The notes under the pieces were generated by a model, which made no database searches, was not told the DNA's origin, and saw nothing but the letters and a program-made list of their open reading frames with translations. A program made the position numbers and the translations under genes. A DNA stretch of 64,000 nucleotides from Fibrobacter sp. UWB5 (lineage in GTDB: Bacteria > Fibrobacterota > Fibrobacteria > Fibrobacterales > Fibrobacteraceae): assembly GCF_002210295.1 (NCBI RefSeq), contig NZ_MWQH01000009.1, positions 62,001 to 126,000 of the forward strand, given 5' to 3'. Below, piece after piece: positions 1-64,000 of the stretch (within the stretch, counting starts at the first letter, position 1; the number at the start of each line of letters is the position of its first letter).

Positions 1-3
1 TCA

Positions 4-2709
4 TCATCTAGACTCTAGAGTAATCAACAAAGAATCAAGGCGTGCTGTCAGCTTTTCTGCACCGGTCCAGCACAAATGATCGTAGTCATAAGCGACATCG
101 CCCAAATAATCATGGTCACCCATTTTATTTTCATCCATCAAAACGAAATTCTTCGTTTCCGATTCAACTTTTCTCAATCGTTCAATCAAGTTTTCTGCCA
201 CAGAGCGGCGCATTCCATGGCGGCCATAGCTGCCCGTCTTTTTGTAATATGGACTAATCGGAGTAATCAAGCCGACAACCATCACGTCGTGCTGTTCGGC
301 CATCTTGAGGATTTTATCCAGCTGCGCATAGTTCAATTCATAGCGGCGGCTATCGTCGCTCCAGGTGCTATCGACAACCACGTCTGCAAATTCCTTGCCG
401 CCGCTCCCCCAGTCAGAAATACATTCCGTACGCATCCAGCCATGCGGATCGATAATGTCGGACTGCATCTTATAGGCCTCAGCCACTTCGACAGCCCTTT
501 CTACAAACGCGCTATCGATTTCACCACGCCAGTAATCATGATTGCGGTCATACTTGAATCCAGGAGCATCACCAAAATTAAGCGCCATGCTTTCGCCCGG
601 TTCGTATTCGCCCCACAAGTCAAAATCAATGCCGATCACAAGATATTTCAAATGCGAGAAATGCGTCGAAATGTAGGTTTCATAAAGACTATCAATACAA
701 TGCATATCGCAAGGGATTGTCGAGAGGTTAATAGCCTTCATGCTCAAGAAATCCGGAGCAACTGCCGCCTGCATGTGCGAATTTCCCAAAGTCACGACCT
801 CGGCCGAATCGCGGTATGTCCACAGCACAGGCATCTTTTGCGTCAGGTAATGCGTCGACTGGCCATTTTCAGAATAGTAAAGTCCAAGGCTATCATAATC
901 CCAGCGCGAATTCTTATCACGATGGTGAGCCCAAAGCACAGGGTGCCAAAGTTCTTCGCCTTCAACAAGAGACAGCATTTCGCCCGTATAGGAATTAACC
1001 AGCACTACTTTTTTATGGCTTCCATTCATGTCGGCGAGCGTCGCCACAAAGAACGAGTCGGAGCCAAGAATCCATTCCGTATGGTCAAAGCTATAACCTT
1101 CGGGAGCCGCGACCGAGCCAATCAATTTACCAGTGCTATCGGCAATCAGCGCCCGTTCATGCGTACCGTAAGATTCTCCCACGAACTTGCGACCAGTCTT
1201 GCCGCCAAAATCAAGGAACAGCGTCTTGTTTTCGCCTCCCTGACTGAGCGATACGTTACAGGCCTGATTTTGATTGTACCAGACTTCCGGTTGGCCATTC
1301 ACATTGGCACGCAAAAGGCGTGCGCCCGAAACCGCCAGGCGATCGTTCTTGGATACGCCGCCATGATACCCGCCGTCAAAAAGCTTTTCGGGCTTTCCGA
1401 ACTTGCCTTTCGAAAAACGGACTTGCCAAGTTTCTTGTTTGGCAAAGGCATCCTCTTCTTTATTGCTGCCGGCATCGTTCACATAGACAATCACCGTATC
1501 ACCATTTTCCAGAATTCGCCAACGCGGAATCGCTGCCGATTCAGCCGGAAGTTCAATCAAGGTGGAATCGCCTTCGTCCAAGCGGGACACATAGACCTTC
1601 GACATGCCCGAAATTCCTTCAACTCCTGTGCAGAAGGCGACAAATTTTCCATCGGGAGAAATATCCGGATGGTACGCCGTCACGCCCGTATTCAATTCGA
1701 GAACAGGCGCAGAAGCATCGTTGAAATCCACATACACCAAGACATCACGGGAATCGTCCCTAAAGACCATTTTGGAAAGCGGCTTGTCAATAAACTGCTT
1801 GACCGTATTCGTCCTGACCATCACGGTATACTTCTGCAGGACTTCCTTGCCCTGTTTATCGAGGTAAAGCGGGTTTGGAATGGCACCGAACGCCAAGCGG
1901 AATCCCACATAATTCGCCTTTGTCGAAGAAGCCACCATGTAGACATCGCCACGGTTATACAAATGGAGCGACGCCGGGTCGTTATTGTAGCTACCGCCCT
2001 TCAGCACGCGCTCTTCTACGCCTTCGCTAGCCTTGCCCCCCACATAGTCCACCACATCGACGGTATGGAACGGCACCCACAAATCGTACACCCATTCCAT
2101 GGCATTCCCGGCCATATCGCAAACGCCATTCCGGTCCGTAAACGACGAGCAAACCGCATGCAGTTTAAAATCAGAATTACCGTTATGCCAAGCCTGTTCC
2201 GGTTTCCACCCCATGTTCGCCACATAAATCCATTCCGCCTCGGTCGGCAAGCGATACGCATTTACAAGGGGGCGGAAAATGAGACCATCGATACCGATGC
2301 AAGAATGGTTCGCATCAAACATCAAATTCGTATAAGAATAGGCCGTATCAAAGCCTTCGGCCTTGCTCTTTTTGTTCGCATACAGAATGGCATCAAAATA
2401 AGTCACATCGGTAGCAGGCAAAGAATCTTCACAATCCAGATTCATTTCTTTGCAAGTGACTTCATGTTTGCCGATTATAAAATCGTAATCGAAATACGAT
2501 TTCATGCTTGGCCGGTCTTTGATGGAGGCCGATTCTTCGTCTGTTCCGAGTGTTACAGTCTTTCCCTTGGAACGGATAACGACAAAATCTTTTAATTCAA
2601 GAGAGCCTAAATAATCGTTCTCGCCCGCACCGGGAGCATATTCAGAATTTGAACACCCCAACAAAGCTATCAACAGGCCTAAAGCAAGCAAGTATAACGA
2701 GCGAATCAT
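4..2709 (-). CDS. TIGR02171-like three-module lipoprotein (copy 1)
   Basis: 901 residues. The N-terminus MIRSLYLLALGLLIALLGC is a lipoprotein signal with lipobox ALLGC, so the product is probably membrane-anchored on the periplasmic or outer face. Residues ~40-280 resemble the formylglycine-generating-enzyme (SUMF1) fold: PTEAEW, CDMAGNAMEWV, RVLKGGSY and VGFRLAFG. The paired catalytic cysteines of true FGE are not visible, so this is likely a binding fold. The middle (~320-640) has TolB/PD40-type strands (HPDISPDGKFVAF, IPRWRILENGDTVIVY). The last ~250 residues look SGNH-hydrolase-like: GNSHM as block I and DYDHL (DxxH) near the end. The whole matches the Fibrobacter paralogous family TIGR02171, whose function is unknown. 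Two further copies lie at 9.3-14.8 kb. It starts only 26 bp from the divergent methyltransferase gene, with no clear Shine-Dalgarno site. Confidence 0.85.
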   Translation of the reverse strand: MIRSLYLLALGLLIALLGCSNSEYAPGAGENDYLGSLELKDFVVIRSKGKTVTLGTDEESASIKDRPSMKSYFDYDFIIGKHEVTCKEMNLDCEDSLPATDVTYFDAILYANKKSKAEGFDTAYSYTNLMFDANHSCIGIDGLIFRPLVNAYRLPTEAEWIYVANMGWKPEQAWHNGNSDFKLHAVCSSFTDRNGVCDMAGNAMEWVYDLWVPFHTVDVVDYVGGKASEGVEERVLKGGSYNNDPASLHLYNRGDVYMVASSTKANYVGFRLAFGAIPNPLYLDKQGKEVLQKYTVMVRTNTVKQFIDKPLSKMVFRDDSRDVLVYVDFNDASAPVLELNTGVTAYHPDISPDGKFVAFCTGVEGISGMSKVYVSRLDEGDSTLIELPAESAAIPRWRILENGDTVIVYVNDAGSNKEEDAFAKQETWQVRFSKGKFGKPEKLFDGGYHGGVSKNDRLAVSGARLLRANVNGQPEVWYNQNQACNVSLSQGGENKTLFLDFGGKTGRKFVGESYGTHERALIADSTGKLIGSVAAPEGYSFDHTEWILGSDSFFVATLADMNGSHKKVVLVNSYTGEMLSLVEGEELWHPVLWAHHRDKNSRWDYDSLGLYYSENGQSTHYLTQKMPVLWTYRDSAEVVTLGNSHMQAAVAPDFLSMKAINLSTIPCDMHCIDSLYETYISTHFSHLKYLVIGIDFDLWGEYEPGESMALNFGDAPGFKYDRNHDYWRGEIDSAFVERAVEVAEAYKMQSDIIDPHGWMRTECISDWGSGGKEFADVVVDSTWSDDSRRYELNYAQLDKILKMAEQHDVMVVGLITPISPYYKKTGSYGRHGMRRSVAENLIERLRKVESETKNFVLMDENKMGDHDYLGDVAYDYDHLCWTGAEKLTARLDSLLITLESR

Positions 2710-2735
2710 AGGCGTAAATATACATTTTCTACATT

Positions 2736-3503
2736 ATGGCCATGTTTTCCGAAAAGAAATTCCTCGCTACCAAAGAGACCTCCAAGGCCAAGCGCATGGC
2801 CGAACTTTTGCGCGTCATCATTTTACAGCTGGGCGACGACGTGCCCCGCGCAAAACGTGAATTCGAGACCTATGCCGAATGGATGAAACTCCCCGAAAGC
2901 GAGCGCCTTACCGGAAAAAACCAGGCGCAAATGATTGACCTTTACAAGACGTTCCGCACTCGGGCTGGCCTCGGGTTCGAACGCGACGTTTACCTGGAGC
3001 AGGAACCGGGCGACCGCGAAGTTGCAAACGAAGCCCCGCTCCCGTTCGCCGTACTCGTGCACAACTTGCGCAGCGCCTTCAACGTAGGCTCCATCATCCG
3101 CAGCACCGACTGCTTTGGGCTCGAAGGCGTGCACCTGAGCGGTTACAGTTGCGGGCCCGACCATGTGACGGTTAAAAGCGCCGCCCGCGGGTGCCAGGAA
3201 TGGATTCCGATCAAACGCTGGGAAAGCCCCTTCGACTGCGTCAAGTGGCACAAGGAAAACGGCTACGAGATTATCGCGCTGGAAACCGGCGAAGACATCC
3301 CGAGCATCAATAACGTCAAGTGGCCCGAAAAAGGCCTGATCATTCTCGGCAACGAAGAATTAGGAATCGCCCCCGAACTGATGGCGGAGGCGACAATGAA
3401 AGTGACAATCCCGATGGCAGGTCGCAAGGCGAGCATGAATGTCGCCGGAGCGTATGCCATCATGTGCTTTAAGATTCGTTCCGACTGCGGACCGACTACT
3501 TAG
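2736..3503 (+). CDS. SpoU/TrmH-family RNA 2'-O-methyltransferase
   Basis: 255 residues. The C-terminal ~160 residues carry the SPOUT (trefoil-knot) motifs: motif 1 around HNLRSAFNVGSIIRSTDCFG, motif 2 around IILGNEELGI, motif 3 around IPMAGRKASMNVAGAYAIM. These bind S-adenosylmethionine, and the conserved arginine of motif 1 is present. The N-terminal ~90 residues are charged and probably contact RNA. The substrate (tRNA or rRNA position) cannot be read from the sequence. ATG at 2736 or 2742 could be the start; neither has a strong Shine-Dalgarno site. The stop overlaps the convergent gene by 8 bp. Confidence 0.9.
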   Translation: MAMFSEKKFLATKETSKAKRMAELLRVIILQLGDDVPRAKREFETYAEWMKLPESERLTGKNQAQMIDLYKTFRTRAGLGFERDVYLEQEPGDREVANEAPLPFAVLVHNLRSAFNVGSIIRSTDCFGLEGVHLSGYSCGPDHVTVKSAARGCQEWIPIKRWESPFDCVKWHKENGYEIIALETGEDIPSINNVKWPEKGLIILGNEELGIAPELMAEATMKVTIPMAGRKASMNVAGAYAIMCFKIRSDCGPTT

Positions 3504-4701
3504 CCAGCGACTTCACCGCATCCGTCAAGCGATCGATGGCCTTGATGAGTTCATCCATCTTGGCTTCGCTGATGCCGGACTGAATTGCATTTGCGGCACC
3601 ATTGACAGCATCCTTCACCTGAGAGGCGACCTTGTCAGCAGCCGTTTCCTTTACAGGAACCTTGCCGAGCCAAATGTCCGGCCAGCGGTCATTGCCGCTG
3701 TGGTAGGTAATACGCGTTGCCGATTCCACCGGTTCGCCAATTTTCCAGATATAGAGTTCGTAGTCGAACAAGTCGTGGTCATGGCCCTTGTCGGTTGCAC
3801 CCCAGACAAGCCACTTGCCATCGGGCGAAAGACGCGGGAAATATTCGTGACTGCGGCGGCCGGGCAAGTCCATCAACTTCACGTTCTTCGGAATTCCAAA
3901 GAAGCCCACCTTTTCAACCTGCTTGCCGTCCTTGGCGCTGAACCACAGAATTTCACTCGGAGCAGCGGTGCCACCGTTACCCGTCGGGTTCACACGGTAA
4001 AGCTTGCTGCCATCAAAGTTCCAGTCAATCTGGCAGCCATCGCCAGACTTGGTCCAAGCATTCTTCGAGAGATCCCACACGCCCGTTTCGCGCATGGAAC
4101 CACGGAGCGTAATGGCCAAGTGCTTGCCGTCCGGGCTCATGTTCGGTTCCTGCAGAATCACGCCGGACTTGTTGAAGGCCTTTTCGCCATCGAGCACAAG
4201 AGTCTCTTTCTTGCTGCCGAGATCCATGGTAAACACCTTACCGGCACGGCTAAAGACGATCGACTTGCCGTCGGGCCTCCAGGTGCCCCACGTTGCATTG
4301 TCTACAACCTTGCGTGCATTTTCGCCCGTAATATTGACCATCCACAAATCCCACTTTTCAGGGTAGTTGGCGTCGTTTTCAGGAACCCAACCGCCCTTGC
4401 TGCGGTTAAAGAGCACCGTCGAGCCATCCGGCGAAATGCGCGGGAACCAGTCCACGTTGTCGCCCTGAGTAAGGGCACGGGCATTCGTGCCATCGGCATT
4501 CATAATCCAAATATCGTGGTGGGAATTGGCGCGGCTCGTCGCCCAGACAATCGCACCTTCAAGTTTGCCTTTCAAGGCGTTGAGGGCTTTCTGTTCATCG
4601 GCAGAAGGGTCAACGGCGGCACCCGTCGGAGCGCCCTGCTGGGCAAAAACCGAGGTCACACCAAAAACGACACAGGCACAAAACTTCAAAATTCTATTCA
4701 T
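3496..4701 (-). CDS. Secreted TolB/PD40-type beta-propeller protein
   Basis: 401 residues with a Sec signal peptide (MNRILKFCACVVFGVTSVFAQ, cleavage probably after AQ or FA). From residue ~50 it shows repeated propeller blades typical of TolB/PD40: DIWIMNADGTNARALT, FPRISPDGSTVLFNRS, TWRPDGKSIVFSR, MSPDGKHLAIT, FPRLSPDGKWLVWG. The tail (~345-401) is predicted helical (DKVASQVKDAVNGAANAIQ, MDELIKAIDRLTDAVKSLAK) and may form a coiled coil. The blades resemble the middle module of the TIGR02171-like proteins in this window, which suggests a shared ancestry. No catalytic residues are recognised, so it may be a periplasmic binding or scaffold protein. It is convergent with the methyltransferase gene, overlapping it by 8 bp. 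Confidence 0.8.
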   Translation of the reverse strand: MNRILKFCACVVFGVTSVFAQQGAPTGAAVDPSADEQKALNALKGKLEGAIVWATSRANSHHDIWIMNADGTNARALTQGDNVDWFPRISPDGSTVLFNRSKGGWVPENDANYPEKWDLWMVNITGENARKVVDNATWGTWRPDGKSIVFSRAGKVFTMDLGSKKETLVLDGEKAFNKSGVILQEPNMSPDGKHLAITLRGSMRETGVWDLSKNAWTKSGDGCQIDWNFDGSKLYRVNPTGNGGTAAPSEILWFSAKDGKQVEKVGFFGIPKNVKLMDLPGRRSHEYFPRLSPDGKWLVWGATDKGHDHDLFDYELYIWKIGEPVESATRITYHSGNDRWPDIWLGKVPVKETAADKVASQVKDAVNGAANAIQSGISEAKMDELIKAIDRLTDAVKSLAK

Positions 4702-4733
4702 GCCCTAAAGATACGAAAAAATAAACGCAAGCG

Positions 4734-4760
4734 CCCAGCGGGCACCTGCGTTTTTTCGTT
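4734..4760 (-). terminator. Terminator after GH8 gene
   Basis: Stem AACGCA (4734-4739) pairs with TGCGTT (4747-4752), with inner GC-rich pairing. On the minus strand it follows the GH8 stop by ~25 bp and is followed by a T-rich tract. The plus strand also has a T-run, so it may work in both directions. Confidence 0.6.
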
Positions 4761-4780
4761 AAAACATACAATAGAACGCT

Positions 4781-6163
4781 TTATTGCAAGCGAATCTTTT
4801 GCATCATGGTCGCATTTTTCGACTGTACGCGAACCATATAGACTCCAGCCGGTAATCCCTGGAGGTCCATTGCCTGACTCCCCGCCTGCGTCTTGACCGC
4901 ATGGCCCGCCACATTGAACACGTCAACGCGGGCGGCACCATCGGTGCGGACTTGGAGCGTGCGGCCCTGCAGCGAAACCGCCGGAGCGTTTGCAACTTTG
5001 GACTTCGCGATGCCGGTCATGCCGGAATTTGCGTTCATGAGGTTCGGCATGTTGCCCGAAACTAGGAGACCGTTCAAGAGCTTGAGCGACTGGTTAAAGT
5101 AGTTCTCGTCGCCGAGCGCCACCGCTTCTTTCCAGTATTCATCGAGCTTGGCCTGGTACTTGGAATCCGAAATCAGCGCCGTCATCAGGGAGGTCACAAA
5201 CGTGCTGTTGTGGTCGTTGCCAAGGCTGCCCGAAGAACGAAGCACAGGGCCGCTCATGCTAGACGCATTCACCGTCGACACGAATTCAGCCATCTTCTTG
5301 TCGATGGCGAGCGCACGCTGGTCGCCATGCCAGCACACGGCCTTCGCGTTACGCCACGGAGCGCGGGAAGCATCGTAGCTGTAATAGTCGTCTTCACTCT
5401 TGCCGTTCTTGTCAGTCCAGTCGTCCACCAGGCCCGTCTTGACTTCGTCAGAACTCGATTCGTACAATTTCATGTTCGCATCGTAGGCAGTCTTGCTCCA
5501 GAATTCTGCATTTTCTTCATCGATGGCAGCAAACAAGGGCATGTAGGCCGGATCGAAGTAACCCGGATTCTTGCGGTTCAACGCGGCGTCTCCCCACTTG
5601 TCGCCCGGCAAGTGCAAGCCGTTGCTTTCGAACTCGGACTTTTTCATGGCCTGAATCAGTTTCTTGGCATCTTCCTTGTACTTTTCGTCGCCAAACTGGT
5701 AGTAAGCCATCACCAGGGCCGCGGCGGCATCGATATCGCCATCGAGAGCGGCTCCATTGCCCGCATCCCAGGATTCCGAAAGATTACCGATTTTCCAAAT
5801 CATGAGCCCATTTTCATTCTGGAACTTCTTGTAGAAATTCCAGATCTTGTCGAATTCAGCCTGATAACTAGTCGTGTTGTCGCTAAAGTACACCATCAGG
5901 AGCATGCCGTAGCCGACACCTTCCGAAAAATACGAGTCAGAACCGGGGTCCGAACGAATGCCCGCGATATCGCCCGATTCATTGTACATGGCCTGTTTCC
6001 AGTACAGGAACTGCTTTTTCAGCTGTTCCGAAGCAGCGGCCTTGTCACTCAACAAGGTTGCGTTTCCACCGTAATCGGACATCTGCGGGAACGGGAAATT
6101 TACCGTCGCCTGCGAAAGACCAAATGCCAACGCCAAGGACGCGGCCCAAACTTTACATCCCAT
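4781..6163 (-). CDS. GH8 endoglucanase with T9SS-like C-terminal module
   Basis: 460 residues from the ATG at 6163, chosen over the longer frame because AAAAAGGAG lies 7 nt upstream and the signal peptide MGCKVWAASLALAFGLSQA begins there. The (alpha/alpha)6-barrel motifs of glycoside hydrolase family 8 are clear: SEGVGYGMLLMVY with the catalytic acid Glu81, and DGDIDAAAALV with the substrate/base-region aspartates. Family 8 enzymes cleave beta-1,4-glucans with inversion. The last ~75 residues (VDVFNVAGHAVK, LPAGVYMVRVQ, MMQKIRLQ) match the type-A C-terminal sorting domain of type IX secretion cargo, so export to the cell surface or medium is likely. It is divergent from the GH5 gene with a 208-bp shared control region. 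Confidence 0.93.
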   Translation of the reverse strand: MGCKVWAASLALAFGLSQATVNFPFPQMSDYGGNATLLSDKAAASEQLKKQFLYWKQAMYNESGDIAGIRSDPGSDSYFSEGVGYGMLLMVYFSDNTTSYQAEFDKIWNFYKKFQNENGLMIWKIGNLSESWDAGNGAALDGDIDAAAALVMAYYQFGDEKYKEDAKKLIQAMKKSEFESNGLHLPGDKWGDAALNRKNPGYFDPAYMPLFAAIDEENAEFWSKTAYDANMKLYESSSDEVKTGLVDDWTDKNGKSEDDYYSYDASRAPWRNAKAVCWHGDQRALAIDKKMAEFVSTVNASSMSGPVLRSSGSLGNDHNSTFVTSLMTALISDSKYQAKLDEYWKEAVALGDENYFNQSLKLLNGLLVSGNMPNLMNANSGMTGIAKSKVANAPAVSLQGRTLQVRTDGAARVDVFNVAGHAVKTQAGSQAMDLQGLPAGVYMVRVQSKNATMMQKIRLQ

Positions 6164-6371
6164 ATATATACTCCTTTTTATTCTAACCTCAAAGATAATG
6201 GATTTTTGCAAAAAAACAACTTTTATTTTTGCGTCACGTGCTTAAAATCACGCTTTAAAGCCGCAAAAAAGCCCGTTTTCGCCTGTTACACAGCTGTAAA
6301 CAGAAAAAGGTTCCGCTTTTTCTCGTTTTCACCCTTTAAAACCTATTTTCGGTAAAAAAAAGGGATGTTCT
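6164..6371. promoter_or_regulatory. Shared control region of the divergent GH8 and GH5 genes
   Basis: 208 bp, AT-rich. It contains an interrupted inverted repeat TGTTACACAGCTGTAAACA (6284-6302), a candidate operator, and directly next to it a perfect 8-bp hairpin AGAAAAAG...CTTTTTCT (6302-6323) that would be transcribed in the GH5 leader. No promoter hexamers could be assigned with confidence. Confidence 0.5.
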
Positions 6372-7835
6372 ATGAAATCTTTATCCGTATCCACACTTTT
6401 GGCATCTTTGGCGCTGTATGCAACGTTTGCCGCCGCCCAAGACATTACCCCCACCCGCGTTGGCCCCGTTAGCCAATATGGCCAGCTCATGACCGGCAAG
6501 AACTCGCAAGGTCAGGGCCGCATTTACGGCAGTTGCCAGGGTGTAAAGGACGGTGCCGAAGTTCAGGTGCGTGGCATGAGCCTTTACTGGAGCTTGATGC
6601 CCCAGGCAGTGGAATTCTGGAGCGAAGAAGGAATTTCTACCATGGTGAACGACATGAAAATCCAGATCGTGCGCGCCGCCATGGCTACCGGCAACGAAGA
6701 CTGGAAGGGCGAATGGAACGGAATCCAGCTCAAGGGCTACGCCAGCGACTCCGAACACCAGAAGCAATTTGTCAAGACCGTTGTCGAAGCGGCCATCAAG
6801 AACGACATTTACGTGATTATCGACTGGCATTCCCACGAAGCCCACAAGCAGACCGATGCCGCCAAGAATTTCTTTAAAGAAATGGCCGAAACCTATGGCA
6901 AGTACGACAACGTGATTTTCGAAGTCTACAACGAACCGCAGCAGATTCCTTGGAGCGATGTCAAGAACTACGCCAACCAAGTCATCGAAGTGATTCGCCA
7001 GTATTCCGACAACCTGGTGCTCGTGGGCAACCCCTCTTGGGACCAGAACCCGTCTGACGCTATCGGCAACGAAGTCAGCGACTCCAAGAAAAACACCGCC
7101 TACACCCTGCACTACTACGCCAACAGCCACAACTGGGAAGGCACTTACAGCTGGGGCGGCGAAAGCGAAGGCGTCAAGGGCGAAAAGGCAATCAAGGCAG
7201 GTCTTTCCGTATTCATTTCGGAATGGGGCACGGCAGATGCAAGCGGTGCCGGAAATCCGGACCAGGGCCGCAACCAGAGCTGGCAGGAATACGTGAACAA
7301 GTATCAACTTTCTTGGGCAAACTGGTCTGCTTCCAAGATTAGCGAAGGTACCGCCGCCTTTGAAGGTTCCTCTACCAAGACTTCACTCCAGTACACGACC
7401 TCTGGCAACCTGGTGAAGGGTTACCTTTCTACCAACCCCGCCAGCTACACCAAGTGTGCCGCCAACGGCGGGAATAATGAAGGAAACAACGGCAACGAAA
7501 ACCAGGGCAATAACAATCAGAACGGCGGCAATAATAACCAGAACGGAAACAACAACCAGAATAATGGCGGCAACAACAATCAGAATCAGGGCAACAACAA
7601 CACCGCCATCTTCATGCAGACAAACTTGAACTTCAACGTAACGTTCTCGGGCAACGCCTTGCACATTGCCGGCACCCCCATGACAGTCGAAATTTTCAGC
7701 ACCAAGGGCGACAAGCTCATGGCTATCGATAATGTGAGCGGAACGCTTTCGCTCGCCAAGCTCCCCGCAGGCATGTACGTTGCGAAGGTTCGCGGAAACG
7801 GAACGAACATGGTGCGGGCAATTCAGATTAAGTAA
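6372..7835 (+). CDS. GH5 endoglucanase with Asn/Gln linker and T9SS-like C-terminus
   Basis: 487 residues. Signal peptide MKSLSVSTLLASLALYATFAAAQ. The catalytic domain (~30-355) is a family 5 TIM barrel, subfamily-2-like. It shows acid/base Glu188 in VYNEP, nucleophile Glu284 in FISEWG, DWHSHEAH at ~151-158, and HYYA (His247). It should cleave beta-1,4-glucan with retention. Residues ~366-410 form a low-complexity Asn/Gln/Gly linker. The last ~75 residues (MTVEIFSTKGDKLM, LPAGMYVAKVRGNG, MVRAIQIK) match a type IX secretion C-terminal domain. AAGGGATGTT precedes the start as a modest ribosome-binding site. A strong terminator follows at 7861. It is probably co-regulated with the divergent GH8 gene. 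Confidence 0.95.
   Translation: MKSLSVSTLLASLALYATFAAAQDITPTRVGPVSQYGQLMTGKNSQGQGRIYGSCQGVKDGAEVQVRGMSLYWSLMPQAVEFWSEEGISTMVNDMKIQIVRAAMATGNEDWKGEWNGIQLKGYASDSEHQKQFVKTVVEAAIKNDIYVIIDWHSHEAHKQTDAAKNFFKEMAETYGKYDNVIFEVYNEPQQIPWSDVKNYANQVIEVIRQYSDNLVLVGNPSWDQNPSDAIGNEVSDSKKNTAYTLHYYANSHNWEGTYSWGGESEGVKGEKAIKAGLSVFISEWGTADASGAGNPDQGRNQSWQEYVNKYQLSWANWSASKISEGTAAFEGSSTKTSLQYTTSGNLVKGYLSTNPASYTKCAANGGNNEGNNGNENQGNNNQNGGNNNQNGNNNQNNGGNNNQNQGNNNTAIFMQTNLNFNVTFSGNALHIAGTPMTVEIFSTKGDKLMAIDNVSGTLSLAKLPAGMYVAKVRGNGTNMVRAIQIK
7467..7601 (+). repeat. Tandem AAC/CAG/GGC-rich linker repeat in the GH5 gene
   Basis: About 135 bp of imperfect repeats coding Asn-Gln-Gly units (GGNNNQNGNNNQNNGGNNNQ). It separates the catalytic barrel from the sorting domain and is a likely site of replication-slippage length change. 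Confidence 0.85.
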
Positions 7836-7860
7836 ACCCAATCAAACGAGAGAGAAAGGG

Positions 7861-7888
7861 GTCCGACCTTCGGGTCGGGCCTTTTTAT
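7861..7888 (+). terminator. Terminator after GH5 gene
   Basis: GTCCGACC-TTCG-GGTCGGGC stem with UUCG-type loop followed by CTTTTTATTT. The T-run overlaps the 3' end of the convergent membrane-protein gene. Confidence 0.85.
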
Positions 7889-9348
7889 TTATCGAATACG
7901 GCGAAGTATTCGTCGCGGTAGGCCAGGTGCCAGCGGGAATCTTGTTGCAAAGCATGCATAAGCGTATCCCAGCGGGCGTAATATTGCAGCGGGAATAAGG
8001 CGCGGTCAACGCCAAGGGAATCGGCGTCATGCATAAACAAGGCGGGGTCTTTGGCGTAATCCAGATACCGTTCAAAGAACTCCGCCGTTTTCAAGATAAA
8101 TCTTCCGTCGATATAAATGGAATCGGCAGGGTTCATTAGCGCCAAATAACCGCCGGCGCGGTCATCGTTAAACAGCTTGCCAACATGCGGATGTTTCAGC
8201 ATCCAGCCCGCAGCATCGACCGGCACACGCTGGTAGGCAACCATGGAATAATCGTAAGCCGAAAGCGAACGAGCCCAAAGGCCCAGAATAAAAGCAAGAA
8301 GAGCAAGCGCAAATGTATAATGTGGAATACGAATCGAGGTCACAACCTTCGGTTGCATTGAGGGAACAGGGAGCCCCGCCATAAGCACCGGCAAGAACAG
8401 CACAAAGTTGCGTTCGGCAACAAGCGCTAAAACCGCCGTTACCAAGAATGTCACATTCAAGACATCGGGCCAGCGAGCCTTATACAAGCGCCAGATGGCA
8501 AAGCCCATTCCGGCGACACAGAGCAAAATCATCAGCACGCATTCCAACGTATTCTCCCCCGCCATCAAAAGCGTTATGGGCGAACGGTTCTCGGCGATTT
8601 CGCTTGCAAAGATTGCCGCCGAGGGCGAAAGTCCAAGCAAACGGTCCAAGAGTCCAAACGGGTACAGGAATAACGCGAGGCCCTCGCGATGCAAGAACGG
8701 CATCGCAAACAATGCAACAACAAAAGCTCCCCGCAACGCAAGCGCCTTCCACAAGAACTTATCGCCCGCCCTGCGCGAATTCCAAATTCCGGCAACCAGC
8801 ACAAGCGCCGTAAAAAGCGGACCAAGAATGTACAAGCCTTGCGTTTTACACCAAAGCCACTGAATCGCAAGAATCAGCGCAGCACACGCAGCCAGCTTCA
8901 GATTGAACCGGGATTCACGCAATTCTTTAGCAAGCCACGGAATCACATTCCAGTAAACACCGAGGAATAACAGCGAAAACAGCACCGGACGCATTTCAAA
9001 ATGGAAGCGGAATACGAATAGGATTGCAATGCAGAACAGCCATCTGGCGGGGATTGCCGATGCTGAAACGAGTTCAGCATGACATTCAGGGTGACAAGGA
9101 CGACGGCGAAGGAACAGCGCAAAGACCGCACCCCACAACACCGCCTTGAACGCCACCAAGAGCGGAGCGCCACCCAGGCCATAGACAAAGCCTACGACCA
9201 GCTGAAAGTATTCATGCACATTCACAACGGGCGCGCGGACAGGTGTCCATGTCGTCACCCACTCGCGTGCACAAGCCAAATGCCACCAGATGTCAGTATC
9301 GGTCAGCGGAAAAATCGCAAACAGAATGACAAATGCGGCTATTACCAT
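7885..9348 (-). CDS. GT-C-like polytopic membrane protein
   Basis: 487 residues from the ATG at 9348, which overlaps the upstream stop as ATGGTAA and so should be translationally coupled; the longer frame runs into the upstream gene. The first ~60 residues hold a hydrophobic segment and TDTDIWWHLACAREW. The pattern of aspartates plus WHL near the N-terminus, ~10 hydrophobic segments, and a soluble C-terminus with NDDRAGGYLALMNPADSIYIDGR resembles uncharacterised bacterial GT-C glycosyltransferase-like proteins that use lipid-linked sugars. No activity is shown. A short palindromic repeat is inserted in frame (9052-9092). As the last gene of the TIGR02171 operon it may glycosylate or assemble a surface product. 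Confidence 0.75.
   Translation of the reverse strand: MVIAAFVILFAIFPLTDTDIWWHLACAREWVTTWTPVRAPVVNVHEYFQLVVGFVYGLGGAPLLVAFKAVLWGAVFALFLRRRPCHPECHAELVSASAIPARWLFCIAILFVFRFHFEMRPVLFSLLFLGVYWNVIPWLAKELRESRFNLKLAACAALILAIQWLWCKTQGLYILGPLFTALVLVAGIWNSRRAGDKFLWKALALRGAFVVALFAMPFLHREGLALFLYPFGLLDRLLGLSPSAAIFASEIAENRSPITLLMAGENTLECVLMILLCVAGMGFAIWRLYKARWPDVLNVTFLVTAVLALVAERNFVLFLPVLMAGLPVPSMQPKVVTSIRIPHYTFALALLAFILGLWARSLSAYDYSMVAYQRVPVDAAGWMLKHPHVGKLFNDDRAGGYLALMNPADSIYIDGRFILKTAEFFERYLDYAKDPALFMHDADSLGVDRALFPLQYYARWDTLMHALQQDSRWHLAYRDEYFAVFDK
9052..9092. repeat. Palindromic repeat inserted in frame in the GT-C-like gene
   Basis: TGCTGAA-ACGAG-TTCAGCA (9061-9079) flanked by GGGATTGCCGA and TGACATTCAGGGTGACA. 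Read on the minus strand it encodes CHPECHAELVSASAIPAR in a cytoplasmic or periplasmic loop between hydrophobic segments. Such CHAELVSAS-type peptides are recognisable translations of a short intergenic mobile palindrome found in many bacterial genomes. Confidence 0.75.
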
Positions 9349-12062
9349 TTCAAGGTCTTCAGGACAGAAACCAACCGGTCTGTCATCTGCTTCTTGCCGG
9401 CGACACAAAGGTGATCGCGATTAAAAGACATTTGATCCGTATAATCATGATCGCCATTCTTATTTTCATCCATCAAGACGAAATATCGATTTGCCTTGGC
9501 AAGCGAATCCAGCTTTTTCTTTTTCGAAGGATACACACTGCGCTGCAGGCCATAAGTTCCGAAGCTTCCCGTCTTTTTGTACTGCGGGGCCATCGGGAAA
9601 ATGATTCCGATGACATAGATATTCTTGGCCGCCGCACTGTCCACGATTTCGGCAAGTTCATTCAATCGTGCATCCAGATAGCGTTCTTCTTGTGTCGAGA
9701 ATACAGAATCCATCAGCACGTCGGTTCCGTCGGCATCCCAGCCGCGACATTCGTCATCGACGCCGCCGCGAGGAGAATAACGCATAATCCAGCCTTGACT
9801 TGCCGGGTACGCATTTTCAACCGCCTCGACAAAACCATTGGGCAATCCCGATTTCCAGAAGTCGTGATGGGCATCGTAATCGTAACCGGGAACACCCATA
9901 TGAATCAAACGCAAGTGGTCTTCCCTTCCGCTCCAATTGTCCAAATCTAGGGACATCACAATCGCTTTCAAGTTGTCGGCATGGTTCAACGCATAATTTT
10001 CAACGAAATACATATCGCGGTTTCCGTCAATTCCCGAAATAGCCACATTCAACATATTCCATTCCGGGTACGCTTCCGGATCAAGCCCCATTTCCATGCG
10101 GGAACTACCAACCAAAAGAACTTCGGTTTCATCGAGGTTTTTCCAGTAGAGTTCCATCTTGATACGGGATTTTTCAGTTTCAATGTCTAGACCTTCGCCA
10201 TAGTAAATGCCGGCGCTATCCAAATCCAGCAATTCATCGTAGCCCGCAAAGGTTGCATTCACCCAGAGTGCGGGGTGCCAAAGTTCATCGCCTTCGGCCA
10301 ATTCCACAACGCTAGAGTCCGAAAGATCCACCAAAACGATTTTTGTATGGGCACCGTTTGCATTCGTAAGCGTTGCAACCGCCTTATTATGGTTACCCGG
10401 GACCCATTCGCTGTGGTCAAAGGAATAACCCTTCGGTGCTCCTACCGATTGAATCAACTTGCCCGTACTGTCTACGACCAGAATGCGTTCGTGCGTACCG
10501 TACTTGGAGCCGACAAATTCTCGACCCGTCTTGCCGGCAAAATCAAGGAACAAGGTTCGTTTGCTGCTATCTTGGGCAAGCGAAGCATTGCAAGCCTGGT
10601 CGCCATTGTACCACACTTCGGATTCAGAGCCTGTACGGGCTCGCAGTAAGCGTGCACCCGTGACGGCAAGGGAATTATCTTCGCTGATGCCACCATGGTA
10701 AGCGCCATCGAAAAGTTTTTTCGGTTCGCCAAACTTACCCTTCGAGAATTTCACTTGCCAAGTCGAAGTAGACATGAATGCAGCATCATCCTTATTGTTG
10801 CCGGCATCCGTCACATACACAATGACCGTATCACCGTTTTCGAGCACGCGCCAACGCGGAATGGCAGCCGTTTTGACATCCAGTTTGACAAGGCTCGAAC
10901 CTTCGGCATTCAAGTCACGCACATAAACAGTCGACTTGCCCGAAACGCCCTCAAGCCCCGTGCTAAAGGCAACCTTTTTTCCATCCGGCGAAATATCCGG
11001 GTGGTATGCATTCAAGGTATCCTCGATTTCTACGACCGAAAGCGCACCGTTGGAATAATCCACAAAAGACAAGTTGCCCGACAAATCATTACGGAATGCG
11101 AGCTTGACTCTGTACGTGTCAAAAAGGCTCTTGAGCGTCGAGGAACTGGCAAGCGGAATCACGCGGCTACCGGCCGCCTTGCCGTCAGAATTCATCCACA
11201 AAGCATCGGGAATTAAACCAAAGGCCAAGCGGAAGCCCACATAATCGGCACGGGTTGAAGACGTTACCGTATACACGTCACCACGGCCATAAAGCGTAAT
11301 GGATTCTGCCGGGGTCCTGTAGCAGCCGCCCTTCACGACGCGCTGTCCGAGGTTCCCGCCATCAGGAGCCCCCACATAGTTTGCAACAGCCGTATCGCGG
11401 AAATTGCCGAGCCAATCATTTACCCATTCCATTGCGTTTCCGACCATGTCGCAAACCTGGGCATTTTCAGACTTTGAGCAAACCGCATGCAAGTGATAAT
11501 CCGAATTGTCGGCCGTCCATGCATTTTTCATATTCCAGAAACGGCCAGCCACAAAAGCCCATTCAGCCTCGGTCGGCAAGCGATACGCATCCACTTCAGG
11601 GTGGAATGCAAAACCCTCCAAGTTCACGCAATGGTTTTCGGAATTCAGTTCAACATTGCTATACGTATACGCTGTATCGAAACCTTCATTTTTGCTGCGG
11701 GCATTTGCCAAAAGGACGGCATCGTAGTAGGTCAAGTTCGTCGCCGGATAATTGTCTTTTTCACACGGGACCGAAATCTTCGAAGATTTCATCAGCGAAT
11801 TGAATTCGGCACAAGTCACCTCCGACTTGCCTATCGAAAAATCGTAATTCAGGGTCACACGCATTTGCGGGCGTTCATTCGCCCTGGCAGCCCCTTCGTT
11901 TGTACCTAGCAAGACTTCCTTTTTTTCGTGCTTGACCACAACCATATCGCTTTTCGAATCCGGCTCAAATCCAGAATCGGCATTCTGCTGCGAATAGATA
12001 TATTCAGAATTGGAACAAGCAAAAAAGGCAAAACTCAGCAGCAACAGAAGAACTCGATACAT
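9342..12062 (-). CDS. TIGR02171-like three-module lipoprotein (copy 2)
   Basis: 906 residues. Lipoprotein signal MYRVLLLLLSFAFFAC with lipobox AFFAC. The FGE-like module spans ~45-290 (PTEAEWAFVAG, CDMVGNAMEWVND, VVKGGCYRT, VGFRLAFG). One cysteine is present in the GGCY motif, but the Cys pair of active FGE is not. The TolB-like blades span ~330-640 (HPDISPDGKKVAFS, IPRWRVLENGDTVIVY). The SGNH-like module starts at ~670 with GSSRMEMG and ends NRDHLCVAGKKQMTDRL; here the expected DxxH aspartate is replaced by Asn. It starts 3 bp after the stop of copy 3 and its stop overlaps the next start, so it lies mid-operon. Copies 2 and 3 are more alike than either is to copy 1. Confidence 0.85.
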   Translation of the reverse strand: MYRVLLLLLSFAFFACSNSEYIYSQQNADSGFEPDSKSDMVVVKHEKKEVLLGTNEGAARANERPQMRVTLNYDFSIGKSEVTCAEFNSLMKSSKISVPCEKDNYPATNLTYYDAVLLANARSKNEGFDTAYTYSNVELNSENHCVNLEGFAFHPEVDAYRLPTEAEWAFVAGRFWNMKNAWTADNSDYHLHAVCSKSENAQVCDMVGNAMEWVNDWLGNFRDTAVANYVGAPDGGNLGQRVVKGGCYRTPAESITLYGRGDVYTVTSSTRADYVGFRLAFGLIPDALWMNSDGKAAGSRVIPLASSSTLKSLFDTYRVKLAFRNDLSGNLSFVDYSNGALSVVEIEDTLNAYHPDISPDGKKVAFSTGLEGVSGKSTVYVRDLNAEGSSLVKLDVKTAAIPRWRVLENGDTVIVYVTDAGNNKDDAAFMSTSTWQVKFSKGKFGEPKKLFDGAYHGGISEDNSLAVTGARLLRARTGSESEVWYNGDQACNASLAQDSSKRTLFLDFAGKTGREFVGSKYGTHERILVVDSTGKLIQSVGAPKGYSFDHSEWVPGNHNKAVATLTNANGAHTKIVLVDLSDSSVVELAEGDELWHPALWVNATFAGYDELLDLDSAGIYYGEGLDIETEKSRIKMELYWKNLDETEVLLVGSSRMEMGLDPEAYPEWNMLNVAISGIDGNRDMYFVENYALNHADNLKAIVMSLDLDNWSGREDHLRLIHMGVPGYDYDAHHDFWKSGLPNGFVEAVENAYPASQGWIMRYSPRGGVDDECRGWDADGTDVLMDSVFSTQEERYLDARLNELAEIVDSAAAKNIYVIGIIFPMAPQYKKTGSFGTYGLQRSVYPSKKKKLDSLAKANRYFVLMDENKNGDHDYTDQMSFNRDHLCVAGKKQMTDRLVSVLKTLKW

Positions 12063-12065
12063 CGC

Positions 12066-14825
12066 TTACCTCAACTCCTTCAAGACAGATTCAATCCGTT
12101 TTGTGATTTGGGGAGCACCTCTCGCGCAAAGATGATCTTCATCTGCAGAAGATTGGTCGTCATAATCGTGTTTCCCCATCTTATTTTCATCCAGCAACTT
12201 GAAATGCGGATAAGTTTTTTCCAAAGCCTTCAGGTCATCAATGACTTCTTTGGCAAGGCTTCTGCGCAAACCATAACGGCCAAATGCTCCCGTTTTTCTG
12301 TAGGCCGGATTTTGCGGGAAAATAACACCCACGACGCCAACACCCCTTTCTTCCGCCTTTTCAAGAATTTCCTTGAAGGCCTTCATCGAATTTTCAAGTC
12401 TGTCAGGATGGTCATCGTAGTACAGGGAATCCATTTCGATATCAGGATTCTTGCTCCAAGGCTTACAACCGGTTCCCAGCATACGGCCGCGGTCATCCAA
12501 GAAGGCATAGTCGCCTTCAACCGTCATGTAATTCGCGGTATATTCCAGCAGGCCTTCCGGATATCCGTCTTGCCAGTAATTGTGATTCTTGTCGTACACA
12601 AACCCGGCATAATTCTTGTAATTCTTCTTGAAGAAATTGTCACTATTTTCGCCTTCATCGGTTTTGTACCAAAAGTCGATATCCAAAGAAATCACGATGT
12701 ACTGCAACTTTTTGAAATGCGGATAAATGTAGAAGTCCAAGAAATCCTTCGACATGTATATGGAATTAGGCGTCTGTGCAAGATTGACCGCATAGAACGG
12801 TTGCACCATGTACTTGGGCGACACAGAATGCAACGGGCGCGACGAACCGACAATCACGACGTTTGCCGTATCGCGATAACGCCACACCAATTCCATATTG
12901 TAGCGCATCAAAATGCCTTCAAGGTTTTCGCCGGCGTGCATGTAGACGCCAGCGCTATCGCCATCGACTTCAAACTTGGATTTATCCAAGGCATCCGGAA
13001 TCCAGAGGCTGGGCTGCCATAAGTCATCGCCTTCGACCAAATCCGTCAGGCTGTTATCTTGCATATTGATAAGCACGATCTTCTTGTGCATACCGCTTGC
13101 TTCGGTAAGAGTAGCAACGGCATAGTCGGAACGGCCGCGCACCCATTCCGTATGATCAAAGGAATAGCCCGAAGGAGCCTTGATGGAGCTAATCAATTTG
13201 CCCGTGCTGTCCACCACCAGAACGCGTTCATGAACACCATAAGACTCGCCCACAAACTTCTGGCCCGTTTCGCCACCAAAGTCAAGGAACAAGGTTTTCT
13301 TGGAACCATCGGTTGCAAGCGATGCATTGCAAGCCTGCTCGCCATTATACCACAAGGTATCGTGGGCTTTCGATTCCAACGTCGAAGAGCCCTCGGCCAC
13401 TTTGGCACGGAGCAGTCTAGCACCCGTCACGGCCAAGCGTTCATCGGCGCTAATCCCATCGTGGTAAGCGCCATCAAAAAGTTTTTGCGGTCTACCGAAT
13501 CGTTCATTCTGGAACTTTACCTGCCAAGTCTCTGTACGCTTGAACGTGCCGTCGTTTCGATTGTCGCCGGCATCCGTCACGTAAACAATCACCGTATCCC
13601 CATTCGGGAGAACTCTCCAGCGCGGAATCGATGCATTATCGACTTTCAGTTTCATTATTTTAACATAGCCCAGCGAAAGCGTCCTGACGTACACTTCGGA
13701 TTTACCGGAAACGCCTTCAAGTCCTGTAGAGAAGGCGACAAAACGTCCGTTCGGCGAAACATCCGGATGGTACACCTCCAAAGTGTCCTTGATTTCGGCA
13801 GTATAAATGGTTCCGTCCGAATAATTCACATAGGCCAGATTACCGGTCAGGTTATTGCGGAAAGCAAGAACCACCTTGTATGCATCCAAATGGTTCTTTA
13901 ATGTGCGCTGGTTCACCAGCGAAATCACGCGCTTGGAATTGGGAATGCCGTCATAATCGATCCACACCGGATTGGGAATTTGGCCAAATGCCAAACGGAA
14001 ACCGACATAGTCTGCGCGAGTAGACGAGGTAATCGTATACACGTCGGTTCGACTGTACAAATTGATTGCATCTCCGAGTTGGCGATAGCTGCCACCCTTC
14101 ACAATTCGCTTACCCATGTTGCCGCCATCTGGTGACCCCGTGTAATTGTAGATGGTAGTATCCCTGAAGAATCCGAGCCAGTCATTGACCCATTCCATGG
14201 CGTTACCCGCCATATCGCAAAAATCAGTTGAATCTGCAATTCGGGTGCAAACCTCATGCAACTGGTTTCCCGAATTTTCGGCATTCCAGCTCGCCTTCGG
14301 ATGCCATTTACGGCCAGCCACCACGACCCATTCCGCTTCGGTCGGCAAGCGATAGCCGTCTACATCGGTATGAAAATAGAATCCTTCGAGGAACGTACAA
14401 TGTCCATCGCTATCGACCTGTTTGCTCGAATACGAATACACCGTATCGAAACCGTCCGCCTTGCTTTTTTCGTTGGCATACAAAACGGCATCGTAGTAAG
14501 TCATGTCTGTCGCAGGGAGATTCTTGCTTTTGCAAGAAAGCTTGAGCCCCTGGGGTTTCATCAATTTATTGAATTCGCTACAAGTGACTTCGTGCTTGCC
14601 CATCGAAAATGGATAATCCACCTTGACTTTCATTTGGGGGTATTCTTCCAACTTTGCTGCGGTATCGTTCGTTCCAAGAATTGCCGTCGCATTATAGGCC
14701 GTCACTTGAATCATGCCATCCAGTTTATCTTTTGAAAACCCCAGATAAACATAATCGGATGTGGGATTCACATCGGCGCAAGCAAAAAACAGGAGCGATA
14801 TTAAAGAGAGTAAAATAACCCGCAT
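12066..14825 (-). CDS. TIGR02171-like three-module lipoprotein (copy 3)
   Basis: 919 residues from the ATG at 14825, which gives a clean lipoprotein signal (MRVILLSLISLLFFAC); a GTG at 14858 would extend it by 11 residues. Modules run in the same order as the other copies: FGE-like with PTEAEWVVVAG, CDMAGNAMEWVND, IVKGGSYRQ, VGFRLAFG; TolB-like with HPDVSPNGRFVAFS, IPRWRVLPNGDTVIVY; SGNH-like with VIVGSSRPLHS and DEDHLCARGAPQITKRI. FGE catalytic cysteines are absent. An extra ~10-residue insertion (SSTLESKAHD) breaks the propeller relative to copy 2. The gene lies 35 bp downstream of the transglutaminase-like gene in the same operon. Confidence 0.85.
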   Translation of the reverse strand: MRVILLSLISLLFFACADVNPTSDYVYLGFSKDKLDGMIQVTAYNATAILGTNDTAAKLEEYPQMKVKVDYPFSMGKHEVTCSEFNKLMKPQGLKLSCKSKNLPATDMTYYDAVLYANEKSKADGFDTVYSYSSKQVDSDGHCTFLEGFYFHTDVDGYRLPTEAEWVVVAGRKWHPKASWNAENSGNQLHEVCTRIADSTDFCDMAGNAMEWVNDWLGFFRDTTIYNYTGSPDGGNMGKRIVKGGSYRQLGDAINLYSRTDVYTITSSTRADYVGFRLAFGQIPNPVWIDYDGIPNSKRVISLVNQRTLKNHLDAYKVVLAFRNNLTGNLAYVNYSDGTIYTAEIKDTLEVYHPDVSPNGRFVAFSTGLEGVSGKSEVYVRTLSLGYVKIMKLKVDNASIPRWRVLPNGDTVIVYVTDAGDNRNDGTFKRTETWQVKFQNERFGRPQKLFDGAYHDGISADERLAVTGARLLRAKVAEGSSTLESKAHDTLWYNGEQACNASLATDGSKKTLFLDFGGETGQKFVGESYGVHERVLVVDSTGKLISSIKAPSGYSFDHTEWVRGRSDYAVATLTEASGMHKKIVLINMQDNSLTDLVEGDDLWQPSLWIPDALDKSKFEVDGDSAGVYMHAGENLEGILMRYNMELVWRYRDTANVVIVGSSRPLHSVSPKYMVQPFYAVNLAQTPNSIYMSKDFLDFYIYPHFKKLQYIVISLDIDFWYKTDEGENSDNFFKKNYKNYAGFVYDKNHNYWQDGYPEGLLEYTANYMTVEGDYAFLDDRGRMLGTGCKPWSKNPDIEMDSLYYDDHPDRLENSMKAFKEILEKAEERGVGVVGVIFPQNPAYRKTGAFGRYGLRRSLAKEVIDDLKALEKTYPHFKLLDENKMGKHDYDDQSSADEDHLCARGAPQITKRIESVLKELR

Positions 14826-14860
14826 TTGCAAAAAATAGCAATTTGGGGCAAAAAACACGA

Positions 14861-15607
14861 TTACAGGTGGTCAGGTAAACGGCTTTTAGCAATCTCTTGG
14901 TTGGCCTTGATGCCCGGATATTCCACAAAGAACTCTTCGGCCATGCGGTACCAGGTCAAAGCGCGGCGCAAGTCGCTGTCCAAGTACAGGTTTCCCATAT
15001 TGAAGGCGGCAAGTCCCACGAACTGCGTAGGCGAAAGCGGTTTAAATTCAAGCCCCGTCCAGGGGCCGGCCTTGTACTTTTCGCGGTACTCGGCGTCGGT
15101 ATAGCTATAGCCTTCGCGGTTGGGTTCCAGATTGATTGCAGACGAAGAATCCGCGCCGTAACGCAAGAACACATGCCCCGGGAGCATGATGACCGAAAGT
15201 GGCAAGTGGCGAGCCTCCGCTACCATCATCGCAAGCCAAGAAAGGCCCATGCAGCCGGACTTTTTCATTTGCAGCACGTGCAGCGGGAGAATCGCTTCGG
15301 CGGTAACGGCCGCATCGCCTGCACCCGCAAATTCTAGCCCCCAATAAGTCCACAGCAGGCTTTTCAGGCTCCACAATGTATCGCCAGTCGACGCAAGCGA
15401 GCTGTCGAAATAAGCAAGACCGCCATTCCAGATTTTCATCGAATCGAGGCAACCCGGCATGCGGTCTTCGAAAGAACACGCCGCATCGCGAAAGCCCATG
15501 GTCTCGGCACGCCCGCTCCAGAGTACCAGCGCTAACGACGCCGCCAGAACGACGATGAGCACCGGCCAAAAGAACCGTTTTGCAAGTGCGGCAAGGCGAG
15601 CGAGCAT
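14861..15607 (-). CDS. Transglutaminase-like membrane-anchored protein
   Basis: 248 residues from ATG at 15607, 5 bp after the upstream stop; a GTG at 15628 that overlaps the upstream gene is possible. One N-terminal membrane segment (PVLIVVLAASLALVLWSG) and a periplasmic domain. GCMGLSWLAMM, LPGHVFLRYG and INLEPN line up as the Cys-His-Asn/Asp order of transglutaminase-like (SirB1-type) folds, so a papain-like catalytic site is plausible. The last ~50 residues (MGNLYLDSDLRRALTWYRMAEEFF) look like one TPR unit. Its position between an SGNH lipoprotein and two TIGR02171-like proteins suggests envelope processing or assembly; the substrate is unknown. Confidence 0.65.
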   Translation of the reverse strand: MLARLAALAKRFFWPVLIVVLAASLALVLWSGRAETMGFRDAACSFEDRMPGCLDSMKIWNGGLAYFDSSLASTGDTLWSLKSLLWTYWGLEFAGAGDAAVTAEAILPLHVLQMKKSGCMGLSWLAMMVAEARHLPLSVIMLPGHVFLRYGADSSSAINLEPNREGYSYTDAEYREKYKAGPWTGLEFKPLSPTQFVGLAAFNMGNLYLDSDLRRALTWYRMAEEFFVEYPGIKANQEIAKSRLPDHL

Positions 15608-15612
15608 GGAAA

Positions 15613-17586
15613 TTAAAGTCCGTCCCACTCCATGGGAGACTGCCAGAAGTCACGAGCCGTCATCATGTAAATCACGAGACGCTTGCTCTGCATGTCCTTC
15701 TTCATTTTCATCATGCGGTGGTACACGCCCGGGCCGCCGCCCCAGCTAGTAAGCACCTGCACATCGAGCCCTGTCGCATAAGCCAACAGCGAGCCCGGGC
15801 CGCCCGATTTCTGGTCGACCGATTCAAACACGCCCGTAAAGGAATCGCCCATCAAGAGAATCGGCGAATTCTTGCCGCCCTTGTAGGCTTCGGTGCCCTT
15901 GAAGATTTTCATTGCAGGCAAAGTATCTGCCGGGTACTTGGACTTTTCGGCATCGGGCAAATGCGCCACAAGATCGCCTTCACGTACCGTTTTCGTTTCT
16001 TGCAGGTTAAGCGAACCGGGCTGTGCTCCCGATTCGGCGTACCAAGAATACTGCGTCACGCGGCTCGCCAAGAGTTCCATGGCAGCAAGCATACCAGGCA
16101 AGGACCAGTGCGTATCGTAACGCTGGTAGCTGTAATGCGGAGGTTCATCGCCCGATTTGGCAGCCATCAGGGCCGGGTAAAGATCAAGCACGTCGAGTCC
16201 TGCAGCAAGCATTTCGCGAGTGAATTCGCGACCGGCCGGATTCACGCAAAGGTCGGCAGCAGTGCCTTCGACCAGGCGTTCGCCATAAATTTCTTCTTTC
16301 ACCGGAACCGGCACCACCAAGAGTTGCACGTTCAGGGAATCTAGGTACTTCTTGAGTTCCAGCAGACGCGGGAGCGGGTTGTGCAAGGAATCCTGCTTGG
16401 TTATTTTATCTGCAAGCAGATAGTTGGCATTGCGTCTGAACCAAAGCATGTCGCCACCGGCCCAAGCGTTCTGTTCCTTCGGGAGTTTCTTGAGCTTTTT
16501 CGAGAGGGCATCGCGGAACTTTTTCGTGTCCGCATTCACAGGGCACGTTCCCTCGAGCGATGCAAGCGTTTCGAGCCTGAATGCAGAACTCGTATCGAGC
16601 ATGCGGTTCACCGGCACCACCTCGCCCGCTTCGGCCAAGGAATCTGCCGTACGCTTGGCACGCAAGGCTTCGTCGCTCAAGCGGAACGCAGGCACTTCAA
16701 AAGCGATCCACATCGGCGTCCCCATCGGGTTTCCGCGCATCACGGCAAAAGGCCTGTTGGCATCGCCTTCCCACGGGGCTCCAGCCGTATGCGGTTCCAA
16801 GTCGGTATTCAAAGTCGGATACCAGTAAGACGACAAGGTACGGGCCCAGTTCATGGCATCGTCAATATTCATTTCGCCGGTCAAGTAGTAATTCAAAATT
16901 TCAGCGGTTTCGCCCTTCGAAGAGAGCTTTAGCTTACCATAAAATACAGTGCGGCCAGTCCACTGCGCAGGCATCACTTCGACCCACCAGTCCACAGAAC
17001 CATCGCTCAGGGGAACGCCCCACATGCGGGTCACCGTCTGGAAGGCCCTGAACACATCGGGTTCATTCCACTTGACCGCTTCAACGGAATTCAAAATCTG
17101 AGCTAAAGAATCGTTGCCGGTCTGTGCGTAAAGAATCTTGGCAAGCGGTTCCCAAGCCAAAGGCTGGCGGCCCGCAATGGCAGCAGGCTCATATTCCGAA
17201 AGGGAATCCAGCATCGGGAACGGATATTCCGCAAGCTTTGTCGAAGCCATTTTGCCCGTATAGTTTTCAGGCTTTTCTTCTTTGCCCGCCAGGCGAATCG
17301 GGTTATTGAAATACGCCGCAAAATCGAGGGCTGCAAGAGTGGGCTTTTTAACCACGCGCACCTGCTTATCGGCACTGATGAATTTCATTTCGAACACAGT
17401 CACCGACGTCGAAGGCTGGGGCGGCAATGCCGCCGGGCGCTCCGCAGACACGCTCTCGGTCGCAGGTGCATTTGCATCCGGTTTATTCGAGGCACAAGAA
17501 GAAAGTGCTGCCACCAAGAGCGACGACGAAAGCATCGCCAAAGAAATTTTGGTCAAAGAATTTTTAGCGCGGGATTCCAATTTCAT
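15613..17586 (-). CDS. AlgJ/AlgX-like SGNH lipoprotein
   Basis: 657 residues. The signal MKLESRAKNSLTKISLAMLSSSLLVAALSSC ends in lipobox ALSSC. After a ~280-residue N-terminal region with no recognised domain, the C-terminal ~280 residues match the SGNH fold of alginate O-acetylation proteins (AlgJ/AlgX, DHHW family): LLVVPVPVKEEIY, YQRYDTHWSLPGM carrying the DxH pair, and ILLMGDSFTG with the putative nucleophilic serine. Family members move acetyl groups onto exopolysaccharide in the periplasm. A partner MBOAT (AlgI type) is encoded at 24.5 kb, not in this operon. It is the first gene of the 17.6-7.9 kb operon and divergent from the CLC gene. Confidence 0.75.
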   Translation of the reverse strand: MKLESRAKNSLTKISLAMLSSSLLVAALSSCASNKPDANAPATESVSAERPAALPPQPSTSVTVFEMKFISADKQVRVVKKPTLAALDFAAYFNNPIRLAGKEEKPENYTGKMASTKLAEYPFPMLDSLSEYEPAAIAGRQPLAWEPLAKILYAQTGNDSLAQILNSVEAVKWNEPDVFRAFQTVTRMWGVPLSDGSVDWWVEVMPAQWTGRTVFYGKLKLSSKGETAEILNYYLTGEMNIDDAMNWARTLSSYWYPTLNTDLEPHTAGAPWEGDANRPFAVMRGNPMGTPMWIAFEVPAFRLSDEALRAKRTADSLAEAGEVVPVNRMLDTSSAFRLETLASLEGTCPVNADTKKFRDALSKKLKKLPKEQNAWAGGDMLWFRRNANYLLADKITKQDSLHNPLPRLLELKKYLDSLNVQLLVVPVPVKEEIYGERLVEGTAADLCVNPAGREFTREMLAAGLDVLDLYPALMAAKSGDEPPHYSYQRYDTHWSLPGMLAAMELLASRVTQYSWYAESGAQPGSLNLQETKTVREGDLVAHLPDAEKSKYPADTLPAMKIFKGTEAYKGGKNSPILLMGDSFTGVFESVDQKSGGPGSLLAYATGLDVQVLTSWGGGPGVYHRMMKMKKDMQSKRLVIYMMTARDFWQSPMEWDGL

Positions 17587-17654
17587 ATTTCAAATATACA
17601 AAATCTGCTTTTCGGACTAAATTTCTAAATTTACTGCGCAATCAAGGATTATCC

Positions 17655-19028
17655 ATGAATTTTAGTGATTTTGGCAAATACAACCAATTCAAGGAACAAT
17701 TCGCCGGCATGTCTCCCGAAATGAAGGAGCAAATGATGCGCATGGCGAAGGAACAGATGAAGGCAAGAATCAGCGCATTTGTTCAAAAATGGCTTTCGCT
17801 CCCGATTTTGACTGTAGCCGCAGTCGTCTTGGGCGCAGTCGTAGGAGCGCTTACGGCTTTCTTTGGGCAGGTGCTCTTGGCAGTGAGTGCGGTGCGCGAT
17901 GCCAACCCGCTTTACTGGATTCCGGGACTCGCCTTGATTGGTATCGCAATTGTGCTTGGCTACAAGAAATTTGGCAAAGGCACCGAGCGCGGCATGGATA
18001 TGGTTTTCGGGGTCGCCCACGGGAAAGAAAACGAAATTCCGCTGCGCATGATCCCGATGGTCGCAGTAAGCACATGGCTTACGCATTTGTTCGGTGGCAG
18101 TGCCGGCCGCGAAGGCGTCGCGATTCAGATTGGCGCGACACTCGGACATAACATCAGCAAAAAGATTCCTGTAGAAAACGCAGGCAAAATTCTGCTGATC
18201 GCCGGCATGGCCGCAGGCTTTGCAGGACTTTTCCAGACACCGCTTGCCGCCATTGCGCTTGCGCTCGAAGTTCTGCTGGTAGGCTACTTGAATCTGTCGG
18301 CATTGCTCCCGGCAACGGTCGCTGCATTTACCGCCTACAAGGTTTCCGAAATGCTCGGGCTTGAAAAGTTCTCCGTTGATTTGGCTACGCTTTTCCCGGA
18401 TTGGAAGGTGGCAGGACTCCTGTGGAACGAAACCGGTTTGAATATTCAATTTGTGCTGAAACTAGCGTTGCTCGGCGTGCTTTTCGGCATTGTGGGCGGC
18501 GGTTTTGCCAAATTGCTTTCGCTCGCCAAGAAACTCGCCGCGAACAAGTTGCCGAATGCGGTCAAGCGCATCGCCTTTGTCGGCATCGCCATTAGCCTTC
18601 TGTTGCTATTGTTCTGGCAGGGCCGCTACGCGGGCCTGGGCACGAACTTGATTGATTTCTGCTTTGCAAACGGAGCCGCCGTTGGAACGACGATTTTTGC
18701 CAGCGACTGGATTCTGAAATTTGCACTCACGATTGCGACGATTGCCGTCGGGTTCAAGGGCGGCGAAGTCACGCCGTTGTTCGCCATCGGTGCAACATTC
18801 GGCGCTTGGGTAGCCACCATGGTAGGCGTTCCCCTGCCACTTGCAGCAGCCCTCGGTTATGCCGCTGTCTTTGGTGGCGCCACCAACACGCTCTTGGCCC
18901 CCATCTTCATTGGTGCCGAGATTTTTGGATTTGACACCTTGCCCGCCTTCTTTATCGTTTGCGTGGCAGCCTTCGTTTGCAATGGCGGTCAAAGCATTTA
19001 CGCCCAGAAAAAGCTGAGACTCAAGTAA
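17655..19028 (+). CDS. CLC-family chloride channel or antiporter
   Basis: 457 residues, polytopic. Three CLC selectivity motifs are visible: a GSGxP-equivalent region, GGSAGREGVAIQIGATLGH (GKEGP variant with Arg-Glu), and a C-terminal GYAAVFGGATNTLLAP. The Glu of GREG corresponds to the gating glutamate. The first ~45 residues form a charged amphipathic helix (MSPEMKEQMMRMAKEQMKAR) unusual for the family. AAGGATTATCC just before the ATG is a fair ribosome-binding site. No CBS domain. It should move chloride or another halide across the inner membrane; fluoride transport is possible but not shown. It precedes the radical SAM gene by 3 bp. Confidence 0.88.
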   Translation: MNFSDFGKYNQFKEQFAGMSPEMKEQMMRMAKEQMKARISAFVQKWLSLPILTVAAVVLGAVVGALTAFFGQVLLAVSAVRDANPLYWIPGLALIGIAIVLGYKKFGKGTERGMDMVFGVAHGKENEIPLRMIPMVAVSTWLTHLFGGSAGREGVAIQIGATLGHNISKKIPVENAGKILLIAGMAAGFAGLFQTPLAAIALALEVLLVGYLNLSALLPATVAAFTAYKVSEMLGLEKFSVDLATLFPDWKVAGLLWNETGLNIQFVLKLALLGVLFGIVGGGFAKLLSLAKKLAANKLPNAVKRIAFVGIAISLLLLLFWQGRYAGLGTNLIDFCFANGAAVGTTIFASDWILKFALTIATIAVGFKGGEVTPLFAIGATFGAWVATMVGVPLPLAAALGYAAVFGGATNTLLAPIFIGAEIFGFDTLPAFFIVCVAAFVCNGGQSIYAQKKLRLK

Positions 19029-19031
19029 CGC

Positions 19032-19952
19032 ATGAACGCGGTCTATATCGAAATCACGGATGTTTGCAATTTGAACTGCAGCTTTTGCCCTTGCGGAAAG
19101 GCAAATTCGTCGGCAACGTCCCATTCGATAAATAAGCCGCGCGAATTCATGAGTACGGAACTGTTTGAGCGATGCATTACCGAATCGGCGACTGTAGCCG
19201 AAAATGTCTACTTTCATGTGCTTGGCGAACCTACGTTGCACCCAGGATTTGGAATGTTCCTTAAAAGATTGGAGCAGACCAAGCTCAAGCTGAACTTGAC
19301 AACGAACGGCACCACCATTGCGCGCACCGGCAAATTAATCCTCGCCTCCCCCGCAGCGCGACAAGTGAACTTTTCAACGCATGCCTATGCGGAGCTTTCG
19401 CCAGAGATTGCCAAGCGCAATCTCCAAGATGTTCTTGACTTTTGCAAGATGGCAAACGCCGTACGCCCAGACCTGTACATCAATTTAAGACTCTGGAACG
19501 TAGGCGACGATGCCAGCGACACATGGAATCGAGCCATGATTTCAAAGGTCAACGAAGCATTCGGTCGCTCTTCGGGCAGCGCCGAACCTAGCGCGCAAAT
19601 TTCGCTGGAGCACTTCTGCAGCCGACACAAGAGTTTCCCTGTCGCCGGAAGAATTTACCTGCATCAAGATTCCCGCTTTGAATGGCCCGAGTTAGACGAA
19701 AGCCGCGCCAAATCTACCGCTGGTTCATGCCGCGCCCTTGACACGCATGTAGCAATTCTACACGACGGGCGCGTCGTCGCCTGCTGTCTCGACCATAGCG
19801 GGCAAATTACGCTTGGCCGCATCCAAGAACAAAGCCTCGCCGAAATTCTCGAATCGCCCGCCGCCAAGAGCCTCCGCGAAGGCTTTGAAAAGCACGAATT
19901 GCGCCACCCGCTTTGTCAAAATTGCACCTTCTGCAAGCGCTTTAGCAAATAA
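19032..19952 (+). CDS. Radical SAM/SPASM protein
   Basis: 306 residues. The N-terminal CNLNCSFC (CxxxCxxC) binds the 4Fe-4S cluster that cleaves S-adenosylmethionine; HVLGEPTLHP is the GGEP-equivalent motif. The C-terminus is SPASM-like with auxiliary cysteines: CRALDTHVAILHDGRVVACC and CQNCTFCKRF. SPASM proteins modify peptides, enzymes or small molecules. No precursor peptide is seen next to the gene, so the substrate is unknown. It starts 3 bp after the CLC stop and is followed 18 bp later by the arginase-fold gene. Confidence 0.88.
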   Translation: MNAVYIEITDVCNLNCSFCPCGKANSSATSHSINKPREFMSTELFERCITESATVAENVYFHVLGEPTLHPGFGMFLKRLEQTKLKLNLTTNGTTIARTGKLILASPAARQVNFSTHAYAELSPEIAKRNLQDVLDFCKMANAVRPDLYINLRLWNVGDDASDTWNRAMISKVNEAFGRSSGSAEPSAQISLEHFCSRHKSFPVAGRIYLHQDSRFEWPELDESRAKSTAGSCRALDTHVAILHDGRVVACCLDHSGQITLGRIQEQSLAEILESPAAKSLREGFEKHELRHPLCQNCTFCKRFSK

Positions 19953-19970
19953 GTTTATATTTGAGTCATT

Positions 19971-20819
19971 ATGCCAGTCGTTTCCGTTCAAGATTTCACA
20001 GGCGTTTACGCCGAGCAGCCCTTTATGCAAGGGTTGCTAGAGTCTGCGGCTACCGACAAGAATATCCATTGGTTTGATTGCACTCAAGTTGACGGCACCG
20101 ACTGCTACTGCGACGACGAAGCTCAAGCCATTCTCCGCCAGCAAATCGAAAGTGTAGGCAACGATTCCTTCGGCATTCATTTCTTTGACAACGGCAATTA
20201 CCACTATATGAGCAAGCTCTGGACGGACAGCGTTCAAGAGCCTTTTGATCTGGTGGTATTCGACCACCACCCCGATATGCAACCGCCCAGATTCGAAGGA
20301 ATCTTGAGTTGCGGCGGCTGGATTAAAGAGGTTCTGGACCACAACAAGTTCGTGCAGAACGTCATCGTTATTGGAGTCGCCGACCACTTGGTCGAAGAAA
20401 TCCGCAAAGACCTCACCCAAGCAAACTCTGCCGAAATTCTCAACCGCGTTACCTTCATCCGCGAAAGTGAACTGAAGAATCATTTGGAGAACCTCTCGTC
20501 TCTCGTCTGTAGCGAACTCGCGGGCGTCCACTCGTCTAATCTCTATATATCCATCGACAAAGACGCGCTCTCTACGGCAGAGGCCGCCACCAACTGGGAT
20601 CAAGGTTCGCTCACTTTTGAACAGCTCACCGACACGCTCCAAACGCTCGCCCAGAACCGAAAAATTCTAGGCATCGACGTTTGCGGCGAACGAGCCCGCG
20701 ACATGGGTTTTGAAGACACTGCTACAGCAGACGCGCTCAACAACGCGCTAAACAAAAAATCATACAACATGCTCATGACTTTAGCAACAAGAGGAGATTC
20801 CGCACCCAGTGCGGAATGA
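19971..20819 (+). CDS. Divergent arginase/agmatinase-fold protein
   Basis: 282 residues. Ureohydrolase metal motifs are present in order but modified: VFDHHPDMQ (DxHxD-like), SIDKDALSTAEAATNWDQG (SxDxDxxxP-like) and GIDVCGE near the end. The fold assignment is fairly safe; the reaction is not, because the glycines and the ExP context of true arginases are weak. The last residues (GDSAPSAE) are encoded by a palindromic repeat (20797-20817), which suggests that the original C-terminus was replaced. The stop overlaps the next start as ATGA. Confidence 0.7.
   Translation: MPVVSVQDFTGVYAEQPFMQGLLESAATDKNIHWFDCTQVDGTDCYCDDEAQAILRQQIESVGNDSFGIHFFDNGNYHYMSKLWTDSVQEPFDLVVFDHHPDMQPPRFEGILSCGGWIKEVLDHNKFVQNVIVIGVADHLVEEIRKDLTQANSAEILNRVTFIRESELKNHLENLSSLVCSELAGVHSSNLYISIDKDALSTAEAATNWDQGSLTFEQLTDTLQTLAQNRKILGIDVCGERARDMGFEDTATADALNNALNKKSYNMLMTLATRGDSAPSAE
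20797..20817. repeat. Palindromic repeat at gene junction
   Basis: ATTCCGCAC-CCA-GTGCGGAAT, a perfect 9-bp stem. It forms the 3' end of the arginase-fold gene and places an ATG at the start of the pseudouridine-synthase gene. Similar in design to the CCCCGC...GCGGGG element at 32220. Confidence 0.75.
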
Positions 20820-21586
20820 CATTAATGGCGTTTCGTAGCAGCAACAAGCCCCCAAAGCAAGGCGCCCACGGCGTTGCCCGCGTCATTTCCAAACGCGGCT
20901 ATTGCAGCCGTAGCCAAGCCGAAAAGCTGGTGCGCGAAGGCCACGTGATTCTTAGAGGCAAGCCCGTGCACGACCCCGAATCGCCCGCCTACGAAAACGA
21001 CGAGATTCTTGTCGACGGCGTCCCCGTTACTGCAAGCGAATTCGTCTACTTCGCCATGAACAAGCCCCGCGGAATCGTCACCACCGCAAGCGACGAAAAG
21101 GGCCGCAAGACCGTGATGGACTTATTCCGCGAAGAGTTCGCCAAGATGTACCCCGGCAAGCCTATGCCGCACATCGCTCCCATAGGTCGCCTCGACGCCG
21201 CAAGCGAAGGCTTGCTGCTGTTTACTAACGACACAGCCTGGGCGGACCGCGTCCTCACCGACGCCACCCACCTCAAAATCTACCGCGTGCAAGTCAAGGG
21301 CAAACCCACCGCCGCCGAACTTTCGCAAATGGAAAAAGGCTTTAGCGTTCCGCCCCGCGTCTTCGGCGAAAGCGAAGAATTCATGCACGCCGAGCGCGCG
21401 ATTCTTCACAGCGAAGGCGACAGGAACTGCTGGCTTGAAATTACTTTATCCGAAGGCAAGAACCGTGAAATCCGCCGCATGCTCGCCCACCTCGGCTACG
21501 AAGTCATGCGCCTCATGCGCATTCAATTCGACAAGTACACGCTAGGCGATTTAAAACCCGGCGAAATCCGCCGCATTCAAGTTTAA
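20816..21586 (+). CDS. RsuA-family 16S/23S rRNA pseudouridine synthase
   Basis: 256 residues. An N-terminal S4 RNA-binding domain (VISKRGYCSRSQAEKLVREG) is followed by the RsuA-type catalytic domain with GRLDAASEGLLLFTND (catalytic Asp in GRLD) and ITLSEGKNREIRRM. It isomerises a specific uridine in ribosomal RNA; RluB-like or RsuA-like specificity cannot be told apart by eye. ATG at 20816 overlaps the previous stop; ATG at 20825 is an equal alternative. The stop overlaps convergent ftsE by 4 bp. Confidence 0.9.
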   Translation: MTLMAFRSSNKPPKQGAHGVARVISKRGYCSRSQAEKLVREGHVILRGKPVHDPESPAYENDEILVDGVPVTASEFVYFAMNKPRGIVTTASDEKGRKTVMDLFREEFAKMYPGKPMPHIAPIGRLDAASEGLLLFTNDTAWADRVLTDATHLKIYRVQVKGKPTAAELSQMEKGFSVPPRVFGESEEFMHAERAILHSEGDRNCWLEITLSEGKNREIRRMLAHLGYEVMRLMRIQFDKYTLGDLKPGEIRRIQV

Positions 21587-22272
21587 ATCAAATCTCTGTT
21601 CAGGAGTTCGCCGTGGTCAAGCACCAAGCGGCGGAAAGGACTATTCAAGTAAAAGTCCGGATTATGGGTTGCCATCACGACAGTCGTACCGCGGGCATTG
21701 ATTTCCTTGAAAATCTTAAAAACTTCTTCGGCGTTTTTCGGGTCAAGGTTACCCGTCGGTTCGTCAGCCAAAAGAAGATACGGGTTATGCACCATCGCAC
21801 GCGCAATGGCCACACGCTGCTGTTCACCACCCGAAAGTGTATACGGCATGGCAAAGCGTTTCTGGCTAATACCCACGAGGGCTAAAGCGTCAAAGACCGC
21901 TGCATTAATCAACTTACTCGGCGTACCGACAATGCGGAGTGCAAGCGCCACATTTTCAAACACATTGCGGTCCGGCAACAACTTAAAGTCCTGGAAGATG
22001 ATTCCCATCTTGCGGCGGAGTGACTGAATCTTGCTATCCGGTGTATTCTTGCTGTCATACAGGCAGTCGCCTGTAAACTTCACCATCACCTGGCCGCCAC
22101 GTTCTTCGTCCGGGCGTTCGTCCATGTAAATCAGCTTCAAGAGCGTCGACTTACCGGCACCCGAATGCCCTGTTAGAAAAACGAATTCACCTTTATGAAT
22201 ACGCAACGTCACATTGGAAAGAGCCTTCCAATTATCCTCGTAAGATTTAGTGACGTGGTTAAAGTGAATCAT
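21583..22272 (-). CDS. ftsE: Cell-division ABC ATPase FtsE
   Basis: 229 residues. Walker A GHSGAGKSTLL, Q-loop IIFQDFKLLP, signature LSGGEQQRVAIARA, Walker B LLLADEPTGNLD and switch ATHNPDF. Length and the HFNHVTKSY start fit FtsE, which with FtsX controls septal peptidoglycan hydrolases. FtsX is not next to it; the upstream neighbours are SurA-like genes. FtsE and the related LolD are similar; DFKLLPDRNVFENVALALR favours FtsE. Confidence 0.88.
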   Translation of the reverse strand: MIHFNHVTKSYEDNWKALSNVTLRIHKGEFVFLTGHSGAGKSTLLKLIYMDERPDEERGGQVMVKFTGDCLYDSKNTPDSKIQSLRRKMGIIFQDFKLLPDRNVFENVALALRIVGTPSKLINAAVFDALALVGISQKRFAMPYTLSGGEQQRVAIARAMVHNPYLLLADEPTGNLDPKNAEEVFKIFKEINARGTTVVMATHNPDFYLNSPFRRLVLDHGELLNRDLI

Positions 22273-22307
22273 AAGGCCCGCGATCTATTGTTTTAACGAA
22301 AAATAAA

Positions 22308-23603
22308 TTATTCCGTCATGCGGATTTCGATATGGACCTCGTCGCGCCACTTTTTCACCAGCGCTTCAAGTTTCTGATTTTCGAGATGGGTTGCAGCCAT
22401 CTGTTCAATCTTGCCATAATCTTCATCCAAAGTCAAATCGCGAGTCTGGCGGGAATCGTCCAGGCGGAACAGGTGGTAGGCGCCATCAATCAGAACAGGT
22501 TCCGAAATTTCTCCCACGTTCAAGTTCGCAACCGGTTCCACATATGCCGGTTCCATTTCGTTGCGCTGGAACCAACCGAGGCGGCCACCGGCAAAATTGC
22601 TGGACTTGTCTTCACTAAACTTCTTGGCGGCAGCGGCAAAGCCTTCTGTCGTCTTGATTGCATTTCTCAGAGAATCGGCGCGGGCAAGAACCGCGGCAGA
22701 ATCCTTCGCCGTCGGAATCGTGCGGAGCAAAATCTGGGCAGAACGCACACCGTCTTCTTTACGGCCGAGCACGCGGGCAATATGCCAGCCAAGCTTCGTC
22801 TTCACCGGGTTAGAAGAATACTGACCGTTCTTCAGCAAATCCAAGGCACGTTCAAAGGCCGGATCCAACTGGCCACGCTTAAAGTAGCCGAGGTCACCGC
22901 CCTTCGCGGCAGAGGTATCCTGCGAATGGGCCTTCGCCAACAGTTCAAAGCTCATACCCAGGTTCAAGGTATCGATCAAGGCATCCGCAATACGCTTCAC
23001 GGAATCAACAATCATGGAATCCGGTTCAATCGGCAACTGGATATGGCTCAGGAGCACGCAGTTGAACTGCTGCGGAATAGAATCCTTGTAGTTTGCAAAA
23101 AAGGCATCCACTTCTTTCTTGGTCGGCGTAACAGAACCGACGTGGCGCTGGCGCACGCGGGCCATTTCGATGTGGTTGCGGATTTGCTTCGAAAGCTGGT
23201 CGCGGTACTGCGCCATGCTAATGCCGAGCTGGGCACGAATCGCCTTTTCGAGCGTCGCAAGGTCCGTATTCTGGCTTGCGGCAAGCTGCGACAAGTGAGC
23301 ATTCACGCGCTGGTCAACTTCGGCATCGGTAATCACAATAGAATCGCGGTCAATGCGGCTCAGCAAGACCTTTTCTTCAATCATCTGGTCAAGCACGTAC
23401 TTGCGCTGGTCTGCTTCAGACATCGCAGAACCTTCGGGCGTTTCCTGAAAACGGTACAAGTTATTCAAGAATTCCGAACGCATAATCGGCTTGCCATCGA
23501 CCACGGCCGCAACCCCTTCCATCAACACGGGTTCAGCCATGGCAAACGCGGCTAAAGCACTCAACGAAATAACAAATTGTTTCACTGCAACAGGAAACTT
23601 CAT
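22308..23603 (-). CDS. SurA-like periplasmic peptidyl-prolyl isomerase
   Basis: 431 residues. Signal peptide MKFPVAVKQFVISLSALAAFAMA. Order: SurA N-terminal chaperone region (~27-150, VVDGKPIMRSEFLNNLY), two PpiC parvulin domains (~175-270 with AKAHSQDTSAAKGGDLGYF and ~285-385 with AAKKFSEDKSSNFAGGRLGWF), short C-terminal helix. Both parvulin domains keep the GGxLGWF-like signature. The role is chaperoning outer-membrane proteins. Its ATG overlaps the preceding stop (TAATG), so it is coupled to the lipoprotein gene upstream. Confidence 0.9.
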   Translation of the reverse strand: MKFPVAVKQFVISLSALAAFAMAEPVLMEGVAAVVDGKPIMRSEFLNNLYRFQETPEGSAMSEADQRKYVLDQMIEEKVLLSRIDRDSIVITDAEVDQRVNAHLSQLAASQNTDLATLEKAIRAQLGISMAQYRDQLSKQIRNHIEMARVRQRHVGSVTPTKKEVDAFFANYKDSIPQQFNCVLLSHIQLPIEPDSMIVDSVKRIADALIDTLNLGMSFELLAKAHSQDTSAAKGGDLGYFKRGQLDPAFERALDLLKNGQYSSNPVKTKLGWHIARVLGRKEDGVRSAQILLRTIPTAKDSAAVLARADSLRNAIKTTEGFAAAAKKFSEDKSSNFAGGRLGWFQRNEMEPAYVEPVANLNVGEISEPVLIDGAYHLFRLDDSRQTRDLTLDEDYGKIEQMAATHLENQKLEALVKKWRDEVHIEIRMTE

Positions 23604-24427
23604 TACTTTTCCTTTTCGCTAAACACATTCATCTGCGAGAAAATCGGGCGTGCCTTCTTCCATTCCTTCTTCAGGCGGGCAAACACGGTCTTCTGGTGTT
23701 CGACCCAGGCGCGGGCAGCCACATCTTCGGCGACTTCGGCATAGGGCAACACATCGGCAGAATCGAGTCTCGACAGCACAACGACAGCCTTGAGCTGGCC
23801 ACCGCAAAGCTTAACCTGCGAAAGCTTGCCGAATTCCACATCGGTAAACGACGGCAAAATGCAGCTATCGGGGCTAACGGCAACCGTGTCAAAGCGTTCA
23901 ATGCGCTTCACCATCCAGCTTGCAGCCGGATAAGTTTCATATGTCAGCTTCTTATGTCCCTTATGGTACATTTCAGCCATCTGCCAATCCTTAAAGTAAA
24001 TCACGGCACCGGTCAGCAAGTTCCTGCCGCGCACAAACAATTCCGGATGAGCGTGGTAGTAATCCAGCTTTTCGGTATCGCCGAGCATCATGGTGTCGGC
24101 AAACGTCTGCAAGTAATAGTCCACCGTGATCTTGCGTTCGGTACGTCTTACCTGTTCCTGAACGGCGGGGTCCTTCCAGAAGCCCTTGGCCATGGCTTCC
24201 TGGTAAATGGTTTCTTCATCAATCCAATGTTCCAGGAACGTCAGCTTTTCGCGGTCCGTCATGTAATCCCATTCAGGGACAAGACGGTAAAGTTCGGCCT
24301 GACGGAGTTTGGTTTCGCCCACCGAAACCACAACCGGGTCTTCCTTGGAAAATGGAACATCGCAGCCCGTCAAGCAAAAGAACGAGCATGCACAAACAGT
24401 CAGCAGAGAACGGATAATTTTATTCAT
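23603..24427 (-). CDS. SurA/PpiC-type lipoprotein
   Basis: 274 residues from ATG at 24427, which begins a lipoprotein signal (MNKIIRSLLTVCACSFFCLTGC). The N-terminal part (VVVSVGETKLRQAELYRLV, LTFLEHWIDEETIYQEAMAKG) matches the SurA N-terminal chaperone domain. A parvulin core is at most degenerate: PYAEVAEDVAARAWVEHQKTVFARLKKEW resembles the C-terminal helix, but a GGDLG motif is missing. Likely a membrane-tethered chaperone that works with the coupled downstream SurA-like protein. Confidence 0.75.
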   Translation of the reverse strand: MNKIIRSLLTVCACSFFCLTGCDVPFSKEDPVVVSVGETKLRQAELYRLVPEWDYMTDREKLTFLEHWIDEETIYQEAMAKGFWKDPAVQEQVRRTERKITVDYYLQTFADTMMLGDTEKLDYYHAHPELFVRGRNLLTGAVIYFKDWQMAEMYHKGHKKLTYETYPAASWMVKRIERFDTVAVSPDSCILPSFTDVEFGKLSQVKLCGGQLKAVVVLSRLDSADVLPYAEVAEDVAARAWVEHQKTVFARLKKEWKKARPIFSQMNVFSEKEK

Positions 24428-24516
24428 CGGGGCTAAATTTAGAAAAAACCGAGCCCGCCGCCCACTCAAACAACATTCTTTTACTTTCAATCAGGCTTTT
24501 TTCTAAAGCCGCAATC

Positions 24517-25935
24517 CTAGAATTGGAAATAAAGGAACGGATTGTAGCTTTGTGTAAACAAAGCGAGAATGGCCACGATAAAGATGGCTAACGCCACAAC
24601 CACACGAACCGGCGAAACCTTGCTGCACCAGTCAAAGCTGCGGAACTTCCAGAACGAAAGCAAGGCCGCAAGCGCCATAAAGAACAGGCAAGTCGGCGTA
24701 AAGATTTCAGCAGACAGAATCGCATCGGCAGAGCTCACCGCATTGAACCCGAGCATGCACTTCCACATGCGCCAGGCTTCGCCGATATTGTCGGCACGGA
24801 ACAGCACCCAGCCAAACAGCACAATCACCTGCGTAATCAGGACCTGCACCACTTTGGGAGCCTTGTAATAGAAAGCGTTCTTGTTGTTCGCGCGTTCCAC
24901 GATCATAAAGAAGGCATGGTACAAGCCCCAACAAACAAAGGTCCAGTTGGCACCATGCCACACGCCGCTCACGAACATGACCAGGAACAGGTTAAAGTAC
25001 AGGCGTGCCGTGCCCACACGGTTTCCGCCCAGCGGAATGTACAGGTAGTCACGGAACCAGCTCGTCAGCGAAATATGCCAGAACTTCCAGAATTCGGTAA
25101 TACTCTTGGAACGGTAGGGGCCGTTAAAGTTGCGCGGGAAATGAAACCCGAGCATAAGTCCAAGACCAATCGCCATGTTCGAATACGCCGAAAAGTCAAA
25201 GTAAATCTGGAACATGTATGCAAGCGAGCCCCACCAGCTGTTGAGCACGCCAGGAGCATCAGCCGCAAACACTCGGTCTGCAATAATGCCCACCTGGTTT
25301 GCAAGGAATATCTTTTCGGCAAAGCCAAAACAGAAAAACGAAATGCCGCGCACAAAGTTTTCGAGCGTATGCGTACGGGTCGCCAGTTCTTCGGCCACAG
25401 TATTGTAGCGCACGATCGGACCCGCCACCAGCTGCGGGAACAAGGCCACGTAGCAAGCAAATGTCGCAAAGTCCTTTACCGGAGGAGCAGTCCCGCGCCA
25501 CACGTCAATGGCGTAACTCATGGACTGGAACGAATAGAACGAAATACCCACCGGCAAAAGCACAGTCATGACAGAGAACGGTTCGCAACCGAGCTTTGTA
25601 ATGACGTCATTGATGACGCCCATGCCGAACATGTAATACTTAAAGTAACCGAGCGCCCCGAGGTTCACCGCAATAGCGGCCCCCAGTGCCAGATTCCGTT
25701 GCAGTTTAGAAGCACCCGGAGCCGAAATAAAGCGGCCGGCCACGTACACCACCAGGGTGCAACCGAACATCAGGAACACGAGCCACGGTTCAAGCCATCC
25801 GTAAAAAACGTAGCTGAAAACCGTGATAAAGAAATTCAATAGAGAATGCTTCGCGTGCAGCTTGTACAACACGAAGTAGCCGACCAGGAACGTCGGCAAG
25901 AAATAGAACAAGAATAACTGGGAAGAAAAGACCAC
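24517..25935 (-). CDS. MBOAT O-acyltransferase, AlgI type
   Basis: 472 residues, ~11 hydrophobic segments. Typical AlgI sequence: MVFSSQLFLFYFLPTFLVGY, YFDFSAYSNMAIGLGLMLGF, FRDYLYIPLGGNR, FVSGVWHGANWTFVCWG with the catalytic-region His of WHG. It transfers acyl (usually acetyl) groups from the cytoplasm to an envelope acceptor via a periplasmic SGNH partner. No partner is adjacent; the AlgJ/AlgX-like protein at 15.6-17.6 kb is a candidate. Start is GTG at 25935, 3 bp after the upstream stop. Confidence 0.9.
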   Translation of the reverse strand: MVFSSQLFLFYFLPTFLVGYFVLYKLHAKHSLLNFFITVFSYVFYGWLEPWLVFLMFGCTLVVYVAGRFISAPGASKLQRNLALGAAIAVNLGALGYFKYYMFGMGVINDVITKLGCEPFSVMTVLLPVGISFYSFQSMSYAIDVWRGTAPPVKDFATFACYVALFPQLVAGPIVRYNTVAEELATRTHTLENFVRGISFFCFGFAEKIFLANQVGIIADRVFAADAPGVLNSWWGSLAYMFQIYFDFSAYSNMAIGLGLMLGFHFPRNFNGPYRSKSITEFWKFWHISLTSWFRDYLYIPLGGNRVGTARLYFNLFLVMFVSGVWHGANWTFVCWGLYHAFFMIVERANNKNAFYYKAPKVVQVLITQVIVLFGWVLFRADNIGEAWRMWKCMLGFNAVSSADAILSAEIFTPTCLFFMALAALLSFWKFRSFDWCSKVSPVRVVVALAIFIVAILALFTQSYNPFLYFQF

Positions 25936-25938
25936 GAA

Positions 25939-26337
25939 CTACTCGTTTACTTCGATAGCAAGGTAACGCGGAGATTCGTCGTCAAAGTATTCGTCTTCGA
26001 CAGCGCCGTCCCAGTTGCCTTCGAGCGGCACGAGCTTGAGCTTATGCTTGGCCTTGGCCTTGAATTCGCCTACATTGCCCTTGGACTTGTCGGCCATTTT
26101 GTCCTTGACCTTACCGCGAGCAATCAGCGGGTTGTAAACGCCAACCAACACATCTTTGGCATCGAGTTTGCCCGATTCCACCTTCAGCACCTTGTACTTG
26201 AACACGTACACGTAGCTGTACAGGTCGTTACTCGGCATCTTGCCCGGAATTTCGGTCAAGCGGCCTTCAATAGCAATGGGATCAGCCACGGCAAAAACCG
26301 CAGCGGCAAACAGAATGGCAATCAATTTTTTCAGCAT
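25939..26337 (-). CDS. Small secreted protein in operon with AlgI
   Basis: 132 residues, signal peptide MLKKLIAILFAAAVFAVA. The mature part is acidic at the end (DEYFDDESPRYLAIEVNE) and has alternating beta-strand patterns (YSYVYVFKYKVLKVESG, VLVGVYNPLIARGKVK). No family recognised. GGAGGCATT precedes the ATG. Only 3 bp separate it from the AlgI-type gene, so it may be a periplasmic partner in acyl transfer. Confidence 0.75.
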   Translation of the reverse strand: MLKKLIAILFAAAVFAVADPIAIEGRLTEIPGKMPSNDLYSYVYVFKYKVLKVESGKLDAKDVLVGVYNPLIARGKVKDKMADKSKGNVGEFKAKAKHKLKLVPLEGNWDGAVEDEYFDDESPRYLAIEVNE

Positions 26338-26374
26338 AATGCCTCCGGGGCCTAATATAGAAAATCTCGGCCGC

Positions 26375-27430
26375 CTAGTCGTCCAAAATGCAGCGGACAG
26401 ACATTACCCAATCGGCGCTACTGGTCTGCTTAAAGGAACGCAGATTGCCCCAATCATCCAACAGACAGCGATATTCGTAATCATCAGAAGTCCAAAACGA
26501 GCCGTGAACGCCGCTACAGATGTCCGATTTTCCAAAAAAGCTGGTGGCAATGCCCGAGAACCCAAACAGGTCAAACCCGACTTCATTAGGCCAGGATTTA
26601 ACGGATTTCAAGCCATCTCCCACTATGGTGCTATCCTCAAGCTCAATGGCAGCATAAGCTTCTAGTTCGTCCCATTCTTTGGAGCTCGGCAAATGCCAAC
26701 CTTCGGGGCAAACCGTCAAAGCTTCGCTCTGATAGTAAAGGCGACCTAATTGCGTACAATAATATTCATGATCATATTCGCACGCGCTTTTTTCGGAGGC
26801 ATAGTTCAAGTTTTGAGCCATCCAAGTCTGCCAGCCAATATTCACTGTACGGTAAACCTGACCGTCACGGGTATCCAAGAACTGACCATAGATGCCGGAA
26901 CCAAGCATCTTGGAATTCAGGTTGCCGGTATAGACACAATCGTATTCAGAACAGTCGTATTCAAGCGTCAAGTCTATGTCCACATGCGACGAAGACGAAG
27001 ATTTTACCGACGACGATGATTCCGGTACAGATTCCAAAGAACTCGCGACCGAATTTTCAGAAGAAGACTCCACCGCTTCGGAAGACACGCCTTCAGACGA
27101 CGAGGATTCTTTATTCGTTTCACTAGACGAACTGGACCACCGCGCTGAAGAAGAAGATTTAGCCTTTTTTGATGAACTGGAAAGTTTCACCCTGAGCCAC
27201 AGGCCACCTATACACTGGTAGTACGTGCCGTCATTCATCACCAAAGACTGCTTGGGGTTCGGATTCTCGACACACGGTCCCAGAGTCTCCACATTCAGGT
27301 CGTCGTCAAAAAAATCGTCTTCGAGGGAATCAACCGAAGAACCAGTCTCCACAACCTTGTCGTCACCGCCACAAGCCCCCAAGGCAAGCGCCGCCAACAA
27401 CATGGTGTATCGCAAAAAAACTTTGCGCAT
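26375..27430 (-). CDS. FISUMP-domain lipoprotein with serine linker (1)
   Basis: 351 residues from ATG at 27430, chosen because AAGGAGAACGGA precedes it and the lipoprotein signal MRKVFLRYTMLLAALALGAC starts there; the longer open frame crosses the tRNA. After the Cys comes a short acidic segment, then a Ser/Glu-rich spacer (~80-160), then the Fibrobacter major paralogous domain (TIGR02145-like): LDTRDGQVYRTVNIGWQTW, MAQNLNY, CPEGWHLPSSKEWDEL, SVRCILDD. Four cysteines probably form disulfides. Thought to be surface-exposed; function unknown. Confidence 0.88.
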   Translation of the reverse strand: MRKVFLRYTMLLAALALGACGGDDKVVETGSSVDSLEDDFFDDDLNVETLGPCVENPNPKQSLVMNDGTYYQCIGGLWLRVKLSSSSKKAKSSSSARWSSSSSETNKESSSSEGVSSEAVESSSENSVASSLESVPESSSSVKSSSSSHVDIDLTLEYDCSEYDCVYTGNLNSKMLGSGIYGQFLDTRDGQVYRTVNIGWQTWMAQNLNYASEKSACEYDHEYYCTQLGRLYYQSEALTVCPEGWHLPSSKEWDELEAYAAIELEDSTIVGDGLKSVKSWPNEVGFDLFGFSGIATSFFGKSDICSGVHGSFWTSDDYEYRCLLDDWGNLRSFKQTSSADWVMSVRCILDD

Positions 27431-27475
27431 TCCGTTCTCCTTCATTGCAACAGAGTTCCCTTTCCCAAGTATAAC

Positions 27476-27508
27476 AAAAAAGGTTCCGACTTGCATCGGA
27501 ACCTTTTT
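27476..27508 (-). terminator. Terminator after tRNA-Asn
   Basis: AGGTTCCGA (27481-27489) pairs with TCGGAACCT (27497-27505); on the minus strand the stem ends in TTTTTTG, 3 bp past the tRNA 3' end. A T-run on the plus strand makes it symmetric. Confidence 0.85.
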
Positions 27509-27510
27509 CA

Positions 27511-27583
27511 CTGCTTCACTTGGACTCGAACCAAGGACAACGCGATTAACAGTCGCGGGCTCTACCAACTGAGCTATGAAGCA
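27511..27583 (-). tRNA. tRNA-Asn (GTT anticodon)
   Basis: 73 nt. Acceptor stem TGCTTCA/TGAAGCA with discriminator G, D-arm AGCTCAGTTGGTAGAGC, anticodon loop CTGTTAA giving GTT, T-arm CTTGG-TTCGAGT-CCAAG. The 3' CCA is not encoded and must be added after transcription. Confidence 0.95.
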
Positions 27584-27632
27584 ATCTAGTCGTTAGACTC
27601 GGTCGTTGAGATCGCTCTCATCGACGGCACCA

Positions 27633-27660
27633 AATATAGATATTCAGAATATTTCGTCAA
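27633..27660 (-). promoter_or_regulatory. Sigma-70-type promoter of tRNA-Asn
   Basis: On the minus strand TTGACG (27655-27660), 16-nt spacer, TATATT (27633-27638). The tRNA 5' end lies ~50 nt downstream, leaving room for a short leader. Confidence 0.65.
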
Positions 27661-27724
27661 GGGGTAAGTGCGAATTTTTGCGATTTTTTTTGAAAAAATT
27701 CATTTTCGAGGGCTTTTTTGCAAC

Positions 27725-28762
27725 TTACGCATTCTTTTTGGCGTTTTGGACAAGCACCGCCATGTCTGCCGGGTACTCTTCGCAGTCGAAAACACGCGAT
27801 TCCTTCCAGTAAGGCAACTGGATTTCGACCTTGTACGCATAAAGCATCTGCGACTTGCCGCCGAGGGCCTTTAGGTCTTCGGCGGAAAGGCCTTCTTCGG
27901 AATTGTCGACAGAAGGATCGCGGGACCAGGAGCGAGACATTTTCTCGTAGTAAACGCCATCAAAACTGTACAGGCGGTCGCCCAGAATCGGGTACCCGAG
28001 TTCTGCGAGGTGTGCACGAATCTGGTGCTTGCGGCCCGTCAAAAGTTCCGCCTCCACCACCGAGTACTTCGACTCGCCTGCCACCGGCTGCGATAACTCG
28101 CCCACACCCACCTTTCTAAAGCGCGTGTGGCAGGGTTTGCCATCGGCAAAGTGATGCATGCGAAGCCGCAAGCGGTCCGCGGGGTCTTCGCGCAAAGGCA
28201 TCGTGCAGTCTACAGGCTCGCCCGCAGGGGTTCCTTCAACCGCGAAGTCCCCGCGCACGACCGCCATATAAAATTTCTTCAGCAAAATGCGATCCAGATT
28301 TTTCTGGAATCTTGCAGCCGACTCCGCATATTTCGCAAACAGCATGAGTCCGCCCGTATCGCGGTCCAGGCGATGCATGGGGGTCGCGGTTTCGTAATCC
28401 GTTCCGCGACGCACAATCGACGTAAAGGTATTGTAGAATATATGGCCCGTATGATGCACCGGCACGCCCGCAGGCTTTGCCACCAGCATGAATTCGTCGT
28501 CTTCGAATACGACCTTAAAATCTGTCGGGACTTCGGGCTCGGTGTAGTTCGTGACGTGGTACACCACCTTGTCGCCGCGGTGCGCAATAGTTTCCAGATT
28601 CGCAGTTTCGCCGTTTACCGCCACAAAGCCGTTCGCAATCTTTTCGCCCCACAATTCGCGACTGTGGTAAGTAAAACGCTTGCAAAGAGAATCGAGCAAC
28701 AGCCAGCCTTCATGCTCCGGCTGCACCACGCTCTCGAAATACATATCTGAAGGTACTGGCAT
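27725..28762 (-). CDS. RluA-family pseudouridine synthase
   Basis: 345 residues. The core carries MHRLDRDTGGLMLFAKYAES, with the catalytic Asp in HRLDRDTGG, followed by KKFYMAVVRG and LLTGRKHQIRAHLAELGYPILGD. The N-terminal ~85 residues look S4-like (WLLLDSLCKRF, ANGFVAVNGE). Target could be 23S rRNA or tRNA; it cannot be set by eye. The protein has a ~60-residue C-terminal region (LSAEDLKALGGKSQMLYAYKVE). It is preceded by a repeat-bearing intergenic stretch. Confidence 0.88.
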   Translation of the reverse strand: MPVPSDMYFESVVQPEHEGWLLLDSLCKRFTYHSRELWGEKIANGFVAVNGETANLETIAHRGDKVVYHVTNYTEPEVPTDFKVVFEDDEFMLVAKPAGVPVHHTGHIFYNTFTSIVRRGTDYETATPMHRLDRDTGGLMLFAKYAESAARFQKNLDRILLKKFYMAVVRGDFAVEGTPAGEPVDCTMPLREDPADRLRLRMHHFADGKPCHTRFRKVGVGELSQPVAGESKYSVVEAELLTGRKHQIRAHLAELGYPILGDRLYSFDGVYYEKMSRSWSRDPSVDNSEEGLSAEDLKALGGKSQMLYAYKVEIQLPYWKESRVFDCEEYPADMAVLVQNAKKNA

Positions 28763-28779
28763 AAGAAAAATCGGGTTAC

Positions 28780-28866
28780 AGGATTCAAATGTGGGATGTG
28801 AGATGAGAGATGTGTGATGTGCGATTAGTAATTAATCATTTCACATTACACATTCCACACCATCCA
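28780..28866. repeat. Imperfect inverted repeat, TGTGGAATG type (A)
   Basis: Left arm rich in GTGGGATGTGAGATGAGAGATG, centre TAGTAATTAATC, right arm CATTTCACATTACACATTCC. The same design recurs at 39700-39782. It lies between the RluA-type and nadD genes. Confidence 0.65.
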
Positions 28867-28867
28867 T

Positions 28868-29503
28868 CTACTCTCTATACAGATTATGCTGTTTGATATA
28901 CTCGTACACCTTCGGGTGCAAGCCCTTGGGTTCTTCACCGCACAGCAGCGCCTTGCGGATCGCGGTACTCGAATACACGCCTTCAAAGCCCTGCTCCGGC
29001 CCAAGCCACAAAAGGTCAGCATAACCCTTCGCCTTGTGTTCTACAATATCCGGCTTCGGGTAACCGTTACGGGCAAACACAATCAGTTCAATGTCGCGCA
29101 ACAGGAGGTGTCCATTGTAGTTCGTGCCGAAAAAGTTCATCGGGTCGCGCCAATGCGGAATGCCGTCGTAGGTATCGGCACCGGTCAGCAGGCGAAAATT
29201 GACGTCCGGAAATTTTTCCTTAAGCCCGCACAAGAACACATACGAACCGCGAAAGTCGCCCTGTTCAATTTCCAAGTCCGAAAGAATCAGCCGCGGGTCG
29301 CCTTCCATGGCGAGTTCCAGCATGGCAAAGCGGTCTTCGGGGCTCGCATTCAGCTTCTTGTCCCAGCGGTCGGGACTTGGCATAAACCACACCTCGTCAC
29401 AAAATCCTTTTTGCAGACAAGTCTTTGCTACCCTAATATGGTCCAAATGAACCGGATCGAACGCTCCCCCTAAAACAGCAACATTCTTCTTAAAATCAGA
29501 CAA
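28868..29503 (-). CDS. nadD: Nicotinate-nucleotide adenylyltransferase
   Basis: 211 residues. Nucleotidyltransferase motif LGGAFDPVHLDHIRVA near the N-terminus and the C-terminal YSSTAIRKALLCG fit NadD, which joins NaMN and ATP to give NaAD in NAD synthesis. WFMPSPDRWDKK is where NadD usually reads xPxxxPPHK, so the substrate loop is somewhat diverged. No in-frame ATG precedes the motif; TTG at 29503 with AGGGA upstream is the likely start. Confidence 0.82.
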   Translation of the reverse strand: MSDFKKNVAVLGGAFDPVHLDHIRVAKTCLQKGFCDEVWFMPSPDRWDKKLNASPEDRFAMLELAMEGDPRLILSDLEIEQGDFRGSYVFLCGLKEKFPDVNFRLLTGADTYDGIPHWRDPMNFFGTNYNGHLLLRDIELIVFARNGYPKPDIVEHKAKGYADLLWLGPEQGFEGVYSSTAIRKALLCGEEPKGLHPKVYEYIKQHNLYRE

Positions 29504-29526
29504 AACAAATCCCTAAAATTAAACCA

Positions 29527-30135
29527 CTAGAACACGTACACCGAGAATCCCAAGTTCATCTGGATACGGCCACCGTGCACCTTCTTGTCCAGGAACGGAT
29601 CGTAATGCGTCAGCACCCAGCGGTAAGCGACTTCGGCAAACAGCATCGTCTTCGAGAAAATAAACAACAGCGATCCAAAGCCCGCGCCCCATTCGTTCCA
29701 GGCCACGTCGCCCAAGTCGCTCAGTTCCTTCACGCGAGAATACGACCCCAGCAAATAGACTTCGCCCAGCAAGTGGAGCCCCAATTCGAAATCCATTTCC
29801 GAATGGTCCACCTGGTAGTCCTTTCCGTCATCGGCATCCTCTTCGTAACCGTACATGCCATACCCCACGCGGAACAGCGCAAGTCCCGGGTACCAAATAC
29901 CGATCATCGGTTCAATCTGGCGGAGTCCAATTCCGCGGTCAGAACCCACGCCCGTGCCCGAGCCAAAGCCGAGCGCACCGCCCACAATCAGCGGCGTACG
30001 GATCCCGTTCAGCAACGGTCCGGCAGAAGTTCCCGTGGCAGCCCCCGTAGTCGGGTCAATGGCCGCTTCCATCTGCGACCAGGCCGGAACGCAGGCGAAC
30101 AGCGCAAACACGAGCAGGGCGATTATCTTTTTCAT
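29527..30135 (-). CDS. Outer-membrane beta-barrel protein
   Basis: 202 residues from ATG at 30135 (GAGGTG upstream). Signal peptide MKKIIALLVFALFACVPAWSQ. Alternating hydrophobic and polar residues with aromatic belts (LFRVGYGMYGYEED, FELGLHLLGEVYLLGSYSR, MLFAEVAYRWVL) and a C-terminal ...LGFSVYVF ending in Phe point to an ~8-strand outer-membrane barrel. No family recognised. It follows the small membrane-protein gene by 7 bp. Confidence 0.7.
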   Translation of the reverse strand: MKKIIALLVFALFACVPAWSQMEAAIDPTTGAATGTSAGPLLNGIRTPLIVGGALGFGSGTGVGSDRGIGLRQIEPMIGIWYPGLALFRVGYGMYGYEEDADDGKDYQVDHSEMDFELGLHLLGEVYLLGSYSRVKELSDLGDVAWNEWGAGFGSLLFIFSKTMLFAEVAYRWVLTHYDPFLDKKVHGGRIQMNLGFSVYVF

Positions 30136-30142
30136 AGGCACC

Positions 30143-30550
30143 TCACGATACGGCAATCACCGCCACCCCAAGCCCCATCAAGACATTCACCGCGGCATCT
30201 ACCTTGGTAATCTTGAAGAACTTCGGGCGAATCGAATTTTCCTTGAAAATCTGCGAAATTTCCAAATGCGACAAGTACATCGAAACCGCAAGCTTCACAA
30301 ACACGACGCCCACCACCCAGTAGGCCAAGCCCGAAAGGTAAGTCAGCAAGATAAACAGCACCGAAAGCGTTCCGGTCAGCAAGAAATTCGAACGACGGAT
30401 CGAACTTTCGTCCGAATCGTTCTCCAGCGCCATCGCCTTGAATTCCTTGACCTTTTCGCAAATTGCCTCGTAACTCGTCACCAACTGGTGCAGGTTATAG
30501 CCCACCAGCACAATCGACGCCACCAAGGTAATTTTTATCGCAATATCCAT
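30143..30550 (-). CDS. Small integral membrane protein
   Basis: 135 residues from ATG at 30550. Three hydrophobic segments (IAIKITLVASIVLVGYNL, LTGTLSVLFILLTYLSGLA, AAVNVLMGLGVAVIAVS) with a charged helix between the first two (YEAICEKVKEFKAMALEND). No recognised domain. It sits 5 bp after the rsgA stop and just before the barrel protein gene. Confidence 0.7.
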   Translation of the reverse strand: MDIAIKITLVASIVLVGYNLHQLVTSYEAICEKVKEFKAMALENDSDESSIRRSNFLLTGTLSVLFILLTYLSGLAYWVVGVVFVKLAVSMYLSHLEISQIFKENSIRPKFFKITKVDAAVNVLMGLGVAVIAVS

Positions 30551-30555
30551 CAAAC

Positions 30556-31716
30556 CTAGTTCCTAGAATTCAAAATTCTCAAATAACTCGCATAGCGGGC
30601 CCGCGAAAGCTTGCCCGATTCCACCGCTGCGCGCACAGAACAGCCCGGTTCCTTCAGATGCTTGCAGTTGCTGTACTTGCAAGTAAACAAGTCACCCTCG
30701 AAAAATCCCGGGAAAATCTTCGCCAAAGTCTCGCCGTCCATGTCATCATCACCGTCGGCAAGACCAATGCTCCTGATCCCCGGCGTATCGATCACGTAGC
30801 CGCCACCCGGGAAATCGAACAGGCTCGAAGAAGTCGTCGTATGCCGACCCTTTCCGTCGCGTTCTCGCACGGCACCCGTTTCGAGTTCCGCACCCGGTAC
30901 CAAGGCATTCACCAGCGTCGACTTACCCACGCCGCTCTGTCCGCTGAACACAGACGACTTGCCCAGGAGTTCCTCGCGCAGGCGTTCCAGGCCCACACCC
31001 GTCTTCACGCTCACAGGAATCACCTTGTCCACGATACTCATGAAGTCGCGGATATCGTCGTTCAGGTCAGTTTCGCCATTCGGCAGCAGGTCCATCTTGG
31101 TCAGCACCAGCACAAACGGCAAGTTGTTCAGGTTAGCCGCCAGCAAGAAGCGGTCCATAAATCCGTAGTTGAATTCCGGCTGCGTCACGCTCGCAACAAT
31201 CACCACCTGGTCAATGTTCGCTGCCAGGGTGAGCTTACGCCTAAAGCTATCGCGGGGACCGGGGCGCTTGAGTTCGCTCTTTCGCGGGAGCACTCGCACC
31301 ACGCAATACTTCTGCGAGCCAACGCCTTCGCCAGAATCTTCGTCTTCGTTCACCTGCCCCAAAAGCACGCGGTCACCCACCGCCGGGAATTCTCCCAGCG
31401 CCTTCGAAGTCGTCGCACGGTACATGGCCGTGACAGTCCCTTCTTCCGGCAAGCGCACTTCGCAAGTGCGGCGATGCACTTCGACCACCAAGCCCTCGAC
31501 GCAATCCTTCTCGTCGATCTTTTCGAGCGGATCCTTGATTTTCTTGATACGGGGATTCTTGAATTCGCGACTGAAACGCTCCTTGACCGGGCGCTCGTCT
31601 ACCACGCCCGATTCCAATTCACGCATCACGTCAATACGCCTGCTGCGGTGATCGCGGCGGGTCGGCTTTACGCGACGGAGCGGTTCCGGTTCGTCATCGA
31701 ATTCGTTATTTAGCAT
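30556..31716 (-). CDS. rsgA: Ribosome small-subunit biogenesis GTPase RsgA
   Basis: 386 residues. Order: ~65-residue basic N-terminal extension, OB-fold (~70-155), circularly permuted GTPase with G4 TKMDLL before G1 GQSGVGKSTLVNAL and G3 DTPGIRSIG, then the zinc knuckle CKYSNCKHLKEPGC (Cys-Cys-His-Cys). This permuted order is specific to RsgA/YjeQ. It works late in 30S assembly. The start overlaps the previous ORF by 11 bp. Confidence 0.95.
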   Translation of the reverse strand: MLNNEFDDEPEPLRRVKPTRRDHRSRRIDVMRELESGVVDERPVKERFSREFKNPRIKKIKDPLEKIDEKDCVEGLVVEVHRRTCEVRLPEEGTVTAMYRATTSKALGEFPAVGDRVLLGQVNEDEDSGEGVGSQKYCVVRVLPRKSELKRPGPRDSFRRKLTLAANIDQVVIVASVTQPEFNYGFMDRFLLAANLNNLPFVLVLTKMDLLPNGETDLNDDIRDFMSIVDKVIPVSVKTGVGLERLREELLGKSSVFSGQSGVGKSTLVNALVPGAELETGAVRERDGKGRHTTTSSSLFDFPGGGYVIDTPGIRSIGLADGDDDMDGETLAKIFPGFFEGDLFTCKYSNCKHLKEPGCSVRAAVESGKLSRARYASYLRILNSRN

Positions 31717-31981
31717 CTTTCTTGCAATTTAAAAAATCCGGAAGCGTTTCCTGGAGTTCTTCTTCTGAAACAGGCCTATCCTGACGAATGGACTCCATTA
31801 AAAAATGAATCGCCTTGAGTCTTCCATTACATTTTTCGATACAGTTGTCGTAAAAGCCCTTCGTTTTGTAGTCGCCTTCGTTGATATGCTCCGACGCATA
31901 CAGAAAATGCTCCACGCATATCGAAAGTTGCTCGGCTTCCGCCCGCAAGTCCACAAGATTGCTTTTGGTAAAAAACGGCAT
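31706..31981 (-). CDS. Small hypothetical protein upstream of rsgA
   Basis: 91 residues, soluble, mostly helical (LVDLRAEAEQLSICVEHFLYASEHI, SEEELQETLPDFLNC). Three cysteines. No family recognised. Overlap with rsgA suggests translational coupling. ORF length and codon use look genuine, but the upstream region has no clear Shine-Dalgarno site. Confidence 0.6.
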   Translation of the reverse strand: MPFFTKSNLVDLRAEAEQLSICVEHFLYASEHINEGDYKTKGFYDNCIEKCNGRLKAIHFLMESIRQDRPVSEEELQETLPDFLNCKKDAK

Positions 31982-32310
31982 ACCGCAAATATAGTAAAAG
32001 GGGGACGCCTCCCCCTACTTGCAGCCCCGTCTCGCCGGGTCTTCCAGTACCCTCTCTGCGGGCGCTCGCCGCCCCGCAACGCCCCGGCCTCAAAGCAGCC
32101 CACGGCTCCAGAGACGAGCTCGTTTCGCTCACATGGATTCGGCCTTCGGCCTCTAATGTTCGCTCAACGACTCATCTTCTTCCGCCTTAGGGCTCACTGT
32201 CATGCCACTAATTTGTCTTCCCCGCGAAGGCGGGGATCTCCTCTCCTATCCGAGAAAGGAGCGTTTATCAGAAAGCGCACCGGCTCAGCCTGCTCCGCAT
32301 CAATAAAGGA
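31982..32310. repeat. Gene-free 329 bp with several palindromic elements
   Basis: No convincing gene. Contains GGGGGA-CGCC-TCCCCC (32000-32015), a GC-rich block to ~32110, GGATTCGGCCTTCGGCCTC (~32135), and CCCCGC-GAAG-GCGGGG (32220-32235) inside a CTGTCATGCC...GGGGATCTCC context. These look like stacked intergenic repeat copies; the first could also end transcription. Confidence 0.6.
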
Positions 32311-33354
32311 TTAGTAATCCTTTACGCAACGAACGCTATAGGGAATATGCTTCCCTAAATGATCATTATTCCCAAGCCAAACATAATTTTCCACAATGGT
32401 AACCACATAAGTTCCAATAGAACTAGACTCATTAGGAAGCAGAAAATTTGCTTGCCCCCAATTCAGTTCATACGCTCTCATCGTGAAAAGCACAGACATT
32501 CCAGAAGAATTAACATATCGATTATTCAATTCCCAATTCGCTTTTGAAACCAAATCTTGTCCAGCAGACGACGCAAAGTTTTTCCACTCATAACCGTTCA
32601 TGATATGCCAGCCATCTGGACAAATTCCCTGATGTATGCGGGTGTAGCCACCAACGGTATCTTTCCAAAGAACTGAATCATATTTGGCTGGCAACCCCAT
32701 TGCCTCACTCCAAGCATATTTTCCACCCCAACCATTATTACAAAACCATTCATCGTTTAGATCACAGTATTTTTCCACCTTGTTGTCATCGCGTACAAGG
32801 ACGCTAGTATCTATCATCACCCCGTAATTCAAGTTTTGGGCAAAGACCTCTATTGTTTTATCAGAGCCGTTACGATCAATCAAAATTGTCGTCCGATACA
32901 CTTGATGATCGCGAGGATCTTCAAACTCGCTATAGATAGGATCATACTCCGTAGCAAAAAGGCTATCCATATTGGGATAAACTTTAGGCAAATCAACATA
33001 GACAATTGTATCTACAATCCAGTCGTTATTTTCACAACGATAGTATTTTATTCCCCATTCTTTTACAACCGTATCCCGATCACCTTCGTTACAAAAAAGA
33101 TACACGCTACTACTTGACTCCACCACCGACGAACTACTATTCTTACCGCTTACAGAACTAGAAGAGGATTTCTGCTTTTCTACTGATGAACTAGAATTTT
33201 TCGAACCCTTAGATGACGAGGATTGGAGATTACCACTCGAAGACGAATAATCACCGGCCGGTTCTGGGGAAACAGAAGAGGAAGAATCGTCTCCGCATGC
33301 AACAAGCATTGTCAGGAGAACGGACAAGACAAGAACGCTTTTAAAAATCTTCAC
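32311..33354 (-). CDS. FISUMP-domain lipoprotein with serine linker (2)
   Basis: 347 residues from GTG at 33354, supported by GGAGGTTCT just upstream and a lipoprotein signal (VKIFKSVLVLSVLLTMLVAC read with initiator Met). A Ser-rich linker (~25-85) is followed by a ~35-residue segment with a Cys pair and then the FISUMP domain: FEDPRDHQVYRTTILI, FAQNLNYGVM, CPDGWHIMNGYEWKNF, YSVRCVKDY. Diverged from copy 1 in the middle. Function unknown; probably surface-exposed. The 3' end abuts the repeat-rich gap. Confidence 0.87.
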   Translation of the reverse strand: MKIFKSVLVLSVLLTMLVACGDDSSSSVSPEPAGDYSSSSGNLQSSSSKGSKNSSSSVEKQKSSSSSVSGKNSSSSVVESSSSVYLFCNEGDRDTVVKEWGIKYYRCENNDWIVDTIVYVDLPKVYPNMDSLFATEYDPIYSEFEDPRDHQVYRTTILIDRNGSDKTIEVFAQNLNYGVMIDTSVLVRDDNKVEKYCDLNDEWFCNNGWGGKYAWSEAMGLPAKYDSVLWKDTVGGYTRIHQGICPDGWHIMNGYEWKNFASSAGQDLVSKANWELNNRYVNSSGMSVLFTMRAYELNWGQANFLLPNESSSIGTYVVTIVENYVWLGNNDHLGKHIPYSVRCVKDY

Positions 33355-33412
33355 AGAACCTCCAGTAACCTCAATCGTTTTTGACAAATTTAGTTAAATG
33401 TCGCAGGAATTG

Positions 33413-33438
33413 AAAAAGCCGACCCCAAGGATCGGCTT
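33413..33438 (-). terminator. Terminator of the toxin-antitoxin operon
   Basis: On the minus strand AAGCCGATCC-TTGG-GGTCGGCTTTTT: GCCGA/TCGGC stem ending in T5, ~35 bp past the antitoxin stop. Confidence 0.75.
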
Positions 33439-33469
33439 CGAGAGCTTCGTATGATTTGCAACCCGACCA

Positions 33470-33739
33470 CTATGCAACTTCTATGTCAAGTTTGCTTTCG
33501 GTATAGCGTTTGACCACAGAATTAAGCAGAGTCTGGTACGGAATGCCGACGCGTTCAGCCTTCGCCTTGAACGCTTCCAAAACGCCCGGATCAAAACTCG
33601 TCCCGACTTTAGTCTTGCGTTTTTTAACAATTGCAATGGCTGTTGCCATCGAGGGTGCCGGAGGCATAGCGGTACCGGCATTACCGCCTGTTTCTTCGTA
33701 CTCTTTCTCAAGAGCCAAAGCAAGTTCCTTGTTCGTCAT
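33470..33739 (-). CDS. Antitoxin-like ribbon-helix-helix protein
   Basis: 89 residues. The C-terminus KVGTSFDPGVLEAFKAKAERVGIPYQTLLNSVVKRY has the strand-helix-helix pattern of BrnA/CopG-type antitoxins. The N-terminal ~40 residues are Ala/Pro-rich and should be the flexible toxin-binding part. It follows the toxin-like gene by 2 bp, the order usual for BrnT-BrnA-like systems, and should repress their shared promoter. Confidence 0.75.
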   Translation of the reverse strand: MTNKELALALEKEYEETGGNAGTAMPPAPSMATAIAIVKKRKTKVGTSFDPGVLEAFKAKAERVGIPYQTLLNSVVKRYTESKLDIEVA

Positions 33740-33741
33740 AA

Positions 33742-33969
33742 TTACCTCCTCGGGAAAAGCGTAATCAGTGTATCCGTGAGCGCATTATAGGCCAACCTAA
33801 ATTTGCGTCCATCAAACAAAGTATCTACCAAAATCACAGAGCTGTCAAGATCAGATATTCTCCAAGATACGATGGGACCATTGGAATCAAAGAAAGACCT
33901 TACCTGTTCTTCGGAAATACCTCTCTCGTCCATTCTCTGTTTTGCGTGTTCGCTAATTATTATGTTCAT
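33742..33969 (-). CDS. Toxin-like small protein (DUF4258/BrnT-like)
   Basis: 75 residues. ISEHAKQRMDERGISEEQVRSFF is the H-x3-R-M-x-E-R-G-I-S pattern of DUF4258-type proteins, related in fold to RelE/BrnT toxins; the rest forms beta strands ending LITLFPRR. A ribonuclease activity is inferred, not shown. The ATG directly abuts the predicted -10 box, so the mRNA may be leaderless or the true promoter may be shifted. Confidence 0.72.
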   Translation of the reverse strand: MNIIISEHAKQRMDERGISEEQVRSFFDSNGPIVSWRISDLDSSVILVDTLFDGRKFRLAYNALTDTLITLFPRR

Positions 33970-33998
33970 AATATATATTTCTATCTAGATATTGTCAA
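33970..33998 (-). promoter_or_regulatory. Promoter with palindromic operator for the toxin-antitoxin pair
   Basis: On the minus strand TTGACA (33993-33998), 17-nt spacer, TATATT (33970-33975). The spacer holds a perfect 10-bp palindrome TATCTAGATA (33982-33991), where a bound antitoxin dimer would block RNA polymerase. Confidence 0.7.
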
Positions 33999-34151
33999 GA
34001 TATTCCACTTTAGAGTGAAATTGATTCACCCCTCTTTACTATCACGCTTTTTTGGGCCACTTGAATACCATTTTCGATTGTAAAATTTTCAACAAAGCCG
34101 ATCAGCGGAAGAAGAACCTTTCGTTTCTACAAATATTTCTATATTCACGCC

Positions 34152-35045
34152 ATGCTCCTAGCGCTCGTTAAAATGTCCCGGCCGGTGAACATCGTGATTG
34201 CGATGGTCACGCTTGTGATTGGCTACTACCTGCTTTCGGCATTGCCCACGACGGCGGGCGGTATCGAATGGATTCCGTTTATTTTGCAGGCGTTCGGTTT
34301 TGCATTTGCAATTGCCTTTGCGAACATTCAGAACGACATTTGGGACTTGGATAGCGACCGCCTGAATCGCCCGGAGCGTCCGCTGGTGAGCGGAGAGGTT
34401 TCGGTGGCGGCGGCGCGGAGGGCGTGGATTATTCTTCTTGTGCTCACAGTTGCGGCGGGCCTTGCCGACAGCCTGATGACCAAGACGAACTTCACGGCTT
34501 GCATTTTCTTTGTGCTACTCAGCGCACTTCTGGTCGCCTACAACAAGTGGCTCAAGCACATCCCGCTTTTAAAGAACATGACAGTCGCCTTCCTTTGCGC
34601 AACACCCCTGATTCTCTGCCTGTTCTACCCCACAGGCCTCAAGGAATCCATCGAATCGACGCTTGGAATTTCGAACAAAATCGGACTTCTCTACCCCGCG
34701 ATGCTGTTTGCGTTTTTGCTCACGACCGCCCGCGAAATCTACAAGGACCTGGAAGACGAAACCGGCGACCTCAAGGCTGGCATCATGACGTTCCCGCTGA
34801 TTGCAGGCGCCCCCACCGCTAGGCGCCTCGCTGGCCTCATTTGCCTTTTCACCTGGGCCATTTTACCGCTGCCTGTCGCGCAGGGTTACTACCCCATGCT
34901 TTTCTTGATTATCACCGGAATCGCCTTTACCCCCGCCGTCATCGCGATTCTCGTTTTTGCAAACAAGCGTAACTACCGAAACGCTCAAAAACTGGTGAAA
35001 ATCGCCATGTTCGCGGGCCTTATCGCCCTCGTTGTAAGCTGCTAA
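34152..35045 (+). CDS. UbiA-family prenyltransferase, DGGGP-synthase-like
   Basis: 297 residues, ~8-9 membrane segments. First motif NDIWDLDSDRLNRPERPLVSG and second REIYKDLEDETGDLKAG are the two aspartate clusters that bind prenyl diphosphate-Mg. The NRPxRP and REIxKDxEDxxGD forms are closest, from memory, to archaeal geranylgeranylglyceryl-phosphate geranylgeranyltransferase rather than MenA or UbiA. Reaction inferred: attaching a prenyl chain to a glycerol-phosphate ether lipid. No lipid genes are adjacent. No Shine-Dalgarno site is clear. Confidence 0.8.
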   Translation: MLLALVKMSRPVNIVIAMVTLVIGYYLLSALPTTAGGIEWIPFILQAFGFAFAIAFANIQNDIWDLDSDRLNRPERPLVSGEVSVAAARRAWIILLVLTVAAGLADSLMTKTNFTACIFFVLLSALLVAYNKWLKHIPLLKNMTVAFLCATPLILCLFYPTGLKESIESTLGISNKIGLLYPAMLFAFLLTTAREIYKDLEDETGDLKAGIMTFPLIAGAPTARRLAGLICLFTWAILPLPVAQGYYPMLFLIITGIAFTPAVIAILVFANKRNYRNAQKLVKIAMFAGLIALVVSC

Positions 35046-35138
35046 AAGCCTCCTTACTCAAAAAAAAATACTTTATCCCGAACCAAAACGGTAAGTTTTT
35101 TATAACTTTCATTTGCTTTCCACTTTAAAGGAGGAGAT

Positions 35139-36899
35139 ATGAAAGTCACAAAGATAATCCTGGCATTACTGTTTTTACCCCTTGGAGCATTCGCCCTAGA
35201 CCCCCCGATAGAACCGATCGATACGGTTTATGTGTCTAACGAATCCGATTTTGAACATAAATATTCTTACGAAGGCTGCTGGACTCAAGACGAAAGCACA
35301 GTCTACATATTAAACAAAGACGTGACATTATCACAATGTCTTCTTATTTCGGTAGCAACCACTACCACCTTAGACCTTCATGGGTTTAGACTAACACGCG
35401 ATTCGCTAAACCATTCGAATGAACAAAAAGGAGAAATTTTCGTCGTCAACGGCGCACTAATAATCGAAAATAACGATGAGTCGCGGAATGGCGGAATAAT
35501 TGGAGACTACGTTACAAATACAAATAATGCTCCTGCAATTTTAGTCAATGGCGCCATGTTCCTGCAAAAGGGATTTATCCGATCTAATAAAGATGTAGAT
35601 CCGGTCATTAACGTACAAGGAGACCTTAAAATAGGCGGAGGAATGATTTACGCCAGTGATATAGGGATTGTAGCCCAAGCCGGTTCAAAAGTCAACATGA
35701 AGGGTGGTTCAATTGATGCAAACAACAGAGGCATCATCGCAAACAAAGGCTCCAAGGTGACCATTTCCGGTGGGTCAATCTATGTAAACTACGCCGTAGA
35801 AGCTTTCGAAGACATCGATATTTCCGGCAATCCTCATTTTTACAAGACCGACGCAATCGTCCTGTCCAACGGAAAGAAAATCAATATTGTAGGCGAATTA
35901 AAAAGCGATGCCATCATCAACCTGAACATCGCAGAACCTTTGTCTGACAAAAATCCGAAGATTGCCCTTTCCACAAAATCGGAATACGTTACCAAAGACG
36001 CCATCAATAATATCTTCAGACATGTCACAGGAACAGCAACTGGTTACGAATTATACGCCTATAACAACACGCTCATGTTGAAAAAGGATTATCCCGCCAT
36101 CCGATACATCACCGAAGACGGAAAAACAATCGCATTCATCGACGGCGACTACTACGGTTCCATCGGCGAAGTCGAAGCTAAAACAGTTGACTCCGTCGTT
36201 TTCGAAAGAAAGTTCCCTCTTTCAGCAAACGGATACTCCACGATTATGCTCCCCTTTTCAGCCAAGTTGAATCAACTCAGCGGAGTCAAGAATATCTACT
36301 ATTTCAGAGGTGTCGAAGAAGTCAACGGCAAAATGGAAGTCCAAGTTCAAAACTTAAAAGATGGAGCCGAAGATATCAGCCAAGTAGAAATCCAAGCTTA
36401 CAGGCCATATCTCATTCAGATGGAATCCGATACCCTTAAAATTAAAGGTGCAGTAGAAATAAAGTCAAATAACTCCTATACTGTAAGCAGTAGTGGTCTT
36501 TGGTTTTTTAATGGCAACGACGAATTCTTAGAATTTACATCAGAGCATGTTGCGGGTGACAACATTTATGGATTTAACGATCAAGTCACAGAAAACTTTA
36601 AAACAGCAGGCCAGTTCGTCAAAATTGGTACCGGAGCCGCAATACCACCCTTCCGCGCATTCATATTTACCAGAGACATTTTCGGTCCCGAATTCAAGGA
36701 AACGAAACGCCCCGCCACCATGGACGTAGTCATCGTCGAAAGTACCAATGGCAACGAACACACGACAGTTATCGGGCGCATCGATACACGCACCGGCGAA
36801 TTCAAGATGAACCGTAACTACGACCTCAAGGGCCGCAAGCTGAACGGCACACACCAAGCCCGCGGTGCCTACTACGGCAAGAAAGTTTTAGTGAAATAA
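35139..36899 (+). CDS. Secreted beta-helix protein with C-terminal sorting-like end
   Basis: 586 residues, signal peptide MKVTKIILALLFLPLGAFA. Residues ~60-250 show short repeated strands (GALIIENN, GAMFLQKGFIRSN, GDLKIGGGMIYASD, SKVNMKGGSIDANN, SKVTISGGSIYVN) typical of a right-handed beta-helix. The middle has no recognised family. The last ~35 residues (NYDLKGRKLN, ARGAYYGKKVLVK) resemble a type IX secretion C-terminal motif. AAAGGAGGAGAT gives a very strong ribosome-binding site. A 49-residue peptide gene follows by 10 bp. Confidence 0.75.
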   Translation: MKVTKIILALLFLPLGAFALDPPIEPIDTVYVSNESDFEHKYSYEGCWTQDESTVYILNKDVTLSQCLLISVATTTTLDLHGFRLTRDSLNHSNEQKGEIFVVNGALIIENNDESRNGGIIGDYVTNTNNAPAILVNGAMFLQKGFIRSNKDVDPVINVQGDLKIGGGMIYASDIGIVAQAGSKVNMKGGSIDANNRGIIANKGSKVTISGGSIYVNYAVEAFEDIDISGNPHFYKTDAIVLSNGKKINIVGELKSDAIINLNIAEPLSDKNPKIALSTKSEYVTKDAINNIFRHVTGTATGYELYAYNNTLMLKKDYPAIRYITEDGKTIAFIDGDYYGSIGEVEAKTVDSVVFERKFPLSANGYSTIMLPFSAKLNQLSGVKNIYYFRGVEEVNGKMEVQVQNLKDGAEDISQVEIQAYRPYLIQMESDTLKIKGAVEIKSNNSYTVSSSGLWFFNGNDEFLEFTSEHVAGDNIYGFNDQVTENFKTAGQFVKIGTGAAIPPFRAFIFTRDIFGPEFKETKRPATMDVVIVESTNGNEHTTVIGRIDTRTGEFKMNRNYDLKGRKLNGTHQARGAYYGKKVLVK

Positions 36900-36909
36900 G
36901 GAGGACACT

Positions 36910-37059
36910 ATGAGCAACGAACAGAAAAAGAATTACTTCGCCCCCGAAATGAAGGAAATCAAGCTCAAGAACCAGGCCCACCTGCTACAAAGCAGCGAAC
37001 CCTACACAGGCCTGCTTTCAGCGGTTGATTCCTCGTTGGACAAGTCCGACAAGGCATAA
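36910..37059 (+). CDS. 49-residue peptide, YFAPEMKEIKL type
   Basis: Reads MSNEQKKNYFAPEMKEIKLK, then a stretch with QAHLLQSSEPYTG, ending SSLDKSDKA. AAGGAGGACACT gives a near-perfect Shine-Dalgarno site 10 bp after the upstream stop, and a strong terminator follows 28 bp later, so it is probably real. The (F/Y)xxPE(M/V)xxIxL start recalls small peptides of unknown role in Bacteroidetes and Fibrobacteres. No signal peptide; it could be a peptide precursor or a small partner of the upstream beta-helix protein. Confidence 0.72.
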   Translation: MSNEQKKNYFAPEMKEIKLKNQAHLLQSSEPYTGLLSAVDSSLDKSDKA

Positions 37060-37086
37060 GACTCTTTTACACAAAACGTAAGTTTT

Positions 37087-37127
37087 ACAAGAAGGTTTTA
37101 CACAAGTTGTAAAACCTTCTTGTTTTG
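37087..37127 (+). terminator. Terminator of the beta-helix/peptide operon
   Basis: Perfect 16-bp stem ACAAGAAGGTTTTACA / TGTAAAACCTTCTTGT (37087-37102, 37108-37123), 5-nt loop, then TTTTG. Confidence 0.9.
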
Positions 37128-37197
37128 CAATTTGAATTTTGGCGTTTTTAAGCCAAAATCGCCAAAATGGCACATTTTTTGCTTTACAAGGGCGGCC

Positions 37198-37251
37198 GCT
37201 TCCTTGCTTGCACCCGTCTGGGTGGGCTGTGACCTTCGAGGTAGGGGAAGC
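37198..37251 (+). ncRNA. Putative structured leader (three-way junction) of purF
   Basis: GCTTCC (37198-37203) pairs with GGAAGC (37246-37251) and closes two arms: CACCC-GTCT-GGGTG (37211-37224) and ACCT-TCG-AGGT (37232-37242). The unit ends 20 nt before the purF start. The much higher GC than the flanks supports a folded RNA. It does not match the consensus of riboswitches I know. Confidence 0.45.
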
Positions 37252-37271
37252 ATACATTTCAAAGAGGCGTT

Positions 37272-38657
37272 ATGCTCGACGAATTGCACGAAGAATGCGG
37301 CGTGATCGGCATTTACAATGGCGACACTGTCGTAAGGAATATTACCATGGGGCTTTACGCCCTGCAACACCGCGGGCAGGAAAGTGCCGGATTCGCGGTC
37401 ACCGACGGAGACAAGATTCGCGTCCGCAAGTCAATGGGACTTGTATCGACCCTTCTCCGAGAACACGACATCAATGAATTTGACGGCTTTGCAGGCATTG
37501 GCCACGTGCGTTACAGCACCACAGGCGCCTCAACGCTTGCCAACGCGCAGCCGATTCTGGTGAGTTGCAAATGGGGCCAGATTGCAGTCGCCCACAACGG
37601 AAACATCACTAACGCCGCCGAGCTCCGTGCCGAAATGGAAGCCGACGGCCATATTTTTCAGACGACATCCGATTCCGAAATTCTTCTGCACGAAATCGCG
37701 CGCACCGAGGCCGCAGACCTAGGTGAAGCCATCAAGAAGGCCGTCACGAAATTTACCGGCAGTTTCTGCCTTGTTTTCATTAGCAAAGACTCCATGTATG
37801 TGGCCCGCGACGGATTCGGATTCCGCCCGCTGTCGCTTGCACGCATGGGTAAAGCCTGGTGCGTTGCCAGCGAAACCTGCGCCTTCGACTTGCTGGGCGC
37901 TCACTATATTCGCGACATCCAGGCCGGCGAATTCCTGACCATCACCAAGAACGGGCTGCACTCCGAACGCTTCGTGCAAAAGGACCGCTTGGCCCACTGC
38001 ATTTTCGAATACATCTACTTTAGCCGCCCCGATTCCAAAATTTTCGAACAGAGCTGCGACAAGGTCCGCCGTAAAATGGGCAAGCAGCTCGCCAAGGAAT
38101 GCCCGGTGGATGCAGACATCGTGATCTCGGTACCCGACAGCGCTACTACCGCCGCGCTCGGCTACGCCCAGGCGAGCGGTATCCGCTTTGAAATCGGCCT
38201 GCTCCGTAACCACTACGTGGGCCGTACCTTCATTGACCCCACGCAGAACGTGCGCGAACAGAAGGTCAAACTCAAGTTCAACCCCATCGAAGGCGTGCTC
38301 AAGAACAAGCGCGTCTGCGTCGTGGAAGATTCCATCGTGCGCGGCACCACGCTCAAGATCCTTTCCAAGATGCTGCGCGATGCCGGTGCTTTAGAAGTGC
38401 ATATCCGCATTGCATCGCCTCCGGTCGCACACCCGTGCTTCTTCGGCATGGATTTCCCGAGCCAGGGCGAACTTGCCGCAAGCTCCATGACGCCTGCCGA
38501 AATCGCCAAGATGCTCGGCGTTGAAAGCCTTGGCTACCTAAGCGTCGAAGGCATGAAGGAATGTACCGGCGAAGGCGAAAACTACTGCGCCGCCTGCTTT
38601 GACAACGACTATCCCGACTACATCGGAATAGACACGACAAAGACCCGCTGCGGTTAA
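37272..38657 (+). CDS. purF: Amidophosphoribosyltransferase
   Basis: 461 residues, first committed step of purine synthesis (PRPP + glutamine to phosphoribosylamine). MLDELHEE is an 8-residue propeptide removed to expose Cys9 (ECGVIGIY), the glutaminase nucleophile. The PRPP site is CVVEDSIVRGTTLKI. Cysteines at CIFEYIYFSR, CFFGMDFPS and NYCAACFDNDYP match the 4Fe-4S-binding cysteines of the Bacillus-type enzyme, so this is the oxygen-sensitive form. GAGGCGTT precedes the ATG; a structured leader lies upstream. Confidence 0.97.
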   Translation: MLDELHEECGVIGIYNGDTVVRNITMGLYALQHRGQESAGFAVTDGDKIRVRKSMGLVSTLLREHDINEFDGFAGIGHVRYSTTGASTLANAQPILVSCKWGQIAVAHNGNITNAAELRAEMEADGHIFQTTSDSEILLHEIARTEAADLGEAIKKAVTKFTGSFCLVFISKDSMYVARDGFGFRPLSLARMGKAWCVASETCAFDLLGAHYIRDIQAGEFLTITKNGLHSERFVQKDRLAHCIFEYIYFSRPDSKIFEQSCDKVRRKMGKQLAKECPVDADIVISVPDSATTAALGYAQASGIRFEIGLLRNHYVGRTFIDPTQNVREQKVKLKFNPIEGVLKNKRVCVVEDSIVRGTTLKILSKMLRDAGALEVHIRIASPPVAHPCFFGMDFPSQGELAASSMTPAEIAKMLGVESLGYLSVEGMKECTGEGENYCAACFDNDYPDYIGIDTTKTRCG

Positions 38658-38666
38658 AAGAAAAAG

Positions 38667-38695
38667 CGAGAGCATTTGCTCTCGCCTTTTTTATT
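38667..38695 (+). terminator. Terminator after purF
   Basis: GCGAGAGCA-TT-TGCTCTCGC stem followed by CTTTTTTATTTT. An A-run on the other side makes it usable by the convergent epimerase gene too. Confidence 0.9.
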
Positions 38696-38711
38696 TTCGT
38701 CTAAAGCCAAA

Positions 38712-39632
38712 TTAAATCTGGTTATATGTCCACTTGACGTGATCGAGCATGAACTCGTGAGCATCAAAGGCGAGCCCGAACTGTTCCTGGATCTTGCTCA
38801 CGTCAAAGAGCATGGGTTCATCGCCCCAACCGAGGTCCGTTTCAATGATTTTGGACTTGCAACCGGGCTTCATCGAGACCATCATTTCGGCGATTTCCTT
38901 CCAGCTCATCCAAACTTCGCCAAGACCGAGGAAGATTTCTTCGTTCTTGTCGGATTCAAGCACGCTCAGGTAAAGCTGAGCCTGCTGGCTTGCGTGAATG
39001 AACTGCGTACCGTCATTCTTGATGATATTGATGTCGCGGTTTTCCTTGACAGCCTGCGCCATCGAGAAGAATCGGCGGTCCGGCTGAGAGCAGCCATCGG
39101 GCCAGGCGGGGTTACCAAACGTATAACCCGGGCGAATAATGTTGCGGGTCATCTTGACTTCGGGGAACTGCGTTCCATAGCCATGGGTAAAACCCAAGAC
39201 AAAAGCTTCGCCAGCGGCCTTGGTAGCACCGTAAAGGTCCATCGGCAAGTTGCTCGTCACTTCGCGCATCGAGGGGCGCATACGGCCCATTGCCGCGGTA
39301 CTGCTGGTGTAAATAAACTTCTTGCAACCGGCCTTTGCCGCATTTTCAAGCAGCATCACCGTTGCGCGGGTATCGTTAGCAAGCATCGTGCTCGGGGTAT
39401 CGCCCCAGCCCAGGGCAATATGGATGCAGGCGTCACAGCCTTGGAGTCCTTCGGCCATCAGGTCAAAATCGGTCAGGGCGCATTCCACGAACGAGACATT
39501 GGAATTTGCCTTGAGTGTCGGGACCTTATTGGGGTGCCTGGTCGCAATCACGACTTCGTGACCCTTTTCCAGAAGGGCCTTGACCACGTAGTGGCCTATG
39601 AATCCAGTTCCACCTGTAACGAAAACTCGCAT
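38712..39632 (-). CDS. NAD-dependent epimerase/dehydratase (extended SDR)
   Basis: 306 residues. Rossmann motif VTGGTGFIGHYVVKALL (TGxxGxxG), YTSSTAAMG as the catalytic Ser/Thr region and YGATKAAGEAF (YxxxK). Extended short-chain reductases of this kind act on nucleotide sugars or related compounds; the substrate is not readable. GAGAGGTATATGT precedes the ATG. Monocistronic by layout: convergent with purF and divergent from ddl. Confidence 0.88.
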   Translation of the reverse strand: MRVFVTGGTGFIGHYVVKALLEKGHEVVIATRHPNKVPTLKANSNVSFVECALTDFDLMAEGLQGCDACIHIALGWGDTPSTMLANDTRATVMLLENAAKAGCKKFIYTSSTAAMGRMRPSMREVTSNLPMDLYGATKAAGEAFVLGFTHGYGTQFPEVKMTRNIIRPGYTFGNPAWPDGCSQPDRRFFSMAQAVKENRDINIIKNDGTQFIHASQQAQLYLSVLESDKNEEIFLGLGEVWMSWKEIAEMMVSMKPGCKSKIIETDLGWGDEPMLFDVSKIQEQFGLAFDAHEFMLDHVKWTYNQI

Positions 39633-39699
39633 ACATATACCTCTCTATACCTACAAAATACAAACCTTTTGCAATACAGGCAACCTAGTTTATTAAAAA

Positions 39700-39782
39700 A
39701 TGTGGAATGAGTGATGTGGAATGTAAAATGAGCTATCCATTGTCCATTATTAATTACTCATCTCACATTTCACATTAACCAT
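39700..39782. repeat. Imperfect inverted repeat, TGTGGAATG type (B)
   Basis: AATGTGGAATGAGTGATGTG ... ATTATTAATTACTCATC ... CACATTTCACATT. Same arms and the same TAATTA-bearing centre as the element at 28780, so the two are copies of one family. Confidence 0.65.
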
Positions 39783-39849
39783 CGTCTACCGCCTTCTTTC
39801 TACTATTTTACTACATTATTCACAAAGATTTTTACTAAAGAGGTTTATA

Positions 39850-40884
39850 ATGGCTCGTTTGCGCGTACTCGTTTTAATGGGTGGCCCGTCCACCGAACAT
39901 GATGTTTCCGTTGTCAGTGGCACCGGCGTTGTTCGTGCCATGAACCCGGACCGTTACAACATCCACCCGGTGCTCATCGACAAAGACGGCACCTGGCACT
40001 GGTCTTCCCGCGAACTTTCCCCCTACCAGAAGGACAATTTCTCGGTGAACTACTTCCGCGGACTCGAAGGCACTGCCGCAAACTGCAAGAAGAGCCCCGC
40101 CCTTTCTGAACTCCCCGATGCCGACATCGCCTTCCTCGCCCTGCACGGCAAATGGGGCGAAGACGGCCACATTCAGGCCTTGCTCGAAAACTGGGGCATC
40201 CCGTACACCGGTTGCGGCCTCCTCGCATCAGCCCTTGCCATGGACAAGGTGAAGTCCAAGGAAATCTATAAGGCTAACGGCATTCCGACTCCGCCGTACC
40301 GCGTGATTTGGAAGCATGACTTCACCGGCGACACGCTCGTATCCGTTTCCGACGAGCTCGGATTTCCGCTGGTGATCAAGGACCCGCTGGGAGGTTCCTC
40401 CATCGGTATCGGTATCGCCAAGGACTTGGACGAAGCCGGCAAGATTGCCCAGGACCTGTTCAAGGATTCTAACCGCCTGCTCTGCGAAAAGTTCATTGCC
40501 GGCGAAGAAGCCAGCTGCGGTTACATCGAAGGCGAAAAGCCGCTTCCGCCGACCGAAATGCGCATGACCACCCGCGAATACTTCGACTTTGAAGCCAAGT
40601 ACAACGGCGAATGCAAGGAAGTCACTCCGGCCGAATTCGACCCGGATCTCACGGCCCGCATCCAGGAACTCGTGAAGAACGCCCACTACGCCTTGGGCGG
40701 TGCCGGCTACAGCCGTACCGACGTCCGCATCACCAAGGACAAGCAGTTGTTCGCTATCGAAACGAACACGCTCCCGGGCATGACTCCCACGTCGCTCTTG
40801 CCGCAGCAGGCTGCCTGCAATGGCATTACTTACAGCCAGCTGATTGACTTGATTATCGACAAGAGCCTCTACATCAAAAGATAA
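39850..40884 (+). CDS. ddl: D-alanine--D-alanine ligase
   Basis: 344 residues, ATP-grasp enzyme making the D-Ala-D-Ala dipeptide of peptidoglycan. Motifs: MGGPSTEHDVSVVSG (N-terminal HDVS), LHGKWGEDGHIQALLE, YTGCGLLASALAMDK, KDPLGGSSIGI (ATP-grasp lid), YSRTDVRITK and AIETNTLPGMTPTSLLPQQ. AGAGGTTTATA is the ribosome-binding site. No mur genes are adjacent; the gene stands between two repeat-bearing intergenic stretches. Confidence 0.95.
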   Translation: MARLRVLVLMGGPSTEHDVSVVSGTGVVRAMNPDRYNIHPVLIDKDGTWHWSSRELSPYQKDNFSVNYFRGLEGTAANCKKSPALSELPDADIAFLALHGKWGEDGHIQALLENWGIPYTGCGLLASALAMDKVKSKEIYKANGIPTPPYRVIWKHDFTGDTLVSVSDELGFPLVIKDPLGGSSIGIGIAKDLDEAGKIAQDLFKDSNRLLCEKFIAGEEASCGYIEGEKPLPPTEMRMTTREYFDFEAKYNGECKEVTPAEFDPDLTARIQELVKNAHYALGGAGYSRTDVRITKDKQLFAIETNTLPGMTPTSLLPQQAACNGITYSQLIDLIIDKSLYIKR

Positions 40885-41038
40885 AGTTGGTAGAACTTAG
40901 TTGGTAGAGCTTAGATAAGAAAAACTCTTCTAAGTTCCCACCTAAAGGTGGCCATGTCCACCTAAGTGCTAAAGCACTAAGTGGCCAAAGGTAAGCTCTA
41001 AGTTCTAAGCTCTAAACTCTAAGTTCTAAATTCTAACT
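40885..41038. repeat. TCTAAGTTCTAAG-type repeat between ddl and tsaB
   Basis: Runs of (T/A)CTAAG(T/C)TCTAA at 40985-41036 and inverted copies (GTAGAACTTAG, GTAGAGCTTAG) at 40888-40915. In the centre sits a hairpin around AGTGCTAAAGCACT. No gene. The two outer arms could pair over ~100 bp. Confidence 0.65.
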
Positions 41039-41671
41039 ATGTTCGACTTATTTGTAGATACTTCGCGCAAGGGAATCTCGATGGCGCTTCTGGAATCGGG
41101 CGCCGCCGACCCCCGTTACTTTGAATCCATTGACGAGGCGGCGCGCGGAGAAACCGCGTCTGCCATGCTCGACGTCTTGCTTGAAAAGGCAGGCGCCGCC
41201 CTCGACCAGGTCACTCGCGTCATGGTGACGCTCGGCCCCGGTTCTTTCAGCGGACTGCGCACGGGAGTCGCCTTTTGCGAAGGCTTAAGCTTTAGCGGCA
41301 AGCGCAAGCTCTACGGCGTTTCTACGTTGCAAGCCCTCGCCTGCTTTGCCGACGCGCCCGAAAATGCGGCAGTTGTCATCCGCGCCCGCAAAGGCTACTG
41401 GTACCTGCGCCTTGCCGACAACGAAAGCTTTATCGAGACCGCCCAAGTGGTCGACGCCCTCAAGGCAAATCCGGTAAAGACCGTCGTCGTAGACGAGGCC
41501 GTCCTCGCCGACGAAACATTGCCTGCCGTATTCAAGGAAATCGGAGCCGCGACGGTTCTCGACAAAGGCCGCCCACTAAGCGATTGGGCCAAGTTGTTCG
41601 ATTCGGTCACCCCGAGCTTGATGCAAGAAGCAAACTACATTCAACCGTCGTACTTCGAAAAATTGCACTGA
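41039..41671 (+). CDS. tsaB: tRNA t6A biosynthesis protein TsaB
   Basis: 210 residues. ASKHA fold: LFVDTSRKGISMALL at the N-terminus and VTLGPGSFSGLRTGVAFCEG, the TsaB signature. With TsaC, TsaD and TsaE it makes N6-threonylcarbamoyladenosine at position 37 of ANN-decoding tRNAs. First gene of a three-gene operon with rimI, a common pairing. tsaD is not in the window. Confidence 0.92.
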   Translation: MFDLFVDTSRKGISMALLESGAADPRYFESIDEAARGETASAMLDVLLEKAGAALDQVTRVMVTLGPGSFSGLRTGVAFCEGLSFSGKRKLYGVSTLQALACFADAPENAAVVIRARKGYWYLRLADNESFIETAQVVDALKANPVKTVVVDEAVLADETLPAVFKEIGAATVLDKGRPLSDWAKLFDSVTPSLMQEANYIQPSYFEKLH

Positions 41672-41700
41672 GTTTGCCCAAAACCTCTAGGAACTGCGCC

Positions 41701-42144
41701 ATGTCCATTCGCAAAATGAATTCCGCCGACATTCCTGCCGTACTGAGGATTCAGGGCGAACTTGCGTTTCAGGACTGGAACGAACGACAATACGAACAAG
41801 AAATCAAGGCGCCCTACACCTACGCCGTCGTTTACGAAAGCGAAGGCGCCATTGAAGGCTACGCCGTATTTCACTTGCTGGGCGCAGATTCCGAACTGCT
41901 CTCGATTGCCGTAAGCAACAGCGCTCAGCGCAAGGGAATCGGCACGCAGCTATTGCATGCAGGGCTTTCGCAACTCGATCTAGACAAGTCCGACTGTTGC
42001 TTTCTAGAAGTCCGCGAGAACAACATCAAGGCACGCAACTTCTACGAAAAGCACGGATTTAATTTGTTCGGAATTCGCAAGAAATATTACGCCGATGGCG
42101 AAAATGCGGCGCTTTACCGCACCGAAGGAGCTCAAATTGGCTAA
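41701..42144 (+). CDS. rimI: Ribosomal-protein S18 N-acetyltransferase-like (GNAT)
   Basis: 147 residues from ATG at 41701 (CTAGGAACTGCGCC upstream); a longer frame would overlap tsaB. GNAT motifs: LLSIAVSNSAQRKGIGTQLL (acetyl-CoA loop) and LEVRENNIKARNFYEKHGF. Length and position after tsaB fit RimI. The gene name is by homology; the substrate is not certain. Confidence 0.87.
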   Translation: MSIRKMNSADIPAVLRIQGELAFQDWNERQYEQEIKAPYTYAVVYESEGAIEGYAVFHLLGADSELLSIAVSNSAQRKGIGTQLLHAGLSQLDLDKSDCCFLEVRENNIKARNFYEKHGFNLFGIRKKYYADGENAALYRTEGAQIG

Positions 42145-43120
42145 GCTACCCACCAAAAAACAGATTCAGAAAAAGAAAATCATCCTAAGCGCAGTCGCTG
42201 CCGCTTTCGTTTTCTTGATAATCGTCTTCTACATGGTCATGACACGAAGCGGTCACTGGCTTGTCGATGACGATGAATTCGAACATGTAAAGTGGGCCGT
42301 GGTTCTAGACGGTCAATCCGCCGACATGGAACGCATTGACCTCGCCGCCGAACTCATGGCAAGCGGAAAGGTCGATTCCGTGCTCATACTCGGTCGCCGC
42401 ATTCTCCGCAACCGCAGCAACGCCGAATTCTATCTCGAAGACTTTATGCGCCTCGGCAGCTTCGACAGCAACGCCGTCTATATCGCTCGACACGACGACC
42501 CTTCAACAATCGGCGAAGCCTACACCATTATCCCCTGGCTCAAGCAGCACAATGCCGACACCGTCTTGCTGATTACAGGAGCCGCCGCCACGCACCGCGT
42601 CAAGCGCATTTTCAACGTACTCTCGGGCGAATCTCCGGTTTACCTGACCACTGATATTCACCACTACCAGTATAACGCGGATTCCTGGTATTCCAGCCGC
42701 GAATCCCGCAAGGAATGGCTCCGCAACTGGCTATCGCTCGCCGCCTCCTATTTCGATTTGCTCCCGGCAGGCAACCTCACCGAAGCCGATTCTTTCTACT
42801 ACAAGCCCATTGTTTCGGCCAAGGAATACGAAGCCGAAAAGAATCCCGTAGTCGATTTGCAATCGCTGCTTCCGAAGGTCAAGGAAAAGTTGGAAGAACC
42901 GGTGGAACTCCCCAAGGATACGCTCGCCAAGGACACGATCGTCAAGGACACCACCAAAAAAGAATCCGCTAAATCCGACAAAAAAGAAACTGACAAGAAA
43001 GAAGCCGACAAAAAGGATTCTGACAAGAAGGATTCCGCTAAAAAAGATTCTACCAAGTCAGAGCAGAAATCCGAACAGAAAAAAGAATCTGACTCTAAAA
43101 AAGATTCCAGCAAAAAATAA
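42137..43120 (+). CDS. YdcF/ElyC-type (DUF218) membrane protein with Lys-rich tail
   Basis: 327 residues from TTG at 42137, preceded by AAGGAGCTCAAA and overlapping the rimI stop by 8 bp; ATGs at 42095 and 42104 lie deeper in rimI. One N-terminal membrane segment (IILSAVAAAFVFLIIVFYMV) and a DUF218 domain (~45-210): WAVVLDGQSADMERIDLAAELM, SVLILGRR, STIGEAYTIIPWL, VLLITGAAATHRVKRIF. The last ~85 residues are Lys/Asp/Ser repeats (DKKDSDKKDSAKKDS). DUF218 proteins are linked to envelope or peptidoglycan integrity. Confidence 0.82.
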   Translation: MAKLPTKKQIQKKKIILSAVAAAFVFLIIVFYMVMTRSGHWLVDDDEFEHVKWAVVLDGQSADMERIDLAAELMASGKVDSVLILGRRILRNRSNAEFYLEDFMRLGSFDSNAVYIARHDDPSTIGEAYTIIPWLKQHNADTVLLITGAAATHRVKRIFNVLSGESPVYLTTDIHHYQYNADSWYSSRESRKEWLRNWLSLAASYFDLLPAGNLTEADSFYYKPIVSAKEYEAEKNPVVDLQSLLPKVKEKLEEPVELPKDTLAKDTIVKDTTKKESAKSDKKETDKKEADKKDSDKKDSAKKDSTKSEQKSEQKKESDSKKDSSKK

Positions 43121-43142
43121 AACAGGCTAAGCAACCTGTTTC
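43119..43142. terminator. Bidirectional terminator between convergent genes
   Basis: AAACAGG-CTAAGCAA-CCTGTTT. On the minus strand, TTTATTTTTT follows the stem, serving the GH9 gene; plus-strand use is weaker. Confidence 0.6.
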
Positions 43143-43157
43143 AATTGGACAGAACTA

Positions 43158-44945
43158 TTATTCGGTGCAAAGCAACGCGAGCACTGCAGTAAGCGGCGCA
43201 TTCCAGTTAATGGCCGTTTCGTTACTTGCAAACGAGATGCGTTCATCCGTATATGAAAAGCCAGAAGCTTCACCCGGATAATGCGGCACCACATTCGGCG
43301 TACGGTGCATGTCCTGGCGGTCGCTGTTGATGCCACCCACCAAAAGTCCCGGAATCGGTTCTTCCACGCCATCGGAATGGCTCAAGCGGTGGTGCGGTTC
43401 TTTCGGCGAACTCCAGGCAGAGCCCGTCACAAAACTGACGTCTACCGGATTGCGTCCGTAAATGTAATTCACCAGTTCGCGGCACCAGAAATCGAGCGAC
43501 ATACCGCCCAGGCTAGGAGCCCAGCGCTTTACGATTGCAAGCGTCAGCGCGTGGTTTGCAATATCGCCATTGCTCCCCCAAATGAACCGGCGCACGGGAA
43601 TGCCGTAAGCGTCGGATCTCTGCAAGTCAATGATTTCGCGGGCTGTCATGGCAAGAGTGGTGCGGGCAGAAATGCGGAATTCTTCGTCCTTATCTTGCAA
43701 GGCGAGCGCAATCCAGCCAAAATTCTGGGTATCGCGCCAGTCCAGGCAAGACTTGGGCGGAATTATCGTCATGTCTTCCAGGAGCAGCGGGCGCAAGCTT
43801 TCGGCGGTAAGGCCTTCCACCGCTTCGCCGCGGGCCAGCAATTCGCGGTAAAGCATCGCGCGGGCCCAGAAAAATTCGTCTTCGGCATGTTCGTCGCCGT
43901 AACCGCCACTGCCTTCGGTATTATGCGGCCAATCTTCAAACGGGCGCGACACCGCCCAATTGTAGGCCTTTACCGCGGCTTGCAGGCAGCGTTCTGCGAA
44001 CGCCGTATCGCGTTTGCGATACACGCGCGAAGCGGCTGCAAGCGAGCCCGCAAAATTCAGCGTTGAGGTCGTCGACTTTCCCAGAATCATGCGCTTTTGC
44101 AAAATGTCGGAATCTTTAGGAGAAACAAAGCCGTCCCAATGTTCAGGCGTCACCTTAAAGAACACACCGCCATCGTTGTCCTGCATGCGCAAGAAGAATT
44201 CAAGTTCAAAGCGGACTTCGTCCATCAAGCTGTACATCTTGCGACCATCGGGACCAACCACCGGATCAGCCGAATTGATGGCCTTGTAGGCGCGATTGTC
44301 GCTCGCGGAATCCGCAATCAATTCGCAAGCGAGCAGCAACGTCGCAACAGACACGCCGCCATTCACAATGTACTTGCCATAATCGCCGGCATCGTACCAA
44401 CCACCGTGGGCATTCCAAGTTCCTTCGCGATTCATACTCGGATGGAACCCAATGCAATCGTCCAGGTGAGCCGCAGGCCTTGCCCACTTGCCCGCAAAAT
44501 CGGGAGTCAAGTCTACACCGCTACGCTGGTAATAAAAAGACTTGATGTTAGCGAGCAATTGGCGGTAAAGCCATTCCGTCGAAATCTCAAAAGGTTCGGT
44601 TTCAAAAACCAAAGCCTCTTTTTCGGCAACATTTTTCTTCAAAATCTGGATAAAAAAGATTCCCGTTTGAGAAACACCCGAGAAATCACCAGACCAAAGG
44701 GTTTCGCCGGTATATTCGCAAACGCCATGATGTTCAAAAGAACCCTCCACCAGAGAGCCTTCCCACATGGTCGACATATCATCGCAATGCAAGCGTCTTA
44801 CAACACGGAATTTATAGGAATCAGGGCCTTCGCTGGCGGATTTAAACTCCTGCGGATTCACAAAGAAAATCTTTGCCGCGTCGGGAGCATAACCGACATG
44901 GTTGTAGCGAACAGGAATCTTCATATGACAAGAATAGTTATTCAT
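43158..44945 (-). CDS. GH9 glycoside hydrolase, apparently without signal peptide
   Basis: 595 residues from ATG at 44945; an upstream ATG (44975) and one at 44924 are alternatives. An N-terminal CelD-type Ig-like domain (~1-110: IPVRYNHVGYAPDAAKIFFV) precedes the (alpha/alpha)6 family 9 barrel: GGWYDAGDYGKYIVNGG (catalytic-base Asp region), YIYGRNPVDVSFVTG, PHHRLSHSDG, and near the end FSYTDERISFASNETAINWNAPL with the likely acid Glu in ASNETAINWNA. No signal peptide can be seen with any start, so it may act in the cytoplasm on imported cello-oligosaccharides. Confidence 0.88.
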   Translation of the reverse strand: MNNYSCHMKIPVRYNHVGYAPDAAKIFFVNPQEFKSASEGPDSYKFRVVRRLHCDDMSTMWEGSLVEGSFEHHGVCEYTGETLWSGDFSGVSQTGIFFIQILKKNVAEKEALVFETEPFEISTEWLYRQLLANIKSFYYQRSGVDLTPDFAGKWARPAAHLDDCIGFHPSMNREGTWNAHGGWYDAGDYGKYIVNGGVSVATLLLACELIADSASDNRAYKAINSADPVVGPDGRKMYSLMDEVRFELEFFLRMQDNDGGVFFKVTPEHWDGFVSPKDSDILQKRMILGKSTTSTLNFAGSLAAASRVYRKRDTAFAERCLQAAVKAYNWAVSRPFEDWPHNTEGSGGYGDEHAEDEFFWARAMLYRELLARGEAVEGLTAESLRPLLLEDMTIIPPKSCLDWRDTQNFGWIALALQDKDEEFRISARTTLAMTAREIIDLQRSDAYGIPVRRFIWGSNGDIANHALTLAIVKRWAPSLGGMSLDFWCRELVNYIYGRNPVDVSFVTGSAWSSPKEPHHRLSHSDGVEEPIPGLLVGGINSDRQDMHRTPNVVPHYPGEASGFSYTDERISFASNETAINWNAPLTAVLALLCTE

Positions 44946-45013
44946 AATACTATTCTCTAGCTCCCTTGTATACATATCTGTTTACCGCTGCAACCGCGCA
45001 TATTCCAAATCCA

Positions 45014-45064
45014 TCCCTAATGATAACGAACTATAGCAAATTCTTTGCTATAGTTCGAAAAAAT
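45014..45064. promoter_or_regulatory. Perfect 14-bp hairpin flanked by direct repeats
   Basis: CGAACTATAGCAAA-TTC-TTTGCTATAGTTCG (45027-45057). The same ATCCCTAA sequence lies on both sides (from ~45013 and ~45062). No U-run follows the stem on the minus strand, so it looks more like an operator or inserted element upstream of the GH9 gene than a terminator. Confidence 0.5.
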
Positions 45065-45098
45065 CCCTAAAAAAAGCGTAATTTTTTGTTTGGGTTAG

Positions 45099-48000
45099 CT
45101 AGAACTCGTAATTCAAGGCCGCAATTATGTAGAAATCTTTATATTGGTCGGCCTTGCTATCCGGGCGGTAGTTCAGGAGCGTACCAATGGTCCAGTCAGA
45201 ATACAACGCCGGAGAATGATGAATGCGCAGCTTTGCAGAGGCGTCAAGGTCAAATTCCATTTCGTCGTAATCCTGGTTCATGATTTCGTAGCTCAACAGG
45301 TTCTGGCGAAGGCTACCCGACAGCGTAAGGTCCAGGAAATCCGGCTTGAGTTCCATTTCCAGGTTATCCATCAAGGTCCATTCGAATTCGCTCATGTCGT
45401 TGCGGTTGTAGATCTTGTACCTAGGCGTCAAGGAAACCGTATTGCGAATTCCTTCGAGCGTCGTCGTCAAAGAAATCGGATAGCGCTGTTCCAAGTAGTC
45501 GCTGCCATGCAGGTAATAACCGAGAATGCCGTAAGTCTGGTACTTGAACTGGAAACGAGAAAGCAAGCGGTCCTGTTCGAATTCAGACATGTCCGTAAAC
45601 ACCACCAACACACCGCCGATGTTCAGCACATGTTCCGGCATCTTGTAAGACCAGCCCAATTCCAGGGTATGCTTCATCAGTTTTTCGGTGAACTGGGTCG
45701 CCAAATAAGGTTCATCGGCCAAGGCGTAGTAATCGGCCCAGCGGGCAGAGTCGATCTTGATGGTGTCAACGCCGTTGAAAACCTTCATCGACGGGCGACC
45801 CTTGATTTCTTCGAACCACGGATCGTTATAAATGCCCGAAAGGGCAGAATAGTTGGCGTACAGGCGCTGCGGCGTGCTACGCGTTCTGTAATTGAAGGCA
45901 TACTTGAACGTAAGACCCATCTTGTCGTTCAACTTAAAATCGTTCTTCACGTAACCATCATGAATGTAGAGCGTTCTTACAGGATCCTGTTCATGTTCCT
46001 TGAGCCAGTTGGTGTGCGCGCCCGGGAGTCCCCACTGCGTACCTTCGCCCATACCGAATAAATTGTAATCGTTACCCTGGCCAGCAGCGTTTTCGACATT
46101 CAAGCAGTAACCGAATCCAAAATTCCAGAAGTCGTAAATCTTTTGCTTCAAGTTACCGCCGAGCATACGGGAATTCTGCAGCAAGTCTTCGGAACCGGCG
46201 CTGTAGTATTCGCTCCCCACATACCTGAAGAAACCTTCCACAAAAGTACGCGGATTCGACCACTGGTACGCACCAGAGAATGCCCAATGTTCATGGCCCC
46301 AGAATTCACCGCTCGTCGGAGCAATGTCATCGGTATGGATCGTCTTGGCGACCTCACGAGCCTTGTTCAAAAGCCTCTTCAATTCTTCGCGCATTTCAGC
46401 GGGAGTCATCATCGAATTTTCACCGAAGATCTGTTCCAGCTTTCTTCTGCTGAGCGAATTCACTTCGTTCACATTGCTCATCAACTTGTTGAGCAAAGCA
46501 AAATTAGACGGATCAAGCCCAGCTTCCGAGAACACCTGGTTCACGGCACGTATCTTGGCCGCATTCAGCGTATCTGCAGCACCCACTGCAATCTGGCCAT
46601 TCAGCTTGATATCACCCGGATAAAACAGCCAGTTTCCATCGGCGAACAAGTTTCTCGAAGACACCACCGGTTTTGCGGTATTCGTGTTCGGGTCCATGCC
46701 GTCTCTCAAGAAGGGGTCTTCCAGATAATCCTTACTTGCCACAAAGCCCAAGGTTCCGTTAAAGCGACGGTGCATATTCCAGCGGACCTTTCCGCCACCC
46801 ACCATTCTCTGGGCTTCGGCTTCGCCGTCATCCACGTAATCCTGGTAAACGTCGTAATTGCGTTCGCCCACCGTCTTGGGGGCATTCATTTCACCCATGA
46901 ACACAGAGCCCATGAACATCGGGTCATTGGCTGAATTTTTGAACAAATTCATATCATAGCTTGCACCAAAGGCATGTAGTCCCGCCAAGTAAAGTTCGCC
47001 AGCGTTCGTATAGAAATCACCCAACACCAAGTGTTGCATGTCATCGGTATAACTGGCCTGGAACTGGTAAACCTTAAAGTGGTCCCATGCATCGCTCGAA
47101 ATATCGGTCACCACCTCGAATGTCGCACCCGTCGGCGATTTCATCAACAGGTTTGCGTTCCAGTTCGTAAAGAATCCAGGAACCTGGAAGTAGTTGATAT
47201 AACGTTCACCAGGTTTGATCGTATCGTCTTGCGAAATATAATCTTCGGCCGAAGAATTGTGGCGGGTCAGCACCTTGTGGTAACCCAGTTCAATGCCCAC
47301 GTTACCCGAAATGCTCCATGATGAATCTTGAGACTCCTTCATGTTGCCCGCATACTTGGCAGCGTCGGCATACGGATTCACCGGTTCTTCACCAAGGTCA
47401 TTCTTGTATTCGGAAGCGTTTCTCGCAAACAGTTTCGAATTGTCCTCCAATGCCGGGCGAATATCCTGCGGCGGGATATCTTCGGCCACAAAAGCGACTT
47501 CGTTGTTTTCTACGGTAGAATTTCTTTGCGTCAGAACGTTGTTGCCTAAATCAACAATACCGACTTCATTCATGTCGATTTGCGTACGCATTAGGTTCAC
47601 AGTCGAATTCTCGCCTGCAAAGAGGGCCACATGGTTGCCCGAAAGCGTAGACGCGTCAATATCGATCTCGGCACTGTGCGTTGCCCACACACCGACATTT
47701 ATACAGTCTTCGACTCGAGTCCACTGCAGGGCCACAGAGCCGTTGCGCACAAACACGCCCGCACGGCCCGCATTCGAAATAACACCGTCTCGCACATCGA
47801 GCGAACCGCTTTCGACCGCAATGCCGAACATGGCGTTTTCGATATGGGTTCCCTGAATTTCAGAGCGCTTGACACCCGTAACCGTAATTCCGTTCCACAA
47901 CTTGCCATCTTCGGCAGAAGTCATGGTCACCGTGTTACCCTTTTCGCCCATAATGGCAACCGAGCCACCACGGACATCAAGCCCCGTCCCTTCGGAAAAA

Positions 48001-48215
48001 TAAAGAGCCGTACCCGCTTCGACGACTAGCGCCTTCCCCTCGGGCACGACAATGGTTTCATTCACCAGATACGGTGAGTTGTCTTTCTTTAAAAATCCGG
48101 TAAGTGTACCGCCTATGACACTCTTTTCGAGCGTGCCCCCTTCAACGGCAAAAGCACTCGCATGGAGTGCTACCATAAATATTGCGGTTGAAGTCCAAAC
48201 CCTTAGCTTCATCAA
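45099..48215 (-). CDS. Large outer-membrane protein: beta-helix plus beta-barrel
   Basis: 1038 residues, signal peptide MMKLRVWTSTAIFMVALHASAFA. Residues ~35-250 show beta-helix repeats (ALVVEAGTALYFSEG, GSVAIMGEKGNTVTM, NAMFGIAVESGSLDVRDG, VFVRNGSVALQWTRVEDC). From ~290 to the end, long amphipathic strands with aromatic girdles (FEVVTDISSDAWDHFKVYQFQAS, LSRFQFKYQTYGILGYYLHG, FYIIAALNYEF) and a terminal Phe indicate an outer-membrane barrel. No family recognised. Its ATG overlaps the FecR-domain stop by 4 bp, so the two are co-translated. Confidence 0.75.
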   Translation of the reverse strand: MMKLRVWTSTAIFMVALHASAFAVEGGTLEKSVIGGTLTGFLKKDNSPYLVNETIVVPEGKALVVEAGTALYFSEGTGLDVRGGSVAIMGEKGNTVTMTSAEDGKLWNGITVTGVKRSEIQGTHIENAMFGIAVESGSLDVRDGVISNAGRAGVFVRNGSVALQWTRVEDCINVGVWATHSAEIDIDASTLSGNHVALFAGENSTVNLMRTQIDMNEVGIVDLGNNVLTQRNSTVENNEVAFVAEDIPPQDIRPALEDNSKLFARNASEYKNDLGEEPVNPYADAAKYAGNMKESQDSSWSISGNVGIELGYHKVLTRHNSSAEDYISQDDTIKPGERYINYFQVPGFFTNWNANLLMKSPTGATFEVVTDISSDAWDHFKVYQFQASYTDDMQHLVLGDFYTNAGELYLAGLHAFGASYDMNLFKNSANDPMFMGSVFMGEMNAPKTVGERNYDVYQDYVDDGEAEAQRMVGGGKVRWNMHRRFNGTLGFVASKDYLEDPFLRDGMDPNTNTAKPVVSSRNLFADGNWLFYPGDIKLNGQIAVGAADTLNAAKIRAVNQVFSEAGLDPSNFALLNKLMSNVNEVNSLSRRKLEQIFGENSMMTPAEMREELKRLLNKAREVAKTIHTDDIAPTSGEFWGHEHWAFSGAYQWSNPRTFVEGFFRYVGSEYYSAGSEDLLQNSRMLGGNLKQKIYDFWNFGFGYCLNVENAAGQGNDYNLFGMGEGTQWGLPGAHTNWLKEHEQDPVRTLYIHDGYVKNDFKLNDKMGLTFKYAFNYRTRSTPQRLYANYSALSGIYNDPWFEEIKGRPSMKVFNGVDTIKIDSARWADYYALADEPYLATQFTEKLMKHTLELGWSYKMPEHVLNIGGVLVVFTDMSEFEQDRLLSRFQFKYQTYGILGYYLHGSDYLEQRYPISLTTTLEGIRNTVSLTPRYKIYNRNDMSEFEWTLMDNLEMELKPDFLDLTLSGSLRQNLLSYEIMNQDYDEMEFDLDASAKLRIHHSPALYSDWTIGTLLNYRPDSKADQYKDFYIIAALNYEF

Positions 48216-49843
48216 CGCACCTCGTAATCCTTCTTAGCTCTAGCCGTGTATCCACTCTTGTGGACGACTTCGATATCTACATGGTTCTTCGCAGTTCGCG
48301 AAACCATTAACGGAATCTGGTAATCCAAAGTATGAATCTGTGTCAACGATTCCTGCAAGATAATCTTTCCGTCAAACCGGACTGTCACCTTGCTCAAGTA
48401 TTCAGGATCGTTTTCAGGAATCCGGATTCTAAACTGGAGCGTTTGCGAAATGCGATCAGGAATATCTTGCGGCGGAGGCGGAACCTTCAAGATTTCTCGA
48501 GGCTTTCCAAAGACATCAATCGTGAATCGCTTGTTCGGATAGCAGCCCATGGTCTTTGTGAGTTCGACCTTGTTGGCGGCCTGGTCTTCGACGCGAACGA
48601 CGTATTCGTGGCGGCCATTCTGGAGTTTAACTCTCTTCTGGGCATTCTTGGTAATCGTTTCTTCCGAAATCTGGCTACCGTCCGATTCAATGGCCATCAC
48701 GGCAGCATCGTTCTGCATGTCGCCCACCGACACGTTTGCAACGCAGTGCAAGGAGTCGTAAGACGAAATGGCGGCGGTCGGAGCCTTGGTATTGACTTCG
48801 GAGCAAGCCTTATTGATCTGCAAGTCGATCGTCTTGGAATTCGTGAGGCCGGCGCCCTTGAATTCAAGCGTTGCCTTGTCAGCGGTCCAGAGGCCGTTTT
48901 CGTCGCTAATGGCAATCTTTTCAGAGAAGGTGTGAGCCTTGCCGTCAGCGGCGCGGATCAAGTTTTCGGAAGTAAAACCCTTGCCCACCGTCAAGATCAG
49001 CGATGCATTTTCGTCAGAGGTACGGTAAGAACCATCGACCGAAAGACCGCCTTCGCAGATTTCTACCGGAGAGGTCGTGGTCAGAATAAATCCATCTGCC
49101 GGAAGCGTTGCAGCCGCCTTCTGGGCTTCTTCGCGCAGTTCCTGCTGGAAGGTAGAGTCGGCCTTCTGCAATTCAGTCTGCAAGTCCTTCACCGACTTGG
49201 ATTTGTCTGCCAAGATCTTGCTCAAGCGCTTGGCAAAGCGGGCTTCGCCCGAAGAGGCCAGTTTTACGACCACCAGGGAATCCGTCCCGAACGTGGTTTC
49301 GCCAGCGCCGATAAACACCGGCTTGTCAGAGCCTGCGGGCGTAATTTCGAGCTTACCAGTCTTAAGGCCAGCAAAGAACACGCCTTCGCCGCCAATGTAA
49401 CCTTCGGTACCGCGAATCGATGCGGTTGCGGTTCCGGTCTTAAAGATAAACTTGGATTTTTTGTTTTTGAGTTTATGGACGGCAAAGTTCAAGAAACCTT
49501 TTTCGACATCGATCTTAGTTTCAAAGCCACCTTCGTCGTTGGGTTCAAAGAGTTTTTCCATTTCGACGATGGTGTTTTCGCCAATCATAATGGAGCTGCC
49601 GTCAGGGAGTCCGAACACGACTTCGGATTCGACACCCGTACGCACCTTGTCGGACTGATACACCTTGGCACCAGTCTTAATGTGAATCCATTCGTTCTGT
49701 TTAGCTTTCCAGCGGTCCACTTCACCCAAGGCCATACGGACTTTACCGACCGCTGTCGCAGAAAATACCATTGCCGGCATTACGGCAAGAATCATCATCG
49801 AGCGTAAAAATGTCTTACTTGAAATGGAAACTCTGACCATCAT
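48212..49843 (-). CDS. Secreted FecR-domain protein
   Basis: 543 residues. Signal peptide MMVRVSISSKTFLRSMMILAVMPAMVFSA. The FecR domain (~50-190) is clear: WIHIKTGAKVYQSDKVRTG, SEVVFGLPDGSSIMIGENTIV, FIFKTGTATASIRGTEGYI. There is no N-terminal cytoplasmic or single-pass anti-sigma part, so it is not a classic sigma regulator. A coiled-coil-like segment follows (~215-260: LSKILADKSKSVKDLQTELQKAD), then Ig-like beta regions with Cys pairs. AAAGGGGCTA precedes the start. With the coupled barrel protein it may form an envelope complex. Confidence 0.82.
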   Translation of the reverse strand: MMVRVSISSKTFLRSMMILAVMPAMVFSATAVGKVRMALGEVDRWKAKQNEWIHIKTGAKVYQSDKVRTGVESEVVFGLPDGSSIMIGENTIVEMEKLFEPNDEGGFETKIDVEKGFLNFAVHKLKNKKSKFIFKTGTATASIRGTEGYIGGEGVFFAGLKTGKLEITPAGSDKPVFIGAGETTFGTDSLVVVKLASSGEARFAKRLSKILADKSKSVKDLQTELQKADSTFQQELREEAQKAAATLPADGFILTTTSPVEICEGGLSVDGSYRTSDENASLILTVGKGFTSENLIRAADGKAHTFSEKIAISDENGLWTADKATLEFKGAGLTNSKTIDLQINKACSEVNTKAPTAAISSYDSLHCVANVSVGDMQNDAAVMAIESDGSQISEETITKNAQKRVKLQNGRHEYVVRVEDQAANKVELTKTMGCYPNKRFTIDVFGKPREILKVPPPPQDIPDRISQTLQFRIRIPENDPEYLSKVTVRFDGKIILQESLTQIHTLDYQIPLMVSRTAKNHVDIEVVHKSGYTARAKKDYEVR

Positions 49844-49944
49844 TAGCCCCTTTCTATATCAAGTAAAAAGATATTCTTTTTTTACGCAAAAAGCATTACT
49901 TTTTTTTACGAGGTGATATAAATCAAGCCCTAAACAGGCTTTTT

Positions 49945-50274
49945 TTAGCCACCGGCGAGTTTCACCGTATAACCGCGCTTTTCAAGCTCGGTTTTAAGCA
50001 AATTTCGCTTGTCGCCCTGGATTTCGATCACAAAATCCTTGACCGAGCCGCCTACCCCGCACTTTTGCTTAAGTTCGCGGCCCAATTCCTTGAGTTCGGC
50101 TTCGTCGAGCGGCACGCCAGTCACTACACTGGCCATTTTTCCGCCCCCGAGGCGCTTGAGCTGGATTCTTACCACGCCATCGCCCTGCGGACGCTCCGCC
50201 TTGGGCTTTTCCTGCTTGACACGGCCCCCCAATGCGGTAGAATAAACCAATGTAGAACGTTCCTCAATACCCAT
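49945..50274 (-). CDS. SUI1/eIF1-family translation factor (YciH-like)
   Basis: 109 residues from ATG at 50274 (GAGGTTGGTA upstream). The C-terminal ~80 residues are the SUI1 fold: VRIQLKRLGGGKMASVVTGVPL, LGRELKQKCGVGGSVKDFVIEIQGD, LLKTELEKRGYTVKLAGG. Bacterial members are thought to check initiation complexes, by analogy to eIF1. It lies 9 bp after the Aas-like gene. Confidence 0.9.
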   Translation of the reverse strand: MGIEERSTLVYSTALGGRVKQEKPKAERPQGDGVVRIQLKRLGGGKMASVVTGVPLDEAELKELGRELKQKCGVGGSVKDFVIEIQGDKRNLLKTELEKRGYTVKLAGG

Positions 50275-50283
50275 TACCAACCT

Positions 50284-53200
50284 CTAATCGTTTTTAAGTC
50301 CCAATCTTTCCATGGCAATCTTCTTGCCGGTCTGGAAATCGCACTTTCCGGAGCCCAACTTGGGCAAATCATCGAGCTTGAGCACGTAAGAAGGCTGCAT
50401 CAGCGGCGGAAGTCCCACTTGCTTGAGCCTGTCCTTGGCCTCGTCTTCAGAAATATCGCCCGCAAACAACAGGGCAATCTTTTCGCCCTTGGAGCCATCG
50501 GGCACGGCCACCGTAAAGTGGTCCACGCCTTCGAAGAACGTCGTTTCCGAAATCTTGAAGTCCACAGAACCGAGGCTTACCATTTCTCCACCGAGTTTTG
50601 CAAAACGGCTATAGCGGTCCACAATGGTTAAGTAACCGTCTTCGTCTACATGGCCCTTGTCGCCCGTCTTGTACCAGCGGCGGCCATTGATAATCGCAAT
50701 TGCCTGCGCCGTCTTTTCGGGATTCTTGAGGTAACCCTTCATAATCTGGGCGCCACCGATCAAAATCAGGCCGTCTTCGCCAATGGGCAATTCTTCCATG
50801 GTATCGGGATCCACAATGCGGAACTGCGTACCCGGCAGCGGTGCGCCCACGGTACCCGGCTTGTTGCCCACCAGAACCGTCTTGTAGTCGTCCATCAACA
50901 CGTCCTTGGTATTCACGGCTGCCACAGGAGTCGTTTCGGTACAGCCGAAGCCTTCAAAGATTTCAAGCTTGAATTTGGTGCGGTAAAGCTGGCGAACATC
51001 CTCGCGAATCTTTTCGGCACCGGCGTAAATGCGGCGCACGCTCGAGAACATCAGCGGATGCACGGCGCGGTTCACGCCCCACATGCGAAGGAACGTGCCC
51101 GTCGCCACCATGAACGACACCTTGAACTGAGCACAAATGCGCGACACAAGCTTTGCATCGGTCGGATCGGGACAGGTGGCCACCGGCACGCCCTCCACAA
51201 GGCAAAGCATCGTCGTAATCGAAAAACCGAATGCATGGAACAGCGGGAGCGAACCCAGGAACACGTCATCGGCGCAGGGATTCAAAACGCTTTCGCACTG
51301 TTTGATATTACCCATCAAGTTGTAATGCGTGAGTTCCACACCCTTCGGCCTACCTTCGGAGCCCGAACTAAAGATTACCGTAGCCACATCGTCAAGCGTG
51401 ACCTTCTTGAAGAAACGCAATTCCAGGTACCAGGCCGGCAATACGAGTACTCTCAAGAAGTTGAGAATCATGGTTCTCTTCGGAATCATCTCCTTAAGGT
51501 CTTCCATATAGTACACTTTGTACTTCGAAAGCAGAATGTCCATGTTAATGCCCTTCTGCTTCAATTTCTCGACAAAGACCTTGGCCGTAATAATGCTCTT
51601 GACATCGGCAACACCACAGCAATAGTCCATGGTTTCAGGCGTATTGGTGTAGTTCAGGTTGTAGACCGTCTTGCCGCGCACAAGGCATGCCATGTTGGCA
51701 ATAATGCCCGGGCCCGAAGGCGGAATCAACACACCCACCTGCTTTTCGCCGATAGTTAATTTATCAATAACCTTCGCAAAAGAAAGAACTGCAGTCGTAA
51801 GCGTATGGGCAGACAAGTGCTTGCCGTCGGGGCTATACACCGAAGGACCACTCCCCACCTTCTTTGCCGTACGGATCCAGGCAGAAGCCACCGGACGGAG
51901 CTTACGGATGTATGTTTCCCAAGCGGTAATAGAAAGTTCCTGTACAGCACGCTTGATCGTTACCGGGTCTGCTTCGAGCGGGAGTTCGTTACCGAAAGCA
52001 ACCGTCACAATTCGTCCGCCCGAATGCACCAAATCCTTGAAGCCCGCATCGGCCATGGAATACGAACTGCCCCACAGGCCCTGCACGTAGAACGGCAGCA
52101 GTTTTACCTTGGGCACATCGCGAATCGCCGCCGAATAATCCAGCCTAAAGCGGTTCATGTTACCCGTCGAAGTCATTGCATTTTCGGGGAACATCACCAC
52201 CGCTTCGCCACGCAAAAGGGCATGGCGCGCCTTTTCCATTGCAGGAGCCGGGTTCGAAATATCCAGGTTGATAGTCTTCATCTGCGAAAGCAGCAGACGC
52301 ACGTACCACTTTTCATACGGTCGGCGCGTAATCACAAAGCGCATGGGTCTCGGGCTTGCCATCTGGATCAGCGCCCAGTCAATGTACGAGATATGGTTAC
52401 CCACCAACAGTACCGGGCCTTCCCACGGAATATTCTGCACGCCCGACACCAAGAACTTGTAGTGGATCGAAAGCGCGGAACGCAGCAACTGGCGGAGCAA
52501 TGTATGCGGCATGGCCCAAAGAGCCCACACCGTGCCGGCCAAGCAGTAAATGCCCAGAATAAAGAACAGGTCCATGCGCTCAAACTTCAAGTACTTGAGC
52601 GCCACAATCAAAAGCACGTCAAAAGCGATAATGCAAATGTTCTGCACCGCGTTGCTAATCGAAAGCACGTGGCCAGCCGAACGCGGCTTAGTATTGTACA
52701 GGAGCATCGCAAACATCGGAAGCGCATACAAACCGCCACAGAAACCGAGCAAGGCAAAAGCAATCGCATTATAGGGGCGCGGAATAAACGGAATAATCAA
52801 GATCAAGGCGGCAGCACCGGCCGTTCCCAGCGGAATAAGGCCCATTTCGATAAAGGCCCTGGACATGCGCATGGCGTAGTAGGAACCGAGCACCAGGCCC
52901 ACAATCGTCCCCACAATCGCATAGTTCGCCATCAAGTCCTTATCGAACAGCGACCCCGAACCGAACATGTCTTGCACAATGAACAGCAGCAAGAAGATCA
53001 TGACCCAGAACATCGAAAGGCCAATAATCGACTGGCGGAGCGCACGGTTCTTCCAGGCCTTCTTGAACTTGCGGCGGGTAAAGGCAAAGTTGTAGTAACG
53101 GCTCCAGGGGAACTTCATTTCGGCGTCGTAGGCGCCAATAGAGGGGATTGCAAATGCGAACACGGTACCAAGGAGTTCCACGACGGCAATGCCCGCAATA

Positions 53201-53736
53201 ATCGGGAGCACGCCCTGCATCAAGTGGGCAAAGTCAAGCGTCTGCGGAGCAATCTGTTCAAACGCCACCGCGGTCGCCGCAGCAGACAACAGCAAACTTA
53301 CGAAGGTAACGATCGTAAAGCGGCCGGCGCCATTTGCAAGCATGCGCACGCCCACCAGTTCCTTGAGGTAGCCGCTTTTTGCCGGCGAGGCAATGGCCTG
53401 CAGCACAAAGAAAAGGGCCGCAGCCGCAAACACAAATGTCATACTTCCGATATACGCCGCCACACCGAACACGCCCACAGCCGGGATCATAAGCAGCGAC
53501 GTAATGCGCAACACGCGTTCCTTGGGATACTTGTCCGAGAAATAGCCGGCGGGCGTTACAAGCAGCACGCACGGCAAAAGAATCAAGAGGTGCAGGACTA
53601 TAAACGAACTGTCGCTCGATTCAAACAAATGCAAACGGTTAAGCACCAATTCCAAGAGGGCAACAAGAGACGTGGTCGAAGCGACCTGCGAAAAAACGAC
53701 CCCATAAAAAGCGAAAGAACCTTGATGTTTTTCCAT
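50284..53736 (-). CDS. Fused lysophospholipid transporter/acyltransferase/acyl-ACP synthetase (LplT-Aas-like)
   Basis: 1150 residues from ATG at 53736 (AAGGAATTAGAA upstream). Three modules: MFS transporter (~8-395, ~12 membrane segments, LplT-like), PlsC acyltransferase (~420-610, GNHISYIDWAL with HxxxxD, MFPENAMTSTG), AMP-forming ligase (~640-1150, VIFSSGSEGRPKGVELTH and YKTGDKGHVDEDGYLTIVDR). In E. coli LplT and Aas are separate proteins that recover and re-acylate lysophosphatidylethanolamine; here they are one chain. Confidence 0.9.
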   Translation of the reverse strand: MEKHQGSFAFYGVVFSQVASTTSLVALLELVLNRLHLFESSDSSFIVLHLLILLPCVLLVTPAGYFSDKYPKERVLRITSLLMIPAVGVFGVAAYIGSMTFVFAAAALFFVLQAIASPAKSGYLKELVGVRMLANGAGRFTIVTFVSLLLSAAATAVAFEQIAPQTLDFAHLMQGVLPIIAGIAVVELLGTVFAFAIPSIGAYDAEMKFPWSRYYNFAFTRRKFKKAWKNRALRQSIIGLSMFWVMIFLLLFIVQDMFGSGSLFDKDLMANYAIVGTIVGLVLGSYYAMRMSRAFIEMGLIPLGTAGAAALILIIPFIPRPYNAIAFALLGFCGGLYALPMFAMLLYNTKPRSAGHVLSISNAVQNICIIAFDVLLIVALKYLKFERMDLFFILGIYCLAGTVWALWAMPHTLLRQLLRSALSIHYKFLVSGVQNIPWEGPVLLVGNHISYIDWALIQMASPRPMRFVITRRPYEKWYVRLLLSQMKTINLDISNPAPAMEKARHALLRGEAVVMFPENAMTSTGNMNRFRLDYSAAIRDVPKVKLLPFYVQGLWGSSYSMADAGFKDLVHSGGRIVTVAFGNELPLEADPVTIKRAVQELSITAWETYIRKLRPVASAWIRTAKKVGSGPSVYSPDGKHLSAHTLTTAVLSFAKVIDKLTIGEKQVGVLIPPSGPGIIANMACLVRGKTVYNLNYTNTPETMDYCCGVADVKSIITAKVFVEKLKQKGINMDILLSKYKVYYMEDLKEMIPKRTMILNFLRVLVLPAWYLELRFFKKVTLDDVATVIFSSGSEGRPKGVELTHYNLMGNIKQCESVLNPCADDVFLGSLPLFHAFGFSITTMLCLVEGVPVATCPDPTDAKLVSRICAQFKVSFMVATGTFLRMWGVNRAVHPLMFSSVRRIYAGAEKIREDVRQLYRTKFKLEIFEGFGCTETTPVAAVNTKDVLMDDYKTVLVGNKPGTVGAPLPGTQFRIVDPDTMEELPIGEDGLILIGGAQIMKGYLKNPEKTAQAIAIINGRRWYKTGDKGHVDEDGYLTIVDRYSRFAKLGGEMVSLGSVDFKISETTFFEGVDHFTVAVPDGSKGEKIALLFAGDISEDEAKDRLKQVGLPPLMQPSYVLKLDDLPKLGSGKCDFQTGKKIAMERLGLKND

Positions 53737-53790
53737 TTCTAATTCCTTGGATTTATGGGGTAAAAGATACACTTTTTGTATGTAAAAAAC

Positions 53791-53820
53791 AGAAAACCCC
53801 GGCCGAGCCGGGGTCTTTTT
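53791..53820 (-). terminator. Terminator after the giant cadherin-repeat gene
   Basis: CCCCGGC-CGA-GCCGGGG (53797-53813); minus strand continues TTTTCTGTTTTTT. A T5 on the plus strand side also exists. Confidence 0.85.
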
Positions 53821-53852
53821 AACACTTGATTTTCAGGGGTTATTTGCCGCGA

Positions 53853-56800
53853 TTAGTGTTTCGGGCGGCGATAACCGAAGGACTTCAGGAGTTCGTCACT
53901 ATTCTTGATGACGTCGCCCTTACGCTTTGCAGAAGGACCAAAGCCGTCGCCGGTTTCCTTGTACTGCTTGGCGTTGAAGTCAGAAGACGGGAGCGTACAA
54001 CGGAGCTTCGAACGGATAGTGGCTTCAACCTTGTAAACATAGGCGCCAGTAGCGTACTGCTTGCCGTTATCAGCCTTCACAAAGCCGTTCTTGTCCGGTT
54101 TCTGTTCGAAGTAGAGGTTGAGCACGCCTGCTTCGTCGGTAAAGCTCGGGTCGTTCAAATCCTGCTTGAAGTTGAAGTAATCCACGAAGTTGCCTAGAGA
54201 GGTGTACACCCAGATCTTGGCATGCAACTTGGAATCGTACAGGTTGAACTGACTGATATCGCTCGGAATCTTGACGCCGTCTTCGCAGTACTTTTCGACG
54301 TACTCTTCGACAGAGATCTTGGTGGCGTTATCGGCATCCACACCTTCGAGCGGAATCATGCCGTCAGACACAACGATATCATCCAAGGTGGCAAGGCCGC
54401 TAACGGTACCGTAACCTGCCTTCGGAACAATCACCGGCAACTTGATATCCAGAGCGAGAGTCGGGCCCAAGTGACCTTCATCCATTCCCGGATACGGTTC
54501 TTCGCCGCTACCATCCTTGGTCTTGAAGCTGCCACCGATCAAGGTTTCAACTTCCTTGCCCGTAGAGGGGTTCTTGATGCTCACTGCGAAGGTTTCGCCC
54601 TTCTTCGGCGGGTTCACAGAGTAGTATTCTTCGACCTTATCCTTGTCGATTTCGGTAACAGGCTGTTCCACAGCGATGTTCACGCTCTTGGAATCCTTCA
54701 TCATGACAGACACCGTATCAGAGGCTTCGTTACCAGCCTTGTCGCGGTAGAAGCGCACGATGATGTTCGGTCCCTTTTCAAGCCCCTGGATCGTCAGAGA
54801 ATCCTGTTCGACACCGTTCACGGTCCACTTGACTTCCACGAAGTTCGAACGAACGATGGAGTACGTGACCGGAGAAAGGATTTCGACAGTCGGAGTCGTC
54901 TGGTCAAGCACGATGAACACGGATTCGGTAGCAAAGTTACCGTAGATGTTCTTGTAGGTGTAGGTCACAGCGTAGCCAATGTCGCCTTCGGCGTTCTTGA
55001 CCATGTTGCCCTTTTCGTCGACAGCGTAAGACACGACCGTCGGCATACCCAGACCATCGATGCTAACCGTGGTCACCGAGAAGATACCTTCGCTCACGTT
55101 GGAGTTCTTTTCGGAATCCTTGCCCTTGCCGGACTTGGAACCCTTCGAAGAAGCACCCTGGTACATGAGTTCACCGTTCGGGCCCTTGGCGAGGATTTCA
55201 CCCGTCAAGGCGTCAGCGATGTAAGAGACTTCCACTTCCTGGTCATCCACCACAGTCTTGTAGGTAACCGTGATGATTTCCACAGATTCGGTCTTGCCCT
55301 TGGAATTGATCACCGAGGCCTTGACCGGTTCGCCGTCCTTGTCGACAATGTAGGACACGGTCACCGTATCGCCGCCGACAAGCTGCGTGTAAGACACCTT
55401 TTCAGAGTTGCCGTTCACCGGAGAACGTGTCACCGGACCAGTCGGAGTTTCGTCGAGCATCAGCTTGCTGTCTGCGATTTCGTTCATCTTTCTGAACGTT
55501 GCGTCAGGCACCTTCACCGGTTCGAGGTTCACTTCGAGAGCGAAAGACGTATCGCGCTTGTTGGCCGGATCCTTCACGTGCACGTACACGGAATCGCGTT
55601 CCTTGTTCACGTAGATGTTGGTATCGGCATCGCCCATATCTTCAACAATCGTGAACACGTTTTCGGCCTTGACATGCGTCGGGTTGGCAGTCACTTCGAC
55701 AACAGGCACTTCGTCGTTGAACATGATGACGACCGTATCGGCACCAGCCTTGTCCTTCGTCGGGTTCTTGTAAGAAATCACGATGACATTCTTACCCTTC
55801 TTCAGGACCGTATCCTTCGAGACGATCTCGTCGTCCTGACGCCAGGTAATCGTGCCGTTCTTCTTGTTCGTATAGACCGTATCCGGGTAGTTCCAAGTAG
55901 AGTCGACATTGTCGTACTTGGTAATAACCACATCGGTATATTCAATCACGTTGGTCACATTGATCTTGACCTTGGCGGTGTCGGCGAATTCGCCATCGTA
56001 CACCTGGACATAGATCACGTAGCTCTTCTTGGCTTCGTAATCCAAGGTGTCCTTCAGGATCACGGCACCCGTATGCGGGTCAACCATGAACACTGCAGAA
56101 TCGCCGTCCACAATCGTGTAGGTCAGCTGGCTGTATTCCTTCTTCTTATCCGGATCCGTAGCCTTCACCGTATCGATAACGGTCCAGACCGTGGTAGATT
56201 CCGGAACGGCAATCGTCTTGTCCGAAATAGAAGGCGGTTCGTTCACATCGTGGATATTCACCGTGATTTCCTTCGTGATGGTAATCGGACCACCGGAAAT
56301 CATCTCCGTATCCTTGATGCCCACCATGTCGGTGACAGCCACGCGGACCGTAACGGTCGGGTTCTTTTCGTAGTCAAGGCCAGCGCACTTGTCCTTCTTC
56401 ACAGTCACAAGGCCAGTCTTGCTATCGATCGTGAAGCAACCCGTCGGATCCTCAACAATCTTGAAGCTCATCACCGTATCGAAGCGGTCAATATCAAACC
56501 ACTTGACCGTGTCGAGCGGAGTACCCTTCGGAGAGTTTTCATCGACACCAAGCGTATCGGTCAAAATCTCAGGAGGTTCATTCAAGTCGATCAACTTGAC
56601 AGGAACCTTCAAGTCTGTGTAAACAGTCTTAAGAGTCGTGTCACCGTAAACCAGTTCCACCCAGTATGCGGAATCCTGACCGCAAACATACTCGCCGTTT
56701 TCGCAGTCAAGCTTGACATTTGCGAGAAGCATGACACGCATCAAGTCCGTAGAGTCCTTTACCAGCTGGAACAGTTCGGTATTTCCGCCCGTCATCTTGA

Positions 56801-59800
56801 AGCCGTTATCATAAAGATCCGAGTTCCTAGACAAGGAGTCAATATCGCTCGGGTGTTCCACGTGACCGAGAGAATCACCAATATTGTTGTTTTCGGTAAT
56901 CACGAGAGGCCATACTTCGAAGAGCGGCTTTTCGTTTTCGTCCGTCACGCGAATGGTACGGTAGAGCGTATCGGCCATGCCATTCGGGTCAGTCACGACA
57001 ATACCCATCGTATATTCCGGATCCGGATCGTTACGAGTCTTTGCATTTCTGAGAGTTTCGTAATCCAGGAGTTTTTCATCCTTGACGGTTACAGTAATCA
57101 CAGAATTCTTATAATCGATCTTAAACAGGTCAGAGCCCTTCAAGGCCACGCCCGGGATAGTCGTACCGACATCAAACCATGTAACCTTTGCACCAGCAAC
57201 ATGGCCGGTATCTTCATCAACCACATGGTACTGGAACAAGACCATACCCGTCGGAGTAATAATCTTCTTGGTACCATTCGGATTATCCGGATTTTCCTTG
57301 ACGCCCACGGTCAAAGTATCGGTCGGCGTAACGCCACGGCTCGTGGTGTCGCAGAAGGCTATGCAGAGAGAATCAGAATCGTCATGACCATCCGGATCAT
57401 CCGGGCCATCAATAACAATGGTCGGCGGTTCGTTGACGTTCTGAATGTTCACAATCACATTGGCGGTGTCATAGAGGCAGGCGCCATCGTACTTGCCCGA
57501 CGAAGAATTCAGTTCGCAGTTTGCAATCAGAACATCGAACGTGTAATCATGAACAGCCAGTTCGTAATCCATCTTGGACGGATCATTCACCACGACCTTA
57601 TTGGAATCCATCACGAATGCGAAGGTTTCGTCCTTACCGATAATGGAGTATTCCAAGTGGCCATACTTCTTGACATGCTTGGTATCCGGTTCGGAAACTT
57701 CGAGCTTACCGATGACCGTACCCTTCGGCAGATTTTCATTCGGCTTAATGGTAGCATCCTTAGCATTCGGGGCTTCGTTCTTGTCGACAACCTTAATGAT
57801 ACGGCGGAGGGAATCGCCCATGCCAGCCGGGTCATCAGGATCGCTAACATAAATCGTCAACTTATGGAGTTCCTTGATCTTTTCGTAGTCAAGTTTGTCT
57901 TTATCCTTTACTGAGACGACAACCCTCCAGTGGCCATCAATTTTCTTCATTTCAATCTTGAAGAGAGAATCGAGACCGGAGTTGTTCGTATTCTTCATAG
58001 AAGCTTCGAACTTGTCCGTATGACCGGTTCCGACGTCTTCGTCAGAAACCACATAGTTGAGCACCATGTAGCCCGTCGGAGAATTTTCATAGACCATGAC
58101 CGTCAAGACAGAGTCGCCCTTGTCGCCACGGCTCGTAGTGTCGCAGAAGGCAATGCAGAGAGAATCCACATCGTCCTTGCCGCAGCCTTCGCCTACGCAG
58201 ACTTCGCAATCAGGACCTTCGCAGTCCGGAATAATGACTGTCTTTTCAGGTTCGTCAGTCACAGAGAGCGAGACATTGGCGGTGTCATAGAGGCAGGAGC
58301 CATCGTACTTGCCCGTCGAAGAATTCAGTTCGCAGTTTGCCACCAGGACCTTGAATTCGAACTTTGCAGTCGGCTGCAGAGCTTCGTAATCCAAAGCATT
58401 GACATTGGTCACGACAATCTTGTTAGAATCCATATCGAACGGGATGTTGTTTGCAACCCTGTCGATGATAGAGTATTCCAAATGACCGTATTTCTTGACA
58501 TGCAAGGTATCCGGATCAGAAGCGGGCAACTTGCCAACCACAGTGCCGTTCGGCGTATTTTCCTTCACAGAAATCGTCGTATTCTTGCTTGCAAACACCG
58601 GAGCTTCGTTCACGTCGACGAGGTCAATTCTGTAGTCAAAAGAAGCAGTCTTGTTATCGGCATCGGTAATAGTCAACTTTACATTGAAGATGGTGTCCTT
58701 GGGGAGAGCTTCATAGTTGATACCGCTCTTCACCACAATCTTCAACGAGTCACCATTTGTGACGGCTTGGAAGTAGGTTGCAGCCACACCACCGCTCTTC
58801 CTGTCAACAAGTTTGGCAGTCATGCTTGTAATCTGGCCCTTATCCGGGTCCGTAATCTGGAATGCATGAACGAGCTTACCCACAGCGGTATTTTCGTACA
58901 CGTCGGATACCTTACACTGCTGAGGCGTATCGTCCGTAAAGCAATTGATTTTCGGATCTTCCGGAACGTTCTGGATCTTCACGGTGATCTTGGCCGTGTC
59001 AGCCAAGCAATGTTCGGTGTACTTGCCCGTCGTAGCGTTCTTCAAGCAGTTTGCGACTTCCACATCGAAGGTGTACACGATATTGTCTTCGTGGTTCATC
59101 TTCGAAGCGTCGCTCACGTAGATGGTAGAATCCGTATTACCCTTCATTGTGAACGGAACCGGATTAGCAGGATCAGCAATAATCCTGTATTCCAAATGAC
59201 CAAACTTATCAAGATTCTTGAAGTCCGGATCCGAAGCCTGAACAACACCAATCGAGGCGTTCACAGGCAGGTTTTCGACCGGATACAGAGTAAGAGCGTC
59301 TCTTGTTTCGCCAGTAGGAAGACCATCATTTTCGCCACGGACACCCGTGATTGCAGGAGCTTCGTTGACGTCGTTGATGATAATCTTCTTTTTAACAGTA
59401 ACCGTGTTGGAACCGGAAGCACCACCACGATCCTTTACAGTCATAGTAATGCTATAAGAAGACTTGATGGATTCGTAATCCAGAATGGTAGGATCCTTGA
59501 CGGCAATAACCAGCCACATTTTGCCGTCATCAGCAATCACGTGATCAGGCACATAGAACAAATCCTTAAATTTCGGACCGCTGGAAGCATCGTCGTTTAC
59601 AACGTAAGAAACAACCAACTTCGATGCGACATCTGCGCCATCAACGTCCTTGACTTCAAGCTTACCGACGATAGCATCTACCACGGTAGGACTTGTCGGC
59701 GTATGTTCATCAATATCATAAATTTTGCCATCATCAATGATAACCGGAGGTTCATTTTCATCGGTAATATTGACAACCACATGAGCAGTGTCATAAAGGC

Positions 59801-61988
59801 ACTTGTTCGTCAAGTTTCCACTATCATCTTTTTCACAGTTGGTAACCCTAACATCGAATTCATACTTGTGACCAGGTGTCGTTTCGTAATCCAAAGAATC
59901 GACTTTCGTCTTAATGGTACCCTTGTTGTTACTTGTCGTAATCGTGAACGGCAAGCTAGAACCATCTATAAAGGAATATTGCAGATATCCATATTTGTCA
60001 ACATTTTTGGTATCCGGATCATTCGCAGCGATTGTGCCAACAATAGTACCCTTCAGCTTATTTTCAGCAACACTCAACGTTGTATCATTCAGGACAGGCT
60101 TTTCGTTCACGTCAATCACATTGATGGTACGATCAGAAGCGTCTGTAATCTTGCCGTCATTTTCCAAGCTGAGCGTCAGTTTGAACGAAGTCTGCGTTAA
60201 AGCTTCGTAGTTAAGATCTGCTGTCTTAACAGTCATCTTTACATAAGCGGAATCATAAAGAGTCGGATCAGTGCTATTTTCCAATTTCACCAATTCAAAA
60301 TCAAACAACTTCTTGGCCGCCGTAGCATCAGTACCACCAACGATAAGTTTGAACTTGCTAATATCAGCAGCATCGATATCTACATTCTTGACCGGAATGG
60401 TTGCAAATACAGTCGTTGCAGCCGTATTTTCATTAACATTATATGAGGACACCTTATCATTAAATTCAGGGCCATTCATGTCGACAATAGTTAACTCAAA
60501 CGCACCTTCGCGAAGTTTATCTGGCATCACAGCACCAGTCAGGTCAGAAATTCTCAAAACAAGCTTTTCGTCACCTTCCTTTCTGGTATCTTTAGCCACA
60601 TTGATATAGACTTTCGTTTCCTTCGTCGGAACGAGAGTGTTCATCAAGATTTCAACCGATTCCTTTTCGCCCTTAGAGCAAATAGGGAATTTTCCATTTG
60701 AAGGAACATTAAAGTCATCCTTATCAGCATATCCACTTTGGTTCATATCCAAATCAAAGCAGTACTTGAAATGAACATTAACTTGAGCATTAGAATCAAG
60801 CTGGATGGGAACTTCAACATCTACTCCATTTTCAGGGAAGCGGCCTTTAGCAAGAGCCGTCGGGTCAATAACATCCGGGTCAAACGGCACATAAAGGAAG
60901 CCAGATCCATCAAATTCAGCATCAACCGAGATATAATTAGCAAGCAATTGTCCAGCAAGAACCATATGTTGATGGACATCAATCGACGCCGTAGTAATAT
61001 ATGAACCTTGGATGGTATCACCCGGATTCATAGCAGGGAAACTAATAACTTTATTTGTATAAAAGAGCAAGTTGCCACTATAGCTGTACCCCTTACCAGT
61101 TGTATCTTTATTAGACACAACTGTTCCATGACCACTCCATGAAGATCCACTAAAGGACGCATCGTTTCCATCCATATAAATAATTTGGATAGAGTTGCCT
61201 GACTTAAAATCCTTAAAGCCATCTTCAAGGAAAATTCTTGTCAAACGACCGCCTTTCTGCATACGAATGTACAAGTGACCGTTATTATTAAATGTAATAG
61301 ACGGGATGTACAAATCATACATGCTTTCATCATCCGTCGTATAGGGGACATCAATATACGCAACGCCACCATTTTGAACAACGACAGCGCTCCCCACATT
61401 TTTCGATGCAGTAGGATCAACTCTCGGAATTGACAAAGTACGATCAATCTGAGGAACAATGCTGTCAGGACAATTCGAATATGCTCCGCCAATATATTTG
61501 GCACCCTTAATATCTTTCTCGTAGTCAGAATCAACAGAACCCTGTACACAATGAATACCATTGGCCATGTTCACAGGATTTCTATTTTCAACAGTAATTT
61601 TTCCTGTAACACGGACAGGACCTGTGGTTATGGAATCAGCACCATCACCACTCGTAAAGGACATGTCACCGCCAATTAAGATCGGACCACCCACATGGTG
61701 CCACGGGTTTTTAGAAAGGAAATCACCTTTTGCGGTGCCAAACCATCCTGACGAGTCCGGAATTACAATCTTATATCCTTCAAAAGTAATACCATTTGTA
61801 CCGAACATCTTATATTTCATCAAAAGATTCCAGTACGCCTGATTTTTATCGTGGTTTGTACTCCACGTGGTATCAGTCCCATTTATTGAAGACGCAAATT
61901 GAAACGGCTCAACATCCGCCGAAAATGCGGGTACCGCCAAGGCCATGACAAGGCCGAGTTTTGTCATTATGCTTTTTCCAAACCACAT
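53853..61988 (-). CDS. Giant cadherin-repeat surface protein
   Basis: 2711 residues. Signal peptide MWFGKSIMTKLGLVMALAVPAFSA; AGGAG sits 7 nt before the ATG. Order: an N-terminal region (~30-390) of unknown family; a Calx-beta-like domain (~395-510) with an EF-hand-like loop DLDMNQSGYADKDDF; ~11-12 cadherin repeats (~500-2015) marked by DxNExP junctions and LDYE motifs that bind calcium; then a ~700-residue region with ITVTYK, SYIVDKDGE and VLDQTTPTVEIL motifs. In four repeats a loop holds a Cys pair (NCELNSSTGKYDGSCLYDTA type). The sequence ends DELLKSFGYRRPKH. The C-terminal ~550 residues match the neighbouring truncated gene. Likely a calcium-stiffened adhesin; ligand unknown. Confidence 0.85.
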   Translation of the reverse strand: MWFGKSIMTKLGLVMALAVPAFSADVEPFQFASSINGTDTTWSTNHDKNQAYWNLLMKYKMFGTNGITFEGYKIVIPDSSGWFGTAKGDFLSKNPWHHVGGPILIGGDMSFTSGDGADSITTGPVRVTGKITVENRNPVNMANGIHCVQGSVDSDYEKDIKGAKYIGGAYSNCPDSIVPQIDRTLSIPRVDPTASKNVGSAVVVQNGGVAYIDVPYTTDDESMYDLYIPSITFNNNGHLYIRMQKGGRLTRIFLEDGFKDFKSGNSIQIIYMDGNDASFSGSSWSGHGTVVSNKDTTGKGYSYSGNLLFYTNKVISFPAMNPGDTIQGSYITTASIDVHQHMVLAGQLLANYISVDAEFDGSGFLYVPFDPDVIDPTALAKGRFPENGVDVEVPIQLDSNAQVNVHFKYCFDLDMNQSGYADKDDFNVPSNGKFPICSKGEKESVEILMNTLVPTKETKVYINVAKDTRKEGDEKLVLRISDLTGAVMPDKLREGAFELTIVDMNGPEFNDKVSSYNVNENTAATTVFATIPVKNVDIDAADISKFKLIVGGTDATAAKKLFDFELVKLENSTDPTLYDSAYVKMTVKTADLNYEALTQTSFKLTLSLENDGKITDASDRTINVIDVNEKPVLNDTTLSVAENKLKGTIVGTIAANDPDTKNVDKYGYLQYSFIDGSSLPFTITTSNNKGTIKTKVDSLDYETTPGHKYEFDVRVTNCEKDDSGNLTNKCLYDTAHVVVNITDENEPPVIIDDGKIYDIDEHTPTSPTVVDAIVGKLEVKDVDGADVASKLVVSYVVNDDASSGPKFKDLFYVPDHVIADDGKMWLVIAVKDPTILDYESIKSSYSITMTVKDRGGASGSNTVTVKKKIIINDVNEAPAITGVRGENDGLPTGETRDALTLYPVENLPVNASIGVVQASDPDFKNLDKFGHLEYRIIADPANPVPFTMKGNTDSTIYVSDASKMNHEDNIVYTFDVEVANCLKNATTGKYTEHCLADTAKITVKIQNVPEDPKINCFTDDTPQQCKVSDVYENTAVGKLVHAFQITDPDKGQITSMTAKLVDRKSGGVAATYFQAVTNGDSLKIVVKSGINYEALPKDTIFNVKLTITDADNKTASFDYRIDLVDVNEAPVFASKNTTISVKENTPNGTVVGKLPASDPDTLHVKKYGHLEYSIIDRVANNIPFDMDSNKIVVTNVNALDYEALQPTAKFEFKVLVANCELNSSTGKYDGSCLYDTANVSLSVTDEPEKTVIIPDCEGPDCEVCVGEGCGKDDVDSLCIAFCDTTSRGDKGDSVLTVMVYENSPTGYMVLNYVVSDEDVGTGHTDKFEASMKNTNNSGLDSLFKIEMKKIDGHWRVVVSVKDKDKLDYEKIKELHKLTIYVSDPDDPAGMGDSLRRIIKVVDKNEAPNAKDATIKPNENLPKGTVIGKLEVSEPDTKHVKKYGHLEYSIIGKDETFAFVMDSNKVVVNDPSKMDYELAVHDYTFDVLIANCELNSSSGKYDGACLYDTANVIVNIQNVNEPPTIVIDGPDDPDGHDDSDSLCIAFCDTTSRGVTPTDTLTVGVKENPDNPNGTKKIITPTGMVLFQYHVVDEDTGHVAGAKVTWFDVGTTIPGVALKGSDLFKIDYKNSVITVTVKDEKLLDYETLRNAKTRNDPDPEYTMGIVVTDPNGMADTLYRTIRVTDENEKPLFEVWPLVITENNNIGDSLGHVEHPSDIDSLSRNSDLYDNGFKMTGGNTELFQLVKDSTDLMRVMLLANVKLDCENGEYVCGQDSAYWVELVYGDTTLKTVYTDLKVPVKLIDLNEPPEILTDTLGVDENSPKGTPLDTVKWFDIDRFDTVMSFKIVEDPTGCFTIDSKTGLVTVKKDKCAGLDYEKNPTVTVRVAVTDMVGIKDTEMISGGPITITKEITVNIHDVNEPPSISDKTIAVPESTTVWTVIDTVKATDPDKKKEYSQLTYTIVDGDSAVFMVDPHTGAVILKDTLDYEAKKSYVIYVQVYDGEFADTAKVKINVTNVIEYTDVVITKYDNVDSTWNYPDTVYTNKKNGTITWRQDDEIVSKDTVLKKGKNVIVISYKNPTKDKAGADTVVIMFNDEVPVVEVTANPTHVKAENVFTIVEDMGDADTNIYVNKERDSVYVHVKDPANKRDTSFALEVNLEPVKVPDATFRKMNEIADSKLMLDETPTGPVTRSPVNGNSEKVSYTQLVGGDTVTVSYIVDKDGEPVKASVINSKGKTESVEIITVTYKTVVDDQEVEVSYIADALTGEILAKGPNGELMYQGASSKGSKSGKGKDSEKNSNVSEGIFSVTTVSIDGLGMPTVVSYAVDEKGNMVKNAEGDIGYAVTYTYKNIYGNFATESVFIVLDQTTPTVEILSPVTYSIVRSNFVEVKWTVNGVEQDSLTIQGLEKGPNIIVRFYRDKAGNEASDTVSVMMKDSKSVNIAVEQPVTEIDKDKVEEYYSVNPPKKGETFAVSIKNPSTGKEVETLIGGSFKTKDGSGEEPYPGMDEGHLGPTLALDIKLPVIVPKAGYGTVSGLATLDDIVVSDGMIPLEGVDADNATKISVEEYVEKYCEDGVKIPSDISQFNLYDSKLHAKIWVYTSLGNFVDYFNFKQDLNDPSFTDEAGVLNLYFEQKPDKNGFVKADNGKQYATGAYVYKVEATIRSKLRCTLPSSDFNAKQYKETGDGFGPSAKRKGDVIKNSDELLKSFGYRRPKH

Positions 61989-62322
61989 AATAAACTCCTA
62001 AAAATTTTCAGAGTGTATGACACTCCCCTAGACTTTTACCCTATAAAAATACAAAACTTTTTTAATTATTACAATAGTAATATTGCATAAAATGTTAATA
62101 AGTTGTTATTTTACGTAAAAAATTGCGTATTCTGAGTTAAAAACGACATTTTTGCGTGATGTCCGACACCCCAAACCGGCGCCTCCAGTCGCCCCTCGAA
62201 CGAAAAATTTCGTTTACAAACAAACTATTTTGTTTTTTTTCTTATAAATTATATGCCAATTCTAATAAACTACCCCCGAGCCTTGGCCCGGGGGTTTTGT
62301 TTAAGAAATTGCGTACGAACTC
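61989..62322. promoter_or_regulatory. Gene-free 334 bp between the two cadherin-type genes
   Basis: AT-rich. A 6-bp hairpin GAGTGT-ATG-ACACTC (62011-62025) sits just before the Shine-Dalgarno site of the downstream giant gene. No open frame with a ribosome-binding site is seen. The far end holds a terminator hairpin. Confidence 0.5.
62273..62298. terminator. Terminator hairpin after the paralogue
   Basis: CCCCCGAGCC-TT-GGCCCGGGGG (62273-62294) followed on the plus strand by TTTTG; the minus-strand side has TAGTTTATTA, a weaker U-run. Located ~30 bp past the minus-strand stop. Confidence 0.6.
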
Positions 62323-64000
62323 TTATTTCTTGTTTGCCGGACGCTTATAACCGAAGGGTTTCAGCAGTTCGTCTTTGGACTTTGTCACGTCACCCTTGGT
62401 CTTGGTGGTCGTGCCACCGAGCGGCGGGACAGAGCAACGCAGCTGGTTGCGCAGGTTAGCGTCGACCTTGTACAAGTAGGCGCCAGTAGCCATAAGCTTG
62501 CCGTTTTCGGCATGTACGTAGCCATCCTTATCCGGTTTCATTTCGAAGAAGATCTGCGTAACACCGGCTTCGTTTGCGAAGCTCGGGTCATTCAGTTCCT
62601 GCGTAAAGCTGTACTTGCCCACGAAATTGCCGAGAGTCGTATAAACCCAGATATCAAGTTTAATGCTGGAATTATACAGGTTGAACTGGCTGAAGTCGCT
62701 GGGGATCTTGGTACCGTCTTCGCAGAATTCAGACACATATTCTTCGACCGTGTATTCCTTGTAGTCCTTCTTGGCGGCGGCATCGAGCTTGGAGGTGTCG
62801 ACACCGATACCGGCAGAAGAAATCATGCCGTTCGGGAGAATCAAGTCGTCCAAGGTGGCAAGGCCGCTCACAGCGCCGCTCTTGCCGTCGCTAATCGTCG
62901 GGAGCGTCACGTTAAGAATGAGCGTCGGGCCCAAGTGCTTGGAGCTCTTGGTATTTGCATACGGTTTTTCGCCGCTGCCTTTCTTGGTCTTGAAGTCGCC
63001 ACCGATCAAGGTTTCCACTTCTTCCTTGGTCGTCGGGTTCTTTACGCTAACCGCAAAGGTCTGGCCCTTCTTGGGCGGATTGTCGGCGTAGTATTCGTCA
63101 ACCTTGTCCTTGTCGATCTCCGTCACCGGGCGTTCCACAGCGATTTCGAGGTCCTTGCCTTCCTTCATGAACACGCGAACCGTGTCAGAAGCGATGTTGC
63201 CCGCCTTGTCCTTGTAGAAGCGAACGATAATGTTCGGGCCCTTCACAAGTCCCTGCGTGGTCAAGGTATCCTGCTTTTCGCCGTTAACGGTCCATTCAAC
63301 CTTCACGTAGTTCGCATGGGCCACCTGGTTGTCGAGCGGAGAAAGGATTTCCACCGTCGGGAGCGTCTGGTCCAGCACCACGAACACGGACTGTTCGGCC
63401 ACATTGCCGTACTTGTCTTCGTAAGTGAACGACACCTGGTAACCGCGGTCACCATCCGGATTCTTGACCAAGTTGCCCTTCTTGTCGACAACGTAGGTCA
63501 GCTCGAGCACCTGGCCGGAAGTCCTGTCAAGATATTCGTAAGAGACCTTGAAGATACCGGTAGAGCTGTCGGAATTCTTGGTGGACACAAAGCCGCCGTT
63601 GCCATCGACATTCAGAGCCTTGCCCGTCGTAGCGTCGGCCTGGTAAGAGACCGTCACCAGCTGGCCGTTGATTTCGGTCTGGTAAGACACCGTAATCACT
63701 TCAATAGAGTCGACCTTGCCTTTTTCGTTAACAACAGCCTGCTTCACAATATTGCCCTTGGAATCGGTCACGTAGCTCACGGTGACTTCGGTACCGGCAA
63801 TCTTTGTCGGGTAGGAATTCAGGACACTGGTGCCGTTGATCGGGGTTCTCGTGGTATTCGGGTTCAGTTCGTCAAGCGAAACCGTCTGCTTTGCAACCGT
63901 CGAAAGGGCATCGTAAGTCTGCTGCGGCACAGCCACCTTCTTGGTGATGTCGACCTTTTCGAACTTCAAGGTATCCTTGGTTTCACCCATGATCGGGTCG
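62323..64000 (-). CDS. C-terminal part of a second giant surface protein (runs off the window)
   Basis: At least 558 residues; the frame stays open through 64000, and the Met at 63990 lies inside a conserved segment (DPIMGETKDTLKF), so the true start is beyond the edge. It aligns end to end with the last ~550 residues of the neighbouring 2711-residue protein: VTVSYVTDSKGNIVKQAVVN, VVLDQTLPTVEILSP, RPVTEIDKDKVDEYYADNPP, FCEDGTKIPSDFSQFNLYNS, ATGAYLYKVDANLRNQLRC, ending DELLKPFGYKRPANKK. The missing part is probably cadherin repeats as well. The common C-terminus may anchor or export these proteins. Confidence 0.85.
   Translation of the reverse strand, partial: DPIMGETKDTLKFEKVDITKKVAVPQQTYDALSTVAKQTVSLDELNPNTTRTPINGTSVLNSYPTKIAGTEVTVSYVTDSKGNIVKQAVVNEKGKVDSIEVITVSYQTEINGQLVTVSYQADATTGKALNVDGNGGFVSTKNSDSSTGIFKVSYEYLDRTSGQVLELTYVVDKKGNLVKNPDGDRGYQVSFTYEDKYGNVAEQSVFVVLDQTLPTVEILSPLDNQVAHANYVKVEWTVNGEKQDTLTTQGLVKGPNIIVRFYKDKAGNIASDTVRVFMKEGKDLEIAVERPVTEIDKDKVDEYYADNPPKKGQTFAVSVKNPTTKEEVETLIGGDFKTKKGSGEKPYANTKSSKHLGPTLILNVTLPTISDGKSGAVSGLATLDDLILPNGMISSAGIGVDTSKLDAAAKKDYKEYTVEEYVSEFCEDGTKIPSDFSQFNLYNSSIKLDIWVYTTLGNFVGKYSFTQELNDPSFANEAGVTQIFFEMKPDKDGYVHAENGKLMATGAYLYKVDANLRNQLRCSVPPLGGTTTKTKGDVTKSKDELLKPFGYKRPANKK

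Follow-up and report, generated by a model that had tools for sequence, protein, structure and literature searches.

What do five closely packed genes of Fibrobacter sp. UWB5, lying at positions 7885-17586 of the 64,000-nucleotide stretch of DNA that we analysed (the window), do together? An earlier note had described them as an envelope operon built around two TIGR02171-like lipoproteins, matching no described pathway known to its author and possibly forming a surface acylation or glycosylation machine with lipoprotein scaffolds. The literature that we searched, a limited library, likewise yielded no description of these genes as a set.

Five adjoining genes keep their order in Fibrobacteraceae

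All five open reading frames were recovered at this place on the minus strand. The first in operon order codes for an AlgX-like SGNH lipoprotein of 657 aa (15613..17586; PF16822, E 4e-19) and is followed by the gene for a membrane-anchored transglutaminase-like protein (TG) of the SirB1 type (248 aa, 14861..15607, ATG at 15607; PF13369, E 1.1e-7). The third and fourth genes code for lipoproteins of the TIGR02171 family, namely TIGR02171-1 (919 aa, 12066..14825, ATG at 14825), which combines FGE-like, propeller and apparently SGNH-like modules and would reach 930 aa from an alternative upstream GTG, and TIGR02171-2 (906 aa, 9342..12062). The last codes for a GT-C-fold membrane protein (GTC) with a C-terminal globular domain (487 aa, 7885..9348). 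The genes are as tightly packed as previously described, with spacings of 5, 35 and 3 bp followed by an ATGGTAA overlap.

The same five-gene neighbourhood is kept in relatives: its order recurs in 46 Fibrobacteraceae loci, a degree of clustering far beyond chance. TG adjoins AlgX in 44 of these 46 loci, and TIGR02171 genes lie downstream in 43, the remaining three loci ending at a contig edge. Genes next to the operon include one for a GH5 protein and one for a GH8 protein that carries a Por-secretion tail. Two plus-strand open reading frames (3439-4896 and 5210-6355) were rejected as genes; the minus strand there carries a propeller gene and the GH8 gene.

The operon is a fragment of a larger module

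Comparison with distant genomes revealed that the five genes are a fragment of a larger module of about 12-13 genes, the core run of which is split up in Fibrobacter. A distant member of the Fibrobacterota (G030) carries SDR1-GT2-SDR2-W150-MBOAT-AlgX2-AlgX-TG-GTC-PROP in one run, and genome G058 carries PERMPROP-OMP-SDR1-GT2-SDR2-W150-MBOAT-AlgX2-AlgX. Eight of the 10 core genes are collinear in Polyangia, including Sorangium cellulosum; Sorangium and two further Polyangia/Myxococcales records show the order MBOAT-AlgX2-SDR2-PROP-SDR1-GT2-AlgX-TG, and no TIGR02171 gene occurred in the stretches of the Polyangia module that were read. The view of the operon as built around the TIGR02171 genes did not survive this comparison: their copy number varies from 1 to 5, and they are missing from the ancestral run, which consists of AlgX-TG-GTC plus MBOAT and others.

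MBOAT, W150 and the propeller gene are still found in the window. The AlgI-type MBOAT acyltransferase (472 aa, 24517..25935, minus strand; PF03062, E 1.3e-25) lies 7 kb from the operon. Fibrobacter does not keep it beside AlgX; distant Fibrobacterota, like Polyangia, have MBOAT next to the SGNH genes (AlgX2, AlgX). Directly upstream of MBOAT, a position that it also holds in most distant clusters reaching that far, W150 (132 aa, 25939..26337, minus strand) codes for a small exported protein that belongs to no Pfam family. PROP (401 aa, 3496..4701, minus strand; PF07676, E 2.1e-16) codes for a PD40/TolB-like propeller protein and adjoins GTC or AlgX in relatives. Other contigs of the same genome carry AlgX2 (C10), PERMPROP and OMP (C1), and SDR1 (C3).

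Phyletic profiles covered 101 genomes from 36 genera, which are not phylogenetically independent. MBOAT and PROP were distributed in an all-or-none fashion (66 genomes with both, 35 with neither, 0 mixed; 20/0/0/16 by genus, with a Fisher p of 1.4e-10 that ignores phylogeny), and the count for AlgX and MBOAT was 64/0/2/35 (64 genomes with both, 2 mixed, 35 with neither). Full-length TIGR02171 proteins occurred in 58 genomes with AlgX and in none without it. In two Fibrobacter species with 99% complete genomes, G017 and G063, none of the five scored components is present, and orthologues of OMP and SDR1 are missing too. We conclude that the module, previously undescribed in the literature searched, is common to Fibrobacter-like bacteria and some myxobacteria, in which it is kept or lost together.

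Components of a putative acyl relay

The C-terminus of the MBOAT protein, FLYFQF, corresponds to the FXYXXF acyl-shuttle motif, which is present in 13 of 13 full-length relatives. The motif is defined in PMC12148441, and in PatA it was shown to carry the acyl group. The W-H motifs of the protein, FW..WHisL and G.WHGA, are conserved in the 10 sequences aligned. In the AlgX-like lipoprotein (lipobox LSSC), the catalytic residues D491-x-H493 and S582, the latter in GDSF, are invariant among 24 diverse members, and the strict DTHW and GDSF pattern is found in 66 of 70 AlgX-like proteins. Its profile matches AlgJ, AlgX and PatB1 in the PDB. DxH precedes GxS in the triad, the same permuted order as in AlgJ and AlgX (PMC4148444). 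The Cys, His and Asn motif residues of TG are conserved in 42 members.

This set resembles the alginate O-acetylation system of Pseudomonas (AlgI, AlgJ, AlgX, AlgF) in having an AlgI-type MBOAT with a C-terminal FXYXXF tail, together with a pair of AlgJ/AlgX-family SGNH proteins in which the order is permuted and DxH and Ser are intact. It departs from that system in the long N-terminal region of the AlgX-like protein and in the extra GT-C, transglutaminase-like, propeller, SDR and GT2 genes. A search with PF11182 (AlgF) gave no match in the UWB5 genome, and likewise none in control genomes. The PatA/PatB and DltB/DltX/DltD relays share the path from an MBOAT acyl-Tyr tail motif to an SGNH Ser, but their partner genes differ and a peptidoglycan or teichoic acid target is unlikely here.

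A GT-C fold in the last gene product

Unlike known GT-C enzymes, the 487-aa membrane protein had no sequence match in Pfam or the PDB, nor in PHROGs, and its fold was recognised by structure comparison alone. The best 44 ranked PDB fold matches of its AlphaFold model (pLDDT 88) were all GT-C enzymes or soluble domains of such enzymes (Z 7.8-15.5), among them STT3, AglB, DPY19, PglB, PMT, ArnT and Emb, thereby confirming a GT-C membrane fold at the level of the model. The predicted likeness to these enzymes spans the 487 residues and takes in an acidic motif, D17-x-D19 (D19 invariant in 40 sequences), which we presume from general GT-C topology to lie in the first periplasmic loop. In relatives, a GT2 gene accompanies the GT-C gene. 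The GT-C class spans protein, lipid and glycan transferases, so the fold is compatible with acceptors of any of these kinds.

TIGR02171 lipoproteins as likely accessory components

With full-length scores of 1204 and 1223 bits, more than twice the curated cut-off of 544 bits, TIGR02171-1 and TIGR02171-2 are members of the TIGR02171 family. A further such lipoprotein is encoded at 4..2709 on the minus strand (1058 bits at C9:62013-64685), and another gene of the family lies just outside the window (C9:59332-61989, 1074 bits). The structure model of TIGR02171-2 (pLDDT 89) divides into FGE-like (31-283), TolB-type propeller (302-603) and SGNH-like (625-905) modules. Fold matches to TvpA (2y3c, Z 27.2) and TolB (Z 22.6) confirmed the first two modules in the model. 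The N-terminal domain (PF03781, E 1e-23; Z 19-27 against FGE-fold structures) resembles FGE-like/C-type-lectin-fold proteins such as TvpA, PvdO and GldK/PorK, with Z scores of 20-27. It differs from FGE in its fusion partners, a propeller and an SGNH-like domain, and in lacking the active-site Cys pair, the positions of which we take from general knowledge of FGE: no Cys is conserved among 49 TIGR02171 N-domains except the lipobox C16.

The best 50 fold matches of TIGR02171-2 were taken up by its FGE-like and propeller domains, and the third module appears to be SGNH-like by motif. Residues G652 and S654, which form a G-x-S near the start of the domain, and H884 near its end are invariant in the full-length alignment, thereby preserving an apparent catalytic Ser and His; D or N stands three residues before the His (D in TIGR02171-1, N in TIGR02171-2), giving DxxH in most members, and the secondary structure is alpha/beta. 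Sequence matches were weak (PAF acetylhydrolase, E 0.05; SGNH-type Pfam families, E 0.03-0.2), and a PHROGs search with this domain gave none. When profiles of AlgX and of the C-domain of TIGR02171 were compared, no kinship was detected (probability 1.5%), which sets the two SGNH types apart as not closely related.

A literature search for TIGR02171 found no paper; within the searches made, both the context and the fold are new for the family. TIGR02171 genes are absent from several core-bearing genomes and unlinked to the core in most distant families, and their role could therefore be looser than co-membership. They are best read as clade-specific accessory lipoproteins, a lineage-specific addition rather than a part of the core.

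Discussion

We consider it likely that the operon belongs to a module for acylating and glycosylating an envelope glycan, in which MBOAT-SGNH acylation would be coupled to polyprenyl-sugar chemistry (GT2, GT-C). The acylation or glycosylation machine proposed earlier gained a candidate acyl donor, the nearby MBOAT, and the GT-C fold; it has to be recast in that it comprises more than the five genes and does not have TIGR02171 at its core. A scaffold role of the lipoproteins would be only one possibility, since an apparent catalytic Ser and His are retained in their C-terminal domain. Acyl groups and sugars would most likely be attached to a glycan of the periplasm or the cell surface, beyond the inner membrane.

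Among other readings, protein glycosylation, in which the GT-C protein would act like an oligosaccharyltransferase, the TIGR02171 proteins would be its clients or chaperones and acylation would decorate the protein-linked glycan, seems unlikely. The closest folds of GTC are STT3, AglB, DPY19 and PglB, the likeness including the C-terminal globular domain (AglB-S2, Z 9.2), and the multi-copy lipoproteins within the operon would suit such a system. However, the matches also include ArnT, Emb and Aft (Z 8-11), whose acceptors are lipids or glycans, identities of at most 14% tell nothing of acceptor specificity, and the Polyangia module carries no TIGR02171 in the stretches read. Peptidoglycan O-acetylation, in which MBOAT and the AlgX-like proteins would modify the cell wall in the manner of PatA/PatB and the remaining genes would have some other purpose, is more doubtful still: the MBOAT tail motif is of the PatA type and the AlgX-like profile also matches PatB1, a secondary wall polymer acetyltransferase (3.5e-6), but AlgJ is its best match (4.7e-12), and wall acetylation does not require the co-conserved SDR, GT2, GT-C, propeller, barrel and outer-membrane-type lipoproteins.

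The GH8 and GH5 genes beside the operon and the resemblance of the TIGR02171 N-domain to PorK/GldK could point to a device linked to type IX secretion, for example one that fixes secreted cellulases on a glycolipid of the cell surface. This is very improbable. SprA is present in 101 of 101 genomes, including the module-less G017 and G063, as against about two thirds for the module, and the GldK likeness reflects a shared FGE-like fold, the TIGR02171 lipoproteins scoring 15.9 and 20.6 bits with the GldK equivalog model, whose cut-off is 350. That the genes are mere neighbours with no common pathway is hardly credible: TIGR02171 genes do also stand alone elsewhere in the genome, but the recurrent order in Fibrobacteraceae, the concerted presence and absence across the phylum and the occurrence of the core in Polyangia all argue for a common role.

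For the favoured module of glycan acylation and glycosylation, our analysis established gene order, co-occurrence, the folds of GTC and two TIGR02171 domains, and the conservation of catalytic residues, whereas we infer the chemistry, the acyl group and the glycan substrate, together with the assembly or export, transglutaminase-like and TIGR02171 steps. On the cytoplasmic side, two SDR enzymes and GT2 would make a sugar and load it onto polyprenyl phosphate, and the GT-C protein would move the polyprenyl-linked sugar on the periplasmic side. MBOAT would take a cytoplasmic acyl group, probably acetyl, onto its own C-terminal tail, at the Tyr of FXYXXF, from which two AlgJ/AlgX-type SGNH proteins would receive it on their catalytic Ser and pass it to the glycan. 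Assembly or guidance of the machine, or export of its product, may fall to W150, a predicted outer-membrane barrel and the propeller proteins. The transglutaminase-like protein may contribute Cys-His chemistry, be it cross-linking, transfer or hydrolysis, directed at the product or at a partner. The TIGR02171 lipoproteins would have expanded in Fibrobacteraceae and been inserted into the operon there; with an FGE-like recognition fold, a TolB-type propeller and a probable SGNH esterase or acyltransferase, their copies could provide several surface or periplasmic versions of an acceptor-binding or acyl-editing step.

A bolder idea, which we hold only tentatively and think rather doubtful, is that of a new envelope machine of about 13 parts, found in Fibrobacterota and Polyangia, that would build or finish an unusual acylated outer-membrane glycan, with TIGR02171 proteins as exchangeable surface acyl-editing enzymes; its product in Fibrobacter would possibly be glycans standing in for LPS. 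Literature searches for an exopolysaccharide system combining acetylation and transglutaminase found nothing relevant, and those for aminoethylphosphonate or LPS-lacking glycolipids in Fibrobacter returned reference-list mentions only.

TIGR02171 has so far been a Fibrobacter family with many copies per genome and no assigned function; tied to a defined MBOAT-SGNH-GT-C module, it gains a first likely job and a testable role. The module, which is found again in the myxobacterium Sorangium cellulosum, would extend known acyl-relay chemistry by bringing in propeller proteins, a GT-C enzyme and a transglutaminase-like protein. Fibrobacter succinogenes is described as lacking lipopolysaccharide in the title of Vinogradov et al. 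2001 (cited in PMC9311074), and the module may bear on how this species builds its outer surface.

A longer gene run behind the five-gene operon

The 3.36-Mb Fibrobacter genome carrying the window on contig C9 is close to F. succinogenes: F. succinogenes MAGs code for an AlgX-like protein that shares 96% identity with its own. ORFs, family scans and gaps bear out the five-gene minus-strand operon described in the earlier note. It comprises an AlgX/AlgJ-type SGNH lipoprotein (AlgX; 17586-15613; PF16822, E 4e-19), a transglutaminase-like protein (TG; 15607-14861; PF13369, E 1.1e-7), two TIGR02171 lipoproteins (14825-12066 and 12062-9342; 1204 and 1223 bits, respectively) and a GT-C-fold membrane protein (GTC; 9348-7885), which had no match in the Pfam scan and was assigned from the fold of its predicted structure. 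Successive spacings are 5, 35 and 3 bp, followed by an ATGGTAA overlap between the second TIGR02171 gene and GTC. The genome codes for seven full-length TIGR02171 proteins; besides the two of the operon, two more lie on C9, at and just past the window start.

The earlier proposal of a surface acylation or glycosylation machine was right in kind but incomplete, as neighbourhoods in other families revealed that AlgX, TG and GTC are members of a longer run. Ten genes on one strand in G030 (L141; L199 is the same stretch) read SDR1-GT2-SDR2-W150-MBOAT-AlgX2-AlgX-TG-GTC-PROP, where MBOAT is an AlgI-type acyltransferase, AlgX2 a second AlgX-type protein, W150 a small exported protein, PROP a PD40/TolB-like propeller protein and the others further module enzymes. 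G048 carries W150-MBOAT-AlgX2-AlgX-TG-GTC-PROP, while G058 carries PERMPROP (permuted propeller)-OMP (predicted outer-membrane barrel)-(small)-SDR1-GT2-SDR2-W150-MBOAT-AlgX2-AlgX, then a separate FGE-domain gene; PERMPROP-OMP-small-SDR1-GT2-SDR2 remain contiguous in the related genus of G033. The order MBOAT-AlgX2-SDR2-PROP-SDR1-GT2-AlgX-TG recurs in Sorangium cellulosum So0157-2, whose AlgX shows 31% identity, and in two more Polyangia/Myxococcales records; a fourth such record reads AlgX-TG-W150-GTC.

In Fibrobacter the run is split up. The window retains AlgX-TG-[TIGR02171]-GTC together, with PROP at 3496-4701, MBOAT at 24517-25935 and W150 at 25939-26337; AlgX2 lies on C10 (L127), PERMPROP and OMP on C1 (L226) and SDR1 on C3 of the same genome. 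Among 46 Fibrobacteraceae loci from GTDB genome records (L143-L188), TG directly follows AlgX in 44 and is at most two genes away in all 46. TIGR02171 genes lie downstream in 43, the remaining three loci ending at a contig edge, and usually number one to three per operon (maximum five, G067). GTC follows them, except in G033 and the F. intestinalis type, where it precedes them. In Fibrobacteraceae, the TIGR02171 genes are therefore additions to an older AlgX-TG-GTC unit. Some Fibrobacter operons also contain short genes coding for the TIGR02171 propeller only (L030 424-1494, L154 10660-11724, L155 9983-11131, L156 9993-11063), two of them between AlgX and TG.

Next to the operon, 4781-6211 (minus strand) codes for a GH8 enzyme that carries a type IX secretion tail (PF18962). 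Its gene is flanked by PROP on one side and by a plus-strand GH5 cellulase gene (6372-7835) on the other, both likewise beside the operon. Directly downstream of MBOAT, 22308-24490 (minus strand) codes for a SurA-type PpiC chaperone together with another protein of weak SurA-like similarity.

Co-occurrence across Fibrobacterota

Components were scored in 101 genomes of 36 genera using thresholds that we set from E-value gaps, contig-end fragments counting as present. MBOAT and PROP were both present in 66 genomes and both absent from 35, with no mixed case. AlgX accompanied MBOAT in 64 and GTC did so in 63; neither occurred without MBOAT, which was found without them in two and three genomes, respectively (35 lacking both in each comparison). 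Each of the 58 genomes with full-length TIGR02171 also had AlgX, whose gene was found without it in six. Genus-level Fisher tests, which ignore phylogeny, gave P = 1.4e-10 to 2.0e-5. In smaller genome sets OMP and SDR1 had the same presence pattern, with the exceptions of G024, which retains SDR1, and G048, in which OMP was not found.

All five scored components are missing from two Fibrobacter species, G017 and G063. In G028, AlgX, MBOAT and PROP were undetected and only FGE-domain matches to TIGR02171 remained; in G024, AlgX and MBOAT were undetected, TIGR02171 again gave only such matches, and PROP matched at E 1e-4. Because SprA of the type IX translocon was found in 101/101 genomes, gaps in the data do not by themselves explain these absences. 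G017 and G063 are nearly complete, belong to the same genus and are without full-length TIGR02171; they would be natural reference strains when surface glycans are compared.

Folds and catalytic residues

In the PDB, the GTC model (40 homologues; pLDDT 88, pTM 0.89) best matched STT3, AglB, DPY19, PglB, PMT, ArnT and the Emb/Aft group, with Z reaching 15.5 and, for the top matches, an rmsd of 4.5-5 across ~435 residues. Its C-terminal domain resembled AglB-S2, a globular domain, with an rmsd of 2.8 across 111 residues (Z 9.2).

In the model of the second TIGR02171 protein (48 homologues; pLDDT 89, pTM 0.83), residues 31-283 adopt an FGE-like fold, best matching Treponema denticola variable protein 1 (2y3c; Z 27.2, rmsd 2.6, 235 residues), a target of a diversity-generating retroelement. 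In TIGR02171 this N-domain looks conserved rather than hypervariable. The alignment contains no conserved Cys in it, and a formylglycine-generating enzyme is therefore ruled out. Residues 302-603 match TolB (Z 22.6, rmsd 3.5, 260 residues). The third domain, alpha/beta and modelled with high confidence, has an invariant G-x-S near its start and an invariant H near its end, preceded three residues earlier by D or N (DxxH). Sequence searches returned no more than weak SGNH-type matches, and the domain is probably of the SGNH type. Its order is canonical, Ser then His, whereas that of AlgX is permuted, and profile comparison revealed no kinship between the two. Since G058 carries separate FGE and permuted-propeller genes alongside the module, the latter weakly matching the TIGR02171 propeller, there is a hint that TIGR02171 arose by fusion of module parts with an SGNH-like domain. 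In the genome carrying the window, two stretches of L226 (3613-5940 and 9231-11581) place a 775-aa FGE-domain protein ~3 kb from the PERMPROP/OMP pair.

Alignments also revealed invariant D491, H493 and S582 in the AlgX-like protein, in the same permuted order as in AlgJ and AlgX (PMC4148444), and conserved Cys, His and Asn motifs in TG. MBOAT conserves W-H motifs and, in 13/13 sequences, a C-terminal FXYXXF, the motif that serves as an acyl-Tyr shuttle in PatA (PMC12148441).

Proposed working of the module

MBOAT would pass an acyl group through the inner membrane to the AlgX-type proteins, the best-supported step because MBOAT-SGNH chemistry is established and the catalytic residues are conserved. 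GT2 and the GT-C protein suggest that a sugar would be transferred from polyprenyl phosphate. The lipoproteins, the propellers and the barrel-like protein, which ends in Phe or Leu and which we read from its sequence as a barrel, suggest action at or near the outer membrane. The acyl group, the glycan and the TG and TIGR02171 steps are what we infer in this scheme. The operon most likely belongs to a system of the MBOAT-SGNH acylation type, and there is a fair chance that a new surface-glycan pathway lies behind it.
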